A stretch of DNA of 64,000 bases from Nocardioides aromaticivorans (lineage in GTDB: Bacteria; Actinomycetota; Actinomycetes; Propionibacteriales; Nocardioidaceae), in NCBI RefSeq assembly GCF_013408525.1, contig NZ_JACBZM010000001.1, positions 2,046,001-2,110,000 on the forward strand. The letters run 5' to 3'. Position 1 is the first letter of the stretch; every line of letters starts with the position of its first letter. Below the pieces are notes generated by a model. It ran no database searches. It saw only the letters and a list, made by a program, of their open reading frames with translations, and had not been told where the DNA came from. This document shows, piece by piece, positions 1 to 64,000 of the stretch. A program made the translations under genes and the position numbers.

Positions 1-144
1 AGCGGCTACCTCGTCGGCGTCCTGTACGACGGCAAGCCGGCCGTGGTCGCGTTCCGGGAGCCGGTCGGGTCCAACCAGGCGGCCGAGGTGCTGGCGTGCG
101 GCACCGGCGACGTCCTGCACTCGATGATCCTCGCCGCCAGCTGA
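1..144 (+). CDS. C-terminal fragment of an unidentified protein
   Basis: The window opens inside a reading frame that encodes 47 residues and ends at a TGA at 142-144. The peptide ([16 protein letters not shown]...) has no motif I can assign. Its position just upstream of trxB, where actinobacteria often carry a sigma factor, an anti-sigma factor or a kinase-like gene, is suggestive only. A 16-bp direct repeat (GCTGAACCATCCGCTG) starts inside its last codons at 140-155 and recurs at 164-179. Confidence 0.6.
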
Positions 145-259
145 ACCATCCGCTGAGCCAGCCGCTGAACCATCCGCTGGGCGCGGTTCGCCCCCGGGAA
201 TGCCGGAGCCTACGATCGGGTTCAGCGAGTGCAGTCCTTCCACCCTGACAGGGAGTCCC

Positions 260-1252
260 ATGACCGAGTCCACCGAGCCCCGCAACGTCATCGTCATCGG
301 CTCCGGTCCCTCCGGCTACACCGCAGCGATCTACGCCGCGCGGGCGCAGCTGAACCCGCTCGTCTTCGAGGGCTCGGTCACCGCCGGCGGTGCCCTGATG
401 AACACCACCGAGGTCGAGAACTTCCCCGGCTTCCGCGACGGCATCCAGGGCCCGGCCCTGATGGACGAGATGCGCGCCCAGGCCGAGCGCTTCGGCGCCG
501 AGCTCGTCGCCGACGACGTGGTCGAGGTCGACCTCACCGGTGACGTGAAGGTCGTCAAGACGGCCACCGACACCTACACCGCGCGGGCCGTGATCCTCTC
601 CACCGGCTCCGGCTACCGCAAGCTCGACCTCCCCAACGAGGAGAAGCTGTCCGGCCGTGGCGTCTCGTACTGCGCCACCTGCGACGGCTTCTTCTTCCGC
701 GAGCAGCACATCGCGGTCGTCGGCGGCGGCGACTCCGCCGTCGAGGAGGCCACCTTCCTGACCCGCTTCGGCTCGAAGGTCTCGCTGATCGTGCGCCGCG
801 ACGAGCTGCGCGCCTCCAAGATCATGCAGGAGCGGGCCTTCGCCGACCCGAAGCTGGAGATCGTCTGGAACTCCGTGGTCGAGTCGATCAACGGCGAGGA
901 CTCCCTCGAGTCGCTGACCCTGAAGGACACCGTCACCGGCGAGACCAGCGAGCTGCCCGCGACCGGCCTGTTCATCGCGATCGGGCACGAGCCGCGCTCC
1001 GAGCTGCTGACCGGCCAGGTCGACCTCGACGACAACGGCTACGTCCTGGTCCAGCCAGGCTCGACCGCGACCAACGTCCCCGGCGTCTTCGCCGCCGGCG
1101 ACCTGGTCGACCACACCTACCGCCAGGCGATCACCGCCGCGGGCACCGGCTGCGCCGCCGCCCTCGACGCGGAGCGCTACATCGCCGCGCTCGACCACGC
1201 CGCCGCGACCGCCGGCAACGCCCTCGCCGGGAATGCCAGCGCGGGCGCGTAG
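260..1252 (+). CDS. trxB: Thioredoxin reductase (NADPH)
   Basis: This cytoplasmic flavoprotein passes electrons from NADPH through FAD to thioredoxin. The 330-residue product shows the FAD dinucleotide fold near residues 12-20 (VIGSGPSGY), the redox-active CATC motif (Cys138 and Cys141) and the NADPH-binding GGGDSA motif. Its length is normal for the family. I chose ATG 260 over the in-frame upstream start at 200 because AGGGAG lies just before it at 250-255 and homologs begin close to the FAD motif. A TACGAT hexamer at 211-216 is a possible -10 element. trxA follows 48 bp downstream in the usual actinobacterial pair. Confidence 0.96.
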
Positions 1253-1300
1253 GTTCCACCAACAGACTTCACGTTCACCGATACCGAAGGGGTGCCCCCA

Positions 1301-1633
1301 GTGGCCGACAACATCTCCGCCGTGACCGACGCCGAGTTCGACGCGCAGGTCCTCAAGTCCGACAAGCCCGTCCTCGTGGACTTCTGGGCCGAGTGGTGCG
1401 GTCCGTGCCGCCAGGTCGCCCCGATCCTCGACGAGATCGCCGGCGCCCACGGCGACAAGATCACGTTCTACAAGCTGAACGTCGACGAGAACCCGGTCAC
1501 CCCGGCGTCGTACCGGGTCACCGGCATCCCGACGATCAACGTCTACCAGGGCGGCGAGGTCGTGAAGACCATCGTCGGCGCCCGCCCGAAGGCCGCGATC
1601 CTCAAGGAGCTCTCCGAGTTCATCGACGCCTGA
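1301..1633 (+). CDS. trxA: Thioredoxin
   Basis: This small dithiol-disulfide oxidoreductase is reduced by the TrxB encoded just upstream. The 110-residue product carries the classical active site WCGPC (Cys33, Cys36) in the context DFWAEWCGPC, and the cis-proline region TGIPT. I chose GTG 1301 over GTG 1292 because GAAGGGG at 1286-1292 is then correctly spaced and the product begins at the usual N-terminus. A strong hairpin directly after the gene probably ends the trxB-trxA transcript. Confidence 0.96.
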   Translation: MADNISAVTDAEFDAQVLKSDKPVLVDFWAEWCGPCRQVAPILDEIAGAHGDKITFYKLNVDENPVTPASYRVTGIPTINVYQGGEVVKTIVGARPKAAILKELSEFIDA

Positions 1634-1644
1634 CGTCGCAGCGG

Positions 1645-1673
1645 AGCCCCCGGTCCCCCTAGGACCGGGGGCT
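1645..1673. terminator. Hairpin terminator between trxA and the convergent GNAT gene
   Basis: A perfect 12-bp stem (AGCCCCCGGTCC at 1645-1656 pairing with 1662-1673) encloses a 5-nt loop. There is no long T-tract, as is common in high-G+C organisms. The stop codon of the convergent acetyltransferase gene (TAG on the minus strand, 1661-1659) lies in the loop, so the element can serve both genes. Confidence 0.75.
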
Positions 1674-2318
1674 TCGTGCTTCCCGGGGCACCGGTGCGGG
1701 AGCGTGCTTCGGGCGTCGTACGACGCCGATGAGCCGCTCCCACGCGGCCTCCATCTCGCCCCGCCAGGTCACCAGCGAGCGCATCTCCATCCGCATCCGC
1801 GGCGTGCGAGGGTGCGCCCGGTGCGTCTTGAAGCCGACCCGGGCCAGGAAGTCCGCCGGTACGACGCACTCCGCGTGGCTGCCCGGCGACATGCGACCGG
1901 TCCGGGCGAACGCCTCGACCGCCCGGATGTCCCCGCGTCCGACGAGATCGCGCGCCATCCCCTGCACGAGCAGGCGGCCCAGCCCGCCGCCGGCGTGGTC
2001 GGGGCGGATCCACGCGGTGGTGAGCAGCACCGCGTCGGGGGAGACCGGGGCGGTGGGGAAGGCGGCGGCACCCGGCACGAACGCGGCCGGGGCGTAGACG
2101 AGGTAGCCGACCGGCTCGCCGTCGACGACCGCGACCCGCCCGCACGAGCCCCACTCGCGCAGCACCTCGGAGACCCAGGCCTCCTTCTCGCGGGCCCGCT
2201 CGGCGGGCGAGAGCCCGTCACGGTGCACCGGGTCGCGCTCCCAGAACAGGCAGGTCCGGCACGGCGCGTCGAGGGCGTCGAGCAGGTCGAGGGTCAGCGG
2301 CACGGTGGTGCGGGCCAC
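1659..2318 (-). CDS. GNAT-family N-acetyltransferase
   Basis: This is a predicted cytoplasmic acetyl-CoA-dependent acyltransferase of unknown substrate. The 219-residue product has an N-terminal segment with a CxxC pair (APCRTCLFWE, about residue 20) followed by a GNAT core. The core includes the strand GRVAVVDGEPVGYLVYAP and the acetyl-CoA loop region RPDHAGGGLGRLLVQGM. The reading frame continues far upstream, but that part is antisense to alaA and is a shadow. GTG 2318 is preceded by TACTGT with 7 nt between, the pattern of a leaderless transcript. Homologs with this CxxC-GNAT layout sit near trxA in other actinobacteria (remembered context). The last residues are encoded by the trxA terminator stem. 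Confidence 0.8.
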   Translation of the reverse strand: MARTTVPLTLDLLDALDAPCRTCLFWERDPVHRDGLSPAERAREKEAWVSEVLREWGSCGRVAVVDGEPVGYLVYAPAAFVPGAAAFPTAPVSPDAVLLTTAWIRPDHAGGGLGRLLVQGMARDLVGRGDIRAVEAFARTGRMSPGSHAECVVPADFLARVGFKTHRAHPRTPRMRMEMRSLVTWRGEMEAAWERLIGVVRRPKHAPAPVPREARSPRS

Positions 2319-2325
2319 GTCTCCA

Positions 2326-2331
2326 ACAGTA
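2326..2331 (-). promoter_or_regulatory. -10 element of a probable leaderless promoter for the GNAT gene
   Basis: The minus strand reads TACTGT, a TANNNT hexamer that fits actinobacterial housekeeping -10 elements. Seven nucleotides separate it from GTG 2318, so transcription would begin at or next to the start codon. No clear -35 is visible. Confidence 0.45.
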
Positions 2332-2368
2332 GGCGTCGCCGCCCTGAAATGGGGTGGCGGGGACCTGC

Positions 2369-2374
2369 GAGAAT
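2369..2374 (+). promoter_or_regulatory. Extended -10 element for alaA
   Basis: TGC followed by GAGAAT forms an extended -10 pattern ending 7 nt before GTG 2382. It supports both a leaderless transcript and the GTG start chosen for alaA. Confidence 0.45.
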
Positions 2375-2381
2375 GGGGCTC

Positions 2382-3596
2382 GTGCGCAAGATCAGCCAGA
2401 GCAGGAAGCTCCGCAACGTCCGGTACGACGTCCGGGGACCCATCCTCGTCGAGGCCCAGCGCCTCGAGGCCGAGGGCCACAAGATCCTCAAGCTGAACAT
2501 CGGCAACCCCGCACCGTTCGGCTTCGAGGCGCCCGAGGCGATCGTCGCCGACATGGTGCACAACCTGCCCGACGCGCAGGGCTACAGCGACTCCCGTGGC
2601 ATCTACTCCGCGCGCACCGCGGTCGCGCAGTACTACCAGTCGCGCGGCCTCAAGGACACGGCCGTCGAGGACGTCTTCATCGGCAACGGCGTCTCCGAGA
2701 TGATCTCCATGGTCCTCACCGCCTTCCTCGACGACGGCAACGAGATCCTGGTGCCGGCGCCCGACTACCCGCTGTGGACCGGCGCGGTGTCGCTGTCCGG
2801 CGGCACCCCCGTGCACTACCGGTGCGACGAGGACAACGGCTGGATGCCGGACCTCGAGGACATCGAGTCGAAGATCACCGAGAACACCCACGGCCTGGTG
2901 ATCATCAACCCGAACAACCCCACCGGCGCGGTCTACAGCAAGGAGATGGTCGCCAAGCTGGTCGACATCGCCCGCCGCCACGACCTGGTCGTGTTCGCCG
3001 ACGAGATCTACGAGAAGATCCTCTTCGACGACGCGGTCCACCACCACGCGGCGGCCGCGGCCGGCAACGACGTCCTCTGCCTGACCTTCAGCGGCCTGTC
3101 CAAGGCCTACCGGGTCTGCGGCTACCGCGCCGGCTGGGTCATGGTGTCCGGCCCCAAGGAGCTCGCCGAGGACTTCCTCGAGGGGCTCACCCTGCTCTCC
3201 AACATGCGCATGTGCGCCAACGTGCCGGCACAGCACGCGATCCAGACCGCGCTCGGCGGCTACCAGTCGATCAACGAGCTGATCGTGCCCGGCGGGCGCT
3301 TCTACGAGCAGGCGATGCTGGCCGACCGGCTGCTCAACGAGATCCCCGGCGTGACCTCGGTGCGCCCGCGCGGCGCGCTCTACTGCTTCCCGCGGCTCGA
3401 CCCGGAGGTCTACCCGATCGACGACGACGAGCAGTTCGTGATCGAGCTGCTGCGGGCGAAGAAGATCCTGGTCACCCACGGCACCGGCTTCAACTGGTTC
3501 GCCCCCGACCACTTCCGGCTCGTGACGCTCCCGGACGTCGACGTACTCGAGGAGGCGATCGGGCGGATCGCGGAGTTCCTCGCCACCCGACGCTGA
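2382..3596 (+). CDS. alaA: PLP-dependent alanine aminotransferase (AlaA type)
   Basis: This fold-type I aminotransferase is predicted to convert glutamate and pyruvate to alanine and 2-oxoglutarate. The 404-residue product closely follows E. coli AlaA as I remember it. It has YDVRGPILVEAQRLE at the N-terminus, then LKLNIGNPAPFGFEAP, PDYPLWTGAVSLSGG, NPNNPTGAVYS, and the PLP-lysine segment SGLSKAYRVCGYRAGW. I chose GTG 2382 because it aligns residue for residue with the E. coli N-terminus (start to xVxYDxRGP in 20 residues) and follows an extended -10. The in-frame ATG at 2373 lies on the -10 itself. The E. coli enzyme is about the same length. Confidence 0.93.
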   Translation: MRKISQSRKLRNVRYDVRGPILVEAQRLEAEGHKILKLNIGNPAPFGFEAPEAIVADMVHNLPDAQGYSDSRGIYSARTAVAQYYQSRGLKDTAVEDVFIGNGVSEMISMVLTAFLDDGNEILVPAPDYPLWTGAVSLSGGTPVHYRCDEDNGWMPDLEDIESKITENTHGLVIINPNNPTGAVYSKEMVAKLVDIARRHDLVVFADEIYEKILFDDAVHHHAAAAAGNDVLCLTFSGLSKAYRVCGYRAGWVMVSGPKELAEDFLEGLTLLSNMRMCANVPAQHAIQTALGGYQSINELIVPGGRFYEQAMLADRLLNEIPGVTSVRPRGALYCFPRLDPEVYPIDDDEQFVIELLRAKKILVTHGTGFNWFAPDHFRLVTLPDVDVLEEAIGRIAEFLATRR

Positions 3597-3682
3597 GGGC
3601 AGCCGACATTTTTGTTCGCTCGGAGTAGCTTTTCCGGGCACTTCTGCGCGACAGGCAGTCGCGCTTTCCCGGGTCGGGCTGT

Positions 3683-3688
3683 CAGACT
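3683..3688 (+). promoter_or_regulatory. -10-like hexamer before the acyltransferase gene
   Basis: CAGACT ends 6 nt before GTG 3695. It keeps only the A at position 2 and T at position 6 of the -10 consensus. The same hexamer stands in the same place before the lipoprotein gene at 59799, which is the main reason to list it. Confidence 0.35.
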
Positions 3689-3694
3689 CCACCG

Positions 3695-4477
3695 GTGCTC
3701 GACATCACGTACCCGCCTGTCATCGTCACCGCCAAGATGCTGTTCAAGCTCATGCGCCAGCGGGTGGTGGTCTCCGGGTCGGAGTCGATCCCACGCAAGG
3801 GCGGCGCGCTGCTCGCGATCAACCACACCGGCTACATCGACTTCATCTACGCCGGTGCCGGCGCCGAGCCGCAGAAGCGCCTGGTCCGGTTCATGATCAA
3901 GAAGGAGATGATGGACAAGCCCGGTGTGGGCCACCTCCTGCGCTCCTTCCACCACATCCGCGTCGACCGCGGCTCGGGGCTGCAGTCGATGAAGGACGCG
4001 CTGGCCTATCTCAAGGCCGGCGAGGTGGTCGGGATCTACCCCGAGGCCACCATCTCCCGCTCCTTCGAGATCAAGGAGCTCAAGTCCGGCGCCGCGCGGA
4101 TCGCCGCCGACGCCGGCGTCCCGCTCATCCCGGTCATCGTCTGGGGTGCCCACCGGCTGATGACCAAGGACCACGAGAAGGACTTCTCGCGCTCGCCCAA
4201 GACCATCGTCGTCAAGGTGGGGGAGCCGCTGCACCCGACCGGCGAGGACATCGCCGCCGAGACCGCCGAGCTGCGTGCGGCGATGCAGCGGATGCTCGAC
4301 GAGGTCATCGCCGAGTACCCCGACGCCGAGAAGGAGCCGGGCTCCTGGTGGACGCCCGCCCGCTTCGGCGGCTCGGCGCCGACACCGGAGAAGGCCGACG
4401 AGATGGACAAGGCCGAGCTGCGCGAGCGGGCGGCGAGGCGCGCTGCCCGGGCCGCCGAGAAGAAGGCCGGGAAGTAG
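3695..4477 (+). CDS. PlsC-like 1-acyl-glycerol-3-phosphate acyltransferase
   Basis: This membrane-associated acyltransferase probably acylates lysophosphatidate or a related lysophospholipid. The 260-residue product has the catalytic HX4D box within NHTGYID (about residues 50-56), the arginine block HHIRVDRGSG, and the YPEATIS motif in place of the classical PEGT. Its C-terminal tail (from about residue 205) is charged and low in complexity, ending in AARRAARAAEKKAGK. GTG 3695 is the start; there is no good ribosome site, and a -10-like hexamer sits just before it. It is convergent with the sigma-factor partner gene at 4496. The exact acyl acceptor cannot be told from sequence. Confidence 0.85.
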   Translation: MLDITYPPVIVTAKMLFKLMRQRVVVSGSESIPRKGGALLAINHTGYIDFIYAGAGAEPQKRLVRFMIKKEMMDKPGVGHLLRSFHHIRVDRGSGLQSMKDALAYLKAGEVVGIYPEATISRSFEIKELKSGAARIAADAGVPLIPVIVWGAHRLMTKDHEKDFSRSPKTIVVKVGEPLHPTGEDIAAETAELRAAMQRMLDEVIAEYPDAEKEPGSWWTPARFGGSAPTPEKADEMDKAELRERAARRAARAAEKKAGK

Positions 4478-4495
4478 GACGCCTGAGCGCGCGGC

Positions 4496-5386
4496 TCAGC
4501 CCTCGGTGAACCACCGCGGGCTCTGCGCGATCTCCAGCGCCCTCGCCGCGGAGAGCGGGGGCAGCTCCCGGAGCGGCCCGCCGGTCTTCTCGCCGGGCGT
4601 GTTGTAGGTGTCGACCTGGATCGCCCAGCCGTCGTCGGTGAACAGGGTGACCACCAGCTCCTTGTACGTGTCGGGCATCCCGGCTCCCTGGGACGGCCAG
4701 CCGGCCTCGTACGCGCCGCCGGCGACGGACGTGCACTCGACGGGCGGGAACACCCGGTAGGCCCCGGCACAGGCCTCCTGGGCGGTGGTGGCGACCCGCT
4801 GGCCCGGGTCCTCCTCGCTGGTCGGCCCGGGCTCGGCGACGCCGACCGCGGAGTACCCGTCCCAGCGCTGGATCGTGATCGAGGTGCCCATGCCGTCCAG
4901 CAGGAGGTCGATCCGCCGGCCCTCGCGGGTCGTGTCGGCCAGGTGCCCCGTCACCCCGGTCGAGACGTGCTCCACCTCGGCGCCGGTGACCGTGCCGCTG
5001 CTCGCGAGCAGCTCCTGCACGGCCGCCACCAGCCGGGCGTCGCCGACGATGCCGCGGTCGGTCGGGATCTCGGGTCCACCGGGCACCTCGGTCTCCGAGC
5101 CGGGGTCGTAGCTGGTCGGGCCGTCCGCGGGCGCGCTGGTGGGGGAGCCCGGCTGGGTGGCGAGCGGGTCCTCGCCGCGCACCGTGTCGCCACCGCCCGC
5201 GATCAGGACGACGAGCCCGGCGACGGCGGCCGCGGCCACCCCGGCGGTCGTGGTGACGGCGAGGTGACGGCGGCGACGCCTGCGGGCGCCCCCGTGGATG
5301 CTGTCGGCGATGATCCGGTCCGCGCTCGACGGGTCGAACGGCTCCGTCGCGCGCTGGAGCAGGTCGGTGAGTCCGTGGTCGGTCAT
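4496..5386 (-). CDS. Single-pass membrane protein co-transcribed with an ECF sigma factor
   Basis: The 296-residue product has a short N-terminal cytoplasmic part (MTDHGLTDLLQRATEPFDPSSADRI...), an arginine-rich stop signal and one membrane helix at about residues 43-64. A Pro/Ser/Thr-rich linker and an extracytoplasmic domain of about 190 residues follow. Its ATG overlaps the sigma gene stop by 4 bp, so the two are translationally coupled. By position and topology it may be the anti-sigma factor or a sensor for that sigma. However, I see no HxxxCxxC zinc anti-sigma motif, so this role is inferred from context only. The extracytoplasmic domain is not recognised. Confidence 0.7.
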   Translation of the reverse strand: MTDHGLTDLLQRATEPFDPSSADRIIADSIHGGARRRRRRHLAVTTTAGVAAAAVAGLVVLIAGGGDTVRGEDPLATQPGSPTSAPADGPTSYDPGSETEVPGGPEIPTDRGIVGDARLVAAVQELLASSGTVTGAEVEHVSTGVTGHLADTTREGRRIDLLLDGMGTSITIQRWDGYSAVGVAEPGPTSEEDPGQRVATTAQEACAGAYRVFPPVECTSVAGGAYEAGWPSQGAGMPDTYKELVVTLFTDDGWAIQVDTYNTPGEKTGGPLRELPPLSAARALEIAQSPRWFTEG

Positions 5387-5901
5387 GGCGTGGTCCCTTC
5401 GGTGACGAGGTCGGGGAAGGGCAGGTCGAGCACCGCTCGCAGCTTTCGCAGGGCCCGCATCAGGCGCGCCCGTACGGCGACGTCGGTCATCCCCAAGCGC
5501 AGCGCGACCTCGGCGGTCGGCACGTCGTCGACGTGCCGCAGCACGACGATCACCCGGTCCAGCGGCTCGAGTCCGGCGAGGGCGTCGAGCAGCGTGAGCC
5601 GGAGGGCGTCGTCCGGAGCCGGGACCGGGTGCTCCGGCAGCCGGTCCATCGGACGCTCGTGGGTGCTGCGTCGCCGCTGCTGGCTGATCCAGGTGCGGGT
5701 CAACGTGGTCTGGGCATACGCAGCTGGGTTGTCGATCGTCGTACTCCACCGGGCGTAGACGCGGGCCAGGGTCTCCTGGACCAGGTCCTCGGCACGGTGG
5801 CGGTCGGCGCACAGCAGGGACGCGGTGCGGTAGAGGTCGGGCATGGCGGTGCGTGCGAAGTCGCTGAACTCCGCCGCCCGCTCTCGTCCGCGCCGTCCCA
5901 T
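5383..5901 (-). CDS. SigE-family ECF RNA polymerase sigma factor
   Basis: This group 4 sigma factor of 172 residues has two regions. Region 2 is FARTAMPDLYRTASLLCADRHRAEDLVQETLARVY (about residues 14-50). Region 4 has a helix-turn-helix (LDRVIVVLRHVDDVPTAEVALRLGMTDVAVRARLMRALRKL, about residues 110-150). ATG 5901 is favoured over an upstream in-frame ATG because AGGAGG lies 7 nt before it. It directs transcription of an unknown regulon. The adjacent membrane-protein gene overlaps its stop, and a secreted calcium-binding protein gene is transcribed divergently 160 bp away, a possible target. Confidence 0.9.
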   Translation of the reverse strand: MGRRGRERAAEFSDFARTAMPDLYRTASLLCADRHRAEDLVQETLARVYARWSTTIDNPAAYAQTTLTRTWISQQRRRSTHERPMDRLPEHPVPAPDDALRLTLLDALAGLEPLDRVIVVLRHVDDVPTAEVALRLGMTDVAVRARLMRALRKLRAVLDLPFPDLVTEGTTP

Positions 5902-6048
5902 GGTGCTTCCTCCTGTCCTCATCCTCCTCGACGCACGGGGGACTGTCGCCGTGACAGGTGGCCGCCATGTCGTCCTCTCGACATGTCGCTTTGTCGTCTT
6001 GTCGACAAGTCGATGTCGGCGAGGCCCACCACGTCTCCGTCGCCGACA

Positions 6049-6054
6049 TAGGCT
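6049..6054 (+). promoter_or_regulatory. -10 element of a probable leaderless promoter
   Basis: TAGGCT ends 6 nt before ATG 6061 of the calcium-binding-repeat gene. The spacer upstream (5960-6045) is rich in short palindromes such as CGACATGTCG (5979-5988) and CTTGTCGACAAG (5998-6009), which could be operators or sigma-factor sites. Confidence 0.4.
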
Positions 6055-6060
6055 CAGGGC

Positions 6061-7428
6061 ATGCGCACGCAGCTCGGGGCGGTCGCCGCCCTCACCCTCG
6101 CCGGACTCGTGCTCGTGCCCGCTCCGTCGGACGCCGCCTCCACGTGCGCGGGGAAGCGGGTGACCATCCATGGCACTGCCGGAGGCGACGTCATCCGGGG
6201 AACCTCCCGGGCCGACGTCATCGACGGTGGTGGCGGCAACGACGTGATCAACGGGCTCGGTGGCAACGACACCATCTGCGGCGGCGAGGGGGCTGACGAC
6301 CTCCGCGGCAATGCGGGCAACGACCGGTTGTACGGCGGCATCGACGAGGTCTACGTGGACGGGTCCGACCAGACCTGGCACGTCGGCGACAAGCTGCGCG
6401 GCGGGGCCGGCGACGACACCCTCGTGCCCGGTGTCGACCCGCGGGACGAGCTGCACAACGCGGACAAGGTGCTCTACGACACCGCGCCGCGGGGCGTCTC
6501 GGTGAACCTCGCGACCGGGACGGCCGCCGGCGACGGCTCGGACCGTCTGGTGTTCAACACGCGCCCAGGACTCGTCGGGAGCGCGTACGCCGACCGGCTG
6601 GTCGGAACGGACGACCGCGACTCCATCGCCGGTGGCCCGGGAGCCGACCGCATCTGGGGCGGTGGCGGCCGCGACCTGCTGTCCCCGGGGTCGGGCAACG
6701 ACCAGGTGTGGGCCGGCGCGGACGACGACTGGGTGGAGGACTCCGGTGGCGACGACCGCCTCGTCGGCGGGACGGGCAACGACACCCTCACGGCAGAGGG
6801 CTACGGCCGGGACACGCTCGAGGGAGGCGACGGCGACGACCGCCTCACCGACACCGAGCCCTGCTGGGTCAGCAGCCAACCCGAGTACGACCGGCTCTAC
6901 GGCCAGGCGGGCAACGACACCCTCGTCGACACCTACCTCCTGGGCAAGGCCTGCGGCGGCACCGGCTTGCTGGACGGCGGGTCGGGAGCCGACCAGACCG
7001 ACGTCACGGCGCTGCCTCCGACAGGCTCCACGCAGAAGGTGGTCGTCTCCCTCACCGGCGCAGGCAGCGGGGTCGTCGAGAACGAGAGCGGCCGCGACCT
7101 GGCGACACTGGCATCGGTCGAGGTGATCGGACCGCGTGGCCTCGGCGCGACGGTGCACGGCTCGCCCGCCGCGGACTCGGTCGTGGCCGGCCTGCCGTTC
7201 TTCGATCCCGCGACCGACGACTTCATGCTGACGCCGCTCACCTTCGTCGCGGGTGCCGGCGACGACAACGTCCTGGTCCACCTCGACGGCACCGTCGTCG
7301 ACGTCGACGGGCAGATCGGCACCGACTGCCTGAAGGGCACACCCGCTGCGTCCTCCACGCTCACGTCGGTCGAGCTGCAGCCCGCCGGTCCGGACACCTG
7401 CCCGGGGTGGCCCTTGCCCGCCTCCTGA
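6061..7428 (+). CDS. Secreted hemolysin-type calcium-binding (RTX-repeat) protein
   Basis: The 455-residue product begins with a Sec signal peptide (cleavage near residue 27, PSDAAS). It then carries many glycine/aspartate nonapeptides of the GGxGxDxxx class, for example GGGGNDVINGLGGNDTICGG near residue 60. More follow near 115-125, 185-245 and 265-300. Such repeats form calcium-bound parallel beta-rolls in secreted proteins. The C-terminal third lacks clear repeats and has no catalytic motif I recognise. No type I secretion genes are nearby, and the signal peptide points to Sec export instead. It is divergent from the ECF sigma gene. The function (adhesin, matrix or enzyme scaffold) is unknown. 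Confidence 0.8.
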   Translation: MRTQLGAVAALTLAGLVLVPAPSDAASTCAGKRVTIHGTAGGDVIRGTSRADVIDGGGGNDVINGLGGNDTICGGEGADDLRGNAGNDRLYGGIDEVYVDGSDQTWHVGDKLRGGAGDDTLVPGVDPRDELHNADKVLYDTAPRGVSVNLATGTAAGDGSDRLVFNTRPGLVGSAYADRLVGTDDRDSIAGGPGADRIWGGGGRDLLSPGSGNDQVWAGADDDWVEDSGGDDRLVGGTGNDTLTAEGYGRDTLEGGDGDDRLTDTEPCWVSSQPEYDRLYGQAGNDTLVDTYLLGKACGGTGLLDGGSGADQTDVTALPPTGSTQKVVVSLTGAGSGVVENESGRDLATLASVEVIGPRGLGATVHGSPAADSVVAGLPFFDPATDDFMLTPLTFVAGAGDDNVLVHLDGTVVDVDGQIGTDCLKGTPAASSTLTSVELQPAGPDTCPGWPLPAS

Positions 7429-7436
7429 CGCACGAC

Positions 7437-7450
7437 GTTTCCCGTGAAAC
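7437..7450. promoter_or_regulatory. Degenerate parS-like site
   Basis: GTTTCCCGTGAAAC differs from the parS core by one base and lies between the stop of the calcium-binding protein gene and the parB terminator. ParB may bind it weakly. It is the fourth such sequence within about 3.1 kb. Confidence 0.5.
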
Positions 7451-7507
7451 ATGCGCAACGCGAGGGAGACATGTTGCCAAAGTGACATGTCTCCATGTCG
7501 ACAAAGC

Positions 7508-7544
7508 CGACGGCCCGGCTACCGTGTGGGGAGCCGGGCCGTCG
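7508..7544 (-). terminator. Terminator hairpin of the rpmH-to-parB operon
   Basis: A perfect 13-bp stem (7508-7520 with 7532-7544, CGACGGCCCGGCT) closes an 11-nt loop. Read on the minus strand it is followed by a short T-run (GGCTTTGTCG). It lies 20 bp beyond the parB stop codon and would end the leftward operon. Confidence 0.65.
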
Positions 7545-7564
7545 TACGTCCGGGGCGGGACCGC

Positions 7565-8614
7565 TCAGATGATCCTGTCGTTGCGGTTGCGCGGGTCGAT
7601 GAGGTCGACGATGCGCTGCAGGTCGCCGGTGTTGGCGAACTCGATGCTGATCCTCCCCTTGGCCTTGCCGAGGTCGATCTTCACCCGCGTCTCCAGCCGG
7701 TCACCCAGGCGCTCCGACAGCTCGGCCAGGCCGGGGGCCTTCGGCTTCGGACGCGTGGTGCGCTTCGGCGTACCAGTGTCGTCGCCCACCGCGACGATCT
7801 CCTCCAGGCCCCGCACCGAGATGCCCTCGGCCACCACCCGCTGGGCGAGGCGGTCCTGCTGGTCGGCGTCGGGCACGCCGAGGAGCGCTCGCGCGTGGCC
7901 GGCGGACAGCACGCCCGCGGCCACCCGGCGCTGCACGGCGGGGGTGAGCTTCAGCAGGCGAAGGGTGTTGCTGATCTGGGGGCGCGAGCGGCCGATCCGC
8001 TGGGCCAGCTCGTCGTGCGTGCAGGAGAAGTCCTCGAGCAGCTGCTGGTACGCCGCCGCCTCCTCGAGCGGGTTGAGGTTGCTGCGGTGCAGGTTCTCCA
8101 GGAGCGCGTCCCGGAGCATGTCGGTGTCCTCGGTCTCGCGCACGATCGCGGGGATCGTGGTGAGGCCGGCGGCCTGGGTGGCGCGCCAGCGGCGCTCGCC
8201 CATGACCAGCTCGTAGGCATCCGGGGCCGTCTTGCGGACGACGACGGGCTGGAGGAGGCCGATCTCCTTGATCGAGTGGACCAGTTCGGCCATCGCCTCC
8301 TCGTCGAAGACGGTCCGCGGGTTCACCGCGTTGGGCCGGATCTGCTCGACGGGCAGCTCGGCGAAGAAGGCGCCCTCGACGGGCGCCAGAGCCGAATCCG
8401 CCGTCTGCGGGCCGCTCGTGGTGTCCGTGGACCTGAGGTCCACCGACGCGCTGGAAGGCGCTCCTGCGGCAAGGTCCGAATTCTGGGCGTCCGGGTTGAC
8501 AACCACGTCCGTCGCCGGGGCATTTCCGGGCGCCGGGGGAGCGGCGGGCGGGGCCGTCGGGATCAGCGATCCGAGGCCCCGGCCGAGGCCCCGACGGGGC
8601 GCGTTCGCGTTCAC
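7565..8614 (-). CDS. parB: Chromosome-partitioning protein ParB
   Basis: This CTP-dependent DNA clamp loads at parS and organises the origin for segregation. The 349-residue product has the N-terminal [12 protein letters not shown] motif that contacts ParA. A variable linker follows, then the CTP-binding ParB/Srx domain with GERRWRA at residues 139-145 and [15 protein letters not shown] helix-turn-helix ([17 protein letters not shown]) comes next, and a C-terminal dimerisation domain ends the protein. Its GTG overlaps the parA stop by 4 bp. Perfect parS sites lie within parA and upstream of rsmG. Confidence 0.97.
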
Positions 8615-9747
8615 AGGGCGGCTCCTCGGGTGACGATCTCGCGGGCTGCCTCGAGGTAGCTGAGGGCGCCCGGCGAGCCCGGGTCGTAGGTCATCACGGT
8701 CTGCCCGTACGACGGCGCCTCGGACACGCGCACCGAGCGCGGGATGGCCGTCTTGAGGACCTGGTCGCCGAAGTGCTCGCGCACCTCCTGGGCCACGCCC
8801 GCAGCCAGGCGCGTCCGGGCGTCGTACATGGTGAGCACGATGGTGGAGACGGCCAGCTCCGGGTTGAGGTGCGCGCGCACCATGTCGACCGTGGCGAGCA
8901 GCTGACCGAGCCCCTCGAGGGCGTAGTACTCGGCCTGGATCGGGATCAGCATCTCCGCGCCCGCGACGAGCGCGTTCAGGGTCAGCAGGCCGAGCGAGGG
9001 CGGGCAGTCGATGAAGACGTAGTCGAAGCGCTCCTCGCCGATGTCGGCGGCGGTGCCGACCCGGGGGTGCGCGTCGATGGCCTTCTTCAGCCGCTGCTCG
9101 CGGGCGACGACGCTGACCAGCTCGATCTCCGCACCGGCCAGGTCGATGGTCGCGGGGACCACCCAGAGACCGGCGGCGTCGGGGCAGGGCTGCGCGATGT
9201 CGACGATCGCGAGGCCGTCGACGAGGAGCTCGTACGTCGACGGGGTGCCCTGCCGGTGCTCGATGTTGAGCGCCGTGGAGGCGTTGCCCTGCGGGTCGAG
9301 GTCGATGACCAGGACGCGCTGCCCGAGCTGGGTGAGGGCCGCGGCGAGGTTGACCGTCGACGTGGTCTTGCCGACGCCACCCTTCTGGTTGGCGACGACG
9401 AAGACGCGGGTCTCCGAGGGTCGGCCCAGCTGCTCCTGGGGGATGCCGGCGCGCACCATCACCGTGGCCTGCGCGGCCCGGGCGAGGGGGGTCTGGTCAT
9501 CCTCGAAGCCGGCGTTGCGCTCGGCGAGCTGCGCGGCGGTCAGGACGCCCGTACTGGTCACCGTGCCCGTTTCACGTGAAACGGGCGACTCCTCCGAGGA
9601 GCCGGTTTCACGTGAAACGTCGTCATCCCCACGCAGCGCGCGCTGCAGGCTTGCCTGTGGATAACCGGGCTCAGTCTGTGGATGCTCACGCTCAGCACCC
9701 CCACCCCCATCGGTGGAAAACCCGCCAGGGGCCTCGGCGTCGGTCAC
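8611..9747 (-). CDS. parA: Chromosome-partitioning ATPase ParA (Soj)
   Basis: This deviant-Walker ATPase works with ParB to move the origin region. The 378-residue product carries the KGGVGKTT motif at residues 122-129, [14 protein letters not shown], and [16 protein letters not shown]. The N-terminal extension of about 110 residues is longer than in minimal Soj proteins and low in complexity. Within it, two parS sites on the DNA are read in frame as VSRET at residues 44-48 and 56-60. GTG 9747 is preceded by GAGGAGG and overlaps the rsmG stop by 4 bp. If translation began downstream the parS sites would be leader, but no better ribosome site is visible there. Confidence 0.96.
9569..9582. promoter_or_regulatory. 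parS: parS site inside parA
   Basis: A perfect GTTTCACGTGAAAC core lies in a larger perfect 22-nt palindrome (9565-9586). It is a ParB-binding site and also codes for residues 56-60 (VSRET) of ParA. Confidence 0.92.
9605..9618. promoter_or_regulatory. parS: parS site inside parA
   Basis: A perfect GTTTCACGTGAAAC core lies 36 bp from the neighbouring site and in the same reading phase. It codes for residues 44-48 (VSRET) of ParA. Confidence 0.92.
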
Positions 9748-10481
9748 GACTTCCTCCTCTTGTTCCTGCCGCGGGAAGGACGTGATGCCCGAACATCACG
9801 CTGCGGCCGGGACGGCAACGATACGCGGGCCGGGTCGGCCCACGTCACCCGCACGACGCGGATCGGACTCACGTCGGGGACAGCATCGGCCCCGCCGCCC
9901 CACGTCTCGATGACCGGAGCGGCACATCCCAGTCGGGCGAGGACGGGAGCCGCCGCCTCGACCTCCTCGGGTGCCGAGCTCCCCTTCATCGCGACGAGGG
10001 CGCCGTGCGGGGCGACGAGGGGCATCGACCACTCCAGCAGGCGGTCGAGCGGGGCGACGGCTCGGGAAGTGACGACGTCGAAGTCGGAGGTGCCGTGGAG
10101 CGCGTCGGCACGGCCGCGGACGACCACCACGTTGGTGAGGCCGAGGGAGGCGACAGCCTCCTCCAGGAAGGTCGTACGACGCAGCAGCGGCTCGACCAGG
10201 GTGATCGTGATGTCCGGTCGGGCGATGGCCAGCACGAGGCCGGGCAGGCCGGCGCCGGAGCCGATGTCGGCCACCCGGGCGTCCAAAGGCAGGGCGGGCG
10301 CCATCAGGGCGCAGTTGAGGACGTGGCGCTCCCACAGGCGGGGCGCTTCACGAGGGCCGATGAGGCCACGGACGACCCCGTCGGTGGCCAGGAGCTCGGC
10401 GTACGCCACGGCTGCGTCGACCCGGGAGGCGGGGAACAGCGCGGTGACGGCCGGCGGGGGAGGGGGGAGCTCGACAGTCAT
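9744..10481 (-). CDS. rsmG: 16S rRNA (guanine527-N7)-methyltransferase RsmG (GidB)
   Basis: This enzyme methylates G527 of 16S rRNA with S-adenosylmethionine; loss gives low-level streptomycin resistance in other bacteria. The 245-residue product has the SAM-binding motif ADIGSGAGLPG at residues 71-81, the early motif RLWERHVLNC (49-57) and VTSRAVAPLDRLLEW. The start ATG 10481 follows GGGGGAAG. The C-terminus is an unusually basic tail ([13 protein letters not shown]). It overlaps parA by 4 bp. Confidence 0.95.
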   Translation of the reverse strand: MTVELPPPPPAVTALFPASRVDAAVAYAELLATDGVVRGLIGPREAPRLWERHVLNCALMAPALPLDARVADIGSGAGLPGLVLAIARPDITITLVEPLLRRTTFLEEAVASLGLTNVVVVRGRADALHGTSDFDVVTSRAVAPLDRLLEWSMPLVAPHGALVAMKGSSAPEEVEAAAPVLARLGCAAPVIETWGGGADAVPDVSPIRVVRVTWADPARVSLPSRPQRDVRASRPSRGRNKRRKS

Positions 10482-10528
10482 CTGGTGCTTCCCCCTGGTG
10501 GTCGTGCGGTGATGGACGGAGAACTGAC

Positions 10529-10564
10529 GCGCCCCCGGTGTTTCACGTGAAACACCGAGGGCGC
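10529..10564. promoter_or_regulatory. parS: parS site at the centre of a 36-nt palindrome
   Basis: The perfect parS core is at 10540-10553. The 18-nt arms 10529-10546 and 10547-10564 are complementary except for one position. In RNA this would be a long hairpin between jag and rsmG, the only sizeable gap between jag and parB. It could therefore also act as an attenuator or processing site. Confidence 0.85.
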
Positions 10565-10578
10565 GGTCGTGGAACGGA

Positions 10579-11154
10579 TCAGGCGTCGGCCGGCAGTACG
10601 ACGACGTAGCGCCGCGGCTCCACGCCCGCCGACTCCGAGCGCAGGCCAGCGGCCGCGACGGCGTCGTGGACGATCTTGCGCTCGAAGGGCGACATCGGCT
10701 CGAGCGAGACCGGCTCGCCCGACTCGGCGACCCGGGCGGCCGTGTCGGCGCCCAGCTGCGAGAGGCGGGTGCGCTTGTCCGCACGGAAGCCGGACACATC
10801 CAGCATCAGTCGCGAGCGCTCGCCGGTCTCGCGGTAGACCGCGAGGCGGGTCAGCTCCTGCAGGGCCTCGAGGACCTTGCCGTCCTGCCCGACCAGCTGG
10901 CTGAGGTCGGCACCCACGATCGACACGGCGGCGCGGTCGGCCTCCACGTCGATGTCCAGGTCGCCGTCCAGGTCGGCGATGTCGAGGAGCTCCTCCAGGT
11001 AGTCCGCGGCGATGTCGCCCTCCTGCTCGAGGCGGGCCACCTTGTCGTTGTCGGCGGCCGGGGCCGCGGCCTCGTCCTCCTCGGTCGACTCCACGGCACC
11101 CGCGTCGGCGGCGGTCTCGTCGGTCACGACCTCGGTCTCGATCTCGGCGCTCAC
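10579..11154 (-). CDS. jag: Jag/KhpB-type RNA-binding protein (KH-R3H)
   Basis: This cytoplasmic RNA-binding protein is conserved beside yidC; in other Gram-positives KhpB influences cell elongation and division. The 191-residue product has an acidic low-complexity N-terminus (residues 1-50). A KH-like domain follows with SQLVGQDGKVLEALQELTRLAVYR (about 84-107), then an R3H domain (MSPFERKIVHDAVAA, about 153-167). The classic GxxG is GQDG. The GTG start overlaps the yidC stop by 4 bp. Confidence 0.92.
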   Translation of the reverse strand: MSAEIETEVVTDETAADAGAVESTEEDEAAAPAADNDKVARLEQEGDIAADYLEELLDIADLDGDLDIDVEADRAAVSIVGADLSQLVGQDGKVLEALQELTRLAVYRETGERSRLMLDVSGFRADKRTRLSQLGADTAARVAESGEPVSLEPMSPFERKIVHDAVAAAGLRSESAGVEPRRYVVVLPADA

Positions 11155-12224
11155 TTGCTGTCTCCCTCGTTCGTCTCAGGCTCCGTGCCGTCCTGGGCCT
11201 CGTACTTCTCCCAGTCGGCGGACTTGTTCTTGGCGCCCGGGGCGCCGGGCTTGGGGGCGGTCTTGCGCTGCGAGCGCGTCTGCCGCTTCGGCTGCTGGCG
11301 GGTGGCCGGGCGCCGGTCGGTCGTGGTCGTCGTACCCTCGGCGACGGTCTCGGCCTCCGGCGCGTGGCCGTGGCGCAGGGCCTTCGCCCGGTCGCGGTCC
11401 TGCTTGGCCTTGAAGGCCGGCGTGCCGGGCGCGGGGTTGTTGCGGATCACGTAGAACTGCTGGCCCATGGTCCACAGGTTCGAGGTCGTCCAGTAGAGGA
11501 GGACACCGATCGGGAACGCGACACCACCGAGGCCGAAGGCCACCGGGAGGATGTAGAGCAGCATCTTCTGCTGCTGGGCGTACGGGCCGCTCATCGCCTC
11601 GGCCGGCATGTTCTTGGCCATCAGCTGGCGCTGGGTGGTGAAGGTGGTCGCCGTCATCGCGAGCACCAGGAACGCCGCCACGAGCATGACGCCGGTGTGC
11701 GGGTCCTCGCCCCAGGTGCGCGACTGCCAGAACGAGCCGTTGATCGGGAGCACGCCGAAGATCTCGGACTCACCGAACTGGTGCGCCTTCTCCTTGGTCA
11801 GGAAGCCGTGCGCCTTGTCGCTCTTGGCCGCCTGCGAGAGCAGCCGGAAGAGGGCGAAGAAGATCGGCATCTGCAGCAGGATCGGCAGGCAGGACGCGAA
11901 CGGGTTGGTGCCCGCCTCGCGGTAGAGCTTCATGGTCTCTTCGGCCAGCTTGTTGCGGTCGTGGCCGTACTTCTTCTGCAGCTCCTTCACCTTGGGCTGC
12001 AGCAGCTGCATGTTGCGGCTGGACTTGATCTGCTTGACGAACAGCGGGATCAGGGCAGCGCGGATGACCAGCGTGAGCCCGATGATCGAGAGGGCCCAGG
12101 ACAGGCCGCCGTCAGCGTCGAGGCCGAGCACCGTGAACAGCTTGTGCCACCCGAGCAGCACCGCCGAGATGATGTAGTACAGCGGCACCATGATGAAGTG
12201 GCCGATGTCGCCGATGAAACCCAC
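11151..12224 (-). CDS. yidC: Membrane protein insertase YidC
   Basis: This polytopic insertase of the YidC/Oxa1/Alb3 family inserts and folds membrane proteins, alone or with SecYEG. The 357-residue product is the short Gram-positive form. It opens with a hydrophobic N-terminus (IMVPLYYIISAVLLGWHKLF), and the conserved arginine lies in the helix ending VIRAALIPLFVKQIKSSR. A cytoplasmic coiled hairpin with PKVKELQKKYG, further helices and a basic C-terminal tail (TRQQPKRQTRSQRK) that could bind ribosomes follow. GTG 12224 starts 3 nt after the yidD stop. Confidence 0.95.
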   Translation of the reverse strand: MGFIGDIGHFIMVPLYYIISAVLLGWHKLFTVLGLDADGGLSWALSIIGLTLVIRAALIPLFVKQIKSSRNMQLLQPKVKELQKKYGHDRNKLAEETMKLYREAGTNPFASCLPILLQMPIFFALFRLLSQAAKSDKAHGFLTKEKAHQFGESEIFGVLPINGSFWQSRTWGEDPHTGVMLVAAFLVLAMTATTFTTQRQLMAKNMPAEAMSGPYAQQQKMLLYILPVAFGLGGVAFPIGVLLYWTTSNLWTMGQQFYVIRNNPAPGTPAFKAKQDRDRAKALRHGHAPEAETVAEGTTTTTDRRPATRQQPKRQTRSQRKTAPKPGAPGAKNKSADWEKYEAQDGTEPETNEGDSK

Positions 12225-12227
12225 GAG

Positions 12228-12539
12228 TCAGGCTCCTAGTTGGGAGTCGGAACCGCCGGCGGTCGCCGGCAGGAGTGCGGAGTCGCTCCGGGCCGGGGCC
12301 TCGGTGCGGGCGGGGGAGTGGTCGTGCCGGGGCGGCACGTGGTCGACCCCGCCGGGCGACCAGGGGTGGCAGCGCAGCAGACGCCGTGCGGCGAGCCAGC
12401 TGCCCTTGATCGCACCGTGCACCCGCAGCGCCTCGACGGCGTACGCGGAGCAGGAGGGGTAGTACCGGCAGGTCGGGCCCAGGTACGGGCTGATCACCAG
12501 CTGGTAGCCGCGCACCAGCCCGATCAGCAGCCACTTCAT
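12228..12539 (-). CDS. yidD: Membrane protein insertion efficiency factor YidD
   Basis: This small membrane-associated protein of 103 residues assists YidC. It shows the family core GYQLVISPYLGPTCRYYPSCSAYAVEAL with two conserved cysteines, then GSWLAARRLLRCHPWSPGGVDHVP. ATG 12539 overlaps the rnpA stop by 4 bp, which decides the start over an upstream in-frame ATG at 12587. The tail beyond about residue 75 is variable. Confidence 0.93.
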   Translation of the reverse strand: MKWLLIGLVRGYQLVISPYLGPTCRYYPSCSAYAVEALRVHGAIKGSWLAARRLLRCHPWSPGGVDHVPPRHDHSPARTEAPARSDSALLPATAGGSDSQLGA

Positions 12540-12946
12540 CGGGCCTCCCCGGGCTGGACGACGCGCTCGGTCACGCGTTGCAGACAACGCTCGAGGTCCG
12601 CCACCAGTTCCGTGTACGACGCCAGGGCGGCCGCCGGCTGGGCGCGGACCACGAGCAGCGAGCCCGGAGGCAGCACCGCGAGTCGTTCGCGCACCGCGTG
12701 CCGCAGCCGCCGCTTGGTGCGGTTGCGCACGACGGCGTTGCCGACGGCCTTGCTCACGACGAAGCCGACCCGCGCTGCGGGCAGCGCCGGGCCTGCTGGG
12801 GAAGGGGTTCCGGACATGCCGACGACCTGTTGCTCCTGGGGGAGCAACAGGTGCGTGACGACGGTGCGGGCACCGGCTCGATGGCCCCGTCGGCTGGCGG
12901 CCCGGAATCCTTCTGGGTCCGTCAGCCGGTTGCCGGCGGCGAGCAT
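12536..12946 (-). CDS. rnpA: Ribonuclease P protein component
   Basis: This basic protein subunit of RNase P assists the RNA subunit in removing 5' leaders from pre-tRNA. The 136-residue product has the hallmark basic helix VVRNRTKRRLRHAVRE (about residues 70-86) and the fold GFVVSKAVGNAVVRN. ATG 12946 is the natural start; the gene lies 51 bp after rpmH in the usual order. Confidence 0.95.
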   Translation of the reverse strand: MLAAGNRLTDPEGFRAASRRGHRAGARTVVTHLLLPQEQQVVGMSGTPSPAGPALPAARVGFVVSKAVGNAVVRNRTKRRLRHAVRERLAVLPPGSLLVVRAQPAAALASYTELVADLERCLQRVTERVVQPGEAR

Positions 12947-12997
12947 CGGTCAGCCCCGCGGGTTCCGCTGAGCGGACACCCCCGGACCTGCCCGGCC

Positions 12998-13135
12998 TCA
13001 GACAGCGAGGCTCGAGCGGCCCTTCCGGCGGCGGTTCGCCAGGATCGCGCGGCCCGCGCGGGTGCGCATCCGCAGTCGGAAGCCGTGCGTCTTGTGACGA
13101 CGACGGTTGTTCGGCTGGTACGTCCGCTTGCTCAC
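12998..13135 (-). CDS. rpmH: 50S ribosomal protein L34
   Basis: This 45-residue highly basic protein has the universal L34 sequence start [18 protein letters not shown] and [22 protein letters not shown] 13135 is the start, with GAGAGG upstream on the minus strand. It is the first gene of the leftward operon and faces dnaA across the origin spacer. Confidence 0.98.
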
Positions 13136-13324
13136 GAATCGGCCTCTCAGGTGCAGGATCGGGAAGGGTCGCGCGGCAGCCTGCGAGCGACTCCGATCAG
13201 GAGCCGTGAGGCACGTCGGCCGGCACCGCGCAGCCACGAGGTCCGATCCCAGCAGCTGCTGCGCACCTGCGAGGAGGGATGATTCGTGGACATGCGGCAC
13301 CGGTCGACCCCGGTTGACCAATCA

Positions 13325-13354
13325 ACGGTACGCGGAGGCCGGATCGGGGGTCAA
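13325..13354 (-). promoter_or_regulatory. Promoter of the rpmH operon
   Basis: On the minus strand, TTGACC (13354-13349) and TACCGT (13330-13325) are separated by 18 nt, a good match to actinobacterial housekeeping promoters. The predicted leader before rpmH is about 180 nt. Confidence 0.6.
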
Positions 13355-13466
13355 ACCGGCGCGCCTCCCCGTCGTACCGGCCCGCGGGCCAGATGATCCG
13401 CGCCCGCGAGTGCCGACCACGGTGCATCGATTTCCGCAGGTGCCTGCGAAACCTGTGGATAGCGGG

Positions 13467-13496
13467 TTGATCCACAGGCCGGTCGCCCGTTAGGTT
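13467..13496 (+). promoter_or_regulatory. Candidate dnaA promoter
   Basis: TTGATC and TAGGTT are separated by 18 nt. The -35 overlaps a DnaA-box-like TGATCCACA (13468-13476), which would allow DnaA to repress its own gene. The leader to GTG 13734 would be about 230 nt. Confidence 0.4.
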
Positions 13497-13654
13497 CGAC
13501 TACTCCGGGTTTCCCCGCCGGTCCCGAAAGTCCCCGACGACCTCACTCGTCAGCCGTGCCACTGTCACCGTCTCGGTGCCTCTGACCTGCGCAAACGAGG
13601 TCTGATGGATGGTTCGGGCGGCCTCGGTCGAGCATCGTCACGTCGATGATGCAA

Positions 13655-13675
13655 TTGTTCACAACCTGTGGACAA
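13655..13675. promoter_or_regulatory. Pair of DnaA boxes upstream of dnaA
   Basis: TTGTTCACA (13655-13663, one mismatch) and the perfect minus-strand box TTGTCCACA (plus TGTGGACAA, 13667-13675) face each other 3 nt apart, about 60 bp before the dnaA start. They suit autoregulation. Confidence 0.75.
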
Positions 13676-13733
13676 AGTTGTGGAGCCAGACCGGGCCCCG
13701 ACCACAGACAGACAACAGCGAGAGGTGTGAGGC

Positions 13734-15320
13734 GTGACCGGCAACCCCGATCAGCCCCCGAACCCGACCACCGACGGCAGCGCCCCCGAGGCGCCCATCG
13801 CCCGCCTCGAGCGGGAGTGGGCCGCCGTCGTCGGCGACCTGCAGGCCCACCAGCGGGCCTGGCTCCAGGCCAGCAAGCCGGTGACCCTGCACGGCACCAC
13901 CGCGATCGTGGCCGTGCCCGACGACTTCACCCGCAAGCGTCTGGAGGGCCGGCTGCGCGGCCAGCTCGAGGACACCCTCACCGAGCGCTTCGGCCACGAG
14001 GTCCAGCTCGCGGTCACCGTCGACAGCTCGCTGCAGCACGAGCCGGTCACCGAGCCGGGCTTCCCCGCGGAGCGCTACGACGACGGTCCCTCCTACGAGC
14101 AGCCCTCCTTCGAGCAGCCGGCACCGGTCGACCTCGCGAATGTCGACATGCCGACAAGTCCCCAGATCGATTCGTCGACGTACGACGCCCCGCGCACCGC
14201 ACCCGCCTTCGACGACGGCTACGCGAGCGCCGACCACCCGGCCGTGCTGCCCGCGCCCGGTGCCAGCCCGCCGGCGAGCGGTGAGTCGCGGCTCAACCCG
14301 AAGTACACCTTCGAGACCTTCGTCATCGGCTCCTCCAACCGCTTCCCCCACGCCGCCGCCGTCGCGGTGAGCGAGGCGCCCGGCCGCAGCTACAACCCGC
14401 TGCTGGTCTACGGCGAGTCCGGCCTGGGCAAGACGCACCTCCTGCACGCGATCGGCCACTACGTGCGCACGATCTACGCCGGCTCCAAGGTGCGCTACGT
14501 CTCCAGCGAGGAGTTCACCAACGAGTTCATCAACGCGATCCGCGACGACCGGCAGGACCGGTTCAAGCGGAAGTACCGCGAGGTGGACGTGCTCCTCATC
14601 GACGACATCCAGTTCCTGGCGGGCAAGACCCAGACCCAGGAGGAGTTCTTCCACACGTTCAACACCCTCCACAACGCCAACAAGCAGATCGTGCTGACGT
14701 CCGACCGTCCGCCCAAGCTGCTCGAGGCGCTGGAGGACCGGCTGCGCAACCGGTTCGAGTGGGGCCTGATCACCGACGTGCAGGCGCCGGACCTCGAGAC
14801 CCGGATCGCGATCCTGCGCAAGAAGGCCGCGATGGACCGCCTCACGGCGCCGTCCGACGTGCTCGAGTTCATCGCCAGCAAGATCCAGACCAACATCCGC
14901 GAGCTGGAGGGCGCCCTGATCAGGGTGACCGCCTTCGCCAACCTCAACCGCCAGGACGTCGACATGACCCTGGCCGAGATCGTGCTGAAGGACCTGATCC
15001 CCGAGGGCGGCGAGCCGGAGATCACCGCGCCGCTGATCATCGCGCAGACGGCGGCGTACTTCGGGCTCTCGATCGAGGAGCTCACCGGCCCGAGCCGCGG
15101 TCGCCACCTGGTGATGGCCCGGCAGATCGCGATGTACCTGTGCCGCGAGCTCACCGGGCTCTCGCTGCCGAAGATCGGCGCGCAGTTCGGCAACCGCGAC
15201 CACACGACGGTCATGTACGCCGAGCGGAAGATCAACCAGCTGCTCGGTGAGCGCCGCGCCGTCTTCAACCAGGTCAGCGAGCTCACCAACCGCGTGAAGA
15301 TGCAGGCCCGGCAGGCCTGA
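13734..15320 (+). CDS. dnaA: Chromosomal replication initiator DnaA
   Basis: This AAA+ ATPase binds DnaA boxes and opens oriC. The 528-residue product has an N-terminal helicase-interaction domain (residues 1-95) and a long acidic, proline-rich linker (about 100-185) typical of actinobacteria. The AAA+ core has Walker A GESGLGKTHLL (about 227) and Walker B LLIDDIQFLAG (about 287). The C-terminal DNA-binding domain has the signature GNRDHTTVMYAERKI (about 485-500). GTG 13734 is chosen because GAGAGG precedes it and the product begins at the usual domain I. Confidence 0.98.
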   Translation: MTGNPDQPPNPTTDGSAPEAPIARLEREWAAVVGDLQAHQRAWLQASKPVTLHGTTAIVAVPDDFTRKRLEGRLRGQLEDTLTERFGHEVQLAVTVDSSLQHEPVTEPGFPAERYDDGPSYEQPSFEQPAPVDLANVDMPTSPQIDSSTYDAPRTAPAFDDGYASADHPAVLPAPGASPPASGESRLNPKYTFETFVIGSSNRFPHAAAVAVSEAPGRSYNPLLVYGESGLGKTHLLHAIGHYVRTIYAGSKVRYVSSEEFTNEFINAIRDDRQDRFKRKYREVDVLLIDDIQFLAGKTQTQEEFFHTFNTLHNANKQIVLTSDRPPKLLEALEDRLRNRFEWGLITDVQAPDLETRIAILRKKAAMDRLTAPSDVLEFIASKIQTNIRELEGALIRVTAFANLNRQDVDMTLAEIVLKDLIPEGGEPEITAPLIIAQTAAYFGLSIEELTGPSRGRHLVMARQIAMYLCRELTGLSLPKIGAQFGNRDHTTVMYAERKINQLLGERRAVFNQVSELTNRVKMQARQA

Positions 15321-15347
15321 GGGCCACGGATTCCTGTCGTTCGAGCC

Positions 15348-15356
15348 TGTGGACAA
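15348..15356 (-). promoter_or_regulatory. Perfect DnaA box
   Basis: TTGTCCACA on the minus strand. It sits within one arm of a 10-bp inverted repeat whose other arm (15400-15409) holds a weaker box in the opposite orientation. Confidence 0.75.
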
Positions 15357-15516
15357 CCACGTCCGAATTGTGCGAACTACACGGGGAGGATTCCGTGGAG
15401 TCCACAGGCCGGTGCTCCACACGACGCCGGTCATCCCCACGAGCGTGTAGTTCGTCCCGGGCTCTCCCCACAGGTCATCCACCGGCCCCACGGCCGCTGA
15501 CCTGCGCAAACGGTGG

Positions 15517-15525
15517 TTCTCCACA
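15517..15525 (+). promoter_or_regulatory. DnaA box, one mismatch
   Basis: TTCTCCACA differs from TTGTCCACA at one position and lies 5 bp after the repeated 16-mer. Confidence 0.5.
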
Positions 15526-15778
15526 GTTTCCACCGAACCTATGACCACTCCCTACCGACGTACGGATCGATCTTCCGCGGAACTCCTCACGACCCCCGAC
15601 CTGTGGATCGACCACCCTCGGCGCGTTCCTGTCACCACCCCGGCGAACCACACGAACCGACAGGCAGTGCCGCGCTCAGGAGCGACGTGGCAGGATGCAA
15701 CCCCACCCGCGTGCACGCTCCGCTGACCACACGGTCGCCGAGCGCCGCCCACCCCGACCCAGATGAGGTACGACGAAC

Positions 15779-16924
15779 GTGAAGTTCCGTGTCGACCGCG
15801 ATGTCCTTGCCGACGCCGTGGCGTGGGCCGCGCGCAGCCTGCCGGTCCGTCCGAGTGCCCCCGTCCTCGCCGGCCTGCTGATCGAGGCCAGTGACGAGGG
15901 CCTGATCCTCTCGACGTTCGACTACGAGACCTCCGCCCGCGCCACGCTCAGCGCCGAGGTCCACGACGAGGGCAAGGCCCTGGTCAGCGGCCGGCTCCTC
16001 GCCGACATCTGCCGCAGCCTGCCGAACAAGCCCGTCGAGCTCACCCTCGACGGTGCCCGCGTCTCGCTGACCTGCGGCTCCTCGCGCTTCTCGCTGCAGA
16101 CGATGCCGGTCGAGGACTACCCGACGATCCCCGAGATGCCGGCCGCGACCGGCACCGTGCCGAGCGACGTCTTCGCGCACGCGGTCGCCCAGGCGGTCAC
16201 CGCCGCCGGCCGCGACGACATGCTCCCGGTGCTGACCGGTGTCCGGATCGAGATCGAGGGCGACACCATCGCCCTGCTCGCCACCGACCGCTTCCGCCTC
16301 TCGCAGCGTGAGCTCACCTGGAACCCCGGCACCCCCGACGCGACCCTCGCCGCGCTCGTCCCCGCGAAGGTCCTCGGCGACACCGCGAAGTCGCTGACCG
16401 CCGGCCCGGAGGTCACCATCGCGCTGTCCGCGTCGGGCTCCGGCGACGGCATCATCGGCTTCGAGGGCACCGGCCCCGGCGGCGTGCGTCGTACGACGAC
16501 CCGGCTCCTCGACGGCGAGTTCCCCAAGGTCCGCAGCCTCTTCCCGAGCGAGAAGCTCACCGTCGCGAAGATCGACCGCGCCGAGCTCATCGAGTCGGTC
16601 AAGCGCGTCTCGCTCGTCGCGGACCGCAACACCGCGGTCCAGCTGAGCTTCCGCGACGGCGCCCTCGTCCTCGACGCCGGCTCCGGCGACGACGCCCAGG
16701 CCTCGGAGTCGGTCGCCGCCCAGATCGAGGGCGACGACCTGGTGACCGGCTTCAACCCGACCTTCCTCCTCGACGGGCTTGGTGCCATCGACGAGGCTGT
16801 GGTGGAGCTGGCGTTCACGCAGGCGTCGAAGCCGGTCGTCATCAGCGGCACTCCCGACGAGTCCGCCCAGGACGACGGTGGCTCGTTCCGCTACCTGCTG
16901 ATGCCGCGCCGCCTGCTCAGCTGA
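15779..16924 (+). CDS. dnaN: DNA polymerase III beta subunit (sliding clamp)
   Basis: This ring-shaped processivity clamp of 381 residues has three tandem clamp domains. It begins MKFRVDRDVLADAVAW, contains VLTGVRIEIEGDTIALLATDRFRLS in the middle domain, and ends with the conserved C-terminus YLLMPRRL. GTG 15779 follows GATGAGG at 15762-15768. It is the first gene of the rightward dnaN-gnd-recF-dciA group. Confidence 0.97.
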   Translation: MKFRVDRDVLADAVAWAARSLPVRPSAPVLAGLLIEASDEGLILSTFDYETSARATLSAEVHDEGKALVSGRLLADICRSLPNKPVELTLDGARVSLTCGSSRFSLQTMPVEDYPTIPEMPAATGTVPSDVFAHAVAQAVTAAGRDDMLPVLTGVRIEIEGDTIALLATDRFRLSQRELTWNPGTPDATLAALVPAKVLGDTAKSLTAGPEVTIALSASGSGDGIIGFEGTGPGGVRRTTTRLLDGEFPKVRSLFPSEKLTVAKIDRAELIESVKRVSLVADRNTAVQLSFRDGALVLDAGSGDDAQASESVAAQIEGDDLVTGFNPTFLLDGLGAIDEAVVELAFTQASKPVVISGTPDESAQDDGGSFRYLLMPRRLLS

Positions 16925-16962
16925 CACATCCCACCCGCAGCGACCTGAAGGGACTCCCTCGG

Positions 16963-17871
16963 ATGCACATCGGACTGGTCGGACTCGGCAAGATGGGTGG
17001 CAACATGCGCACCCGCCTGCGTAACGGCGGCCACACGGTCGTCGGCTACGACCGCAACCCGGACCTGGCCGACGTCGACAGCCTCGCGGCGATGGTCGAG
17101 GCGCTCCCGGCGCCGAAGGTCGTCTGGGTGATGGTGCCCGCGGGCGAGCCCACCCGTTCGACGATCACCGACCTCAAGGAGCTCCTCGGCGAGGGCGACC
17201 TGGTCGTCGACGGCGGCAACTCGAAGTACACCGACGACGCGATCAACGCGGCCTCGCTCGCCGAGAAGGGCATCGGCTTCGTCGACTGCGGCGTCTCCGG
17301 CGGCGTCTGGGGCCTGCAGAACGGCTACGCGCTCATGTACGGCGGCGCGGCCGAGGACATCGCGAAGGTGCAGCCCGCGTTCGACACCCTCAAGCCCGAG
17401 GAGGGCGGTGCCGTCCACGCCGGTCCGACGCCCGGCGCCGGCCACTTCGCCAAGATGGTCCACAACGGCATCGAGTACGCCATGATGCAGTCCTACGCCG
17501 AGGGCTGGGAGCTGCTCGAGAAGGTCGACATCGTCGAGAACGTCCCCGCGATCTTCGAGTCGTGGCGCCACGGCACGGTCATCCGCTCCTGGCTGCTGGA
17601 CCTGCTCACCGAGGCGATCGAGGACGACGAGCACCTCGATGCGCTGCGCGGCTACGCCGACGACTCGGGCGAGGGCCGGTGGACCGTGCAGGCCGCAATC
17701 GACAACGCCGTGCCGATGCACGTCATCGCCGCCTCGCTCTTCGCCCGCTTCACCTCGCGCCAGGACGACAGCCCGGCGATGAAGGCGATCGCCGCGATGC
17801 GCAACCAGTTCGGCGGCCACGCCGTGCACACGGACCCGCCTCCCGGCGGCGAGGCCAACCCCGACGCCTGA
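16963..17871 (+). CDS. gnd: 6-phosphogluconate dehydrogenase, short decarboxylating form
   Basis: It oxidatively decarboxylates 6-phosphogluconate to ribulose 5-phosphate. The 302-residue product is the short form found beside dnaN in actinobacteria, about 300 residues against about 470 for E. coli Gnd. It shows the nucleotide fold [12 protein letters not shown], the substrate signature [10 protein letters not shown], and the catalytic segment [19 protein letters not shown]. The short enzymes often prefer NAD; the sequence alone does not settle this. ATG 16963 follows GAAGGGA. A hairpin repeat starts 8 bp after its stop. Confidence 0.94.
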
Positions 17872-17878
17872 GGCGTAC

Positions 17879-17917
17879 CGGTCGTCGAGCAGGTTGCGCG
17901 GCAACCGTCACGAGACG
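17879..17917 (+). repeat. Hairpin repeat, copy 1
   Basis: This copy of a roughly 38-bp repeat has the core stem GGTTGC-GCG-GCAACC and an imperfect outer stem (TCG...CGAGAC). It lies between the gnd stop and the recF start. The other copies are at 18662, 33192, 36451 and 36868, all in the same orientation. Confidence 0.85.
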
Positions 17918-17945
17918 CCCGAGCGAAGAGAGGGACAATGGTGTC

Positions 17946-19115
17946 GTGCACGTCGCCCACCTGACCCTCCACGACTTCCGGTCGTACGCCGACGTGGACG
18001 TCGCGCTCGAACCGGGCGTGACGGCCTTCGTGGGCAGCAACGGCCAGGGGAAGACCAACCTGGTCGAGGCGATCGACTACCTCTCGCGGCTCTCGTCGCA
18101 CCGCGTCGCCACGGACGCCCCGCTCATCCGGGCCGGCGCCGAGCAGGCGATCGTGCGGGCGGCGGTCGTCCGCGACGGCCGGACCGCGGTCCTCGAGGTC
18201 GAGCTCAACCCCGGCCGCGCCAACCGGGCACGGGTCAACCGCTCGCCGCTGCCGCGGGTGCGCGAGCTCGCGGGCCTGGTCCGCACGGTCGTGTTCAGCC
18301 CCGAGGACCTCGCCCTGGTCAAGGGCGACCCGTCGCAGCGGCGCCGCTTCCTCGACGACCTGCTCGTGCTCCGCACCCCACGCTACGCCGGCGTCATCGC
18401 CGACCACGAGCGGGTGCTGCGCCAGCGCAACACCCTCCTCAAGACCCTGTACGCCGCCCGCGGCTCCTCCCGCGAGGCCGCGCTCGCGACGTTGTCGGTG
18501 TGGGACGACCACCTGGTCACCACCGGGACCGAGCTGCTGCTGGCCCGCCAGCGGCTGGTGACCGACCTGGCGCCGTACCTGGGGAAGGCGTACGAGGCGG
18601 TCGCGCGGGGCGCCAGCCGCGACGATGCCCGGATCGAGTACTCCGCGACCGTTCCCGCCCCGGTGGTCGAGGAGGTTGCGCAGCAACCGTCACGAGACCC
18701 CCGCAACCCCCTCGCCGAAGCCTTCCGCGAGGAGCTCGCCCGCCGCCAGTCGGAGGAGATCCAGCGTGGCGTGACCCTCGTCGGCCCCCACCGCGACGAC
18801 CTCCTGCTGACCCTGGGCCCGGGCGACGAGCACCGCCTGCCGGTGAAGGGGTACGCCAGCCACGGCGAGTCGTGGTCCTTCGCGCTGGCGCTGCGGCTGG
18901 CGTCGTACGACCTGCTGCGGGCCGACGGCGACGACCCGATCCTGATCCTCGACGACGTCTTCGCCGAGCTCGACGCCGACCGGCGCGAGCAGCTCGCGGC
19001 GCTCGTCGCCGGTGCCGAGCAGGTCCTGGTGACCGCGGCCGTCGCCGCCGATGTCCCCGACGCGTTGCGGGGTGCGACCTTCCACGTGGCGGCCGGCGAG
19101 GTGACCCGTGCCTGA
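17946..19115 (+). CDS. recF: DNA replication and repair protein RecF
   Basis: This SMC-like ATPase acts with RecO and RecR to load RecA on gapped DNA. The 389-residue product has Walker [11 protein letters not shown] (about residues 28-37), the ABC signature region [17 protein letters not shown] and Walker [16 protein letters not shown] 17946 follows GAGAGGGA. The segment [13 protein letters not shown] (about residues 240-252) is encoded by a copy of the intergenic hairpin repeat, inserted in frame in a variable linker before [16 protein letters not shown]. No catalytic motif is disturbed. The last 8 bp overlap the next gene. Confidence 0.95.
18662..18699 (+). repeat. Hairpin repeat, copy 2, in frame within recF
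   Basis: It is almost identical to the intergenic copy at 36451 (GGTGGTCGAGGAGGTTGCGC...). The stem is GGTTGC-GCA-GCAACC. It is read as [13 protein letters not shown] in RecF. Confidence 0.88.
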
Positions 19116-19710
19116 CCCGGACGACGAGACGACGGAGGACGCCACCCCCGTGGAGCCCGAGGCGGCCGAGGAGGAGCACCGCGCCGATGGGCTCGACCTC
19201 GCCCGCTCGCTCACCCTCGGCACCGCCGCCGCGGGTACGACGCCCGCCCGCCGCCGTCTGCCGCGCAGCTCCGACGGCCGCCCTGCCGGGACCGGCTTCC
19301 GCAGCCGCGGCCGGTCGGGTGAGGCGCAGTTCTCGGGGGCCCGGCCCGACGGCCGCGACCCGCAGGGCCTCGGGGCCGAGGTGGACAAGCTCGTCGGCGC
19401 CCGCGGCTGGGCGCTCGACCTCCAGGTCCGCGGCGTGTTCGGGCGGTGGACCGAGATCGTCGGCGACGAGATCGGCGCCCACTCGACGCCCGAGACGCTG
19501 ACCGACGGGACCCTCGTCGTCCGCACCGACTCGACGGCCTGGGCCACCCAGCTGAAGCTGTTCGCGGCGACCCTCGTGCAGCGGCTCAACGCGGAGCTCG
19601 GTGACGGGACGGTGACCCTCGTCGAGGTCCTCGGACCGCACGCGCCGTCGTGGAAGCACGGCCGGCGTGGGCTCCGCGACGGGCGCGGGCCGCGGGACAC
19701 CTACGGCTGA
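19108..19710 (+). CDS. dciA: DUF721 protein, likely helicase loader DciA
   Basis: DUF721/DciA proteins are the ancestral loaders of the replicative helicase DnaB; the gene next to recF in mycobacteria is the studied actinobacterial example. The 200-residue product has an acidic and then basic disordered N-terminus (residues 1-90) and a C-terminal folded domain. That domain has [44 protein letters not shown] and [16 protein letters not shown] 19108 overlaps recF by 8 bp, consistent with coupling. Confidence 0.85.
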
Positions 19711-19843
19711 GCCAGGACTGAGCGCGGAGCGTCCTCTCTTTTGACCCTTCCCGGGGTGCCGATCTCGCTACGATGACGGACTGTTCGATGACCCGTTCGT
19801 CCGACGTGGCCCCCATGACCACGCGCCCGGCAAGGAGACCGAC

Positions 19844-20674
19844 ATGAGCAACTACCAGCCTCCGGCACCGCCCCCGCCCCCCGGTGGCGGTGGCTACGGT
19901 GCCCCGCCTCCCGCCGGTCCTCCGGGAGGCGGCTACGGCGGTCCGCCCGCCGGTGGCGGCTTCGGTGGCCCGCCGGCCGGTGCGCAGCCGTGGGACGTCG
20001 GCTCGGCCGTCGGCTACGGCTGGGCGAAGTTCCAGCAGAACATGGGCCAGATGATCCTGGCGTCGCTGGCGATCTTCGCGGCGTTCGCGGTCTTCACGCT
20101 CCTGTACCTCTTCGCGATCATCCCGGCGAGCTCGTCGGGCTGCGAGGTCGACGACTTCGGCAACCTCGACTGCAGCGACGGCTGGCCGTTCTTCCTGACC
20201 TTCGGCATCGTCGCGTTCCTCGGCGTGCTGTTCTTCGTCTTCGCGCAGGTCATCGGCGCCGGCCTGATCCGTGAGGCGCTGGGTGTCACCGAGGGCCGCC
20301 CGTTCACCACCGCCGGGGTCTTCAAGTTCCAGAACATCGGCAACGTGATCGTCACCGCCCTGCTGGTCGGCGCCGGGACGTTCATCGGCTACCTGCTGTG
20401 CTTCATCCCCGGCATCATCTTCGCGTTCCTGTCGATGTACTCGCTGTTCTTCGTCGTCGACAAGAACCTCTCCCCGGTCGACGCGATCAAGGCCAGCATC
20501 GACCTGACGAAGAACAACGTCGGCTCGGCGATCATCTGGTACCTCGTCGCCGTGGTGATCATCTTCGTCGGCGAGCTCGCCTGCTTCGTCGGCCTGCTGG
20601 CGGCCATCCCGGTCGTCCTGGTCGGCTCGGCCTTCACCTACAAGAAGCTGTCGGGCCAGCCGGTCGCTCCCTGA
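19844..20674 (+). CDS. Polytopic membrane protein with Pro/Gly-rich N-terminus
   Basis: The 276-residue product starts with a cytoplasmic stretch of proline-glycine repeats (residues 1-47). About five hydrophobic helices follow, and a small extracytoplasmic loop carries two cysteines (GCEVDDFGNLDCSDG). The motif FIPGIIFAFLSMYSLFFVVDKNLSPVDAIKASIDLTKNN resembles DUF975-type integral proteins. No enzymatic motif is seen. Upstream, TTGACC (19741-19746) and TACGAT (19769-19774) are promoter-like but 22 bp apart, which is too wide for a confident call. A strong terminator follows. Confidence 0.75.
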   Translation: MSNYQPPAPPPPPGGGGYGAPPPAGPPGGGYGGPPAGGGFGGPPAGAQPWDVGSAVGYGWAKFQQNMGQMILASLAIFAAFAVFTLLYLFAIIPASSSGCEVDDFGNLDCSDGWPFFLTFGIVAFLGVLFFVFAQVIGAGLIREALGVTEGRPFTTAGVFKFQNIGNVIVTALLVGAGTFIGYLLCFIPGIIFAFLSMYSLFFVVDKNLSPVDAIKASIDLTKNNVGSAIIWYLVAVVIIFVGELACFVGLLAAIPVVLVGSAFTYKKLSGQPVAP

Positions 20675-20695
20675 CCGCAGCCACCGACTGCAACA

Positions 20696-20733
20696 ACGAC
20701 GCCCCTGACCCCACCCGGGGTCAGGGGCGTCGT
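20696..20733. terminator. Strong bidirectional hairpin terminator
   Basis: A perfect 17-bp stem (20696-20712 with 20717-20733) has loop ACCC and is followed by GCTTTTCC. It separates the convergent membrane-protein and lipoprotein genes. Confidence 0.88.
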
Positions 20734-20747
20734 GCTTTTCCGGATGC

Positions 20748-21194
20748 CTACGCGCGGCAGGTCTTGGTGACGTACCGGTCGACGTGGTCGAGGGCGTCGC
20801 CGACCTGGTCGGAGGCACCCTTCAGGGCGGCGTAGTCGCTCTTCGCCGCCGCCACGAGGTAGGCGCCGACGACCTCCAGGTCGTCCTTGAGCTTCGGGGG
20901 TGCGGCGGCGGTGACCCGCACCCAGTCCTTCACCAGGCTCGCGGCGTCCTTCTGGTCGGAGATGTCGGTGAGGTAGACGGCCGTGAGGCTGTCGCACAGC
21001 TTCGAGACGTGCGGGGTCGACGGCGTGGGCTGGGCGGGCTTCTGGTCGACCGCCCCGCCACCGGAGGCCGAGCTGGAGCCGGAGCCGCCCGACTCGGTGA
21101 CCTCGGTCGTGCTGCCGGAGGAGAAGGTGCACCCGGAGAGGAGCGCGCCGGCGAGGGCCGGGGCGATCCACGCCAGGGATCGGCGGGGCGTCAC
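20748..21194 (-). CDS. Small lipoprotein, helical
   Basis: The 148-residue product has a lipoprotein signal with lipobox LLSGC (Cys22), a Ser/Gly-rich linker and a mainly helical domain with two cysteines (KLCDSLTAVYLTDI ... VTKTCRA), which may be disulfide-bonded. The family is not recognised. GTG 21194 overlaps the upstream gene stop by 4 bp, fixing the start and placing it last in a three-gene operon. Confidence 0.75.
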   Translation of the reverse strand: MTPRRSLAWIAPALAGALLSGCTFSSGSTTEVTESGGSGSSSASGGGAVDQKPAQPTPSTPHVSKLCDSLTAVYLTDISDQKDAASLVKDWVRVTAAAPPKLKDDLEVVGAYLVAAAKSDYAALKGASDQVGDALDHVDRYVTKTCRA

Positions 21195-22045
21195 AGGAGA
21201 CCTCCGAGTCCGAGGGCCTTGAGGTCGAGGGCGGTCGGGCTCGGGACGCCCGGTGCCCCGCTCCTGCTGGCCGCGAGGAGCGCGCTCTGCAGCTCGACGA
21301 TGCATCCGCCGAGCTCGTTGTGGGCGAGCGCCTTCGAGTACGGCGCCAGCGCGGCCGCGAGCTTGGTCTCGGCCTCGAGGAACTGGGTCCGGTAGGGGCC
21401 GTAGAGCGGCCCGACGACGTCCAGCCCCTTGGCGAAGAGCGTGCCCAGGCTGGTGATCAGCGGGTTCAGGATCGGCGCGACGACCGGCTCGATGGTCGGG
21501 TACTCGGCGAGGATCGGCCCGAGCAGCTGCAGCTCGGGCTGGTACGCCGAGGCCAGGGCGAAGGCCTCCGCGGAGAACGGGCCGAAGAGCGGTGCGAAGG
21601 GCACCAGCGACTGCAGGCCTCCCCTCGGGGGGTCCTCGCTGAGCTTGACCGGGCAGGGCGGGAGGGCCCGTCCCGCGGGGTCCTCGCCGCCGGGCGACCC
21701 GGTGGGCGGTGCCGGGGTCGGTCCCTTGCCACCGGGCGACGCGGGTCCGCCCGTGCCGCCGGTCCCGCCCGTGCCGGTGGGTACGCCGGGACCGGGCGCT
21801 GCGCCGGGCAGGGGGATCCCGCCGTCGCCGAGCGGGATGGAGCCGGTGGCGTCCACGGGCACGGCCGGGATCACGTTGGGGTCGAGGGCGCCGGCGGGGA
21901 CCCCGGCGGGAGCGGGTGCGCCCGTCGCGTCGGCGGTGGTGGTGCTGGCGACCACGTCGTCGACCTGGACCGCGGCGGCGCCGATCACGACGACGTCGAC
22001 GAACAGGAAGCCGATCGCGAGCTTGCGGATGAGCGGGAGGTTCAT
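21191..22045 (-). CDS. Membrane-anchored secreted protein with Pro/Gly linker
   Basis: The 284-residue product has an N-terminal membrane anchor (about residues 7-26, IRKLAIGFLFVDVVVIGAAA) and a long Pro/Gly/Thr linker (35-150). A helical C-terminal domain follows with two cysteines (ALPPCPVKL ... NELGGCIVELQ). I know no family for it. ATG 22045 overlaps the preceding gene by 4 bp. The partners on either side share the theme of an anchor, a low-complexity linker and a small cysteine-paired domain, which suggests one surface complex. Confidence 0.7.
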   Translation of the reverse strand: MNLPLIRKLAIGFLFVDVVVIGAAAVQVDDVVASTTTADATGAPAPAGVPAGALDPNVIPAVPVDATGSIPLGDGGIPLPGAAPGPGVPTGTGGTGGTGGPASPGGKGPTPAPPTGSPGGEDPAGRALPPCPVKLSEDPPRGGLQSLVPFAPLFGPFSAEAFALASAYQPELQLLGPILAEYPTIEPVVAPILNPLITSLGTLFAKGLDVVGPLYGPYRTQFLEAETKLAAALAPYSKALAHNELGGCIVELQSALLAASRSGAPGVPSPTALDLKALGLGGLL

Positions 22046-23151
22046 GCCGCGGCCGCCTTCCGTGCGCGACGCTCCAGGATCCGGGTGCCGACGATCAGGC
22101 CGACCGCCAGGACGGCGAGGCCGATGGCGGTCGCCGTCAGCGGGCCGGAGACCTGCCACTCCTTGTGGCGTTGGGTGACCGTGCGAGTGCCCGGGGCGCC
22201 GGCCGACACCGAGCCGGCGTCGGTCGCGGCCAGGGGTGCGCCCGGGGTGATCGGCGCACCGGGCGTGCCCGCGAGCGGGTCGCCGGCCGCCGGTGCCTGG
22301 CCGGGAGCCGGAGCCTCACCGGGCTCGACCGCACCGGGCTGGGCGCCGCTGCCGGAGCCCTGCGACGTCGTACCGGGCTGGCCGGTGGAGCCGGTGCCGG
22401 AGCCGCCCGAGCCGCCCGAGCCGCTCGAGCCGGCCGGGACGAAGACGCCCTCGAGGTGCCACTTGCCGGTGAACTTGTCGAACGGGCCGCCCTGCACCTG
22501 GCTCGCCCAGTCGAGGGTGAAGCGACCGGTGGCGCGGTCGTAGGTGCCGGTCGCGAGCGTGGTGTTGCCGGGGGTCGAGCCGTCGGGCTTGGGCGCGCCC
22601 TGGTTGAAGTACTGCTTGTTCCAGCTCACCGTGAACGCCCGCAGGTCGGCGGTGAGGCGGTTGCCGCGCAGCGTGACGCTGGGGACCGGCACGGACCGGC
22701 CGGTCTGCGGCTCCTTGCCGGCGGTCGCGGTGGCGAACGCGGTGCCGTAGTACTGCGCCCGTGCGGTGATCCGGCCCGCGCGCGCGTTGCCGGACGAGTC
22801 GAAGGCCGGCTTCGGGGCGGGCTGGTAGCCGACGGTGCTGAGGCCGCCGTCCGTGCCCGCGCCGAGCGGCGTGAAGGACTGGTCGCTGCAGGGCGAGTCC
22901 GCGTTGGACATGTAGGGACCGTTGGTCGTGCCGCTCGGCAGGATCATCCGCAGGTAGGTGCCCGAGATCCGGCCGCCGGTGCAGGTGCCCGGCGCGAGCC
23001 GGAAGACACCGGAGAGGCGGGTCGCGCTGTCGGCCTGCGAGGTCGGCGCGACCGCGGTCGAGAGCGGCACGAGGCTGCCGAGGAGGAGTGCCGCCAGCAG
23101 GGCCGGCGACCAGCGGCGGGAGCGCGCGCTGCGCAGTGTGTACATCGTCAT
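22042..23151 (-). CDS. Secreted, C-terminally anchored paralog of the lipoprotein at 24138
   Basis: The 369-residue product has a signal peptide (about residues 1-40), a roughly 190-residue domain, a Gly/Ser/Pro linker and a C-terminal membrane helix with a basic tail (GRTILERRARK-like end). The domain shares several blocks with the rightward lipoprotein at 24138: SxCxDQSF, DGGL, YFNQGxPKPDGST, and GGPFDxFxGxWHLEGxFVP. HtaA-like haem-binding proteins have a similar anchor-linker layout, but I could not confirm the HtaA fold. It is first of a three-gene leftward operon; the A+T-rich spacer to 23248 holds its promoter. Confidence 0.75.
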   Translation of the reverse strand: MTMYTLRSARSRRWSPALLAALLLGSLVPLSTAVAPTSQADSATRLSGVFRLAPGTCTGGRISGTYLRMILPSGTTNGPYMSNADSPCSDQSFTPLGAGTDGGLSTVGYQPAPKPAFDSSGNARAGRITARAQYYGTAFATATAGKEPQTGRSVPVPSVTLRGNRLTADLRAFTVSWNKQYFNQGAPKPDGSTPGNTTLATGTYDRATGRFTLDWASQVQGGPFDKFTGKWHLEGVFVPAGSSGSGGSGGSGTGSTGQPGTTSQGSGSGAQPGAVEPGEAPAPGQAPAAGDPLAGTPGAPITPGAPLAATDAGSVSAGAPGTRTVTQRHKEWQVSGPLTATAIGLAVLAVGLIVGTRILERRARKAAAA

Positions 23152-23189
23152 GGCGTCGTTTCTGTCGGGGCGGGAGCAGCCCGAGGAGG

Positions 23190-23230
23190 GAACACCATAA
23201 AGTGTAGTGAACTAGTCGATAATAAGGAAC
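23190..23230. promoter_or_regulatory. A+T-rich divergent control region
   Basis: This short A+T-rich patch lies in very G+C-rich DNA between divergent genes. It contains CACCATAAAGT (23193-23203), nearly repeated as CACCTTAAAGT at 24890-24900 in the other A+T-rich spacer of the cluster. It is a candidate shared operator or promoter element. Confidence 0.4.
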
Positions 23231-23247
23231 AGAAGGGCGGCGATGTC

Positions 23248-24141
23248 ATGGGGACGCGCAGGTCGTCGGCGCGGATGGTCGCGCTCGCAGTGCTCGGGCT
23301 GGGGCTGGTCCTGGCCCCCGCCGTCTTCGGCATGTTCCAGCGAGCGCCCCTCGGCGCCGAGATGATCCGGGACTTCAAGCCCTTCATGACCGAGGAGCGG
23401 CTCGCCGGCTTCCAGGGCCACCTGGCCGGGATCGACGCGGCGGTGCAGGAGATCGACCCCCTCGTCGAGGCCCGCCCCGGGATCGACAGCCCGGCCTACG
23501 CGACGTTCAGCAGCGACTGGCCCGAGATCCACACCACCATGACCTCGCTCATGGACGACGTCGCCGCGAACCGTGAGGGCTACGAGGCGGTCGCGTCCTT
23601 GCCGGACTTCCGCCTGTTCCCCTGGTTCTTCGTGGTGCCGGGCGTGGTCATCCTCCTGCTCGCCGGGTACGGCGCCGTGCGCGGCCTGGACGCGCGCTGG
23701 ATCCGGTGGCCGATCGCCGCGCTCGGCATCGCCCTCGTCGTGCTGCCGTTCGCGGTCGGGATGTTCGACAAGGCCCCGCGCGGTGCGGCGATGATGGGCG
23801 CCTTCGAGACGATCGAGACCACCCAGAACGTGGCCCGCATCCAGGGCTACTTCGCCACGATGGCGGCGGGCCAGGGCGCGATCCGGCTGGACATCGCTCC
23901 CGAGCTGGCCCGCGCCGGCGTACCCCATCCGGCGACCCAGGAGCTCGACGCCGAGTGGATCCGCATCCTCAACGACATGACGCCGATGATCGGCGCGATG
24001 AGCGACAGCGTCGACAACTACCAGGCCGTCGCCTCGCTGCCCAGCTTCCGGCTCTTCCCGTGGTTCTTCCTCGCCCCGGGTGCCCTCCTCGTCCTGATCG
24101 CCCTTGCTCCCCGAAGGAAACCCCGAAAGGCACAGCCATGA
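23248..24141 (+). CDS. Internally duplicated four-helix membrane protein
   Basis: The 297-residue product consists of two similar halves. Each has a membrane helix followed by GMFxxAPxGAxMM/I, an external loop of about 100 residues with a Q-G-H/Y-x-A-x-I/M pattern, and the conserved end ASLPxFRLFPWFFxxPG leading into another helix. That gives four helices and two equivalent extracytoplasmic loops. The family is unknown to me. ATG 23248 was chosen by frame and by GAAGGGCGG upstream. It overlaps the next gene by 4 bp. Confidence 0.72.
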   Translation: MGTRRSSARMVALAVLGLGLVLAPAVFGMFQRAPLGAEMIRDFKPFMTEERLAGFQGHLAGIDAAVQEIDPLVEARPGIDSPAYATFSSDWPEIHTTMTSLMDDVAANREGYEAVASLPDFRLFPWFFVVPGVVILLLAGYGAVRGLDARWIRWPIAALGIALVVLPFAVGMFDKAPRGAAMMGAFETIETTQNVARIQGYFATMAAGQGAIRLDIAPELARAGVPHPATQELDAEWIRILNDMTPMIGAMSDSVDNYQAVASLPSFRLFPWFFLAPGALLVLIALAPRRKPRKAQP

Positions 24142-24842
24142 AGCTCTCCCTCCGATCGATGCGGCTCCTCGCCGTCACGCCGCTCCTCGCCGCCGCCCTC
24201 GCCGGGTGCGGCTCGTCCGACGACGAGAAGGAGGCCGCGGGCGAGCCGCTGGTCGGCACCTTCAAGCTCGATCCCGGGCACTGCGACGCGAAGGGCGCGA
24301 CCGGTTCGTACTTCCGCATGATCCAGCCGGGCGGGACCGTCGAGAAGGGCGGCTACTTCCTCAACCCCGACTCCAAGTGCCCCGACCAGTCCTTCTCCGT
24401 CGCGGTGGCGGGCTCGGACGGCGGCCTGAGGACCGGCGAGTTCCAGCCGGGCCCCGACCCGGCGTTCAACAAGCGCGGCGACGCGCTGGCGGCGCAGATC
24501 ACCAAGCCCGGCACCTTCACCGCGATCAAGTTCGCGATCTCGACCCCGTCGGTCGACCCGGGCACGGGGGAGAAGCTCCCGAAGCCCGAGATCCGCAACG
24601 ACGACGGTGAGCTGTCCGGCCAGCTGACGGCGTGGACGGCCGGGTGGAACAACCTCTACTTCAACCAGGGCTCGCCGAAGCCCGACGGCTCGACGAAGGG
24701 CCTGACGACGCCGGTGTCCGGGACCTACGACGAGGAGTCGGGCCACTTCGAGCTGACCTGGTCGAGCACCATCGCCGGCGGCCCGTTCGACCGCTTCAGC
24801 GGCTACTGGCACCTCGAGGGCACCTTCGTCCCGGCGACCTAG
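24138..24842 (+). CDS. Lipoprotein paralogous to the product of 22042-23151
   Basis: The 234-residue product has lipobox ALAGC (Cys24) and one domain of about 190 residues. Matching blocks to the neighbouring leftward protein are GxFxLxPGxC, a single Cys in DSKCPDQSF, GSDGGL, NNLYFNQGSPKPDGST and GGPFDRFSGYWHLEGTFVP. The two cysteines may form a disulfide. The start ATG 24138 follows GAAAGG and overlaps the membrane-protein stop by 4 bp. The molecular role is unknown; a ligand-binding or surface-assembly role is inference. Confidence 0.78.
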   Translation: MKLSLRSMRLLAVTPLLAAALAGCGSSDDEKEAAGEPLVGTFKLDPGHCDAKGATGSYFRMIQPGGTVEKGGYFLNPDSKCPDQSFSVAVAGSDGGLRTGEFQPGPDPAFNKRGDALAAQITKPGTFTAIKFAISTPSVDPGTGEKLPKPEIRNDDGELSGQLTAWTAGWNNLYFNQGSPKPDGSTKGLTTPVSGTYDEESGHFELTWSSTIAGGPFDRFSGYWHLEGTFVPAT

Positions 24843-25156
24843 GCGCGGGTGCGTGGCGGGATCACGCGTCAGTGCCACGAAAGCCCAATCACCTTAAAGT
24901 CGCCTAAATTAATATGGTTAGATCTAGCCATCGTCTGTAAGGGCATCGCGGTCCACGTGGCCGTCGATGGGGAGGCAGTCGAGAACTGCTGGACATGTGT
25001 GGCGTGAATCGACGTCGGACCGACCTTGGGAGAGCGGTCCGGCCCTGCTCGGGTGCAAAGCAGGGGTCGGTGCCCCACGACGCCGTACGTGTCCACCCCT
25101 CGACGTGAGCCGTACGGGTCACGTCAACGCACCTACAGAGGAAGGCACACACAGCC
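24843..25156 (+). promoter_or_regulatory. Long, structured leader and promoter of the secreted propeller gene
   Basis: This 314-bp spacer has no gene. It begins with an A+T-rich promoter-like patch (24890-24925, with CACCTTAAAGT and TAATAT at 24910-24915). A leader with several possible stems follows: ACCGACC (25019-25025) with GGTCGGT (25065-25071), an inner CCCTGCT/AGCAGGG hairpin, and a GACGTGA/TCACGTC hairpin (25102-25125). GAGGAAGG before the start is the ribosome site. No known riboswitch class was recognised. Confidence 0.45.
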
Positions 25157-27370
25157 ATGCACAGGAAGAACCGCGTCGTCCGCGGGGTCGCCGCCGGCCT
25201 GCTGAGTCTCGGTCTGCTGACCGCGACCACCGGCCCCGTCGCCGCCGACGACACGAACGGAACGGGTGGCCTGCCGCTACCGGACCTCCCACTGGGTGGT
25301 GGCGGCCTGCAGCTCCCGGGCCTCGACGAGCTCGCCGGCGAGGGCCTCTCGCTGCCGAGCCTCGACCTGCTGGACGGCGGTCTCGGCGGGGGCCTCGGTG
25401 GGGGTGACGGCGACGGTGGTGCCCTCGGCCAGCTCGGCGACCTGCCGATCAGTGCCGAGTGGCTCGTCAACACCCTGAGCAACGCGACCAGCATCGGGAA
25501 GGTCAAGAACAACACGGTGCCCGGCGCGATCGAGCGCCGCGACAAGGCGACGGCCGCGTGGAAGGCCGCTGTCGCGAAGTACAAGTCGGGCAAGGGCCCG
25601 CAGCCCGACCCGCTGGCGAAGCCGGAGTACACCGTGGTGTGGTCGGCCAAGCAGAACGCCGCCGACATCAACGCGGACGTCATCAGCAAGTTCGTCCAGA
25701 ACGCGACCATCAACCCGCAGGGTCTGCTCGACCTGCTGAACCCGCAGTTCCTCCCCGGCCTCGACGGCTTCCAGGTCATCGACAGCCGTGCCAAGAACCT
25801 CGACGGCACGGACAACCCGGACTACGCCCGGGTGGTCAACTTCGTGCAGCTGCCGCTGCCGTGGGGCCTGGAGAACGAGTCGCACCACATGCAGTACGAG
25901 TGGAACGACGGCGACCCGATCCTCGCCGGCGGCCTGTTCACGGGTACGACGCACGTCCTCGACGCGAAGGACATCCCGAACCTGAAGCTGCTCAACGAGA
26001 TCCCGGTGACCTCGACGCCGGGCGGCTCGATCGCCGACGCGTACGAGAACGGTCCCGGCGGCCGCTTCTACCTGACGCTGATGGGTGGCCCGCTGGCCAA
26101 CTTCGGTGGCTCCCCGGGTGAGATCGTGACCTTCAAGCCGGACCCGGTCCGGGGTGTCGTGGTCGAGTCCGAGTCGCCGGCCGGTGGTCCGCTCGGGGCC
26201 AACCCGAACGGCATCAAGGAGCCCTGCAACCTGCGCGAGGCCCGCCCGCTCGGCACCTGCGCCAACCCGCACGGCATCCAGTTCCGCAACGACCTCGGCG
26301 TCGGCATCACCTCGGACTACGCCGAGCCGCGCGAGATCGTGCTCGACCCGGTCAAGACGATCGACAAGTACGCCTTCCGGCCGACCGTCCGCACCTGGGA
26401 CAACACGGGTGCCAACGCCGGCAAGCCGAAGCTGGTCGGTGTCGCCCACGTCCCGAACGGCCCGACCGAGCCCGCCCAGCGTGCCCACGAGCAGTACGGG
26501 ATCATGGAGGCCGCCAAGACCTGGCCCAACGCCGACCGGTACAAGAAGGGCCTGAGCTCCAAGGGCGCCTTCTTCGGCTCGATGTGCGGTGGCGGCGTCT
26601 TCTTCGTCCCCGACCTGACCAAGGCCAAGGGCGACTTCTCCGACCAGATCGTGCAGGTCTGGAACGACGGCCTCTCGATCGTGCGGACCGCCGACGGACG
26701 CAAGTACGACGAGCCCGGCGGCTGCGCCGGTGGTGCCTGGCACCAGGTCTCGCCGAACAACCGCCTGCTCTTCCGCGCCGTCCAGGGCCGCAACCCCGGC
26801 TCGGACAACTACTTCGACGAGGGTGCGGCGAAGATCGTCTACGACATCGACATCTCGCCCGTCATCGAGAGCGCCGCGGACGGCAAGGTCGACTGCGACC
26901 TGTCGCGAGGCATCCACAACGGGACCCTGGACATCTCCGGGATCCGGCTGTGGAACAAGCTGGCCCAGGGCGAGACGGTCGCGGACTGCCCGCGCTTCGT
27001 CTCCGCCCTGCCCGTGGCCGACGTGACGACGGGTGGCCCGCACTGGGGCGCCCTCGACAACCACACCGTCGACCAGTGGGGCACGCCGTGGCGCCTGCAG
27101 TTCTCGGACTACTTCGTCTCCCGCACGGGCGTCGACGGTGACCACCGGCTCTACAACGTGAACATCTCGCCGTCGGGCAAGCTCAGCTACGACGACTCGT
27201 TCCGTGACGAGAAGACCGGCGGTCTCGGCGTCAACTTCAACCGGCGCAACTGGCCGGGCAACCCGGATGCGGGCTTCTACAAGCCGCACTCGGAGCTGTG
27301 GGTGACGCCGCCGGGGATCTCCAGCCCCAACGCGTCCGGCAAGGATCTGGCCTACCGGGACTACCGTTGA
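25157..27370 (+). CDS. Secreted beta-propeller-like protein, possibly SBP56/methanethiol-oxidase-related
   Basis: The 737-residue product has a signal peptide (cleavage near residue 31, PVAADD) and a Gly/Leu-rich region (about 35-95). A large domain follows with spaced histidine motifs: ESHHMQYEW, CANPHGIQF, GGAWHQVSP and TGGPHWGALDNHT. These and the phrases TSDYAEPREIVLDP and FSDYFVSRTG resemble secreted relatives of selenium-binding protein/methanethiol oxidase propellers as I remember them; that assignment is tentative. SBP56-type enzymes use copper, and the next gene, overlapping by 4 bp, is a CopC-CopD fusion. This makes a copper-dependent oxidase plausible. ATG 25157 follows GAGGAAGG. 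Confidence 0.6.
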   Translation: MHRKNRVVRGVAAGLLSLGLLTATTGPVAADDTNGTGGLPLPDLPLGGGGLQLPGLDELAGEGLSLPSLDLLDGGLGGGLGGGDGDGGALGQLGDLPISAEWLVNTLSNATSIGKVKNNTVPGAIERRDKATAAWKAAVAKYKSGKGPQPDPLAKPEYTVVWSAKQNAADINADVISKFVQNATINPQGLLDLLNPQFLPGLDGFQVIDSRAKNLDGTDNPDYARVVNFVQLPLPWGLENESHHMQYEWNDGDPILAGGLFTGTTHVLDAKDIPNLKLLNEIPVTSTPGGSIADAYENGPGGRFYLTLMGGPLANFGGSPGEIVTFKPDPVRGVVVESESPAGGPLGANPNGIKEPCNLREARPLGTCANPHGIQFRNDLGVGITSDYAEPREIVLDPVKTIDKYAFRPTVRTWDNTGANAGKPKLVGVAHVPNGPTEPAQRAHEQYGIMEAAKTWPNADRYKKGLSSKGAFFGSMCGGGVFFVPDLTKAKGDFSDQIVQVWNDGLSIVRTADGRKYDEPGGCAGGAWHQVSPNNRLLFRAVQGRNPGSDNYFDEGAAKIVYDIDISPVIESAADGKVDCDLSRGIHNGTLDISGIRLWNKLAQGETVADCPRFVSALPVADVTTGGPHWGALDNHTVDQWGTPWRLQFSDYFVSRTGVDGDHRLYNVNISPSGKLSYDDSFRDEKTGGLGVNFNRRNWPGNPDAGFYKPHSELWVTPPGISSPNASGKDLAYRDYR

Positions 27371-30225
27371 TCCAACGGCTGTTCGTCGTCGTCGCGGTCG
27401 TCGCGCTGTCTGCCCTCCTGGGCAGCGGCGCGGCGCCCGCGGCGGCGCACCCCAACGCAATCCAGTCCACCCCCGAGGCCGGTTCCGTCGCCCCGGAGTC
27501 GCCGAAGGCGATCTCCATCGCGCTCAGCGAGCCGGCGGTCGCCCGCGGCTCGACCTTCGAGGTCACGGGCCCCGGCGGCAAGGCGGTGGCCACCGGCCCC
27601 GTCACCGAGAAGGCGAACGGGCAGATCCTGTCCGTCGTCCCCCGCAAGCCGCTGCCCAGCGCGGTCTACACCGTGCGCTGGTCGGCGCTCGGCGACGACG
27701 GGCACGTCGTCTCCGGGTCCTTCCGCTTCGGCGTCGCCGATGAGAAGGGCGACGACCCGCCCGGTGCCGCCGACCTGACCGGCGGCGGCCAACGACCCGA
27801 CAGCAGCGCGGCCGGCGACAGCGTCATCCGCTGGACCGGCCGCTGGGCCGGTATCCTGGTCGCCTCCGTCCTGTTCGCGGGCCTCCTGCTCCTGCACCGC
27901 CTGCGCCGCGCGGACGAGATCACGCCCGCCGCGGAGTCGAGGATCCTGCGCTTCGCGCCGACGGCCTGGCTGGTCACCGGCCTCGCCGCCGTCGCCGGAG
28001 CACTCACCTCGGCGACGGCCGGCGCCGCGGGCTCGTTCGACCTCGGCCTGCTGACCGACTCGGCCACCGGCCGGGCGGATCTCGCGCGGCTCGCGATCGT
28101 CGGCGTGGCCTCGGTCGCGCTGCTCGTCGTACGACGCCGGCGCCGGGTGCGTCCGTGGGTCGCCCTGGTCGCCGCGGGCGGAGTCCTCGCCAGCTATGCG
28201 TTCTCCGGCCACGTGCTCACCGAGCCGTCGGTGCCCTACCTGCTGGCCGTCGTCGTCCACGTGCTCGCCGCCGGGCTGTGGCTCGGCGGGCTGGGCGCGG
28301 TGGCGCTCGCCGCGCGCGTCGGCGGCGTACCTGTTCGTACGGCGCTGCGGCGGTACGCCGCGATCGCGATCGGCGCGCTCGTGGTGGTCGTCCTCACCGG
28401 CGTCGTGGCCGCGGTCCGCGAGGTCGCGCACTGGTACTTCCTGACCTGGTCGGGCTACGGGCGCGTCGTGATCGCGAAGGCCGCCCTGGTCGCGGTGATC
28501 GCGGGGATCGGCCTGGTCGCGTGGCGCCGCTCGCGCGGCGATCGTGAGCCGGGTCCCGGCCGTGCGGTCGGGTTCGAGCTCGTCGTGGGCGTCGTCGTAC
28601 TCGCGCTCGCCGTCACGCTGGGCGCCCTGGTCCAGGGCCGCGACCGACCGCTGCCGGCCCAGGCCGGGCGGCTCTTCGCCGGACCCGCGGCCGCCACCGC
28701 CGTCCTCGAGAGCGGTACGGCGGCCATCGGGCTGGCGCCGGCGCGGGTCGGCGACAACGTCCTCACCGTCTCCCTGCCGCCGGAGAACGCGGCGGCGAAG
28801 AAGGTGTCCGTCGAGCTGACCAGCCCCGGTGGCGGCGATCGCGCCCGCACCCTCGAGCTGGCGCAGCACGGGGGACGCACCTGGTCGGCCCCGGTCGACG
28901 TCTCGGCGGACGGCCAGTGGCGCGCCGAGGTGACGGTCGACGGGGCATCCGCGCAGGCGGTCGCCCTCGAGGTCGGCGTACCGAAGGCACCCGGCTCGAC
29001 GCCGGTCGAGGTGGTCGCCGTGGCCGACCTCAGCGGACCGGCGGCCGAGCGCTGCAGGGCGCACGTCATCGGCGTCCAGATGGCGCTGGCCAGGGTCAAC
29101 GCCGACGGCGGCATCGACGGCGGGCGCAAGGTGGCCCTGCTGACGCTCGACAGCGGTGGCACCGAGGAGGGCGCGAAGAAGGCGGTCGCCCGGGCCCTGC
29201 GGGCCGGTGGCGTCGCCTCCGCGGGCACTTGCGGGGGCGGTGGCTCGGCCGCGGTCGAGGCGCTGGCCGAGGCCGGTCTCCCCGTGGTCGTCGGCGATCC
29301 CGCCGTCGACCCCACCGAGACGAAGGGCGTCTACCGGCTGGCGGCCGACCCGTACGCCCAGGGCATCGCCCTCGGCCAGCTGATCCGTGGCCGGGTGCAG
29401 CCCGCGGGCGTCGCGCCCAAGCCCGTCGTCCGCGCGCTCGTCGAGGACGACCTGCAGGGCAAGCGGCTCCTCGCCGGCCTGCAGGTCGGGCTCTCCCCGG
29501 AGGCGACGCCGAAGGACTTCGCCGCCTCCTCGTCGCTGCCGACCCCGGAGGTCCGGCTCCTCGAGCCGGGCTCGCTCGCCGAACTCGACGACGACGAGCT
29601 GACGGGCGTCATCGACGCCCGCCGGACCACGGCGCTGGTCGTGGACCTGCCGCACGCCGGTGGCGACGACGTCGCCGTCATCGAGCGGCTGGGGCGGGCG
29701 AAGGGCGACAAGGTGCTGACCTCGCCGATCCTGCTGTCCGAGCGGGTCCTGTCCGAGACGGTGGTCCGCGCGTCGGGCGCCCTGGGCCACCTCGGCGCGG
29801 TGCAGGGCGTCAGCGAGGTCTCGACCTCGTCGACCGACGCCGTGCTCTACCGGATGGCGGTCCCGCAGCTGTTCCGCGGCGAGCTCGCCTCGCTCGACGG
29901 GCTGCGCGGGTACGCCGCCGGCCGCGCCTTGGCCGAGGCCCTCGGCGGCGGCACCTCGGCGGAGGACATCCGCGCCTACCTGGACGCGCCCGGCGTGTTC
30001 AGCTCGGCGCTGCTCGCGCCGTGGAGCCGGCGACTGCCGGGGGTCGGCTCGGCGGCCGTCGTACCGCTGCAGCCGCAGTTCCTGGCACCGACGCTCGTCC
30101 CGGGCTCCACCGGCGGTGAGCGACAGGACGACTCCTACTTCCCCGAGGGGAACTGGACCGTCACCTCCACCGCACCGCTCGGGCTCGTCCCGGGCATCGG
30201 CCAGGGCGCACCGCCCACCGGGTAG
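27367..30225 (+). CDS. CopC-CopD copper protein fused to a periplasmic ligand-binding domain
   Basis: The 952-residue product has a signal peptide ending AAA before His28, so the mature N-terminus would be histidine as in CopC. The CopC domain ends YTVRWSALGDDGHVVSGSFRF, where Asp111 and His113 complete a histidine-brace-like copper site. CopD follows (about residues 155-430, roughly eight helices), then a beta-rich domain (about 435-540). Last is a Leu/Ile/Val-type type I binding-protein domain (about 545-930, VEVVAVADLSGPAAERCRAHVIGVQMALARVNADGGIDG). The start is TTG 27367, overlapping the previous stop as TTGA. The third module is unusual for this family. Confidence 0.8.
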   Translation: MIQRLFVVVAVVALSALLGSGAAPAAAHPNAIQSTPEAGSVAPESPKAISIALSEPAVARGSTFEVTGPGGKAVATGPVTEKANGQILSVVPRKPLPSAVYTVRWSALGDDGHVVSGSFRFGVADEKGDDPPGAADLTGGGQRPDSSAAGDSVIRWTGRWAGILVASVLFAGLLLLHRLRRADEITPAAESRILRFAPTAWLVTGLAAVAGALTSATAGAAGSFDLGLLTDSATGRADLARLAIVGVASVALLVVRRRRRVRPWVALVAAGGVLASYAFSGHVLTEPSVPYLLAVVVHVLAAGLWLGGLGAVALAARVGGVPVRTALRRYAAIAIGALVVVVLTGVVAAVREVAHWYFLTWSGYGRVVIAKAALVAVIAGIGLVAWRRSRGDREPGPGRAVGFELVVGVVVLALAVTLGALVQGRDRPLPAQAGRLFAGPAAATAVLESGTAAIGLAPARVGDNVLTVSLPPENAAAKKVSVELTSPGGGDRARTLELAQHGGRTWSAPVDVSADGQWRAEVTVDGASAQAVALEVGVPKAPGSTPVEVVAVADLSGPAAERCRAHVIGVQMALARVNADGGIDGGRKVALLTLDSGGTEEGAKKAVARALRAGGVASAGTCGGGGSAAVEALAEAGLPVVVGDPAVDPTETKGVYRLAADPYAQGIALGQLIRGRVQPAGVAPKPVVRALVEDDLQGKRLLAGLQVGLSPEATPKDFAASSSLPTPEVRLLEPGSLAELDDDELTGVIDARRTTALVVDLPHAGGDDVAVIERLGRAKGDKVLTSPILLSERVLSETVVRASGALGHLGAVQGVSEVSTSSTDAVLYRMAVPQLFRGELASLDGLRGYAAGRALAEALGGGTSAEDIRAYLDAPGVFSSALLAPWSRRLPGVGSAAVVPLQPQFLAPTLVPGSTGGERQDDSYFPEGNWTVTSTAPLGLVPGIGQGAPPTG

Positions 30226-30294
30226 CCACCACCACCCGCCGGGTGGGGCGAGCCCTCGCTCGCCCCGCCCGGCCCCGAAAGGAGAGGTCGAGAC

Positions 30295-30816
30295 ATGACC
30301 GCCACCGCACCGGAGTCGCTGCTCCGTCGTACCTTCAGCTTCCCGAACCCCGTCAACGAGAAGGCGGCGCGCGTGGTCGCGGGCGGCGTGGTCGCCATCG
30401 CCACGTCCGCCCTGCTGCTGGGCCGCCTGGTCAGCACGGACTGGCTGTGGCTGAGCCTGCCGCTGGCGCTGGGCTTCGTGGCCCGGGTGCTCACCGGACC
30501 CACGCTGAGCCCCCTCGGTCGCCTCGCCACCGGGGTGGTCGCGCCGCGGCTGGGGGAGCCGAAGCTCGTCCCCGGACCGCCCAAGCGCTTCGCCCAGGCG
30601 ATCGGCGTCGTGGTCACCGGGGCGGCCACCGTCGCCGTCGCCCTGGGCCAGACCGGCCTCGCCGAGGTCCTGCTGGCGCTGATCATCGTGGCCGCGGGGC
30701 TCGAGGCCTTCCTCGCCTTCTGCCTGGGCTGCACGATCTTCGGCTGGCTGATGCGCGCCGGGCTGATCCCGGAGGAGACCTGCGAGGCCTGCAACAACCT
30801 GGCGCTGCGCGCCTGA
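30295..30816 (+). CDS. DUF4395 membrane protein
   Basis: The 173-residue product has the DUF4395 signature FPNPVNEKAARVVAGG, RVLTGPTLSPLGRLATGVVAPRLG, PGPPKRFAQAIG, and a C-terminal hydrophobic helix with FCLGCTIFGWLMRAG and a final CEAC. About four helices are expected. The cysteine pairs suggest redox or metal handling; the function is unknown. ATG 30295 follows AAAGGAGAGG. Its position behind the copper fusion gene is suggestive. Confidence 0.85.
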   Translation: MTATAPESLLRRTFSFPNPVNEKAARVVAGGVVAIATSALLLGRLVSTDWLWLSLPLALGFVARVLTGPTLSPLGRLATGVVAPRLGEPKLVPGPPKRFAQAIGVVVTGAATVAVALGQTGLAEVLLALIIVAAGLEAFLAFCLGCTIFGWLMRAGLIPEETCEACNNLALRA

Positions 30817-30982
30817 CCCACGGGCTCGGGAGGGCGTCCGAAGGGCGCCTCCCGCGTACCGGGGCCCACCCGAACCCCTGTTCGGCGCTCCCATTGCCGT
30901 TTCCGTGGCGCTGAGGGCCTGTTTTCCACACCGGTCCTCCCCCGCGGCGGGGCGCGCACGTGTCCTGAGGCCCGTAGCGGGC

Positions 30983-30988
30983 TAGAAT
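30983..30988 (+). promoter_or_regulatory. Candidate -10 of the gyrB promoter
   Basis: TAGAAT is the best -10 match in the 271-bp spacer before gyrB, about 100 nt upstream of its start. No good -35 is visible (TGTCCT at 30961-30966 is weak). A DnaA-box-like TTTTCCACA lies at 30922-30930. Confidence 0.4.
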
Positions 30989-31087
30989 GGGTTATCGGCC
31001 GGGAATGCGTCTCCGGGACGCCATGCTCGGCCTTCGCCATGCCATCGGTGATGGCGGACACACCCCGAGCAGAACAGAGGTCACCGC

Positions 31088-33190
31088 GTGTCGACTGACG
31101 ACCAGGCCCCCCAGCAGGAGACCCCGCAGGCGACCCCCCACGAGGGGGAGTACGACGCCTCCGCGATCCAGGTCCTCGAGGGTCTCGAGGCCGTCCGCAA
31201 GCGCCCCGGCATGTACATCGGCTCCACCGGTGAGCGCGGCCTGCACCACCTGATCTGGGAGATCGTGGACAACGCGGTCGACGAGGCGCTCGCCGGCTAC
31301 TGCGACACCATCAAGGTCTCGCTCAACGCCGACGGCTCGGTCACCGTCGTCGACAACGGCCGCGGCATCCCCACCGACACCGCGCCCGGCCAGGAGCTGC
31401 CGGCCGCGACGCTGGCGCTCACCGTGCTGCACGCCGGCGGCAAGTTCGGCGGCGGCGGCTACAAGGTCTCCGGCGGTCTGCACGGCGTCGGCTCGTCCGT
31501 CGTCAACGCGCTCTCCGACCGGCTCCACCTGCAGGTGAAGAACCGCGGCTTCCTGTGGGAGCAGGAGTTCTCCCTGGGCGTCCCGGACTACCCGCTGCGC
31601 CAGGTCCGCCCGCTGGAGGACGGCGAGCGCTCCGGCACGACCGTCACCTGGTGGGCCTCGCCGGACATCTTCGAGACGACCGACTACACCCTCGAGACGA
31701 TCTCGACCCGCTTCCGCGAGATGGCCTTCCTCAACAAGGGCCTGCGCATCGAGCTGGTCGACGCGCGCCCCAAGGCCGAGGAGATCGCCGAGGCGGTCGA
31801 GGGCGGCACGGGCGAGGTCGACGGCGTCGCCGACTCCGCGACCGAGATCCACGCCGCCGACGTCGACGGCCACAAGGCGCTCGAGCAGGTCTTCCAGTAC
31901 GAGCGCGGCCTCGCCGACTACGTCGACTTCCTCAACAAGCGCAAGACGCCGATCAGCCCGGTCATCTCCTACGAGGCCGAGACCGGCGACGACGCGCCCA
32001 ACCCGATGAGCCTCGAGCTCGCGATGCAGTGGCAGGCGTCGTCGTACAACGAGTCGGTGCACACCTTCGCCAACACCATCAACACGCCCGAGGGCGGCAC
32101 GCACGAGGAGGGCTTCCGTGCGGCGCTGACCTCGCTGGTCAACCGGTGGGGCGAGGAGTGGGGCCTGATCAAGAAGAAGGAGGACCGGCTGACCGGTGAC
32201 GACATCCGCGAGGGTCTCACCGCGATCATCAGCCTGAAGATCTCCAACCCGCAGTTCGAGGGCCAGACCAAGGCCAAGCTCGGCAACACCGAGGCCAAGG
32301 GCTTCGTGCAGTCGGTCGTCAACGACCAGCTCGGCGCCTGGCTGGAGCAGAACCCCGGCGAGGGCAAGGAGATCATCCGCAAGGCGCAGGCCGCCGCGAC
32401 CGCGCGGATCGCCGCGCGCAAGGCGCGCGACCTGGCCCGCAACCGCAAGGGCCTGCTCGGCGGGGGAGGCCTGCCGGGCAAGCTGCGCGACTGCAGCTCG
32501 CGCAACCCGGAGGAGTGCGAGGTCTTCATCGTCGAGGGTGACTCGGCCGGTGGCTCCGCGGTCATGGGCCGCGACAACAACATCCAGGCGATCCTCCCGA
32601 TCCGCGGCAAGATCCTCAACGTCGAGAAGGCGCGCATCGACAAGGTGCTGGCCAACCAGGAGGTCCAGGCGATCATCTCGGCGCTCGGCACGGGCGTGCA
32701 CGAGGAGTTCGACCTGGCCAAGCTGCGCTACCACAAGATCGTGCTGATGGCCGACGCCGACGTCGACGGCCACCACATCAACACGCTGCTGCTGACGCTG
32801 CTCTTCCGCTTCATGCGCCCGCTGATCGAGGCCGGCCACGTCTACCTCGCACAGCCGCCGCTCTACCGGATCAAGTGGAACAAGCCGGCCGAGCACGAGT
32901 ACGTCTACTCCGACGCCGAGCGCGACGCGGTCATGCGCGACGGGCTCGAGCAGGGCAAGAAGCTGCCCAAGGAGGCCCCGATCCAGCGCTACAAGGGTCT
33001 CGGCGAGATGAACGCCGACGAGCTGTGGGAGACCACCCTCGACCCCGACCAGCGCGTGCTGCTCCAGGTCACCCTGGAGGACGCCGCCCAGGCCGACGAG
33101 ATCTTCTCGATCCTGATGGGGGAGGACGTCGAGCAGCGACGCTCCTTCATCCAGCGCAACGCCAAGGACGTCCGGTTCCTCGACATCTGA
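31088..33190 (+). CDS. gyrB: DNA gyrase subunit B
   Basis: This is the ATPase subunit of gyrase, which introduces negative supercoils. The 700-residue product has the GHKL ATPase motifs [14 protein letters not shown] and [20 protein letters not shown] motifs [23 protein letters not shown] and DADVDGHHI follow, and a normal C-terminal tail ends [11 protein letters not shown] 31088 follows CAGAGG. A hairpin repeat starts directly after its stop, between gyrB and gyrA. Confidence 0.98.
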
Positions 33191-33191
33191 C

Positions 33192-33230
33192 CGGTGGTCG
33201 AGGAGGTCGCGCAGCGACCGTCTCGAGACC
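33192..33230 (+). repeat. Hairpin repeat, copy 3
   Basis: It lies immediately after the gyrB stop. Its stem is GGTCGC-GCA-GCGACC, a compensatory change relative to the GGTTGC/GCAACC copies. Its right side contains the palindrome GTCTCGAGAC. Confidence 0.85.
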
Positions 33231-33298
33231 TCTGGCCTTGTATCCCCATCTCTACTGATCTTCCTAGACACACGTAGAACAACTCAGAAAGAGCAATC

Positions 33299-35928
<2,630 letters not shown>

Positions 35929-35929
<1 letters not shown>

Positions 35930-36432
35930 TGACTGAGCGCGTCGAGGAGACGGCGGTCCGACCGCCGACGGAGGGGCCCATCGGGGCCCCCGTGACCCCG
36001 GCGCGCCCGATCCAGGCCGGCCCGTCCACCGACCCGGCGGCGACCGCGGTCCGCCCGCGCGCCCCCCGCCGGGCCCGGCTGCGGCTGACCCGGATCGACC
36101 CCTGGTCGGTCATGAAGACGTCGTTCCTGCTGTCCATCGCGTTCGCGGTCGTCACCGTGGTCTCGGTCGCGATGGTCTGGCAGGTCCTCGGCGCCGCGGG
36201 CGTCTGGGACTCGATCAACTCCACCGTCCAGGAGAGCATCGGCGGCGAGGACGTGGCCGGCTTCAAGATCGAGGACTACCTCGGCACCAGCCGCGTGCTC
36301 GGCTTCACGATGCTCGTGGCCGCCATCGACGTCGTACTCATCACGGCGGCGGCGACCCTCGTGGCCTTCCTCTACAACATGTCGGCCGCCCTCCTCGGCG
36401 GCGTGGAGATCACCCTCGCCGAGGACAACTGA
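35929..36432 (+). CDS. DUF3566 transmembrane protein
   Basis: This 167-residue protein follows gyrA in many actinobacteria. It has a disordered N-terminus rich in Pro and Arg (residues 1-55). The conserved DUF3566 core RLTRIDPWSVMKTSFLLSIAFAVVTVVSVAMVW comes next, then an extracytoplasmic loop and a second helix (MLVAAIDVVLITAAATLVAFLYN). ATG overlaps the gyrA TGA as TGATG. The function is not established; its neighbours suggest a housekeeping envelope role. Confidence 0.88.
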
Positions 36433-36450
36433 CCCCTCCTCCGCCACCCC

Positions 36451-36488
36451 GGTGGTCGAGGAGGTTGCGCAGCAACCGTCACGAGACC
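36451..36488 (+). repeat. Hairpin repeat, copy 4
   Basis: Nearly identical to the copy inside recF (GGTGGTCGAGGAGGTTGCGC...). It lies 18 bp after the DUF3566 stop. Confidence 0.85.
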
Positions 36489-36513
36489 CCCGGCCCCACC
36501 CACCCACCCCGTT

Positions 36514-36543
36514 TTGTCCCTCGCGCAGGCGCTCCGGTAGTGT
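36514..36543 (+). promoter_or_regulatory. Candidate promoter of tRNA-Ile
   Basis: TTGTCC (36514-36519) and TAGTGT (36538-36543) are separated by 18 nt, about 50 nt before the tRNA. Confidence 0.45.
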
Positions 36544-36594
36544 TCCCTCTCGGCTTGCTGCCGCGGGGCTTCCACCCAGAGCGGCTCGCCACCC

Positions 36595-36668
36595 GGGCCT
36601 ATAGCTCAGACGGTTAGAGCACCACACTGATAATGTGGGGGTCAGAGGTTCAAGTCCTCTTAGGCCCA
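36595..36668 (+). tRNA. tRNA-Ile (anticodon GAT)
   Basis: The 74-nt cloverleaf has acceptor stem GGGCCTA/TAGGCCC, anticodon loop CTGATAA with GAT, and T-arm AGAGGTTCAAGTCCTCT. The 3' CCA is not fully encoded (ACCG follows). It pairs with tRNA-Ala downstream, the standard actinobacterial order after gyrA. Confidence 0.96.
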
Positions 36669-36673
36669 CCGGA

Positions 36674-36709
36674 AAGCCCCGGCCGCGTCACGCGGACCGG
36701 GGCTTCTTT
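36674..36709 (+). terminator. Terminator after tRNA-Ile
   Basis: The stem AAGCCCCGG (36674-36682) with CCGGGGCTT (36697-36705) has an inner CCGCG/CGCGG extension with one bulged A. It is followed by CTTT. Confidence 0.8.
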
Positions 36710-36728
36710 GGAAGAACGGGAGTGTGCA

Positions 36729-36854
36729 GTGAAGAAGATCCTCCTCGCGGTCCTCGCCGCGGCGGGCGTCGTCGTCGCCGGCAAGAAGCTCCAGGAGAGC
36801 AAGGCGGAGCAGGCCCTCTGGGCCGAGGCCACCGACAAGCTCCCCAAGAACTGA
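36729..36854 (+). CDS. DLW-39 family small protein
   Basis: This 41-residue protein is usually found between the tRNA-Ile and tRNA-Ala genes of actinobacteria. It has one hydrophobic helix at the N-terminus ([20 protein letters not shown]) and the conserved end LWAEATD (here [13 protein letters not shown]), close to the family DLWAEATD. GTG 36729 follows GGGAG. The function is unknown. Confidence 0.88.
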
Positions 36855-36867
36855 ATCTCCCTCGCCC

Positions 36868-36905
36868 GGTCGTCGAGGAGGTCGCGCAGCGACCGTCACG
36901 AGACG
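36868..36905 (+). repeat. Hairpin repeat, copy 5
   Basis: It lies 13 bp after the DLW-39 stop and just before tRNA-Ala. Its stem is GGTCGC-GCA-GCGACC, as in copy 3. Confidence 0.85.
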
Positions 36906-36916
36906 CCCGGCCGCAA

Positions 36917-36989
36917 GGGGCCTTGGCGCAATTGGTAGCGCACCTGCTTTGCAAGCAGGGGGTTAGGGGTTCGAGTCCCCTAGGCTCCA
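36917..36989 (+). tRNA. tRNA-Ala (anticodon TGC)
   Basis: The 73-nt cloverleaf has acceptor GGGGCCT/AGGCTCC with one G-T pair, anticodon loop TTTGCAA with TGC, and T-arm AGGGGTTCGAGTCCCCT. CCA is not fully encoded. The accessory island begins right behind it. Confidence 0.96.
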
Positions 36990-36995
36990 CCGTCT

Positions 36996-37021
36996 GAAGC
37001 CGCAGGTCAGCCTGCGGCTTC
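36996..37021 (+). terminator. Terminator after tRNA-Ala
   Basis: A perfect 11-bp stem (GAAGCCGCAGG with CCTGCGGCTTC) has loop TCAG and is followed by CTTCATTTC. Confidence 0.85.
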
Positions 37022-37167
37022 CTTCATTTCGAGTGTGGTTTGGTTCGGGAACGGGAGCCGCGGGGACTGCAGAGGGAAGCGACGCCCATTCCGGTAACCG
37101 CCCCATGGGCTTGCGGTGAGTTCGGCAAGATGGTCCCAGCTTCTGTCTGATTCCATGAAGGACGTTC

Positions 37168-38913
37168 GTGAGTACTCTCGGCAGTTTCATCTGGTCGATT
37201 GCCGACCAGCTCCGCGGGCCCTACCGCCCCAACCAGTACGGCAATGTCATCCTGCCGCTGACCATCCTTCGCCGACTCGACTGCATACTCGAGCCCGACC
37301 GCGATGTGGTTCGCGAGTTGGCAGCGAAGTACGACAACCAGAACCGGCTCAAGGTCGAAGTCGCCAAGGCAACCGGTCGCCCGTTCTACAACACATCGAA
37401 CTACTCGTTCGCCAACCTGCTGGCCGACGCCGATGGGCTCGTCGACAACCTCAACGACTACATCGACAGGTTCTCACCGGACGTCGACGTCTTCGAGTAC
37501 TTCGACTTCAAAAAGGAGATCCTGGCCCTCGAGAAGGCCGAGCTCCTGCGCGAGATCGTCAAGGCCTTCGGAGCGGTCGACCTCCATCCGAACGTCGTGT
37601 CCAACTCCGACATGGGCGACGCCTTCGAGTTCATCATCCGCAAATTCAACGAGGCCGCCAACGAGACCTCTGGCGACCACTACACGCCACGCGATGCCAT
37701 CCGCCTCTTGGTGGACCTGTTGTTCGCGGAAGAGGACGCCGGCCTGAGCGAGGAAGGGATCGTCCGCTCGCTCTACGACCCCACGGCCGGCACCGGCGGC
37801 ATGCTCTCCCTGGCCGAAGAGCACCTGCTGGCCCAGAACCCGGACGCCCGGCTGAGTCTGTACGGCCAGGAGTACAACCCGCAGTCCTACGCCATCTGCA
37901 AGTCCGACATGATCGCCAAGGGCAACGATGCGACCCACATTGCGTTCGGCAACACCCTGACGGACGACGCGTTCAAGGGACGCCAGTTCGACTTCTGCAT
38001 GTCCAACCCGCCCTACGGCGTGGACTGGAAGCAGTACGCCAAGCAGGTCACGAAAGAGCGCGATGAGGCGGGTCCCTACGGCCGCTTCGCGCCCGGACTG
38101 CCCGCAACTTCCGACGGGCAGATGCTCTTCCTGCTCCACCTGGCACACAAGATGCGAGCCCCAGAGGACGGCGGTGGGCGTGTCGGAATCGTCATGAATG
38201 GTTCGCCGCTGTTCAACGGCGCCGCTGAGTCCGGGCCTTCGAACATCCGCAAGTACCTGCTGGAGAACGACCTGGTCGAGGCGATCGTCGCACTGCCGAC
38301 CAACATGTTCTTCAACACTGGCATCGCGACCTACATCTGGATCCTCGACAACACCAAGCACCCCAGCCGCAAGGGGCTGGTGCAGCTCATCGACGGAACT
38401 TCGTTCTGGACGAAGATGCGTAAGAACCTCGGCGCCAAGGGCCGCGAGATCTCCGATGAGGACCGGGCGAACGTCGTGAAGCTTTACGCCGACTTCAGGG
38501 AGGCCGACCCTGACTTCTCCAAGGTGCTCCGCAACGACGAGTTCGGGTACTGGACCATCACCGTCGAGCGACCGCTGCTGGACGAGAACGGGAACCCGGT
38601 GACCGACCGCAAGGGCAAACCAAAGCCGGACTCGAAGAAGCGCGACGCCGAGAACGTGCCCTTCACCTACGGCGGATCGGCCGTCGGCGCGGGCGGGAAG
38701 CTCGCGGTGATCCAGTCCTACTTCGACGCCGAGGTGAAGCCCTACGTCTCCGATGCTTGGATCGACTGGTCCAAGGTCAAGACCGGGTACGAGATCCCCT
38801 TCACTCGCCACTTCTACAAGTACGTCCCGCCTCGGCCAGTCGCCGAGATTGACGATGACCTCGAGAAGCAGGTCGGCAAGATCCTCGAACTGCTGCGTGA
38901 GGTGGAGGGATGA
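37168..38913 (+). CDS. hsdM: Type I restriction-modification DNA methyltransferase subunit
   Basis: The HsdM subunit makes N6-methyladenine at the target set by HsdS and is needed for both modification and restriction. The 581-residue product has a helical N-terminal domain (IADQLRGPYRPNQYGNVILPLTILRRLD), SAM motif I DPTAGTGGM (residues 204-212) and catalytic motif IV NPPY (280-283). Length and order are typical. GTG 37168 follows GAAGGAC. The stop overlaps hsdS as ATGA. The composition is less G+C-biased than the genes before tRNA-Ala. Confidence 0.96.
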   Translation: MSTLGSFIWSIADQLRGPYRPNQYGNVILPLTILRRLDCILEPDRDVVRELAAKYDNQNRLKVEVAKATGRPFYNTSNYSFANLLADADGLVDNLNDYIDRFSPDVDVFEYFDFKKEILALEKAELLREIVKAFGAVDLHPNVVSNSDMGDAFEFIIRKFNEAANETSGDHYTPRDAIRLLVDLLFAEEDAGLSEEGIVRSLYDPTAGTGGMLSLAEEHLLAQNPDARLSLYGQEYNPQSYAICKSDMIAKGNDATHIAFGNTLTDDAFKGRQFDFCMSNPPYGVDWKQYAKQVTKERDEAGPYGRFAPGLPATSDGQMLFLLHLAHKMRAPEDGGGRVGIVMNGSPLFNGAAESGPSNIRKYLLENDLVEAIVALPTNMFFNTGIATYIWILDNTKHPSRKGLVQLIDGTSFWTKMRKNLGAKGREISDEDRANVVKLYADFREADPDFSKVLRNDEFGYWTITVERPLLDENGNPVTDRKGKPKPDSKKRDAENVPFTYGGSAVGAGGKLAVIQSYFDAEVKPYVSDAWIDWSKVKTGYEIPFTRHFYKYVPPRPVAEIDDDLEKQVGKILELLREVEG

Positions 38914-40088
38914 TGATCCCGCTCGGTCGTCTGGTCGATCTCGTGACAGCGAAGGCAACTGACCAATCGTTCAAGATCGGCCTGGAGGCCATCGAGCCCG
39001 GCACGGGCCGCATGACCGCGGATCCCTTGACGGATTACGACGGCGACGGCATCGGATTCGAGCCGGGTGATGTGCTCTTCGGAAAGCTTCGGCCGTATTT
39101 GGCGAAGGCTTGGCTCGCGGACCGGCGAGGTGCGGCGGTCGGAGAGTTCCACGTCTATCGGCCCTGCGCGGATCGCGTCGATCCCGGATACCTTCGTTGG
39201 GCGCTACTTGGCCGCAGCTTCCTGGACCCAGTCGAGTCTTCAGTCGTAGGCGCCAAGATGCCTCGTGCGGAGTGGACGTTCGTTCGCTCGATTGAACTTC
39301 ATGCTCCGCATATCGCCGAGCAGCGAGCCGTAGCTGGCTACCTCGACCGCGAGACCGCCCGCATCGACAGCCTCATCGAGGAGCAGGAGCGCCTGATCGA
39401 GATGCTCCGCGAGCGCCGCGCTGCTGCGGTTTCCGAGGCAGCGTCCGAGATCGAGACCAGGGGACCCCGGCTGAAGCACATCATCCGATCGGTCAGGCAG
39501 GGGTGGAGCCCCCAGTGCTATGCGTGGCCAGCCGACGGCGTTGAGACGTGGGCAGTGCTCAAGGCCGGGGCCGCAAACGGGGGCACGTTCCGGCCCATGC
39601 AGAACAAGGAGTTGCCAGAGACCGAGTCACCCCGCCCCGAGATCGTTGTGCGAAGAGGCGACCTCATTGTCTCCAGAGCCAACACACGCGAATTGGTTGG
39701 AAGTGCAGCTGTCGTGGATGGCGAGTTCCCCCGTCTGATGCTTTGCGACAAGCTCTACGCATTCAGTCTCGACGAAACGCGGGCTCTGCCGCGCTATGTG
39801 GCTGCCGTGCTCGGAAGCCGTCGATGGAGGGACATGATCGAGATGGAGGCGACGGGTGCGAGCCATTCGATGTTGAACGTCAGCCAATCTGACATCGTCA
39901 ACCTCCCGATGCCGCTACCCCGGATAAGTGACCAGCGCCGCATTCTCGCGCGGCTCGACGAGCAGACCGCGAAGATCGATACGACAACTGCCGAGACCGA
40001 GCGGTTCATCGAGCTCTCAAAGGAACGCCGCTCGGCGCTGATCACCGCAGCCGTGACGGGTCAGATCGACGTCCGGGAGGTGGTCTGA
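38910..40088 (+). CDS. hsdS: Type I restriction-modification specificity subunit
   Basis: The 392-residue HsdS has two target-recognition domains separated by coiled-coil spacers. The first half-site recognition domain spans about residues 1-140 and ends with AEQRAVAGYLDRETARIDSLIEEQERLIEMLRERRAA. The second spans about 185-340 and ends with SDQRRILARLDEQTAKIDTTTAETERFIELSKERRSAL. A bipartite DNA target is expected; its sequence cannot be read off. ATG 38910 or the adjacent 38913 could start it; 38910 overlaps the hsdM stop. Confidence 0.95.
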   Translation: MMIPLGRLVDLVTAKATDQSFKIGLEAIEPGTGRMTADPLTDYDGDGIGFEPGDVLFGKLRPYLAKAWLADRRGAAVGEFHVYRPCADRVDPGYLRWALLGRSFLDPVESSVVGAKMPRAEWTFVRSIELHAPHIAEQRAVAGYLDRETARIDSLIEEQERLIEMLRERRAAAVSEAASEIETRGPRLKHIIRSVRQGWSPQCYAWPADGVETWAVLKAGAANGGTFRPMQNKELPETESPRPEIVVRRGDLIVSRANTRELVGSAAVVDGEFPRLMLCDKLYAFSLDETRALPRYVAAVLGSRRWRDMIEMEATGASHSMLNVSQSDIVNLPMPLPRISDQRRILARLDEQTAKIDTTTAETERFIELSKERRSALITAAVTGQIDVREVV

Positions 40089-43000
40089 TGGCTGACCACA
40101 ACGAGATCGTCTTCGAGTCCGAGACCTGTGCGTATCTCGAGGCGCACGGCTGGCTCTACTCGCCGAACGACGCGGGCTATGACCGGGAGCGTGCTCTCTT
40201 TCCGGAGGATCTCTTCGCGTGGCTCGAGGAGACGCAGAAGCCGGCGTACGAGAAGGCGTTGAAGGCGGCCGGGTCGTCGGCGAAGTTTCTCGATGTCCTC
40301 ACGGATGCGCTCGACAAGCCGCTCGAGCACGGTGGCGGGACGCTCAACATCCTGCGTAGCGGGGTGCAGTACATCGGAGGCGGCCGCCTCAAGATGGCCC
40401 AGTTCCGTCCGGACACGACGCTCAACGCCACCACGAACATCCAATACGACGCCATGCGCGTCCGGGTGATGCGGCAGGTCCACTTCTCCACCGCTGACCA
40501 GCGCAGCATCGATCTGGTGCTGTTCGTCAACGGCATCCCCGTGGCGACCGCCGAGTTGAAGACTCACTTCACGCAGTCTTTGGACGAGGCGATCAACCAG
40601 TACAAGAAGGCCCGCAACCCCATCACCAACGGTCGGGCCGAGCCGCTCCTGTCCTTTGGGCATCGGGCGCTCGTGCACTTCGCTGTCTCCAATGACCTGG
40701 CAGCGATGACTACCAAGCTCGAGGGCGAGAAGACCCACTTCCTGCCGTTCAACGTCGGCCATGACGGAGGCGCCGGAAACCCACCAGGCGCCGAAGGCCG
40801 GTCGGCAACGGCGTACCTGTGGGAGCGGGTCTGGGAGAAGCACGCCTGGCTCAACATCATCGGCCGCTTGATGATCGTCGAGACCAAGGAGGAGTGGGAC
40901 GTCGCAACCGGCACCTCGGTGCGGCGCACTAGCATGCTCTTCCCGCGGTTCCACCAGTGGGAGGCCGTCACCGAGATCGTTGCCGCCGTCGCCGAGGAGG
41001 GCGTCGGACAGCGCTATCTGATCGAGCACTCGGCCGGTTCCGGCAAGACGAACACCATTGCCTGGACCGCGCACCGTCTCGCCCGACTCCACGTCGATGA
41101 CAAGAAGGTCTTCGACTCGGTGATCGTCGTCGTGGACCGAACCGTTCTCGACGGCCAACTCCAGGACGCCATCCGCCAGATCGACGGCTCAGGCAAGATC
41201 GTCGCGACCATCAGCCCCGAGGACGTACGCAAGGCTGGCGCGAAGTCGAAGTCCAGCCTACTGGCGACGGCCCTCAAGAACGGCGAGCTCATCATCGCCG
41301 TTACAGTGCAGACGTTCCCGTTCGCACTCGACGAGATCCGAGCCGATTCCGCGCTCACGGGCAAGCGCTTCGCCGTCATCGCAGATGAGGCGCACTCCTC
41401 GCAGTCCGGCCAGATCTCCTCCAAACTCAAGGCGGTCCTCACGGCCGAAGAGTTGAAGGAGCTCGAGGAAGGCGGCGAGGTCGATGTCGAGTCCGTGCTC
41501 GCCTCGGAGATGGCCGAGCGTGCCGAGTCGGAGAACATCTCCTATCTCGCCTTCACCGCGACGCCGAAGAACAAGACCCTGGAGCTGTTCGGTCGCAAGG
41601 GCGCCGACGGTAAGCCACGCGAGTTCCACCTCTACTCGATGAAACAGGCGATCGACGAGGGCTACATCCTCGATGTGCTCAAGGGCTACCAGTCCTACGA
41701 CACCTCGCTGAAGATCGCCGGCAACGCCAGCACTGAAGGCGAGGTCGAAGAAGGTGCTGCGCGCAAGGGGCTGATGCGCTGGGTGCAGCTGCACCCCACG
41801 AACATCAGCCAGAAGGTTCAGATCATCGTCGAGCACTTCCACGCCAACGTCGCGCACCTGCTCGAGGGCAAGGCGAAGGCCATGGTCGTGACGGACTCAC
41901 GCAAGGCCGCGGTGAAGTACAAGAAGGCCATCGACGCGTATATCGCGAAGCGCGCGGCCCAGGACCCGACGTACAACTATCGCACCCTCGTGGCCTTCTC
42001 TGCCGGCGTGAAGTTTGCGGAGGACGAGGAGTGGGGCTCCGATTGGGGGCCGTCGCCGACCAAGGACGACGAGTTCACCGAGGGGAACCTGAATCCCGGG
42101 GCAGGCGCTGACCTGGCGGCCGCGTTCAAGGGCGAGACCTACAAGATCATGCTGGTCGCTAACAAGTTCCAGACCGGCTTCGACCAACCTCTGCTGTCCG
42201 CGATGTACGTCGACAAGCGCCTGTCCGGAGTGACCGCGGTCCAGACGCTGTCGCGGCTCAACCGAACCCACCGAACGGCTGGTGGCGAGCAGAAGCGCAA
42301 GACGTTCGTCATCGACTTCCACAACAAGCCCGAGGACATTCGCGCCTCGTTCGAGCCGTACTTTAAGAACGCCGCCTTGGAGACCGAGACTGACCCGTAC
42401 GTCGTTGTGCACCTGGCGACCAAGTTGGCGCACGCCGGCATCTACAGCGAAGACGACGTCCGGAAGGTCGCCGAATTATGGGTGACCCGCAAGGGCAACA
42501 ACGCCCTGTCAGCGGCGATCAGCCCTGCCCAACACGACTTCAAGCGCCGGTATGCACGCGCGATCGAGGAAGACGACAGGGTCACCCTCAATACCCTCGA
42601 CCTCTTCCGCAAGGACGTCTCCACCTACGTCCGGCTCTACGACTTCATGAGCCAGATCGTCGATTACGGCGACCCCTACATGGAGATGCTTTCGATCTTC
42701 CTCCGGCTCTTGGAGAAGGTCATTGCCGAGTCGGCATGGGCGGCCGAGGTCGATCTCTCCGACGTGGTACTGGTCGGGGTGAAACACAAGAAGCTCGCAG
42801 TCGTCGACATCTCGCTGACCGGCGACGGCGAGCTCAAGGGGATCAAAGCCGCCGGCACCGGCAGCAAGAAGGACCCGAACTACGTCGCGCTCCAGGTCGT
42901 CATCGACCGGATGAACGACCTCTTCGGCGCCGAGTCATTCGCAGAGTCCCAGGTCCGGGAGTTCGTCCAGGGATTGGTGCAGCGTCTGCTGCTCTATCCC

Positions 43001-43216
43001 GACCTCGTCAAGCAGACCAAGGTCAACTCGAAGAAGCAGTTCATGGAGTCACAGGACTTCCAGGCGGCGGTAACGGAGGCCGTCGTGGACAACCAGGACG
43101 CCCACAACACGATGGCCGACTACTTCTTCAGCGATGGGCCGGGGATCAACGGGGTGATAGTGGCGCTCGCGGACGCCTTCTACGAAGCCGCGACCGACGA
43201 CGAGACCGGCCAGTGA
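40088..43216 (+). CDS. hsdR: Type I restriction endonuclease, motor and nuclease subunit
   Basis: HsdR translocates DNA and cuts unmodified molecules. The 1042-residue product has an N-terminal PD-(D/E)xK nuclease with Asp142 and Glu156-x-Lys158 (SIDLVLFVNGIPVATAELK). The SF2 motor has Walker A SAGSGKT (315-321), DEAH (433-436) and FTATPKNKTLELFG. A helical C-terminal domain completes it. All key residues are intact, so the system looks functional. The start overlaps hsdS as TGATG. Confidence 0.96.
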   Translation: MADHNEIVFESETCAYLEAHGWLYSPNDAGYDRERALFPEDLFAWLEETQKPAYEKALKAAGSSAKFLDVLTDALDKPLEHGGGTLNILRSGVQYIGGGRLKMAQFRPDTTLNATTNIQYDAMRVRVMRQVHFSTADQRSIDLVLFVNGIPVATAELKTHFTQSLDEAINQYKKARNPITNGRAEPLLSFGHRALVHFAVSNDLAAMTTKLEGEKTHFLPFNVGHDGGAGNPPGAEGRSATAYLWERVWEKHAWLNIIGRLMIVETKEEWDVATGTSVRRTSMLFPRFHQWEAVTEIVAAVAEEGVGQRYLIEHSAGSGKTNTIAWTAHRLARLHVDDKKVFDSVIVVVDRTVLDGQLQDAIRQIDGSGKIVATISPEDVRKAGAKSKSSLLATALKNGELIIAVTVQTFPFALDEIRADSALTGKRFAVIADEAHSSQSGQISSKLKAVLTAEELKELEEGGEVDVESVLASEMAERAESENISYLAFTATPKNKTLELFGRKGADGKPREFHLYSMKQAIDEGYILDVLKGYQSYDTSLKIAGNASTEGEVEEGAARKGLMRWVQLHPTNISQKVQIIVEHFHANVAHLLEGKAKAMVVTDSRKAAVKYKKAIDAYIAKRAAQDPTYNYRTLVAFSAGVKFAEDEEWGSDWGPSPTKDDEFTEGNLNPGAGADLAAAFKGETYKIMLVANKFQTGFDQPLLSAMYVDKRLSGVTAVQTLSRLNRTHRTAGGEQKRKTFVIDFHNKPEDIRASFEPYFKNAALETETDPYVVVHLATKLAHAGIYSEDDVRKVAELWVTRKGNNALSAAISPAQHDFKRRYARAIEEDDRVTLNTLDLFRKDVSTYVRLYDFMSQIVDYGDPYMEMLSIFLRLLEKVIAESAWAAEVDLSDVVLVGVKHKKLAVVDISLTGDGELKGIKAAGTGSKKDPNYVALQVVIDRMNDLFGAESFAESQVREFVQGLVQRLLLYPDLVKQTKVNSKKQFMESQDFQAAVTEAVVDNQDAHNTMADYFFSDGPGINGVIVALADAFYEAATDDETGQ

Positions 43217-43306
43217 CCGAAGCAACGGCTTAGCAGCTCGAACTGACAGCTGCCGTCGGGGGCGAGCTACTGCTCAGCTCGTCGCCTGATCCAAGGAGCC
43301 GCAGGC

Positions 43307-46300
43307 TCACTCATTTCGAATTTCTTCGTTCTCAATAGCTCGTGGTCGCAGATCGACGCGCAGGGCGGAAAGTCTCGCTGCTCCGTCGAGGCCACGGTTT
43401 CGCAGCAGCTCCAGCATGTCCTCTTGGCGCGGCTGGCCAAAGGTCAGGCGGTACAGCGCCACATCTGACTTGACCCTGTCGTACCGCGCCTCGTCGGAGC
43501 TGAGGACAAACGGGGTGATGTGGCGCTCGATCTTCGCGGGGCCGGGGTAGACCCAGCCCGGGGTGAAGTCGCCATACTCGTGGCGATGGTCCGTCGCGAG
43601 CTCGTAGAGGCGATCCCATGGGTTGCCGCCGACTTGGGCAAGCGCAGCGGGTCCGTGCCTGCTAGCGACGTTCTTGCGGACCGCGTGCCCGCGGTAGCGG
43701 TCGACACGGCCCTCCCGCTGCTCGAAGTCGACCGGGTTCGGCGGAGTGTTCCAGTGGAAGATGGCGTGGCACCACCAATGGAAATCGATACCCTCCTGGC
43801 CCACAGAGGTCGAGGCCAAGACCATCGGCCAGAAGGGGCTGTTGAACGAGCGTCGCACCTCCGGTTGGCGAGCGTCTTCCGCCTTCTGGTCGCGGGCGCC
43901 GTACCGCAGGGCGAAGCGGCCAACGAAGCTCAGCGGGACCGAGGCCGCTGCCGGGTCCTTAGCCCGGTAGGTGCTCGGCTTCAGCCCGATAGCGGCTGCC
44001 GCTTCTGAGGCGAGTCGGCCGATTTTGGCGTCGTCGAAGTCGCCGACGACGAGATCCGCTTGGAGATGGTGGAGGTACTCGTCGAGGACGGCTTCCAGGT
44101 TCCCGTTGGCGCAGTAGGTCAGCACCTTGCGCCAGTACGGCGTTCGCTCGGCACCGAGCCGCTCGACGATCTTGGTGACATCCGGGCGGTTGAAGAGGGA
44201 GCGGAGACCGTTGGCGAGGGTGGCTGCGGCTTCGAACAGACCTCGTTCGGTCACATTGTCGAAGTCATGGCACAGGCGGTGGAGCACGCGTACGGCGATC
44301 GAGCCTGGCGCGAAGAGCGCGATCTCGGCGAGCAGGTCTGCCGTCTCGTGGTCGAGAGGACGCTCGGGTGCTGCCAGTTCCTCGCGCACGTGCTGGAGGT
44401 GCTGCAGCACGCCGGCATGACGCACAGTTGCGCCAGCGGACTCGTCATCGTCGTCGGACTCGGCGGCACCGGACAACGCGAGGGCGACCTCATCGTCACG
44501 CATCGTCGCCGGCCAGTTCCCCGCCATCGAGAACGCTGCACGCCACTGGGCGACGCGCAGACCGGATTCGTCACCGTCCGGGTCCGCCTGAGACAGCCCA
44601 GGCTCGATGTCGAGCATCGCGAGGAGGCGCGTCCTGACGTCAGAGCGAGCATCTGCGGCCGACACTTGCCTGCCACCGCGCTCGGCGACGATCTGCAGTG
44701 GGTCGATCGCGTTGGCCAGGGCCAGGAAAGGCCAATGCAGCATCAACGTCGGCATGCCGCGGAGCCGGCCAGTTTGCTGGGTGACCGAGTAGTTGAAGTG
44801 CTTGACGATTCGCTTCCTGGCCTCGGGTGTGTACTCGTCGTAATTGCTGCCAGCCGCCGCGTGACGCTCGGCCTCGAAGCTGAGGATCCCGGCAACGGCA
44901 GCAGGCGTCGCGGCCCACGACGAGAAGACGAGGCGCTTCGTCATCGACGAGGCGGCAGGGTCGGCGTATGCCCCGCCGGGTAAGAAGTAGGGGAGCGACG
45001 GCGGCACCCAGAGGAGCTGCCACCAACCCTGCCCGACAGTGTCGTGCGTGAGCGCGCGCATCCGCGCGTTCCCGGGATCCAACGGCTTGAACTGTTCGAT
45101 TGCAGCTGCGTGGATGCGCTGAGTCGCTGCGACGGCCCTCCGCAGGTCGGAGCTGGGAGAGGCCTCGTCGAGCCGTCGGCCGAACTGGTACCCGTCGGCG
45201 AAATTGATGAAGTACGGTGCCGACTTCCAGAACTCTGCGGTCACCAGTCCGCGGTCCTTCTCCCGAGCGACCAATCGACCGACCTCCTGGAGGCGCGCGA
45301 AACCGACGAGGTCCGCGGCCCGTACATCGTCAGCCGGTCGACGGTGCTCCACCGTCATCGATCCGTCCGGGAGTGCCGGACGCTCAGCACGACTCATCAG
45401 CTTGAGGAGGTCGTGGCGAAGGGCGTCCACCACCGATGCATCGCCCACGCCGGAGGACACGAGGTCGCGGTACTCCTTGAGCCGGACGCGGATCGTGTCG
45501 ACGCTGACGTCGCCTCGGCCCTGGGCAAGGAAGGTCAGCGTGTTGAAGAGGTCCTTTGCGTGGTCCTCCTCCTTCTCCTCCGCATAGGTGAACGGCTTGT
45601 ACGGCGTTGCCGAAAGCAGGAGCACCTTCGCGGCGTCGTACTCGAAGAGGTGGTGGGCGAGTTCACCGGCCGCGGTGGACGGGTCGAGCAGGTGCCGAAA
45701 CCGTTGAAACTCGTCGAGGATCACGAGGTCCGGCTCAAGCGTGTGCACACTCGCTGCAGCAAGAGCTCCGCGGAGCTCACCTACGAGGCGGCGGTGGTCA
45801 TCGTGGAGGTGGGAGGGCACCGAGTCGCGTCGACCGATCGCCGCGATCATCTGGACGAAGCGTGTCTTGAGGCTCTCGGGTTCGTCGGCACTGATGAGGC
45901 GCTCGAACTGCTCGAGGATCGCAGGATCGAGGCCCCCCGGCCCGATCTGGCGCCGGAGGTCGTCGACCTTCCAGTCGAACCGCTCAATCTTGCGAACGTT
46001 GCCCTGGAGCAAGCGTCGACTGGCTCGCTGGCCCCAGCCGTCCATCTGGACCAGCTCTCGAATGGCCAGCAGGATCATCGCCCTCTCGCGAGACTTTCCA
46101 AGCTGGTGACCCGGGTCGAACGAGGTGCCCGGGGTGAACGACACGAGGTTGATCGGCTTGCCGACGTGACCAGCTTGGCGGAGGCGGCGGCTGTGCTCGG
46201 CGAGCAAGGTCAGGCGGCTCGAGAACGGGATTTCGGCTTGGCCTGTCACGTTGAGCCTGCGGAGGTTCTGCTTGGCGAGGTCCTCGTTTGAGCAGACGTA

Positions 46301-46522
46301 GACAACATCGATCCGCTCGACCGAAGGCTCGTCCTGGAGCGTCTCGATCGCGCGGGCGATGACGCCCTGTGCCACACGGGTCTTTCCCAGACCTGTCTCG
46401 TCGGCGACGAGAAAGCGCTTCCCGCCGACTGGTCCGTAGAACTGCTCGATCACGTGATCGACGCTGGCAAGCTGGAAGTCGGTGAGGCCGCGAAGGTGCG
46501 GCTCTGCGTCGTACCGCTTCAT
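43307..46522 (-). CDS. Large SNF2/SF2-type helicase of a three-gene accessory operon
   Basis: The 1071-residue product has Walker A DETGLGKT (residues 41-48) just after a Q-motif-like RGLTDFQLASVDHV. DEFQ (270-273) stands in place of DEAD/DEAH, then SATP (304-307). A long middle region of about 500 residues precedes the second RecA core, which has STSVGQEGIDF and QREGRVDR (935-942). It is therefore a complete ATP-driven translocase or helicase. The large insertion between the cores is not recognised. Its ATG overlaps the upstream PLD gene stop by 4 bp. With that gene and DUF6361 it forms a probable anti-phage cassette (inference from neighbourhood). No nuclease motif was seen in it. Confidence 0.85.
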   Translation of the reverse strand: MKRYDAEPHLRGLTDFQLASVDHVIEQFYGPVGGKRFLVADETGLGKTRVAQGVIARAIETLQDEPSVERIDVVYVCSNEDLAKQNLRRLNVTGQAEIPFSSRLTLLAEHSRRLRQAGHVGKPINLVSFTPGTSFDPGHQLGKSRERAMILLAIRELVQMDGWGQRASRRLLQGNVRKIERFDWKVDDLRRQIGPGGLDPAILEQFERLISADEPESLKTRFVQMIAAIGRRDSVPSHLHDDHRRLVGELRGALAAASVHTLEPDLVILDEFQRFRHLLDPSTAAGELAHHLFEYDAAKVLLLSATPYKPFTYAEEKEEDHAKDLFNTLTFLAQGRGDVSVDTIRVRLKEYRDLVSSGVGDASVVDALRHDLLKLMSRAERPALPDGSMTVEHRRPADDVRAADLVGFARLQEVGRLVAREKDRGLVTAEFWKSAPYFINFADGYQFGRRLDEASPSSDLRRAVAATQRIHAAAIEQFKPLDPGNARMRALTHDTVGQGWWQLLWVPPSLPYFLPGGAYADPAASSMTKRLVFSSWAATPAAVAGILSFEAERHAAAGSNYDEYTPEARKRIVKHFNYSVTQQTGRLRGMPTLMLHWPFLALANAIDPLQIVAERGGRQVSAADARSDVRTRLLAMLDIEPGLSQADPDGDESGLRVAQWRAAFSMAGNWPATMRDDEVALALSGAAESDDDDESAGATVRHAGVLQHLQHVREELAAPERPLDHETADLLAEIALFAPGSIAVRVLHRLCHDFDNVTERGLFEAAATLANGLRSLFNRPDVTKIVERLGAERTPYWRKVLTYCANGNLEAVLDEYLHHLQADLVVGDFDDAKIGRLASEAAAAIGLKPSTYRAKDPAAASVPLSFVGRFALRYGARDQKAEDARQPEVRRSFNSPFWPMVLASTSVGQEGIDFHWWCHAIFHWNTPPNPVDFEQREGRVDRYRGHAVRKNVASRHGPAALAQVGGNPWDRLYELATDHRHEYGDFTPGWVYPGPAKIERHITPFVLSSDEARYDRVKSDVALYRLTFGQPRQEDMLELLRNRGLDGAARLSALRVDLRPRAIENEEIRNE

Positions 46523-48309
46523 GCCCAGGTCTCTCCCAACATGTCCTGTGCCTCGCGAACGGTTGCCCAGAACGCATCGAACCCGTCGGGAAGCACCTCG
46601 CGGCCCTTTTCGGTGGACTGAAGCCGATGAACGAGCCGATCGAGGTCGCCGAGAGCAGCTGGTCGCTCGGAGAGCGCCCGCAACACGAGCTCGAGAATCC
46701 CGGGACCGCCCGACTGGCCGATGCCGAAGCCCTGGCCGTCCCCCTCTGCTGAGCCGGCCAGCTGGGCAAGCAGGTGCGGGTTGCCGAGGCTGAGCAGCAG
46801 GTAGAGGAAGCGAAGGAACTTGTCAGGGGTGTCGATTTGACGAGCGAGGATCTGGTCGAGTCGATCAGCGGGCGGGTCGATGAGCTCAGCGACGATGACG
46901 CACGCGACGTCGAGGCCCGAATCGGTGGTGATCTGGACGACCAGGAACGGGGTGAGGTCCGCGGTGGCGATGCCGCTGAAGGTTCCGGCGAGTGCCTCGC
47001 CTTCTGCGGCGACGATGCTGTTGCCGGCCTTAGTCATCAGGCGCACGCTCGCTCGCCAGCCGGTACAGAGCGGGTAGGGCTTGCGGGCAGAGACGCGCAC
47101 GTCGTGCCCCTCGGTTTCCGACGCCTCGCGATCGCCATCAACGACGGCGACGTGGTGCTCGATCTCGGCGATCTCGCGAAGCGCGTTCTCGACCTTGCGT
47201 CGCTCGTCCTCGTCGGGGTCGAGTGCGGCGCCACCCGTGGCGCGGTATGGCTCCAGCAGCACGCGGAACGGCGCGGTTTCACCCAGGAAAGAGTCGATTC
47301 CGAGGTGATCGCGATGGCCATGGAGCTCGACGATGAATTCGACATTCCGCTGCAAGGCAGCGTCGGTTGCATTCGCCGAGCCGATGAACACGTGGGCGCT
47401 CGCCCATTTGGCCGTCGGCTCGACGACGAACATCTTGGCGTGGAGGTCACCGCCGAGGTTAGTTTCGTCGGTTTCTGTGACGACAGCCATCGAGTCGATG
47501 ACGTAGGCGTCGAGACGCTCGGCGACCCCAGGTGAAAGCCTCTCGAGCTCAGCGGCACGCGAGAGAACCGTGGTCGCGCCGTTCGGGTCCAGGAGAGCGA
47601 GTCCGGCGTCGTTGATGAAGGGGGAGACCACGAGGCGTCGACCTGGCGGCAGGTCTGGCATCGGACGGTTTCCGCCGAGGAAGTGGAAGCCAAGGTGTCG
47701 GACGGTGTCGGGCCACTGCCACTCGATACGGCGCGCCTCGCCCGCTAGTTGGCTGATTCTTTCGGCCCGCTCTGGCGCGAGCTCGCGAATCGTCCAAGTA
47801 GGCAGCGAGGCCAGGAGGTCGGCAAGCGGCGCGTTGGCGTCCTGCTCCCTATCGCCGAGGGAGGCGGAGTCAAGGCGAACAGCAAGGTCCCAGGAGCGGT
47901 CGTTGGTGAGGTTGCGGGTCAGCACCAACAATCGGTACGACGCTTGGCCCGCGTCGTCGACGTACCTGACGAACCAGATCTTCGGGTGAAAGAGGCCGCC
48001 ACGCGGGCGCTTCACCTCGTGGACCAGCGGCTCCAGAAAGGCGAGCAGGTCGGGCACGTGGCTGGGCGCAGCGATGTTGCCGCCCTGACAGAAGACATCG
48101 AGCCGGTCACCGGTCGCTCGGAGCGCTTCGAGCAGAGCGATCGGATCGGCGGAGGATCCTGAGTAGGAGTACGAAGTGAAGGCGAGCGCCGGGATCAATG
48201 TCGCGGTCAGGTCGAGCGTGAAGGTCGTCGCGATGGCTGCATCGAACCGCGAGCCCGGAGGCGGCGCGAGTTGCTCCAAGAGCACGACGCGACTGTCAGG
48301 AGCCAGCAT
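46519..48309 (-). CDS. Phospholipase D-like (HKD) protein of the accessory operon
   Basis: The 596-residue product has two HKD half-sites. The first is LFHPKIWFV (His108, Lys110) with RNLTNDRSWDLAV. The second is DLHAKMFVVE (His290, Lys292) with FIGSANATDAALQRN. Such pairs occur in lipases and in nucleases of the PLD superfamily. Together with a helicase a nuclease role is more likely, but this is inference. The C-terminal 240 residues are a separate region without recognised motif. ATG 48309 overlaps the DUF6361 gene by 14 bp. Confidence 0.85.
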   Translation of the reverse strand: MLAPDSRVVLLEQLAPPPGSRFDAAIATTFTLDLTATLIPALAFTSYSYSGSSADPIALLEALRATGDRLDVFCQGGNIAAPSHVPDLLAFLEPLVHEVKRPRGGLFHPKIWFVRYVDDAGQASYRLLVLTRNLTNDRSWDLAVRLDSASLGDREQDANAPLADLLASLPTWTIRELAPERAERISQLAGEARRIEWQWPDTVRHLGFHFLGGNRPMPDLPPGRRLVVSPFINDAGLALLDPNGATTVLSRAAELERLSPGVAERLDAYVIDSMAVVTETDETNLGGDLHAKMFVVEPTAKWASAHVFIGSANATDAALQRNVEFIVELHGHRDHLGIDSFLGETAPFRVLLEPYRATGGAALDPDEDERRKVENALREIAEIEHHVAVVDGDREASETEGHDVRVSARKPYPLCTGWRASVRLMTKAGNSIVAAEGEALAGTFSGIATADLTPFLVVQITTDSGLDVACVIVAELIDPPADRLDQILARQIDTPDKFLRFLYLLLSLGNPHLLAQLAGSAEGDGQGFGIGQSGGPGILELVLRALSERPAALGDLDRLVHRLQSTEKGREVLPDGFDAFWATVREAQDMLGETWA

Positions 48310-49486
48310 GGAGCCCCCTCAAGATGTCATTGACGACGGCCCGCACATTGCCCCATCGGTACGCGAGTCGACCTACGCCGGCACTTCCCGACCACGAAGC
48401 GAGTAGCTTCTCATTGACCAGTCGCGACTGAGATCCCTTGCGCTTCTCGCGAATCCGGACCAGCTCGCGGAGTCCCTGGTTGTCAGCAGGTGATGCACCC
48501 TCGCGAAGCCCAGCAATCCAACTGTCGACGAACGATCGAGTACTTGGTCCGATGTTGGGGTTCTGCCCGATGGCCAGCTCCCACATGCGATCGACGTCCC
48601 AAGCCGTGAGGCTTATGCCGTACCGCTCGGAAAAGTCCGCATGCCATTGGGTCAACGCGGTGCGGTAGGTCTCCACCGGCTGGGGGACGTGGTCGAATCC
48701 CTTCAGCTCGTACTGCTCCCCGATCAGCAGGTTGTACAGAAGCGGCGCGCCCTCGATCACCGCGCTGAACCACTCGGCGTGGTGAAGTGGTTCGAACTCT
48801 GAGGGCGGCGCGGCGTGCCATGGGTAGCGGACGTCGTCGCCGATCACCTCGTGCCGGTTCAAGAGGTGCGCAAGCACGGTGTCAGGTGCCGCGGTGACCA
48901 TCCGGCCGTAAAGCCACTCAGCCTCGGCCGGGGTCATCGCGAAGCCGCCGGGGACCTCATTGGGGAATCCCTGAGGGGCCGGGGGAATCCCAGGATCCCA
49001 CTCGCCAACGACCCTTTCGCTGAGCTCGGTCGCGCTGTCGCCGCCGGACCGACGTGCAGCTGAGCCGATCGCACCGGGATTCGTCCGCACCTTGTAGGTG
49101 AGCATGCCGGACCAGTAGAGGGTCGACGGCAGGTTCTTCACCTCGGGCCCTACCCGGCTCCCGATGAGGCCGGCGGCGTCATCGAAGGCCGAATCCTGAA
49201 AGGTCTTGATCAGCTGGCGTTCCTGAAGCTGGCCGACGCGGAAGTTCTCCTTGTCATAGGCGTGCGCCGCCCGGCCGCTCGTGTAGCACCACGGTACGAA
49301 GAGGTAGTAACGAGCGCGCGTCTGCAGCACAGAAGTGCCCGGGAACAGTAGGTCGCTGAACGCGTCCCGAACCTGTCCGATCCCCAGCTCGTCGCGGCTC
49401 TCCGTTTGCGAGAACAGGGCGACGAGCTCGCGAGTCACCCGCTGTTCTTCGGGGGTGGAGTCGAGCCACGCGATCAGCGAGGTCAC
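48296..49486 (-). CDS. DUF6361 family protein, first gene of the accessory operon
   Basis: The 396-residue product matches the DUF6361 family as I recall it: SLIAWLDSTPEEQRV at the start, SRDELGIGQVRDAFSDLLFPGTSVLQTRARYYLFVPWCY in the N-terminal third, and LRELVRIREKRKGSQSRLVNEKLLASWSG near the end. The biochemical activity is unknown. GTG 49486 starts the leftward operon, with a palindrome 32 bp upstream. It is translated before and overlaps the PLD gene. Confidence 0.78.
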   Translation of the reverse strand: MTSLIAWLDSTPEEQRVTRELVALFSQTESRDELGIGQVRDAFSDLLFPGTSVLQTRARYYLFVPWCYTSGRAAHAYDKENFRVGQLQERQLIKTFQDSAFDDAAGLIGSRVGPEVKNLPSTLYWSGMLTYKVRTNPGAIGSAARRSGGDSATELSERVVGEWDPGIPPAPQGFPNEVPGGFAMTPAEAEWLYGRMVTAAPDTVLAHLLNRHEVIGDDVRYPWHAAPPSEFEPLHHAEWFSAVIEGAPLLYNLLIGEQYELKGFDHVPQPVETYRTALTQWHADFSERYGISLTAWDVDRMWELAIGQNPNIGPSTRSFVDSWIAGLREGASPADNQGLRELVRIREKRKGSQSRLVNEKLLASWSGSAGVGRLAYRWGNVRAVVNDILRGLHAGS

Positions 49487-49517
49487 TCGGCTGCTTTACG
49501 CCGTCGGATGTTCATCA

Positions 49518-49533
49518 CCTATCGGAAGATAGG
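49518..49533. promoter_or_regulatory. Palindrome upstream of the accessory operon
   Basis: CCTATCGGAAGATAGG is a 6-bp perfect inverted repeat around GGAA, 32 bp before the DUF6361 start. It could be an operator or an RNA tetraloop hairpin in the leader. Confidence 0.35.
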
Positions 49534-49690
49534 GGAACCGTCCGACGACTGGGATGCATTTCGAGGTTGAAGGTCGCTTGTTGCGGCCTGCAAGTAGTGC
49601 ATTCGATCTGGGGCTCTGTACGCCAAGGCGCCACCATTGCGGCCGTAGGAAACCGTCAGCGAATGGCCGTCGGCTAGGCGCCTGCGTCAT

Positions 49691-49696
49691 TAGTCT
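49691..49696 (+). promoter_or_regulatory. -10 element before the EcsC-like gene
   Basis: TAGTCT ends 6 nt before ATG 49703, suggesting a leaderless transcript. No ribosome site is visible. Confidence 0.45.
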
Positions 49697-49702
49697 CCTG
49701 CT

Positions 49703-50533
49703 ATGGCGGAACAAACCCAGGACAAGCTCTACGCGACGGCGCTGCAAACGATTGGCGCGGTTGCCCATCTGCCGGTCGTGAGGGTGGATCGAGAGGCGTT
49801 CCTGCGCAAGCACTTCGGCAAGTCGCCGCACATCGACGTGATCCTTGAGCGGGGTCCGCAGGCGGTCTACTCGGTGGAGTCGCTCCGGAAGAAGGCTTCG
49901 TCAATCATCAAGAGCAGCGCCACGAAGTCTTCTGCCGTCTCATTCGCTTCGGGGCTGCCCAGCAACCCGTTGGTGATGGTTGCGGCCGGAGGTGCGGATG
50001 TCGCGCAGTACTTCGGTTTCGCGATCAACCTCGCACAGCAAATCGCCTACCTCTTCGGGGAGGAGGAATTGTTTGACGGTGGTAGCGCGGAGCTGTCCGA
50101 GGCGGCGCAGATCCGCATCATCGGCTACCTGGGCGCGATGTTCGGCGCGGCCGGTGCGGCAGCGCTCGTCTCGCAGACGTCGAAGACAGCGGGTCAGAAC
50201 CTCGGCAAGAAGGTGGCGGCGCAGGCCCTGACCAAGACGGCCTGGTACCCGTTGGTGAAGAAGGTCGGGGCCCTGGTCGGCAAGCAAGTGACCAAGAAGA
50301 CCGTCGAGAAGACGATCACCAAGGCTGTTCCTGTGGTCGGAGGCGTCGTCTCCGGTGGGTTGACCTACGTGACGTTCCGTCCTATGGGCAACCGCCTGGC
50401 CGACACGTTCGTGAGCAACCTGAACGGCGAGTACGACGACGAGCTCGAACTGAACGCCGACTTCGCCGCGGGCTTGGATGCGGACGTTGTTCCCGGCGAG
50501 GTGCTCGCCGAGGAGACCGGAGCCGGCGAGTAG
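49703..50533 (+). CDS. EcsC-like membrane-associated protein
   Basis: The 276-residue product has several weakly hydrophobic, glycine/alanine-rich helices: SFASGLPSNPLVMVAAGGADVAQYFGFAINLAQQIAYLFG, IIGYLGAMFGAAGAAALVS, and KAVPVVGGVVSGGLTYVTF. Lysine-rich connectors join them, and the C-terminal tail is acidic. The pattern resembles EcsC family proteins, whose function is poorly known. It is the last gene of the accessory island, divergent from the three-gene operon and convergent with the OhrR-like gene. Confidence 0.55.
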   Translation: MAEQTQDKLYATALQTIGAVAHLPVVRVDREAFLRKHFGKSPHIDVILERGPQAVYSVESLRKKASSIIKSSATKSSAVSFASGLPSNPLVMVAAGGADVAQYFGFAINLAQQIAYLFGEEELFDGGSAELSEAAQIRIIGYLGAMFGAAGAAALVSQTSKTAGQNLGKKVAAQALTKTAWYPLVKKVGALVGKQVTKKTVEKTITKAVPVVGGVVSGGLTYVTFRPMGNRLADTFVSNLNGEYDDELELNADFAAGLDADVVPGEVLAEETGAGE

Positions 50534-50548
50534 GTCCCGACTGGCGTC

Positions 50549-50995
50549 CTACGCCATCTTGTCGGCCACGTTGGCACTCAGGTGCTCTAGGCTGTCCTTC
50601 AACATCGCGAACTCACCCGGCTCCAGCGCCATCACCTCAGCGATCGAGTCCGGGATGCCCACCGCCTTCGCGCGCAGCTCCACGCCGGCTTCGGTCAGGG
50701 TCACGTGCACCGTCCGCTCGTCCTCGGTGCTGCGCGTGCGGGCAACCAGGCCGGCGGACTCCAGCCGCTTCACCAGAGGCGTCACCGTGCCGTAGTCCAG
50801 GCCGAGGCGGGTGCCGAGCTCGCCCATGGTCATCGGCGCTGACTCCCAGAGGGCCAGCATGGCGACGTACTGCGAATAGGTGAGGCCGAGCGCGTCGAGG
50901 ATCGGGCGGTAGGCGGCGGTGACCAGGCGCTGCGCCGTGTAGAGCGAGAAGCAGAGCTGCTCGCCCAGGTCGAGGCTGTGCTTCGGCTTGGCCAT
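50549..50995 (-). CDS. MarR-family regulator of the OhrR type
   Basis: The 148-residue winged-helix protein has the OhrR N-terminal signature LGEQLCFSLYTAQR with Cys15, the position of the peroxide-sensing cysteine in OhrR. The wing region follows (RTRSTEDERTVHVTLTEAG). Oxidation of Cys15 by organic peroxide would release it from DNA. I chose ATG 50995 over longer in-frame starts because it aligns with the family N-terminus. Three copies of a palindrome lie in the divergent spacer to the esterase gene, so it probably controls both. Confidence 0.87.
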   Translation of the reverse strand: MAKPKHSLDLGEQLCFSLYTAQRLVTAAYRPILDALGLTYSQYVAMLALWESAPMTMGELGTRLGLDYGTVTPLVKRLESAGLVARTRSTEDERTVHVTLTEAGVELRAKAVGIPDSIAEVMALEPGEFAMLKDSLEHLSANVADKMA

Positions 50996-51018
50996 GGCTC
51001 CAGCGTAGGGCGCAACTA

Positions 51019-51090
51019 CCTTGCGCGAAAGGTTCTTGAGCAAAACCCTTGCGCGCAAGGTAGTTGTTACGTAATGTCTTGCGCACAAGG
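51019..51090. promoter_or_regulatory. Three tandem operators for the OhrR-like regulator
   Basis: CCTTGCGCGAAAGG (51019-51032), the perfect palindrome CCTTGCGCGCAAGG (51047-51060) and TCTTGCGCACAAGG (51077-51090) are spaced 28 and 30 bp apart. They lie between the divergent regulator and esterase genes. Confidence 0.75.
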
Positions 51091-51137
51091 TAATCGCCTT
51101 GGTCGTTCCCCCCGACAAGCCCCAAGGAGCAGCTGAC

Positions 51138-52100
51138 ATGTCTGCCAACCCCAAGAACATCGCGCTGGAGCCCGCCGCACAGGCCTTCGTCGAAGCCACC
51201 AGCGAGCCGCCCTTCCTCTACCAGCTCCCCGTCGCCGACGGCCGCGCCGCCGTCGATGGCGTGCAGGACGACCCGATCTTCAAGCCGGAGGTCGACGACG
51301 AGTGGATCGACGTGCCCGGCGGTCCGACTGGCGACGTCAAGGTCCGCATCGTCAAGCCGCAGGGCGCGACCGGCCCGCTGCCGGTGATCCTCTACGTCCA
51401 CGGCGCGGGCTGGGTGTTCGGTGACGCCCACACCCACGACCGCCTGGTGCGCGACCTCGCGATCGGTGCCGAGGCCGCGGTGGTCTTTCCGGAGTACGAC
51501 CGGGCGCCCGAGTTCCAGTACCCCCACCAGATCGAGCAGGCGTACGCCGTCGCGCAGTGGGTCACGAAGCAGGGCGCCGACAAGGGGCTGGACGGCGGCC
51601 GGATCGCGGTCGCCGGTGACTCCGTCGGCGGCAACATGAGCGCCGCGCTCACGCTGCTCGCCAAGGAGCGCGGGGACGTGAGCTTCGTCTTCCAGGTGCT
51701 CTTCTACCCGGTCACCAACGCCGACTTCGACACCACCAGCTACCACGACTTCGCCGAGGGCTACTTCCTCGCCCGCGACGGCATGAAGTGGTTCTGGGAC
51801 CAGTACACGACCGACCCGGCGCAGCGCGCCGAGATCACCGCCTCCCCGCTGCGCGCCACCACGGAGGACCTCGCCGGGCTCCCGCCGGCGCTGGTCATCA
51901 CGGCCGAGGCCGACGTGCTGCGCGACGAGGGTGAGGCGTACGCCGCCAACCTCCGCCGCGCCGGCGTCGACGTGACCGCGACCCGCTACCTCGGCATCGT
52001 CCACGACTTCGTGATGGTCAACAGCCTCCACGAGACCGCGGCCGCGAAGGCCGCGATCGCGCAGGCGGTGGGTGCGCTCCGGGGTGCCTTCGCCGGCTGA
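51138..52100 (+). CDS. Alpha/beta hydrolase, hormone-sensitive-lipase family
   Basis: This predicted esterase has 320 residues. The oxyanion-hole motif is HGAGW (in LPVILYVHGAGWVFGD), the nucleophile elbow is GDSVGGN, the acid lies in ITAEADVLRDEGEAYA and the histidine in IVHDFVMVNS. ATG 51138 follows AAGGAG and is preferred over an upstream in-frame start that would lie among the operators. It is probably induced by organic peroxide or by its substrate through the OhrR-like repressor. Confidence 0.9.
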   Translation: MSANPKNIALEPAAQAFVEATSEPPFLYQLPVADGRAAVDGVQDDPIFKPEVDDEWIDVPGGPTGDVKVRIVKPQGATGPLPVILYVHGAGWVFGDAHTHDRLVRDLAIGAEAAVVFPEYDRAPEFQYPHQIEQAYAVAQWVTKQGADKGLDGGRIAVAGDSVGGNMSAALTLLAKERGDVSFVFQVLFYPVTNADFDTTSYHDFAEGYFLARDGMKWFWDQYTTDPAQRAEITASPLRATTEDLAGLPPALVITAEADVLRDEGEAYAANLRRAGVDVTATRYLGIVHDFVMVNSLHETAAAKAAIAQAVGALRGAFAG

Positions 52101-52111
52101 TCAACCCCGCA

Positions 52112-52148
52112 CAGGAGAGCCCCGGTCAACCCGACCGGGGCTCTCCTG
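52112..52148. terminator. Bidirectional terminator
   Basis: A perfect 16-bp stem (52112-52127 with 52133-52148) encloses a 5-nt loop between the convergent esterase and oxidoreductase genes. Confidence 0.85.
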
Positions 52149-52150
52149 CG

Positions 52151-52783
52151 TCAGCGGACGATCTTGAAGTTGAAGTTCGCCGTCCCCAACGCGCCCATCA
52201 GCCGCAGCCAGACCGGCAGCATCATCTCGGTGCCGCGGGCGGTGGTGATGTCGCCGAGGTCGATCACGTCGGTATGGCCGAACTCCTCGAGCAGTGCGGT
52301 GACCGTCGCCTTCGCCGACGCGTCGTCGCCGGAGACGAAGACGCTGGTGCCCTCGGGCAGCAGGTCGGGGCGGACCATCAGGTCGGTGGTCAGGGTGTTG
52401 AGCGACTTGACCACCCGCGCGTCCGGGAAGGCGCGCTGGACCTGCTCGCCGAGGGAGTCGGTGTCCTTGACCAGCAGGGTCGGGGGGAAGCCGTTCGAGA
52501 AGTCGAGGGGGTTCGCGATGTCGAGCAACACCTTGCCGGCCAGCAGCTCGGCGCCGGCCAGGGACAGCATCGCGATCGAGGCGGTGCCATTGGTCGCGTT
52601 GACCACGACCTCGGCGTCGGCGACGGCATCGGGCACCGCCGCCAGCGGAAGGGTGGGCGCGTCGTCGCGGGCCCGGGTCGCCTCCGGGTCGCGGGTACCG
52701 ATGACCACCTCGTGGCCGAGCTCGTCGAGGCGGCCGGCGATGGTCCGGCCGACCATGCCCGTGCCGAGGACGGCGATCTTCAT
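52151..52783 (-). CDS. NADPH-dependent F420 reductase-like oxidoreductase
   Basis: The 210-residue product has the N-terminal dinucleotide fold MKIAVLGTGMVGRTIAGRLDELGHEVVIGTRDP, where the Arg after GT suits NADP. LLDIANPLDFSNGFPP and VKSLNTLTTDLMVRPDLL are also seen in F420:NADP oxidoreductase relatives. It could reduce or oxidise F420 or another substrate; sequence alone does not decide. ATG 52783 aligns the start with the fold. Confidence 0.82.
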   Translation of the reverse strand: MKIAVLGTGMVGRTIAGRLDELGHEVVIGTRDPEATRARDDAPTLPLAAVPDAVADAEVVVNATNGTASIAMLSLAGAELLAGKVLLDIANPLDFSNGFPPTLLVKDTDSLGEQVQRAFPDARVVKSLNTLTTDLMVRPDLLPEGTSVFVSGDDASAKATVTALLEEFGHTDVIDLGDITTARGTEMMLPVWLRLMGALGTANFNFKIVR

Positions 52784-52960
52784 GGGGACTCCTGGTCGGT
52801 GAGAGCCCGGTCTGGCCCGGGGTTCGGACGCTACCGCGTCGTACGACGACCGGTTCGTCAATCCCCCGTTGTGACGATTGTCGCCGCGGGCGGCCACGAG
52901 TAGTTTGCCCCGCGATAGAGCGGACCGGGCCGCCTGGAACTGCTTCGAAATGGGGTCGAA

Positions 52961-55474
52961 GTGAACCGCTCCCTGTCCACGCGCGCCTGTCGCGCCCTCG
53001 CCACCCTCGTCGGAGCGCTGCTCCTCGCGCTCGCCTCGCTCACCGCCACCACCTCGCCCGCCCTCGCGGACGCCAACGAGGCCGGCCTGGCCGCGGGTCC
53101 CTCGATCCGTGCCCAGCAGTCCCTGATCTCGGCGGGCGACGGGCACACCTGCTCGGTCGTCGGTACGGCGGCCACGCTGTGGTGCTGGGGTGACAACACC
53201 TTCGGCCAGCTCGGCAACGGCACCGTCACGTCGTCGACGACACCGGTGAAGGTGGTCGGCCTCTCGGGGGTGACGGCGGTCTCCGCGGGATCCCAGCACA
53301 CCTGCGCGCTGCTCGGTGACGGGAGTGCCCGGTGCTGGGGTCGCGACAACTACGGCCAGCTCGGCGTGGGGCTCGCCCCCAACGGCTTCTCCGCGGTGCC
53401 GGTCGCGCCCAACGGCGGGTTCACGTTCACGGCCATCTCGGTAGGCACCGGCTTCACCTGCGGGACGACGGTGAGCCAGGTGTTCTGCTGGGGTCGCGGG
53501 ACCGAGGGCGAGATCGGCAACGGGGGCCTGAGCAACGTCGCGTCACCCGCGCCGGTCGCCATGCCGGGACCGGCCCGTGCCCTCTCGGCCGGCAACCAGC
53601 ACGCCTGCGCCGCCCTCCAGTCCGGTCAGGCCTGGTGCTGGGGCAACAACACCCAGGGCCAGCTGGGCCTCGGCTTCGCGAGCGGCCCGCGGCTGCCGCA
53701 GCAGCTCGGCATCCAGAACGTCGAGGCGATCAGCGCCGGCGCCCTCCACACCTGTGCCCTCGCCGAGGGCGTCTCGAAGTGCTGGGGGTCCAACAGCGAC
53801 GGCCAGCTCGGGACCGGGAGCTTCAACTCGGTGCCCTTCCCGACCACCACGGCCAACAGCCCCTCCCTCGACCAGACGATCAGCGCCGGCGGCGCGCACA
53901 CCTGCTCCCGCGTGTCCAACCAGGTGCGCTGCTGGGGTCGCAACCAGGAGGGTCAGCGCGGGGTCCCGAACCTGAGCGACACCAGCATCGCGACCGCGAT
54001 CCCCACCTACGCGGGCGAGATCCCGGTGGTGAGCACCGGGACGGCGCACACCTGCGTGCGGTTCGCGAACGGCCGCGTCGACTGCTTCGGGTTCAACCAG
54101 CAGGGCCAGCTCGGCAACGGTACGACGACCCACAGCTCTACTCCGGTGCGCGCGCTCGGCGTCCCGGGCACCCCGGGCGGCGCGTCCGCCAGCGTCGTCG
54201 CCTACGGCACCATCAAGGTCAGCTGGAGCGCGCCGGCGAGCACGGGCAACATCCCGCTCGACCACTACCGGATCTACGACACGGAGGGCACCCTCAGCCG
54301 TCTCGTCCCGGCCGGCCAGACGTCCGAGACCCTCAGCGCCCTGCCCTCGGGGCAGACCTACAACCTGCGGATCGTGGCGGTCAACGAGCTCGGTGAGGGA
54401 CAGCCCGCCCAGCTCACCGCGATCACCACACCGACGCAGCCGGTCATCCTCGTCGACGACGTGTCGTACGCCGAGGGCAACTCGGGCACGAAGAACATGA
54501 CCTTCACCCTGACCCGGTCCGGCCCCGTCGGCGCCACGTCCTCCGTCAAGGCCGCCACCCAGAACGGCACGGCCGTGGCGTCGGGCGACTACACCGCGAA
54601 GGCGGCCACGACGATCAGCTTCGCGGCCGGCCAGGTGAGCAGGACCTTCGTGGTGAGCACGAAGGGCGACCTCCTGGCCGAGGACGACGAGTCCTTCAAC
54701 GTCGTGCTCTTCTCCCCGGTCGGTGCCCAGGTCTACGACACCACCGCGGTCGGGACGCTCGTGAACGACGACCCGGGCGGCAAGCCGGTCTACAGCATCA
54801 GCGGCGCGAGCACCGTCGAGGGCGACGCCGGCACGAAGAACCTCACCTTCACCATCACCCGCAGCGGCAGCACCGCGGTGGCCGGGTCGGTGCAGTACTA
54901 CACCCAGGCGCTCTCCGGCCAGGCGACGCCGACCACCGACTACACGACCAAGGCGGTGACGACGATGAGCTTCCCCGTCGGCGCTGTCACCAAGACGTTC
55001 ACGGTGGCGATCAAGGGTGACTACGTCGCGGAGAGCGACGAGTACTTCCAGGTCGTGCTCAAGAACCCGGTCAACGGCAGCCTGGCGACGATCCCGTTCG
55101 ACTACGGGCAGATCGTCAACGACGACTCGAGTGCGACGCCGAGCATCTCGATCAACGACGTCAGCGTGGTCGAGGGCGACAGCCTCACCAAGAACGTCAC
55201 CTTCACCGTCACCCGCTCCGGCAACCTGGCGGGCACGACGGCCTTCAAGTACGCCACCCAGGACGGCACCGCGATCGCGCCGGGTGACTACACCGCGAAG
55301 GCGCTGACCAGCCTCAGCTTCACGGCCGGCCAGACCAGCAAGACGCTCACGGTCACCATCAAGGGCGACACCGTGGTGGAGCCGGACGAGCTGTTCTCGG
55401 TCGTCCTGTCGGCCGTCACCGGCGGCACGATCGGCGACGGCACCGGGACGGCGACGATCACGAACGACGACTAG
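52961..55474 (+). CDS. Secreted RCC1-propeller protein with Fn3 and Calx-beta domains
   Basis: The 837-residue product has a signal peptide (cleavage near residue 36, PALADA). About seven RCC1-type blades follow (residues 45-400), each with a variant of HTCAL...CWGxNxxGQLGxG. A fibronectin type III-like domain comes next (about 405-495), then three Calx-beta repeats (about 496-600, 605-710 and 725-837). Each Calx-beta repeat has V(Y/V)EGDSGTKN...FTLTRSG and a DxxxExDE calcium site. Each RCC1 blade has a pair of cysteines. It is likely a surface or matrix-binding protein; there is no catalytic motif. GTG 52961 is the start, and a strong hairpin follows the gene. Confidence 0.85.
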   Translation: MNRSLSTRACRALATLVGALLLALASLTATTSPALADANEAGLAAGPSIRAQQSLISAGDGHTCSVVGTAATLWCWGDNTFGQLGNGTVTSSTTPVKVVGLSGVTAVSAGSQHTCALLGDGSARCWGRDNYGQLGVGLAPNGFSAVPVAPNGGFTFTAISVGTGFTCGTTVSQVFCWGRGTEGEIGNGGLSNVASPAPVAMPGPARALSAGNQHACAALQSGQAWCWGNNTQGQLGLGFASGPRLPQQLGIQNVEAISAGALHTCALAEGVSKCWGSNSDGQLGTGSFNSVPFPTTTANSPSLDQTISAGGAHTCSRVSNQVRCWGRNQEGQRGVPNLSDTSIATAIPTYAGEIPVVSTGTAHTCVRFANGRVDCFGFNQQGQLGNGTTTHSSTPVRALGVPGTPGGASASVVAYGTIKVSWSAPASTGNIPLDHYRIYDTEGTLSRLVPAGQTSETLSALPSGQTYNLRIVAVNELGEGQPAQLTAITTPTQPVILVDDVSYAEGNSGTKNMTFTLTRSGPVGATSSVKAATQNGTAVASGDYTAKAATTISFAAGQVSRTFVVSTKGDLLAEDDESFNVVLFSPVGAQVYDTTAVGTLVNDDPGGKPVYSISGASTVEGDAGTKNLTFTITRSGSTAVAGSVQYYTQALSGQATPTTDYTTKAVTTMSFPVGAVTKTFTVAIKGDYVAESDEYFQVVLKNPVNGSLATIPFDYGQIVNDDSSATPSISINDVSVVEGDSLTKNVTFTVTRSGNLAGTTAFKYATQDGTAIAPGDYTAKALTSLSFTAGQTSKTLTVTIKGDTVVEPDELFSVVLSAVTGGTIGDGTGTATITNDD

Positions 55475-55488
55475 TCCGCGCCGGAGGT

Positions 55489-55524
55489 CGGGAGGAGCTC
55501 GCGCGGTCGCGCGAGCTCCTCCCG
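55489..55524 (+). terminator. Hairpin after the RCC1/Calx-beta gene
   Basis: Arms 55489-55505 and 55508-55524 are perfectly complementary over 17 bp with a minimal loop. There is no T-tract. It starts 15 bp after the stop. Confidence 0.7.
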
Positions 55525-55699
55525 GCTGAGGCCAGACCGCGGCTACGACGTCGTGGAGCCGCCGTACCCATCCGTTGTGACGTGAACTCCGAATGGCCAG
55601 AAGGGCACGCCCCTTGCGTTGTCGGCGCTGCGCCCTAGGGTCGAACGCAGGCGTCTCCGGCGGGCGCACGGGGCGACCGCGGACGACGAGGAGGCTCGG

Positions 55700-56998
55700 A
55701 TGACAGCCAGGCAGTGGACCGCAGACACCCTCCTGACCCGTTACGACGAGGTCAGGTCGCACACGGAGCGGCTCGCGGAGCCGCTCTCGCCGGAGGACCA
55801 GACGGTCCAGTCGATGCCGGACGTGTCCCCGACCAAGTGGCACCGGGCGCACGTGACCTGGTTCTTCGAGACCTTCCTGCTCGCCGAGAACGAGTCCGGG
55901 TTCAAGCCCTTCCAGGACAAGTACTGGTTCCTCTTCAACAGCTACTACGAGGCCGTCGGGCCGCGCTACAACCGCGCCGAGCGCGGCGTGGTCAGCCGCC
56001 CGGGCGCGCACGACGTCGGCGTCTACCGCGGCAACGTCGACGACCGCGTCCGCGACCTCGTCGGCAGCCTCGACCAGGGCACGATCGACAAGCTGGCCGG
56101 CACGATCGAGCTCGGCTTCCACCACGAGCAGCAGCACCAGGAGCTGCTCCTGATGGACATCAAGCACGTCCTCTCCCTCAACCCCCTCCAGCCCGTGTAC
56201 GCCGGCAGCCCGGCCGCCCACGCCGAGCCGGACGCGCTCGGCTGGGTCGACGTGGCGGGTGGGCTGGTCGAGATCGGCCACCGCGACGCGGGCTTCTCCT
56301 TCGACAACGAGCTGCCGCTCCACCAGCAGTGGCTGGAGCCCTACCGGCTGGCCGACCGGCTGGTCACCAACGGCGAGTGGCTCGAGTTCATGGCCGACGG
56401 CGGCTACCGGCGACCGGAGCTGTGGCTCTCCGACGGCTGGGCGCAGGTCCGGACGAACGGCTGGGCCGCGCCGTTCTACTGGACCGAGGTCGACGGCGTG
56501 TGGTTCGAGCACACGCTGCACGGCACCTTCCCGGTCAACCCGGGACTGCCCGTGAGCCACGTCAGCCACTACGAGGCCGACGCCTTCGCGACCTGGGCGG
56601 GCAAGCGGCTGCCGACCGAGGCCGAGTGGGAGCACGCGGTGCGCACAGACACCGCCACCGACGACGGCGACACCGCCGAGCGGGTGGGCAACCTCGCCGA
56701 CACCGAGACCTTCCACCCCCGCGCGGCGGGCGAGGCCACGGGCCGGCTGCGCCAGGTCTACGGCGACTGCTGGGAGTGGTCCTCCTCGGCGTACCTGCCC
56801 TATCCCGGCTTCCACCCGCCCGCCGGCGCGATCGGCGAGTACAACGGCAAGTTCATGTCCAACCAGATGGTGCTGCGCGGCGGCTGCGCGCTGACGCCGC
56901 CGGGCCACGCCCGCGCGAGCTACCGCAACTTCTTCCCGCCGGGAGCGCGGTGGGCGCTGTCCGGCCTTCGCCTCGCCGACGGAGGGGAGCCGCGATGA
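55700..56998 (+). CDS. egtB: Ergothioneine biosynthesis sulfoxide synthase EgtB
   Basis: This non-haem iron enzyme joins a thiol (gamma-glutamylcysteine or cysteine) to hercynine. The 432-residue product has a DinB-like N-terminal domain with the iron ligands His51 (KWHRAHVTWFFETF), His142 and His146 (FHHEQQHQE). An FGE-sulfatase C-terminal domain follows with YEADAFATWAGKRLPTEAEWEHA, GDCWEWSSSAY and RGGCALTPPGHARASYRNFFPP. ATG 55700 follows GAGGAGG. It overlaps egtD by 4 bp. Confidence 0.95.
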   Translation: MTARQWTADTLLTRYDEVRSHTERLAEPLSPEDQTVQSMPDVSPTKWHRAHVTWFFETFLLAENESGFKPFQDKYWFLFNSYYEAVGPRYNRAERGVVSRPGAHDVGVYRGNVDDRVRDLVGSLDQGTIDKLAGTIELGFHHEQQHQELLLMDIKHVLSLNPLQPVYAGSPAAHAEPDALGWVDVAGGLVEIGHRDAGFSFDNELPLHQQWLEPYRLADRLVTNGEWLEFMADGGYRRPELWLSDGWAQVRTNGWAAPFYWTEVDGVWFEHTLHGTFPVNPGLPVSHVSHYEADAFATWAGKRLPTEAEWEHAVRTDTATDDGDTAERVGNLADTETFHPRAAGEATGRLRQVYGDCWEWSSSAYLPYPGFHPPAGAIGEYNGKFMSNQMVLRGGCALTPPGHARASYRNFFPPGARWALSGLRLADGGEPR

Positions 56999-57981
56999 CC
57001 CAGTCGTCGGGCAACGGGCCGCAGATGAAGGTCCTGCTGGAGTCCGACTGGGCCGCGGGCAGCCTCGTCGACGACGTGCGCCGCGGCCTCTCCCAGCACC
57101 CGCGCACGCTCCCGCCCCGCTGGCTCTACGACGACCACGGCTCTGCGCTCTTCGATGAGATCACCCGCCTGCCGGAGTACTACCCCTTCCTCGCCGAGCG
57201 CTCGATCCTCGAGCAGCACGCCGCCGAGATCGTCACCGCGAGCGGCGCGACCACCCTGGTCGAGCTCGGCAGCGGCACCAGCGAGAAGACGCGGCTGCTG
57301 CTCGATGCGTTCACGGCCGAGGGCCAGCTCACCCGGTTCGCGCCGGTCGACGTCTCCGAGGGCACCCTGCGCGAGGCAGCCGACCAGATCGCCGCCGCCT
57401 ACCCCGGCCTGGAGGTCGTCGGCGTCGTCGGCGACTTCACGCTCCACCTCGCCCACCTGCCCAAGGGCGGGCGGCGGATGGTCGCCTTCCTCGGCGGCAC
57501 CATCGGCAACCTCTACCTCGAGGAGCGCAAGGCCTTCCTCGGCGCGCTCGCCGACCTGCTCGAGCCGGGCGACTCGCTGCTGCTCGGCACCGACCTGGTC
57601 AAGAGCGCCGATCGCCTCGTCGCGGCGTACGACGACAGCGCCGGGGTCACCGAGGCGTTCATCCGCAACTCCCTCACCGTCGTCAACCGCGAGCTGGGCG
57701 CCGACTTCGACCAGGCGTCCTTCTCCTACGTGCCCTTCTGGGACCCGCACATGGAGCGGATCGACATGCGGCTGCGCTCGGAGGTGCCGCAGCGGGTGAC
57801 CATCCCGGGGGCCGATGTCGTGCTCGACCTCGCCGTGGGCGAGGAGCTGCGGATGGAGATCTCCACGAAGTTCCGGGTCAGCCGGATCGCCGCCGAGCTG
57901 GAGGCTGCCGGGCTCGCCGTGGCGCGGGTGTGGACCGACGATCCGGGCGACTTTGCGCTCACCCTTGCGGTGAAGGGCTGA
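56995..57981 (+). CDS. egtD: L-histidine N(alpha)-methyltransferase EgtD
   Basis: It trimethylates histidine with SAM to make hercynine, the EgtB substrate. The 328-residue product has the family landmarks PRWLYDDHGSALFDEITRLPEYYPFLAERSIL, the SAM motif LVELGSGTSEKTRLLLDAF, FLGGTIGNL and an ending typical of EgtD (WTDDPGDFALTLAVKG). The start overlaps egtB. No egtA, egtC or egtE is seen within the window. Confidence 0.95.
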   Translation: MTQSSGNGPQMKVLLESDWAAGSLVDDVRRGLSQHPRTLPPRWLYDDHGSALFDEITRLPEYYPFLAERSILEQHAAEIVTASGATTLVELGSGTSEKTRLLLDAFTAEGQLTRFAPVDVSEGTLREAADQIAAAYPGLEVVGVVGDFTLHLAHLPKGGRRMVAFLGGTIGNLYLEERKAFLGALADLLEPGDSLLLGTDLVKSADRLVAAYDDSAGVTEAFIRNSLTVVNRELGADFDQASFSYVPFWDPHMERIDMRLRSEVPQRVTIPGADVVLDLAVGEELRMEISTKFRVSRIAAELEAAGLAVARVWTDDPGDFALTLAVKG

Positions 57982-58097
57982 TCCGACCGCAAAATCTCTC
58001 GCGAAGGGGTGGACGCGCGCAGGTCCCGGAGGGCAGGGTCGGATCCGGCCCGGTGGACCCGGGCCGAGCTTCGTTCCACTACTCGGAGGGACCACAC

Positions 58098-59753
58098 GTG
58101 AAGAGAGCACTGACGATCGTGGCGTCAGGACTGGCGGCCGCAGCCCTGGTGCTGCCCGCCGGCGGGAGCCCGGCAGCCGCGCGTGACCGCGACGGCAGCG
58201 CAGCGGGCGGCAAGCAGGCCGGTGTGCCGTCGTACACGCCACCGGCGCCGGCCTGGGGCGAGTGCGCCAGCGCACGACTCAAGGCCGCGGGTGCGGAGTG
58301 CGCGATGCTCGAGGTGCCCCTCGACTACGCGCGGCCGAACAGCACCAAGATCCACATCGCGGTCAGCCGCAAGCTGCACACCGACCCCGACTACAAGGGC
58401 ATGATCGCGGTCAACCCCGGCGGCCCCGGCGGCTCCGGCCTGATCTACTCGATCCTCGGCGGCGCGATCCCGAACGGCGTCGGCGCCAAGTACGACTGGT
58501 ACGGCTTCGACCCGCGCGGTGTCGGCAGCAGCGAGCCGTCGCTGAGCTGCGATCCCGACTACGCCGGCGCCGGCTACGACCGGCCGAACTACGTGCCCGA
58601 GCGCGCCGCGGACAAGCGCTGGTGGCGCCGGACCACCCGCGACTACGCCCGCGCCTGCTCGCGGTCCGAGGCGCGCGCCCTGCTGCCCTACCTGCACACG
58701 ACCGAGGTCGCCCGCGACCTCGACAGCCTCCGCAAGGCCGTCGGCCAGGAGAAGCTCAACTACTACGGCTTCTCCTACGGCACCTACCTCGGCCAGGTCT
58801 ACGCGACGCTGTTCCCGCAGCAGGTGGGCCGGTTCGTGTGGGACGGCGTGCTCAACGCGAAGAACGCCTTCTACCAGGCGAACCTCGACCAGGACATCCA
58901 GTTCGACCGCAACCTCGACACCTACTTCAAGTACCTCGCCGACCACGACACCGTGTTCGGCCTCGGCACCGACTGGCGCGCGATCAAGCGCGGCTACTAC
59001 CGCCTGCGCGCGAAGCTCGACCGCACCCCCGCCGCCGACGGCAAGCTCGGCCCGGACGAGCTCGACGACGTGATGCTCAGCGCCGGCTACTACGTCTACG
59101 ACTGGGTCGGCCTCGGCGAGGCCTACGCGAAGCTGGTCACCACCGGGGACGGCGACGACATCCTCGCCAACTATGCCGGTCCCGGCGACGACAACGGCTT
59201 CGCCGTCTACAACGGCGTCCAGTGCACCGACGCGGTGTGGCCGAACTGGAAGCGCACCCAGGCCGACGCCTGGCGGATCCACGAGCGGCACCCGTTCCTG
59301 ACGTGGGGCAACACCTGGTACAACGCGCCCTGCCTCAACTGGCCGGCCCCGTCGCGCGACGCCGTCCGGGTGACCGGACGCCGGATCAGCACGCCGATCC
59401 TGATGATCGCCGAGACCCACGACGCCGCGACGGTCTACTCCGGCGCGCTGGCCACCCGGCAGGCGTTCCCGTCGTCGTACCTCATCGAGGGTGTCGGCGG
59501 CACGACCCATTCCGGCTCGCTGTCGGGCATCGCGTGCACCGACGACACGATCGCGAGCTACCTCGACACCGGTGAGCTGCCGGCGCGCAAGCCGGGCAAC
59601 ACCAGCGACCAGCAGTGTGACCCCGTGCCCGCGCCGGAGCCCGAGGCCGCGTCGTCGCTGCGGCTGCGCAGTGCCGGCGGCGACGTCGTCAAGGACCGGA
59701 TGCCGGCGGTGCTGCGCGACGCGCTGCAGCAGGCGCAGACCATCGGTCGCTGA
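58098..59753 (+). CDS. Secreted tripeptidyl aminopeptidase-like alpha/beta hydrolase
   Basis: The 551-residue product has a signal peptide (about residues 1-30). The oxyanion element is VNPGGPGGSG, the nucleophile is Ser226 in GFSYGTYLG, the acid region is PILMIAETHDAATVY and the histidine is GGTTHSG. The TAP C-terminal domain with disulfide-candidate cysteines follows (VQCTDAVWPNW, APCLNWPA, IACTDD). It resembles Streptomyces Tap/SlpD-type exopeptidases. GTG 58098 follows CGGAGGG. Confidence 0.9.
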   Translation: MKRALTIVASGLAAAALVLPAGGSPAAARDRDGSAAGGKQAGVPSYTPPAPAWGECASARLKAAGAECAMLEVPLDYARPNSTKIHIAVSRKLHTDPDYKGMIAVNPGGPGGSGLIYSILGGAIPNGVGAKYDWYGFDPRGVGSSEPSLSCDPDYAGAGYDRPNYVPERAADKRWWRRTTRDYARACSRSEARALLPYLHTTEVARDLDSLRKAVGQEKLNYYGFSYGTYLGQVYATLFPQQVGRFVWDGVLNAKNAFYQANLDQDIQFDRNLDTYFKYLADHDTVFGLGTDWRAIKRGYYRLRAKLDRTPAADGKLGPDELDDVMLSAGYYVYDWVGLGEAYAKLVTTGDGDDILANYAGPGDDNGFAVYNGVQCTDAVWPNWKRTQADAWRIHERHPFLTWGNTWYNAPCLNWPAPSRDAVRVTGRRISTPILMIAETHDAATVYSGALATRQAFPSSYLIEGVGGTTHSGSLSGIACTDDTIASYLDTGELPARKPGNTSDQQCDPVPAPEPEAASSLRLRSAGGDVVKDRMPAVLRDALQQAQTIGR

Positions 59754-59785
59754 GTCGGAGCACGTCTCCGGGGCTCCCCTCATGG

Positions 59786-59791
59786 CAGACT
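59786..59791 (+). promoter_or_regulatory. -10-like hexamer before the lipoprotein gene
   Basis: CAGACT ends 7 nt before GTG 59799. The same hexamer and spacing class occurs before 3695. No ribosome site is seen. Confidence 0.35.
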
Positions 59792-59798
59792 CAGCGCC

Positions 59799-60776
59799 GT
59801 GAGGGGAGCTCCGACCAGTCGATCGAGGCTGGGTGCGCTGCTGGCGTGCGCGGCGGTGGTGACGGCGTGCAGCAGCGACCCGGAGCCGGTCTACCAGGAG
59901 GAGACCGCTCCCCAGTCCGTCGTGACCGAGTACGACGCCTCGCTGGAGCCCTCGGCCGCCGTACTCTCGCTGGTGCCGGACGACGCCACCTCGCTGACGG
60001 TCACCGACTTCGACCAGCTGCGGCTGGTGCTCGGCTACGGCGCGCTCGACGGCGACAGCTCGCAGCGCGAGCGCGACGCCTTCTGGCGCAAGGCCCCCAC
60101 CACGGCCGCCCTCTCGCTGGGTCTCCTCGCCTCCGCCGACGCCCGGCTGCGCGCCGACTTCGGCATCGGTCGCGACGACGTCGCGTGGGAGGCGACCTAC
60201 GCCGGCGACGCCTCCGGCTGGGTGCTCGCCTTCCACGACTCCGTGCCGATGGCGGCCGTGCAGCGCGCGGTCCGTGCGGGCGTCGGCCCGCTCGAGGGTG
60301 CGGTCGTCGACGCCGACCGCCACCTGGTCACCTCGGCCGAGCCGCCCGACGGCGCCGACTCGTGGGGCGCCACCGAGGAGCTGCTGAGCCTCGTCGGCCG
60401 GGAGGCCATCTCGACGTACGTCGACCGCTCCTGCCTGGACTTCGACAGCGTCTTCGGCGACGGCATGGAGGCCCAGCTGGCCGATGCCCCGAAGGCGGCG
60501 CTGCGTGCGCTCGACGAGCTCGACGCGTACTCGGTCGCGCTCGGCGCCGAGCTGGTGACCGTGCAGCTCGGCCCGAACCGGGGCGACGTCTTCGACCGGG
60601 TCCGGCTGGCCGAGGTGATGCCGCCGACCGATCCGGACTTCGGCTTGGTCATGAGCCGCGGGGTCGCCGACCCGTCGAGCGGCCGGCTGGGCTACACGCT
60701 GGCGGACGCCCCCGCGGCCGCCGCCCTGACGAAGGCCCGCACGCTGCCCTTCGCCGTCTGCCGTTCGCTCGGCTGA
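59799..60776 (+). CDS. Lipoprotein of unknown function
   Basis: The 325-residue product has lipobox VVTAC (Cys24) followed by an acidic linker. The globular domain has no recognised motif; it contains SLVPDDATSLTVTDFDQLRLVLGYG and two later cysteines (RSCLDFD and VCRSLG). Its stop codon directly abuts the stop of the convergent metallo-hydrolase gene (TGA/TCA within CTGATCAG). Confidence 0.75.
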   Translation: MRGAPTSRSRLGALLACAAVVTACSSDPEPVYQEETAPQSVVTEYDASLEPSAAVLSLVPDDATSLTVTDFDQLRLVLGYGALDGDSSQRERDAFWRKAPTTAALSLGLLASADARLRADFGIGRDDVAWEATYAGDASGWVLAFHDSVPMAAVQRAVRAGVGPLEGAVVDADRHLVTSAEPPDGADSWGATEELLSLVGREAISTYVDRSCLDFDSVFGDGMEAQLADAPKAALRALDELDAYSVALGAELVTVQLGPNRGDVFDRVRLAEVMPPTDPDFGLVMSRGVADPSSGRLGYTLADAPAAAALTKARTLPFAVCRSLG

Positions 60777-61550
60777 TCAGCCCCGCAGGGCGTCGTACTG
60801 GCCCTTGTCGTGGGCGCAGATGACCGTGACCTCGTCGCCGTGGCTGCGGGCCAGCTCCTGGAGGCGCTCCAGGTTGGCGACCCGCGCCTTGTTGTCGACG
60901 GCCATCATCCGCTGGAAGGCCGCGAGCGAGGCGGGGCAGCCGGGCGGCTCGGCCACCTGGTCGCCGTGGAAGAACGCGTCGCCGGCGTGCAGGAGCCAGC
61001 CGCCGTCCGGGCGCCTGACCGCGACGCCGGAGTGGCCGCGGGTGTGGCCGTGCAGCGGCACGATGACCACGTCGTCGGCCAGCGCCTTCACCGAGGCGAA
61101 GCCGAACCAGTCGTCACCACCCTCGCGGTGCTCGGCCCAGAGCGGGTGGTGCGCCCACTGGCCCTGGACGTAGCGCGCCTTCTCCCGCAGCGTCGGGCGC
61201 TTCGCTGCGCCGAGCTCGGTGGCGTGCACGTGGATGCGCGCGTTCGGGAAGTCGCCGATGCCGCCCGCGTGGTCGAGGTCGAGGTGGGTCAGCACGATGT
61301 CGGTGACCTCGGCGGGGTCGTGCCCGAGCGCGCGGACCTGCGCGACGGCGGTCTCCGCGGCGTCGAGCGCGGGGCGGACCATGGTGAGGAACGGCCGGCC
61401 GAGCCGCTTGCGGTCGGCGAGGTCGGCGGTGCCGAAGCCGGTGTCGACGAGGACGAGCCCGTCGGGGCGCTCGAGGAGCAGGACGTGGGCGACCATCGGC
61501 GGGGCCAGCGGCGGCCGCATCGTCGCGCAGTTCAGGTGGTGGATGCGCAC
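60777..61550 (-). CDS. Metallo-beta-lactamase-fold hydrolase
   Basis: The 257-residue product has the di-zinc motif THLDLDHAGG (His89, Asp93, His94). Later ligand segments are HGHTRGHSGV and LHAGDAFF, and the end is AHDKGQYDAL. The sequence around these resembles N-acyl-homoserine lactonase-type enzymes, but general MBL-fold hydrolases share it, so the substrate is open. GTG 61550 is the start; CAGGAT lies 6 nt upstream on the minus strand, another leaderless-type layout. Confidence 0.87.
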   Translation of the reverse strand: MRIHHLNCATMRPPLAPPMVAHVLLLERPDGLVLVDTGFGTADLADRKRLGRPFLTMVRPALDAAETAVAQVRALGHDPAEVTDIVLTHLDLDHAGGIGDFPNARIHVHATELGAAKRPTLREKARYVQGQWAHHPLWAEHREGGDDWFGFASVKALADDVVIVPLHGHTRGHSGVAVRRPDGGWLLHAGDAFFHGDQVAEPPGCPASLAAFQRMMAVDNKARVANLERLQELARSHGDEVTVICAHDKGQYDALRG

Positions 61551-61604
61551 GGCCCGATCCTGATGGGACCGGGCCGGTGCGCGCTACCTACCGGAGCAGG
61601 ATTT

Positions 61605-62369
61605 CTAGAGGTCCAGGTCGTGCAGCCGCTGCACGGTCGGCGAGGTCGGCACCGTGCTCGGGTCGGGGGCGGTGCCGAACAGCCGGTCCGCCGTACCGGC
61701 CGTGGTGACCGTGAACCAGTAGTGCTCGCTCTTGTAGTGGTGCAGCCGGTGGTTGCGCCAGACCTTGCGGTACCAGGCGGACTTCGGGCGGTAGTCGCTG
61801 TGCAGCAGGTAGTGCGTCCACTCGTAGCCGGACTTGATCGTGTAGACGGCGACCAGCAGCGTGAACATCGACGTCGTCGTCGGGGTGACCAGCCACGCGA
61901 GCCCGGTCCACGCCGGCGCGAGCCACAGCTGGGCCTGCCACGGGATGAAGACGAGCGGGATCTCGCGCGGGTTGGCGTGGTGGGCGCGGTGCTTGCGCGC
62001 GAGCAGCGGGTCGAGCCTCACCGGCCCGACGTGGCGCGGCTTCCAGTGCAGGATGAAGACGTGGACCAGCCACTCCACGACCGGCAGGATCGCCACCAGC
62101 CCGACCGGCACGAGCAGCTCCCACCACGACCCGGCGCCGGCGAGGACCCGGCCGACCAGTGCGGCGACCAGGCAGGTGCCCAGCAGGTAGGGGCTCGGGT
62201 GTCGCCAGAACTCGGCGAAGACCTCGCCCATCGCGAGGTTGGTACGACGCCCGGCGGCCCGGTCGCCGACGTACTTCCCGTCGAGCTTGCCGTCCAGCTT
62301 CCCGTCCAGCCGCTGCTCGTCGGCGGCCACCTTGCGGGCCGCGAAGGCCTCGACCTCGCGGGGGCTCAC
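61605..62369 (-). CDS. Fatty acid hydroxylase/sterol desaturase-family membrane protein
   Basis: This di-iron membrane oxygenase family member has 254 residues. The histidine clusters are HVFILH, KHRAHHANP, HYLLHSDY and NHRLHHY among four or so helices. The N-terminus is cytoplasmic and carries three tandem LDGK units (residues 21-32) from a 12-bp repeat. The start GTG 62369 overlaps the GntR gene stop by 4 bp, so the regulator and enzyme are co-expressed. The hydroxylated lipid or carotenoid substrate is unknown. Confidence 0.86.
   Translation of the reverse strand: MSPREVEAFAARKVAADEQRLDGKLDGKLDGKYVGDRAAGRRTNLAMGEVFAEFWRHPSPYLLGTCLVAALVGRVLAGAGSWWELLVPVGLVAILPVVEWLVHVFILHWKPRHVGPVRLDPLLARKHRAHHANPREIPLVFIPWQAQLWLAPAWTGLAWLVTPTTTSMFTLLVAVYTIKSGYEWTHYLLHSDYRPKSAWYRKVWRNHRLHHYKSEHYWFTVTTAGTADRLFGTAPDPSTVPTSPTVQRLHDLDL
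62277..62312 (-). repeat. 12-bp tandem repeat within the hydroxylase gene
   Basis: Three near-identical 12-bp units (CTTCCCGTCCAG and variants on the plus strand) encode LDGK three times. It is a possible slippage site. Confidence 0.75.
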
Positions 62370-63088
62370 TGGTCCTCGCCCATCGCGTCGAAGGCGGCGA
62401 GGAGCGCCTCGGCCGTCGGCGTCAGCACGCGTGCCGCGGCAGCGCGGGCCGTGGCGGCGTCGCCGGTGCGGACCGCGGCGGCGAGCATCCGGTAGGGCTC
62501 GACCTGGCCGACCTCGGCGGCCAGCACGGCGGCCAACGCGGGCAGCGCCGGCTCGTAGGCGGTGCGCAGGCTGTTGAACATCAGCCGGAAGACGAGGGAG
62601 TCGGCGCCGTCCACGAGCAGGTCCCAGTAGTCGAGCGCCAGCTCCTGCCACCGCACGGCGTCGTCAGCGGCGGCCAGGTCGTCGATCACCCGGTCGAGCT
62701 GGGTGGCGAGCGCCGGGCCGCCCCGCTCGGCGGCCAGCGCGGCGATGCCGGGGCCGACCTCGGCGCGGGCCTCGATCACGCTGCGCGCGATGGAGGCGTC
62801 GAGGCGCCCGCCCCTGACCAGCAGTCGGGGCAGGAGGTCGAGGCCGGCGGCGCGGCGGAAGTCGCGGACGGTGGTCGCGCCGCCGTGGCGCACCTCGACG
62901 AGCCCGGTCTGGGCGACGCGCTGGAGCGCCTCGCGCACGGCCGGCCGGGAGATGCCGAGCACCTCGGCCAGCCGGCGCTCGCTGGGCAGGGGCTCGCCGA
63001 CGGCGAGCTCGCCGTCGAGGACGTCGTCGAGGACCTGGTCGAAGACCTCGTCGGCGACGGAGCGGCGGGTCACGGGTCGCAGTGCCAT
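62366..63088 (-). CDS. GntR-family (FadR subfamily) regulator
   Basis: The 240-residue product has an N-terminal winged helix (FDQVLDDVLDGELAVGEPLPSERRLAEVLGISRPAVREALQRVAQTGLVEVRHGGATTV). An all-helical FCD-like ligand domain follows. ATG 63088 is preceded by TACCGT at a leaderless spacing. It precedes and overlaps the hydroxylase gene, and a TNGTNNNACNA operator lies upstream, so it likely represses its own operon. Confidence 0.9.
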   Translation of the reverse strand: MALRPVTRRSVADEVFDQVLDDVLDGELAVGEPLPSERRLAEVLGISRPAVREALQRVAQTGLVEVRHGGATTVRDFRRAAGLDLLPRLLVRGGRLDASIARSVIEARAEVGPGIAALAAERGGPALATQLDRVIDDLAAADDAVRWQELALDYWDLLVDGADSLVFRLMFNSLRTAYEPALPALAAVLAAEVGQVEPYRMLAAAVRTGDAATARAAAARVLTPTAEALLAAFDAMGEDQ

Positions 63089-63095
63089 GCCGACG

Positions 63096-63101
63096 ACGGT
63101 A
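63096..63101 (-). promoter_or_regulatory. -10 element before the GntR gene
   Basis: The minus strand reads TACCGT, 7 nt before ATG 63088. Confidence 0.45.
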
Positions 63102-63125
63102 GGCCGAACCGGCTTGGTGGTCAAG

Positions 63126-63136
63126 TGGTCATACCA
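63126..63136. promoter_or_regulatory. FadR-type operator
   Basis: TGGTCATACCA fits the TNGTNNNACNA consensus of FadR-subfamily GntR proteins. It lies between the divergent GntR and SURF1 genes. Confidence 0.6.
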
Positions 63137-63176
63137 GTTTGATCGGCCCGATGACGCCTGTGCAGCACGCCGCTCG

Positions 63177-63182
63177 TACCCT
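63177..63182 (+). promoter_or_regulatory. -10 element before the SURF1 gene
   Basis: TACCCT ends 6 nt before GTG 63189, with no ribosome site. A leaderless transcript is likely. Confidence 0.45.
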
Positions 63183-63188
63183 GAATCC

Positions 63189-63986
63189 GTGGTGCGATGG
63201 TGGAGCGTTCGACTGTGGGGCGCCCATCTCCTCGCGCTCGTCTGCGTGGCCTTCGCGGCCGGCATGGGCGTGTGGCAGTACGACGCCTGGCAGGAGCGCC
63301 GCGCCGCCGAGCAGATGGACCTGACCGAGGCCTCCCCGGTGCCGATCACCGACGTGCTCGGCCCCGACGACCCGTTCCCCACCGCCGGCCTGGGCCGGCC
63401 GGTCGAGGTCCGCGGCACCTTCCTCGACGCCGGCACGGTGCTGGTCTCCGGCCGTGACGGCGCCGACGGCGAGGACGGCCGCTGGCTGGTGACCCCGCTC
63501 AGCGTCGGCGCCACCGACCAGCCCGCCGTGCCCGTGGTCCGCGGCTGGGTGCCCGCGGACACCACGATCGACGACGTCCCCCCGCCTCCGTCGGGCGAGA
63601 TCGAGCTCGTCGGCTGGCTGCAGCCCACCGAGGCGGCCGAGGACGGCGACACGGACCCCGAGCAGGGCGTCATCCCCCACCTGCGGGTGGCCGACCTGGT
63701 CCAGCTCCTCGACGGCCAGGACCTGTACGGCGCCTATGTCGTCGCCCGCGAGCCGCTCGCCGCCGACGCCGCGGCCGGCGTGGACGCCGCCACCCTCGAC
63801 CAGCTGCCGCCGGCCAGCCGGTTCACCGGCCTGCGCAACATCCTCTACGCGATCGAGTGGTGGGTGTTCGCCGCGTTCGCGGTCTTCCTGTGGTGGCGCC
63901 ATGTGCGCGACACCACGGCGGCCCCCCTGCCCGGGGAGCCCGCCGACGTGGACGACCCGGAGGGCGTCTCCCCATCGACGGCATAG
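63189..63986 (+). CDS. SURF1 family protein
   Basis: SURF1 proteins help assemble haem-copper terminal oxidases. The 265-residue product has an N-terminal helix (about residues 11-31, with the family phrase AAGMGVWQYDAWQERRAAE) and an extracytoplasmic domain with PVEVRGTFLDAGTVLVSGRD and VPVVRGWVP. A C-terminal helix follows (YAIEWWVFAAFAVFLWWRHV). GTG 63189 is the start, although the adjacent GTG 63192 is possible. Confidence 0.9.
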   Translation: MVRWWSVRLWGAHLLALVCVAFAAGMGVWQYDAWQERRAAEQMDLTEASPVPITDVLGPDDPFPTAGLGRPVEVRGTFLDAGTVLVSGRDGADGEDGRWLVTPLSVGATDQPAVPVVRGWVPADTTIDDVPPPPSGEIELVGWLQPTEAAEDGDTDPEQGVIPHLRVADLVQLLDGQDLYGAYVVAREPLAADAAAGVDAATLDQLPPASRFTGLRNILYAIEWWVFAAFAVFLWWRHVRDTTAAPLPGEPADVDDPEGVSPSTA

Positions 63987-64000
63987 GCTCGGAGCCGTGA

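Follow-up and report, generated by a model that had tools for sequence, protein, structure and literature searches.

Three overlapping genes of Nocardioides aromaticivorans raise the question of which system they form, and whether that system could act against phages. They lie in a genomic stretch of 64,000 nt (hereafter, the window), and the seven proteins encoded between positions 37168 and 50533 were scanned against PADLOC-DB 2.0.0. The trio matched the models of Zac, i.e., ZacA (381.6 bits, nearly the whole model), ZacB (538 bits, PDLC03829, residues 1–588) and ZacC (1090.6 bits, nearly the whole model). Given that all three proteins match these models over about their full length, the trio is, by profile comparison, ZacABC, a candidate defence system that PADLOC already names. 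The genes also form a single operon (a criterion of our own and not PADLOC's rule), with overlaps of 14 and 4 nt and an order kept in 65/65 complete relatives. A preliminary description of this DNA had treated the trio as not yet named and had said that a database match to a named system would speak against it; such a match was looked for, and the Zac models refute the claim of novelty. Its candidate anti-phage reading is otherwise supported, at the level of sequence, by the PADLOC matches, operon conservation in distant taxa, patchiness and some defence-type neighbours.

No description of Zac or DUF6361 was found in the literature searched, most subscription papers and bioRxiv preprints being outside its scope. 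The trio was not described in the passages available from PMC12458937 (YprA helicases), PMC12839542 (BREX), PMC10853773 (phosphorothioation), PMC12988326 (archaeal immunity) and PMC9252829 (the PADLOC server). According to the passage from PMC12988326, the majority of PADLOC PDC candidates are without validation. The PADLOC-DB rows for Zac give neither a description nor a source. The locus is therefore an instance of a candidate system that is named but, within the searches made, without a published description, and the interest that remains is in DUF6361 and in a variable slot before zacA.

Table 1 Features of the Zac locus in the window and upstream ORFs in four Geodermatophilaceae loci (handles L044 to L059).
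Feature	Position	Strand	Details
tRNA-Ala	36917-36991	+	upstream of the type I RM operon
hsdM-hsdS-hsdR	37168-43216	+	type I RM operon, neighbour outside Zac; Pfam and PADLOC-DB scans
hsdM	37168-38913	+	type I RM gene
hsdS	38910-40088	+	type I RM gene
hsdR	40088-43216	+	type I RM gene
zacC	43307-46522	-	Swi2/Snf2-type ATPase, 1071 aa; ATG start, ORF
zacB/zacC overlap	46519-46522	-	4 nt; ORF coordinates
zacB	46519-48309	-	PLD/HKD-superfamily protein, 596 aa; ATG start, ORF
zacA/zacB overlap	48296-48309	-	14 nt; ORF coordinates
zacA	48296-49486	-	DUF6361 protein, 396 aa; GTG start, ORF
PDC-S30	49703-50533	+	PADLOC candidate, 276 aa, outside Zac; PDLC04989, 9.7e-96
ORF of ~600 aa, L044	8211-10004
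ORF of ~600 aa, L051	8199-10004
ORF of ~600 aa, L055	8172-10004
ORF of ~600 aa, L059	8115-10004

The ORF coordinates (Table 1) bear out the earlier account of three overlapping genes, and also that of an operon facing a complete type I RM operon behind a tRNA gene: zacABC (43307–49486, minus strand) and hsdM-hsdS-hsdR (plus strand) are convergent, and the latter begins 176 nt past tRNA-Ala. PDC-S30, for which no Pfam match was obtained at 1e-3, is divergent from zacA on the opposite strand. The window copy is thus a plain three-gene Zac member, flanked by a type I RM operon on one side and by PDC-S30 on the other. The G+C content of 37100–50540 is 64.2%, versus 71.1% (1–36000) and 71.7% (50545–64000) on the two sides. 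Promoter and terminator signals at the locus were not above the level of shuffled sequence. A hairpin of 6 perfectly paired bp and a 4-nt loop (49518–49533), immediately 5' of zacA, is a possible operator. An inverted repeat of 26 nt with a 2-nt spacer and arms 88% complementary (51013–51066), possibly also an operator, lies by the start of what we take to be a MarR-type gene, ahead of a presumed alpha/beta hydrolase gene.

In the genus, the tRNA-Ala comes after a tRNA-Ile and looks like an integration site. Its 3' end (41–44 of 44 nt) is repeated ~14–16 kb downstream in four (L164, L168, L173 and L174) of the 12 relatives fetched, out of 39 searched. An HsdM-like gene is found between the tRNA-Ala and the repeat in L173. 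No tRNA-Ala stretch of at least 14 nt recurs within the window, and integration of the window island at tRNA-Ala was rejected for that reason. As to the right edge of the island, none of seven right-flank genes was detected within 12–20 kb past tRNA-Ala in 12 relatives (1e-15).

DUF6361 was detected in 18 of 196 genomes of the genus, the window's own counted. Fifteen of the 17 other congeners carry zacA-zacB-zacC in the same order, on which ground a housekeeping role of DUF6361 was rejected as the main reading. The other two have a truncated zacA (L032, 8710–9753) and a remnant (L035), broken loci as expected of an accessory system. Compared with the window ZacC, one of nine congeneric ZacC is 58% identical and eight are 34–38% identical, which indicates at least two distant lineages within the genus. 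In a phylum sample of 396 genomes, again with the window's own counted, ZacC was detected in five and DUF6361 in eight; two of these eight matches (G399 and G328) span the N-terminus only, and in G339 the match is nearly full, yet no ZacC was found at 1e-40 or better.

Beyond the phylum, GTDB was scanned with the ZacA alignment and the best 80 of 345 relatives were taken, a design in which ZacB or ZacC without ZacA is invisible. All three genes are complete, by set length limits, in 65 of these 80, whereas the remaining 15 run into a contig end, are split or fall short. In 65/65 complete relatives the genes share a strand and are ordered A-B-C, with junctions of ≤10 nt in 64/65 at each joint (longest-ORF starts). 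Pairwise distances of ZacA, ZacB and ZacC are correlated (r = 0.912, 0.919 and 0.928; each reached by 0/500 permutations), which is a sign of travelling together and not of binding, because shared species history also gives such correlation. Phyla are mixed in a ZacC tree built with a quick method (15 label changes versus a possible minimum of 9), which includes two archaeal rows; submitter labels and bins in the tree may err. Plasmid records with a DUF6361 relative number 39, of which 19 are from Cronobacter. Zac is thus patchily distributed across bacteria and archaea, plasmids included. For a Serratia zacA, no DNA match was found in E. coli genomes (nucleotide likeness only). A ZacC relative (98% of the query, 28.4% identical) was observed at 16149–19328 of MT835621.1, a 24-kb unannotated record filed as phage from human faeces, which may be bacterial DNA.

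ZacC is a Swi2/Snf2-type motor by its RecA-like core fold and ATPase motifs, i.e., DETGLGKT (41–48), DEFQ (270–273), SAT (304–306) and QREGRVDRY (935–943). The preliminary description had reported a 1071-residue helicase with DEFQ for DEAH, and both length and motif agree. DEFQ is kept in 66/66 family members (65 relatives and the window copy, the set used for all residue counts here) and is not peculiar to the window copy; K47, D270, E271, F272, Q273, R936, R939 and R942 are likewise kept in 66/66, and T48 is T, S or I across the family. The top structural matches of the predicted model are Swi2/Snf2 motors, at 11–19% identity among the matches listed. No subfamily was given to ZacC, because the scores of many differ by only a few Z units and the Foldseek TM-scores on the model are low (0.20–0.27 for E ≤ 0.001). 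By sequence profile, the only solved structures matched are RapA chains (best 9.5e-5, over ~40 residues). The insertion of ~500 residues that had been placed between the cores has the right size and is distributed differently, with ~210 residues between RecA1 and RecA2 and ~290 mostly helical residues inside RecA2, a split read from model secondary structure and motifs and not from a tool-made domain assignment. ZacC is probably a dsDNA translocase.

ZacB carries HPK (108–110) and HAK (290–292), with the partner motifs RNLT and GSANAT, respectively, after them, in line with the PLD-superfamily protein with two intact HKD sites proposed before. The H and K of both half-sites are conserved throughout the family, with H108, K110, N133, D141, H290, K292, G310, S311, N313 and E324 kept in 66/66; the Pfam PLDc_2 score is below the cut-off (23.3 versus 27). 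Its profile matched the solved structure 7clg (1.7e-5), an entry named Putative helicase that we take to be SauUSI, a modified-DNA endonuclease, and weakly the restriction endonuclease 2c1l (0.041). ZacB is therefore a probable DNase.

The assignment of the first gene to DUF6361 was confirmed by Pfam (PF19888, 1.3e-56). The predicted ZacA model is mostly helical and gave no clear structural match (Foldseek, VIA), and by sequence there was none among solved structures at E ≤ 1. Residues 1–30 and 139–160 are of low confidence, for which reason the fold is only a candidate for a new one. We infer that ZacA probably serves as an adaptor or sensor subunit.

Taken together, we consider it likely that ZacABC is a dsDNA-translocating nuclease complex that would destroy invading DNA. 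ZacC would track dsDNA with ATP, and ZacB, with two HKD half-sites in one chain, would cut the DNA so tracked. ZacA would join motor and nuclease and decide what is attacked, the whole complex then destroying phage or plasmid DNA that enters the cell. Because a modification gene is absent from the core, self is probably spared by recognition of DNA structure or foreign modification and not by protective methylation. DUF6361 gains a context, being encoded together with a DNA motor and a likely nuclease as their partner, and the survey gives a testable model of a three-subunit machine with residues for mutation.

The neighbourhood of Zac was profiled in 99 other loci (17 from the genus, 80 from GTDB and two from plasmids). 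Neither neighbour of the window copy is part of Zac: PDC-S30 was rejected with a relative, and a weak one, in 1/99 loci, and the type I RM genes with HsdM in 3/99 and HsdR in 5/99, some of them weak. Mrr-type genes were detected in 7/99, and DrmD-type, DruE-like and Mrr genes are close to some Zac copies. The most common neighbour cluster comprises 14 ORFs in 12/80 loci; its scanned member (L043, 1048 aa) matched DrmD with 1379 bits, with a DrmA-labelled model nearly equal. At 1e-20, the DrmD model matched 6/65 nearby ORFs versus 0/65 control ORFs, all controls being from one genome, the window's, and 118 PADLOC families were matched by nearby ORFs versus 10 (one ORF each) by the controls. The models of BrxHI, DpdE, HmaA and PLD_Helicase matched the same number of nearby ORFs as DrmD, and the neighbours may therefore belong to several Swi2/Snf2 systems. 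The defence neighbourhood that was expected of DUF6361 homologs is thus present, though at some loci only.

In a finer version of the complex proposed above, and compatible with it, Zac would restrict modified DNA in a type IV-like manner, ZacA being the subunit that reads the modification. The likeness of ZacB to 7clg, the core without a methyltransferase and the Mrr-type genes all point this way; on the other hand, ZacA has no recognised base-reading domain (Pfam and solved-structure profile search), the Mrr genes are accessory and few, and type I methylase genes are near 3/99 other copies and beside the window copy. We regard this version as possible but tentative. Somewhat less probable is an abortive system, in which ZacB would degrade host DNA, or act on lipid, once infection is sensed by ZacA and ZacC. 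Lipids are among the possible substrates of PLD folds, and the trio has no modification gene protecting self, both of which would suit such a role; against it, the profile search links ZacB to two solved relatives, one a helicase-type protein and the other a restriction endonuclease, and its conserved partner ZacC is a DNA motor by fold.

Upstream sequence of at least 1.5 kb was available for 59 complete loci, and in 29 of these a same-strand ORF of at least 150 aa abuts zacA (longest ORFs, not gene calls). The Pfam scan covered 27 of these 29 (all but L055 and L059), and ten have a nuclease-type domain, a figure that stands without a control set: Mrr (L052, L071 and L073), HNH (L069, L072, L076 and L113), T5orf172/MUG113, presumably of the GIY-YIG type (L082), HSDR_N (L089) and MTES_1575 (L050). 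Two more are MZB-bearing helicases (L078 and L099), and the remaining 15 either belong to other kinds or had no match (e.g., 5'-nucleotidase, PASTA, radical SAM, GNAT, CBS and DUF429). The window copy has no abutting upstream gene, PDC-S30 being farther out and on the opposite strand. In each of four Geodermatophilaceae, an ORF of ~600 aa extends up to the start of zacA (Table 1), and those of L044 and L051 had no Pfam match. Directly before ZacABC, the two plasmid loci (L176, 2919–15143; L177, 2836–15144) have PD-(D/E)XK and UvrD genes, an AddAB-like arrangement; similar genes are also near zacA in L037, where they share its strand, and at other positions in L059 and L071. In L177, the gene 29 nt beyond ZacC encodes a methyltransferase.

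The survey thus exposes a variable slot upstream of zacA, alongside the presence of Zac in bacteria and archaea. The slot could mean that ZacABC is the invariant core of a modular platform, to which ZacA, with an unseen fold, would dock an exchangeable upstream nuclease or helicase; ZacC would be INO80/SWR1-like in design, with its RecA2 insertion as the docking hub. The exchangeable parts would be Mrr, HNH, GIY-YIG, HSDR_N, MTES_1575, a Druantia-type helicase and the AddAB-like pair. We hold this to be speculative and rather unlikely. The AddAB-like partners and the RapA likeness of ZacC would fit a role in DNA repair or in the upkeep of transcription as well, but a repair or end-processing complex in place of defence is very improbable, given that 178/196 congeners have no DUF6361 match, that the genus holds such divergent ZacC lineages, that copies are plasmid-borne and that DrmD-type, DruE-like and Mrr genes are near some of them.

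The nuclease complex favoured here shares parts with several known systems. In DISARM, too, a Swi2/Snf2 motor occurs together with a PLD protein, and the cluster with DrmD as its scanned member is near Zac in 12/80 loci. The comparison with DISARM made earlier holds as this loose likeness only, since the Zac proteins match Drm models over short stretches (~45–80 residues): 44.9 bits for DrmD (NF038317, cut-off 610), 26 bits for DrmC (NF038319, cut-off 133) and, for the DrmA/DrmB core, one DrmA-labelled model matched by the motor over 45 residues. The trio differs further in having no DrmA, DrmB/DUF1998 or methyltransferase; no DUF1998/MZB match was found in the seven proteins scanned, and the statement that the trio has no methyltransferase or DUF1998 partner stands. 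The make-up of DISARM is partly given in the passages from PMC12458937, and an origin from DISARM or BREX was rejected in view of the passages on YprA helicases, BREX and phosphorothioation, in which the trio does not appear. SauUSI-type PLD-helicase enzymes likewise combine an HKD nuclease with an SF2 motor, consistent with the ZacB profile match to 7clg, whereas in Zac the nuclease and motor are encoded by separate, overlapping genes and not fused in one chain, and ZacA is added. ZacC shares its motor fold with RapA and INO80/SWR1/SRCAP and differs from them in sequence (11–19% identity among the matches listed). The INO80/SWR1 group has a long insertion within RecA2, which that of ZacC may resemble. 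With Zac as defined in PADLOC-DB 2.0.0 we saw no difference, the gene set being identical to the window trio.
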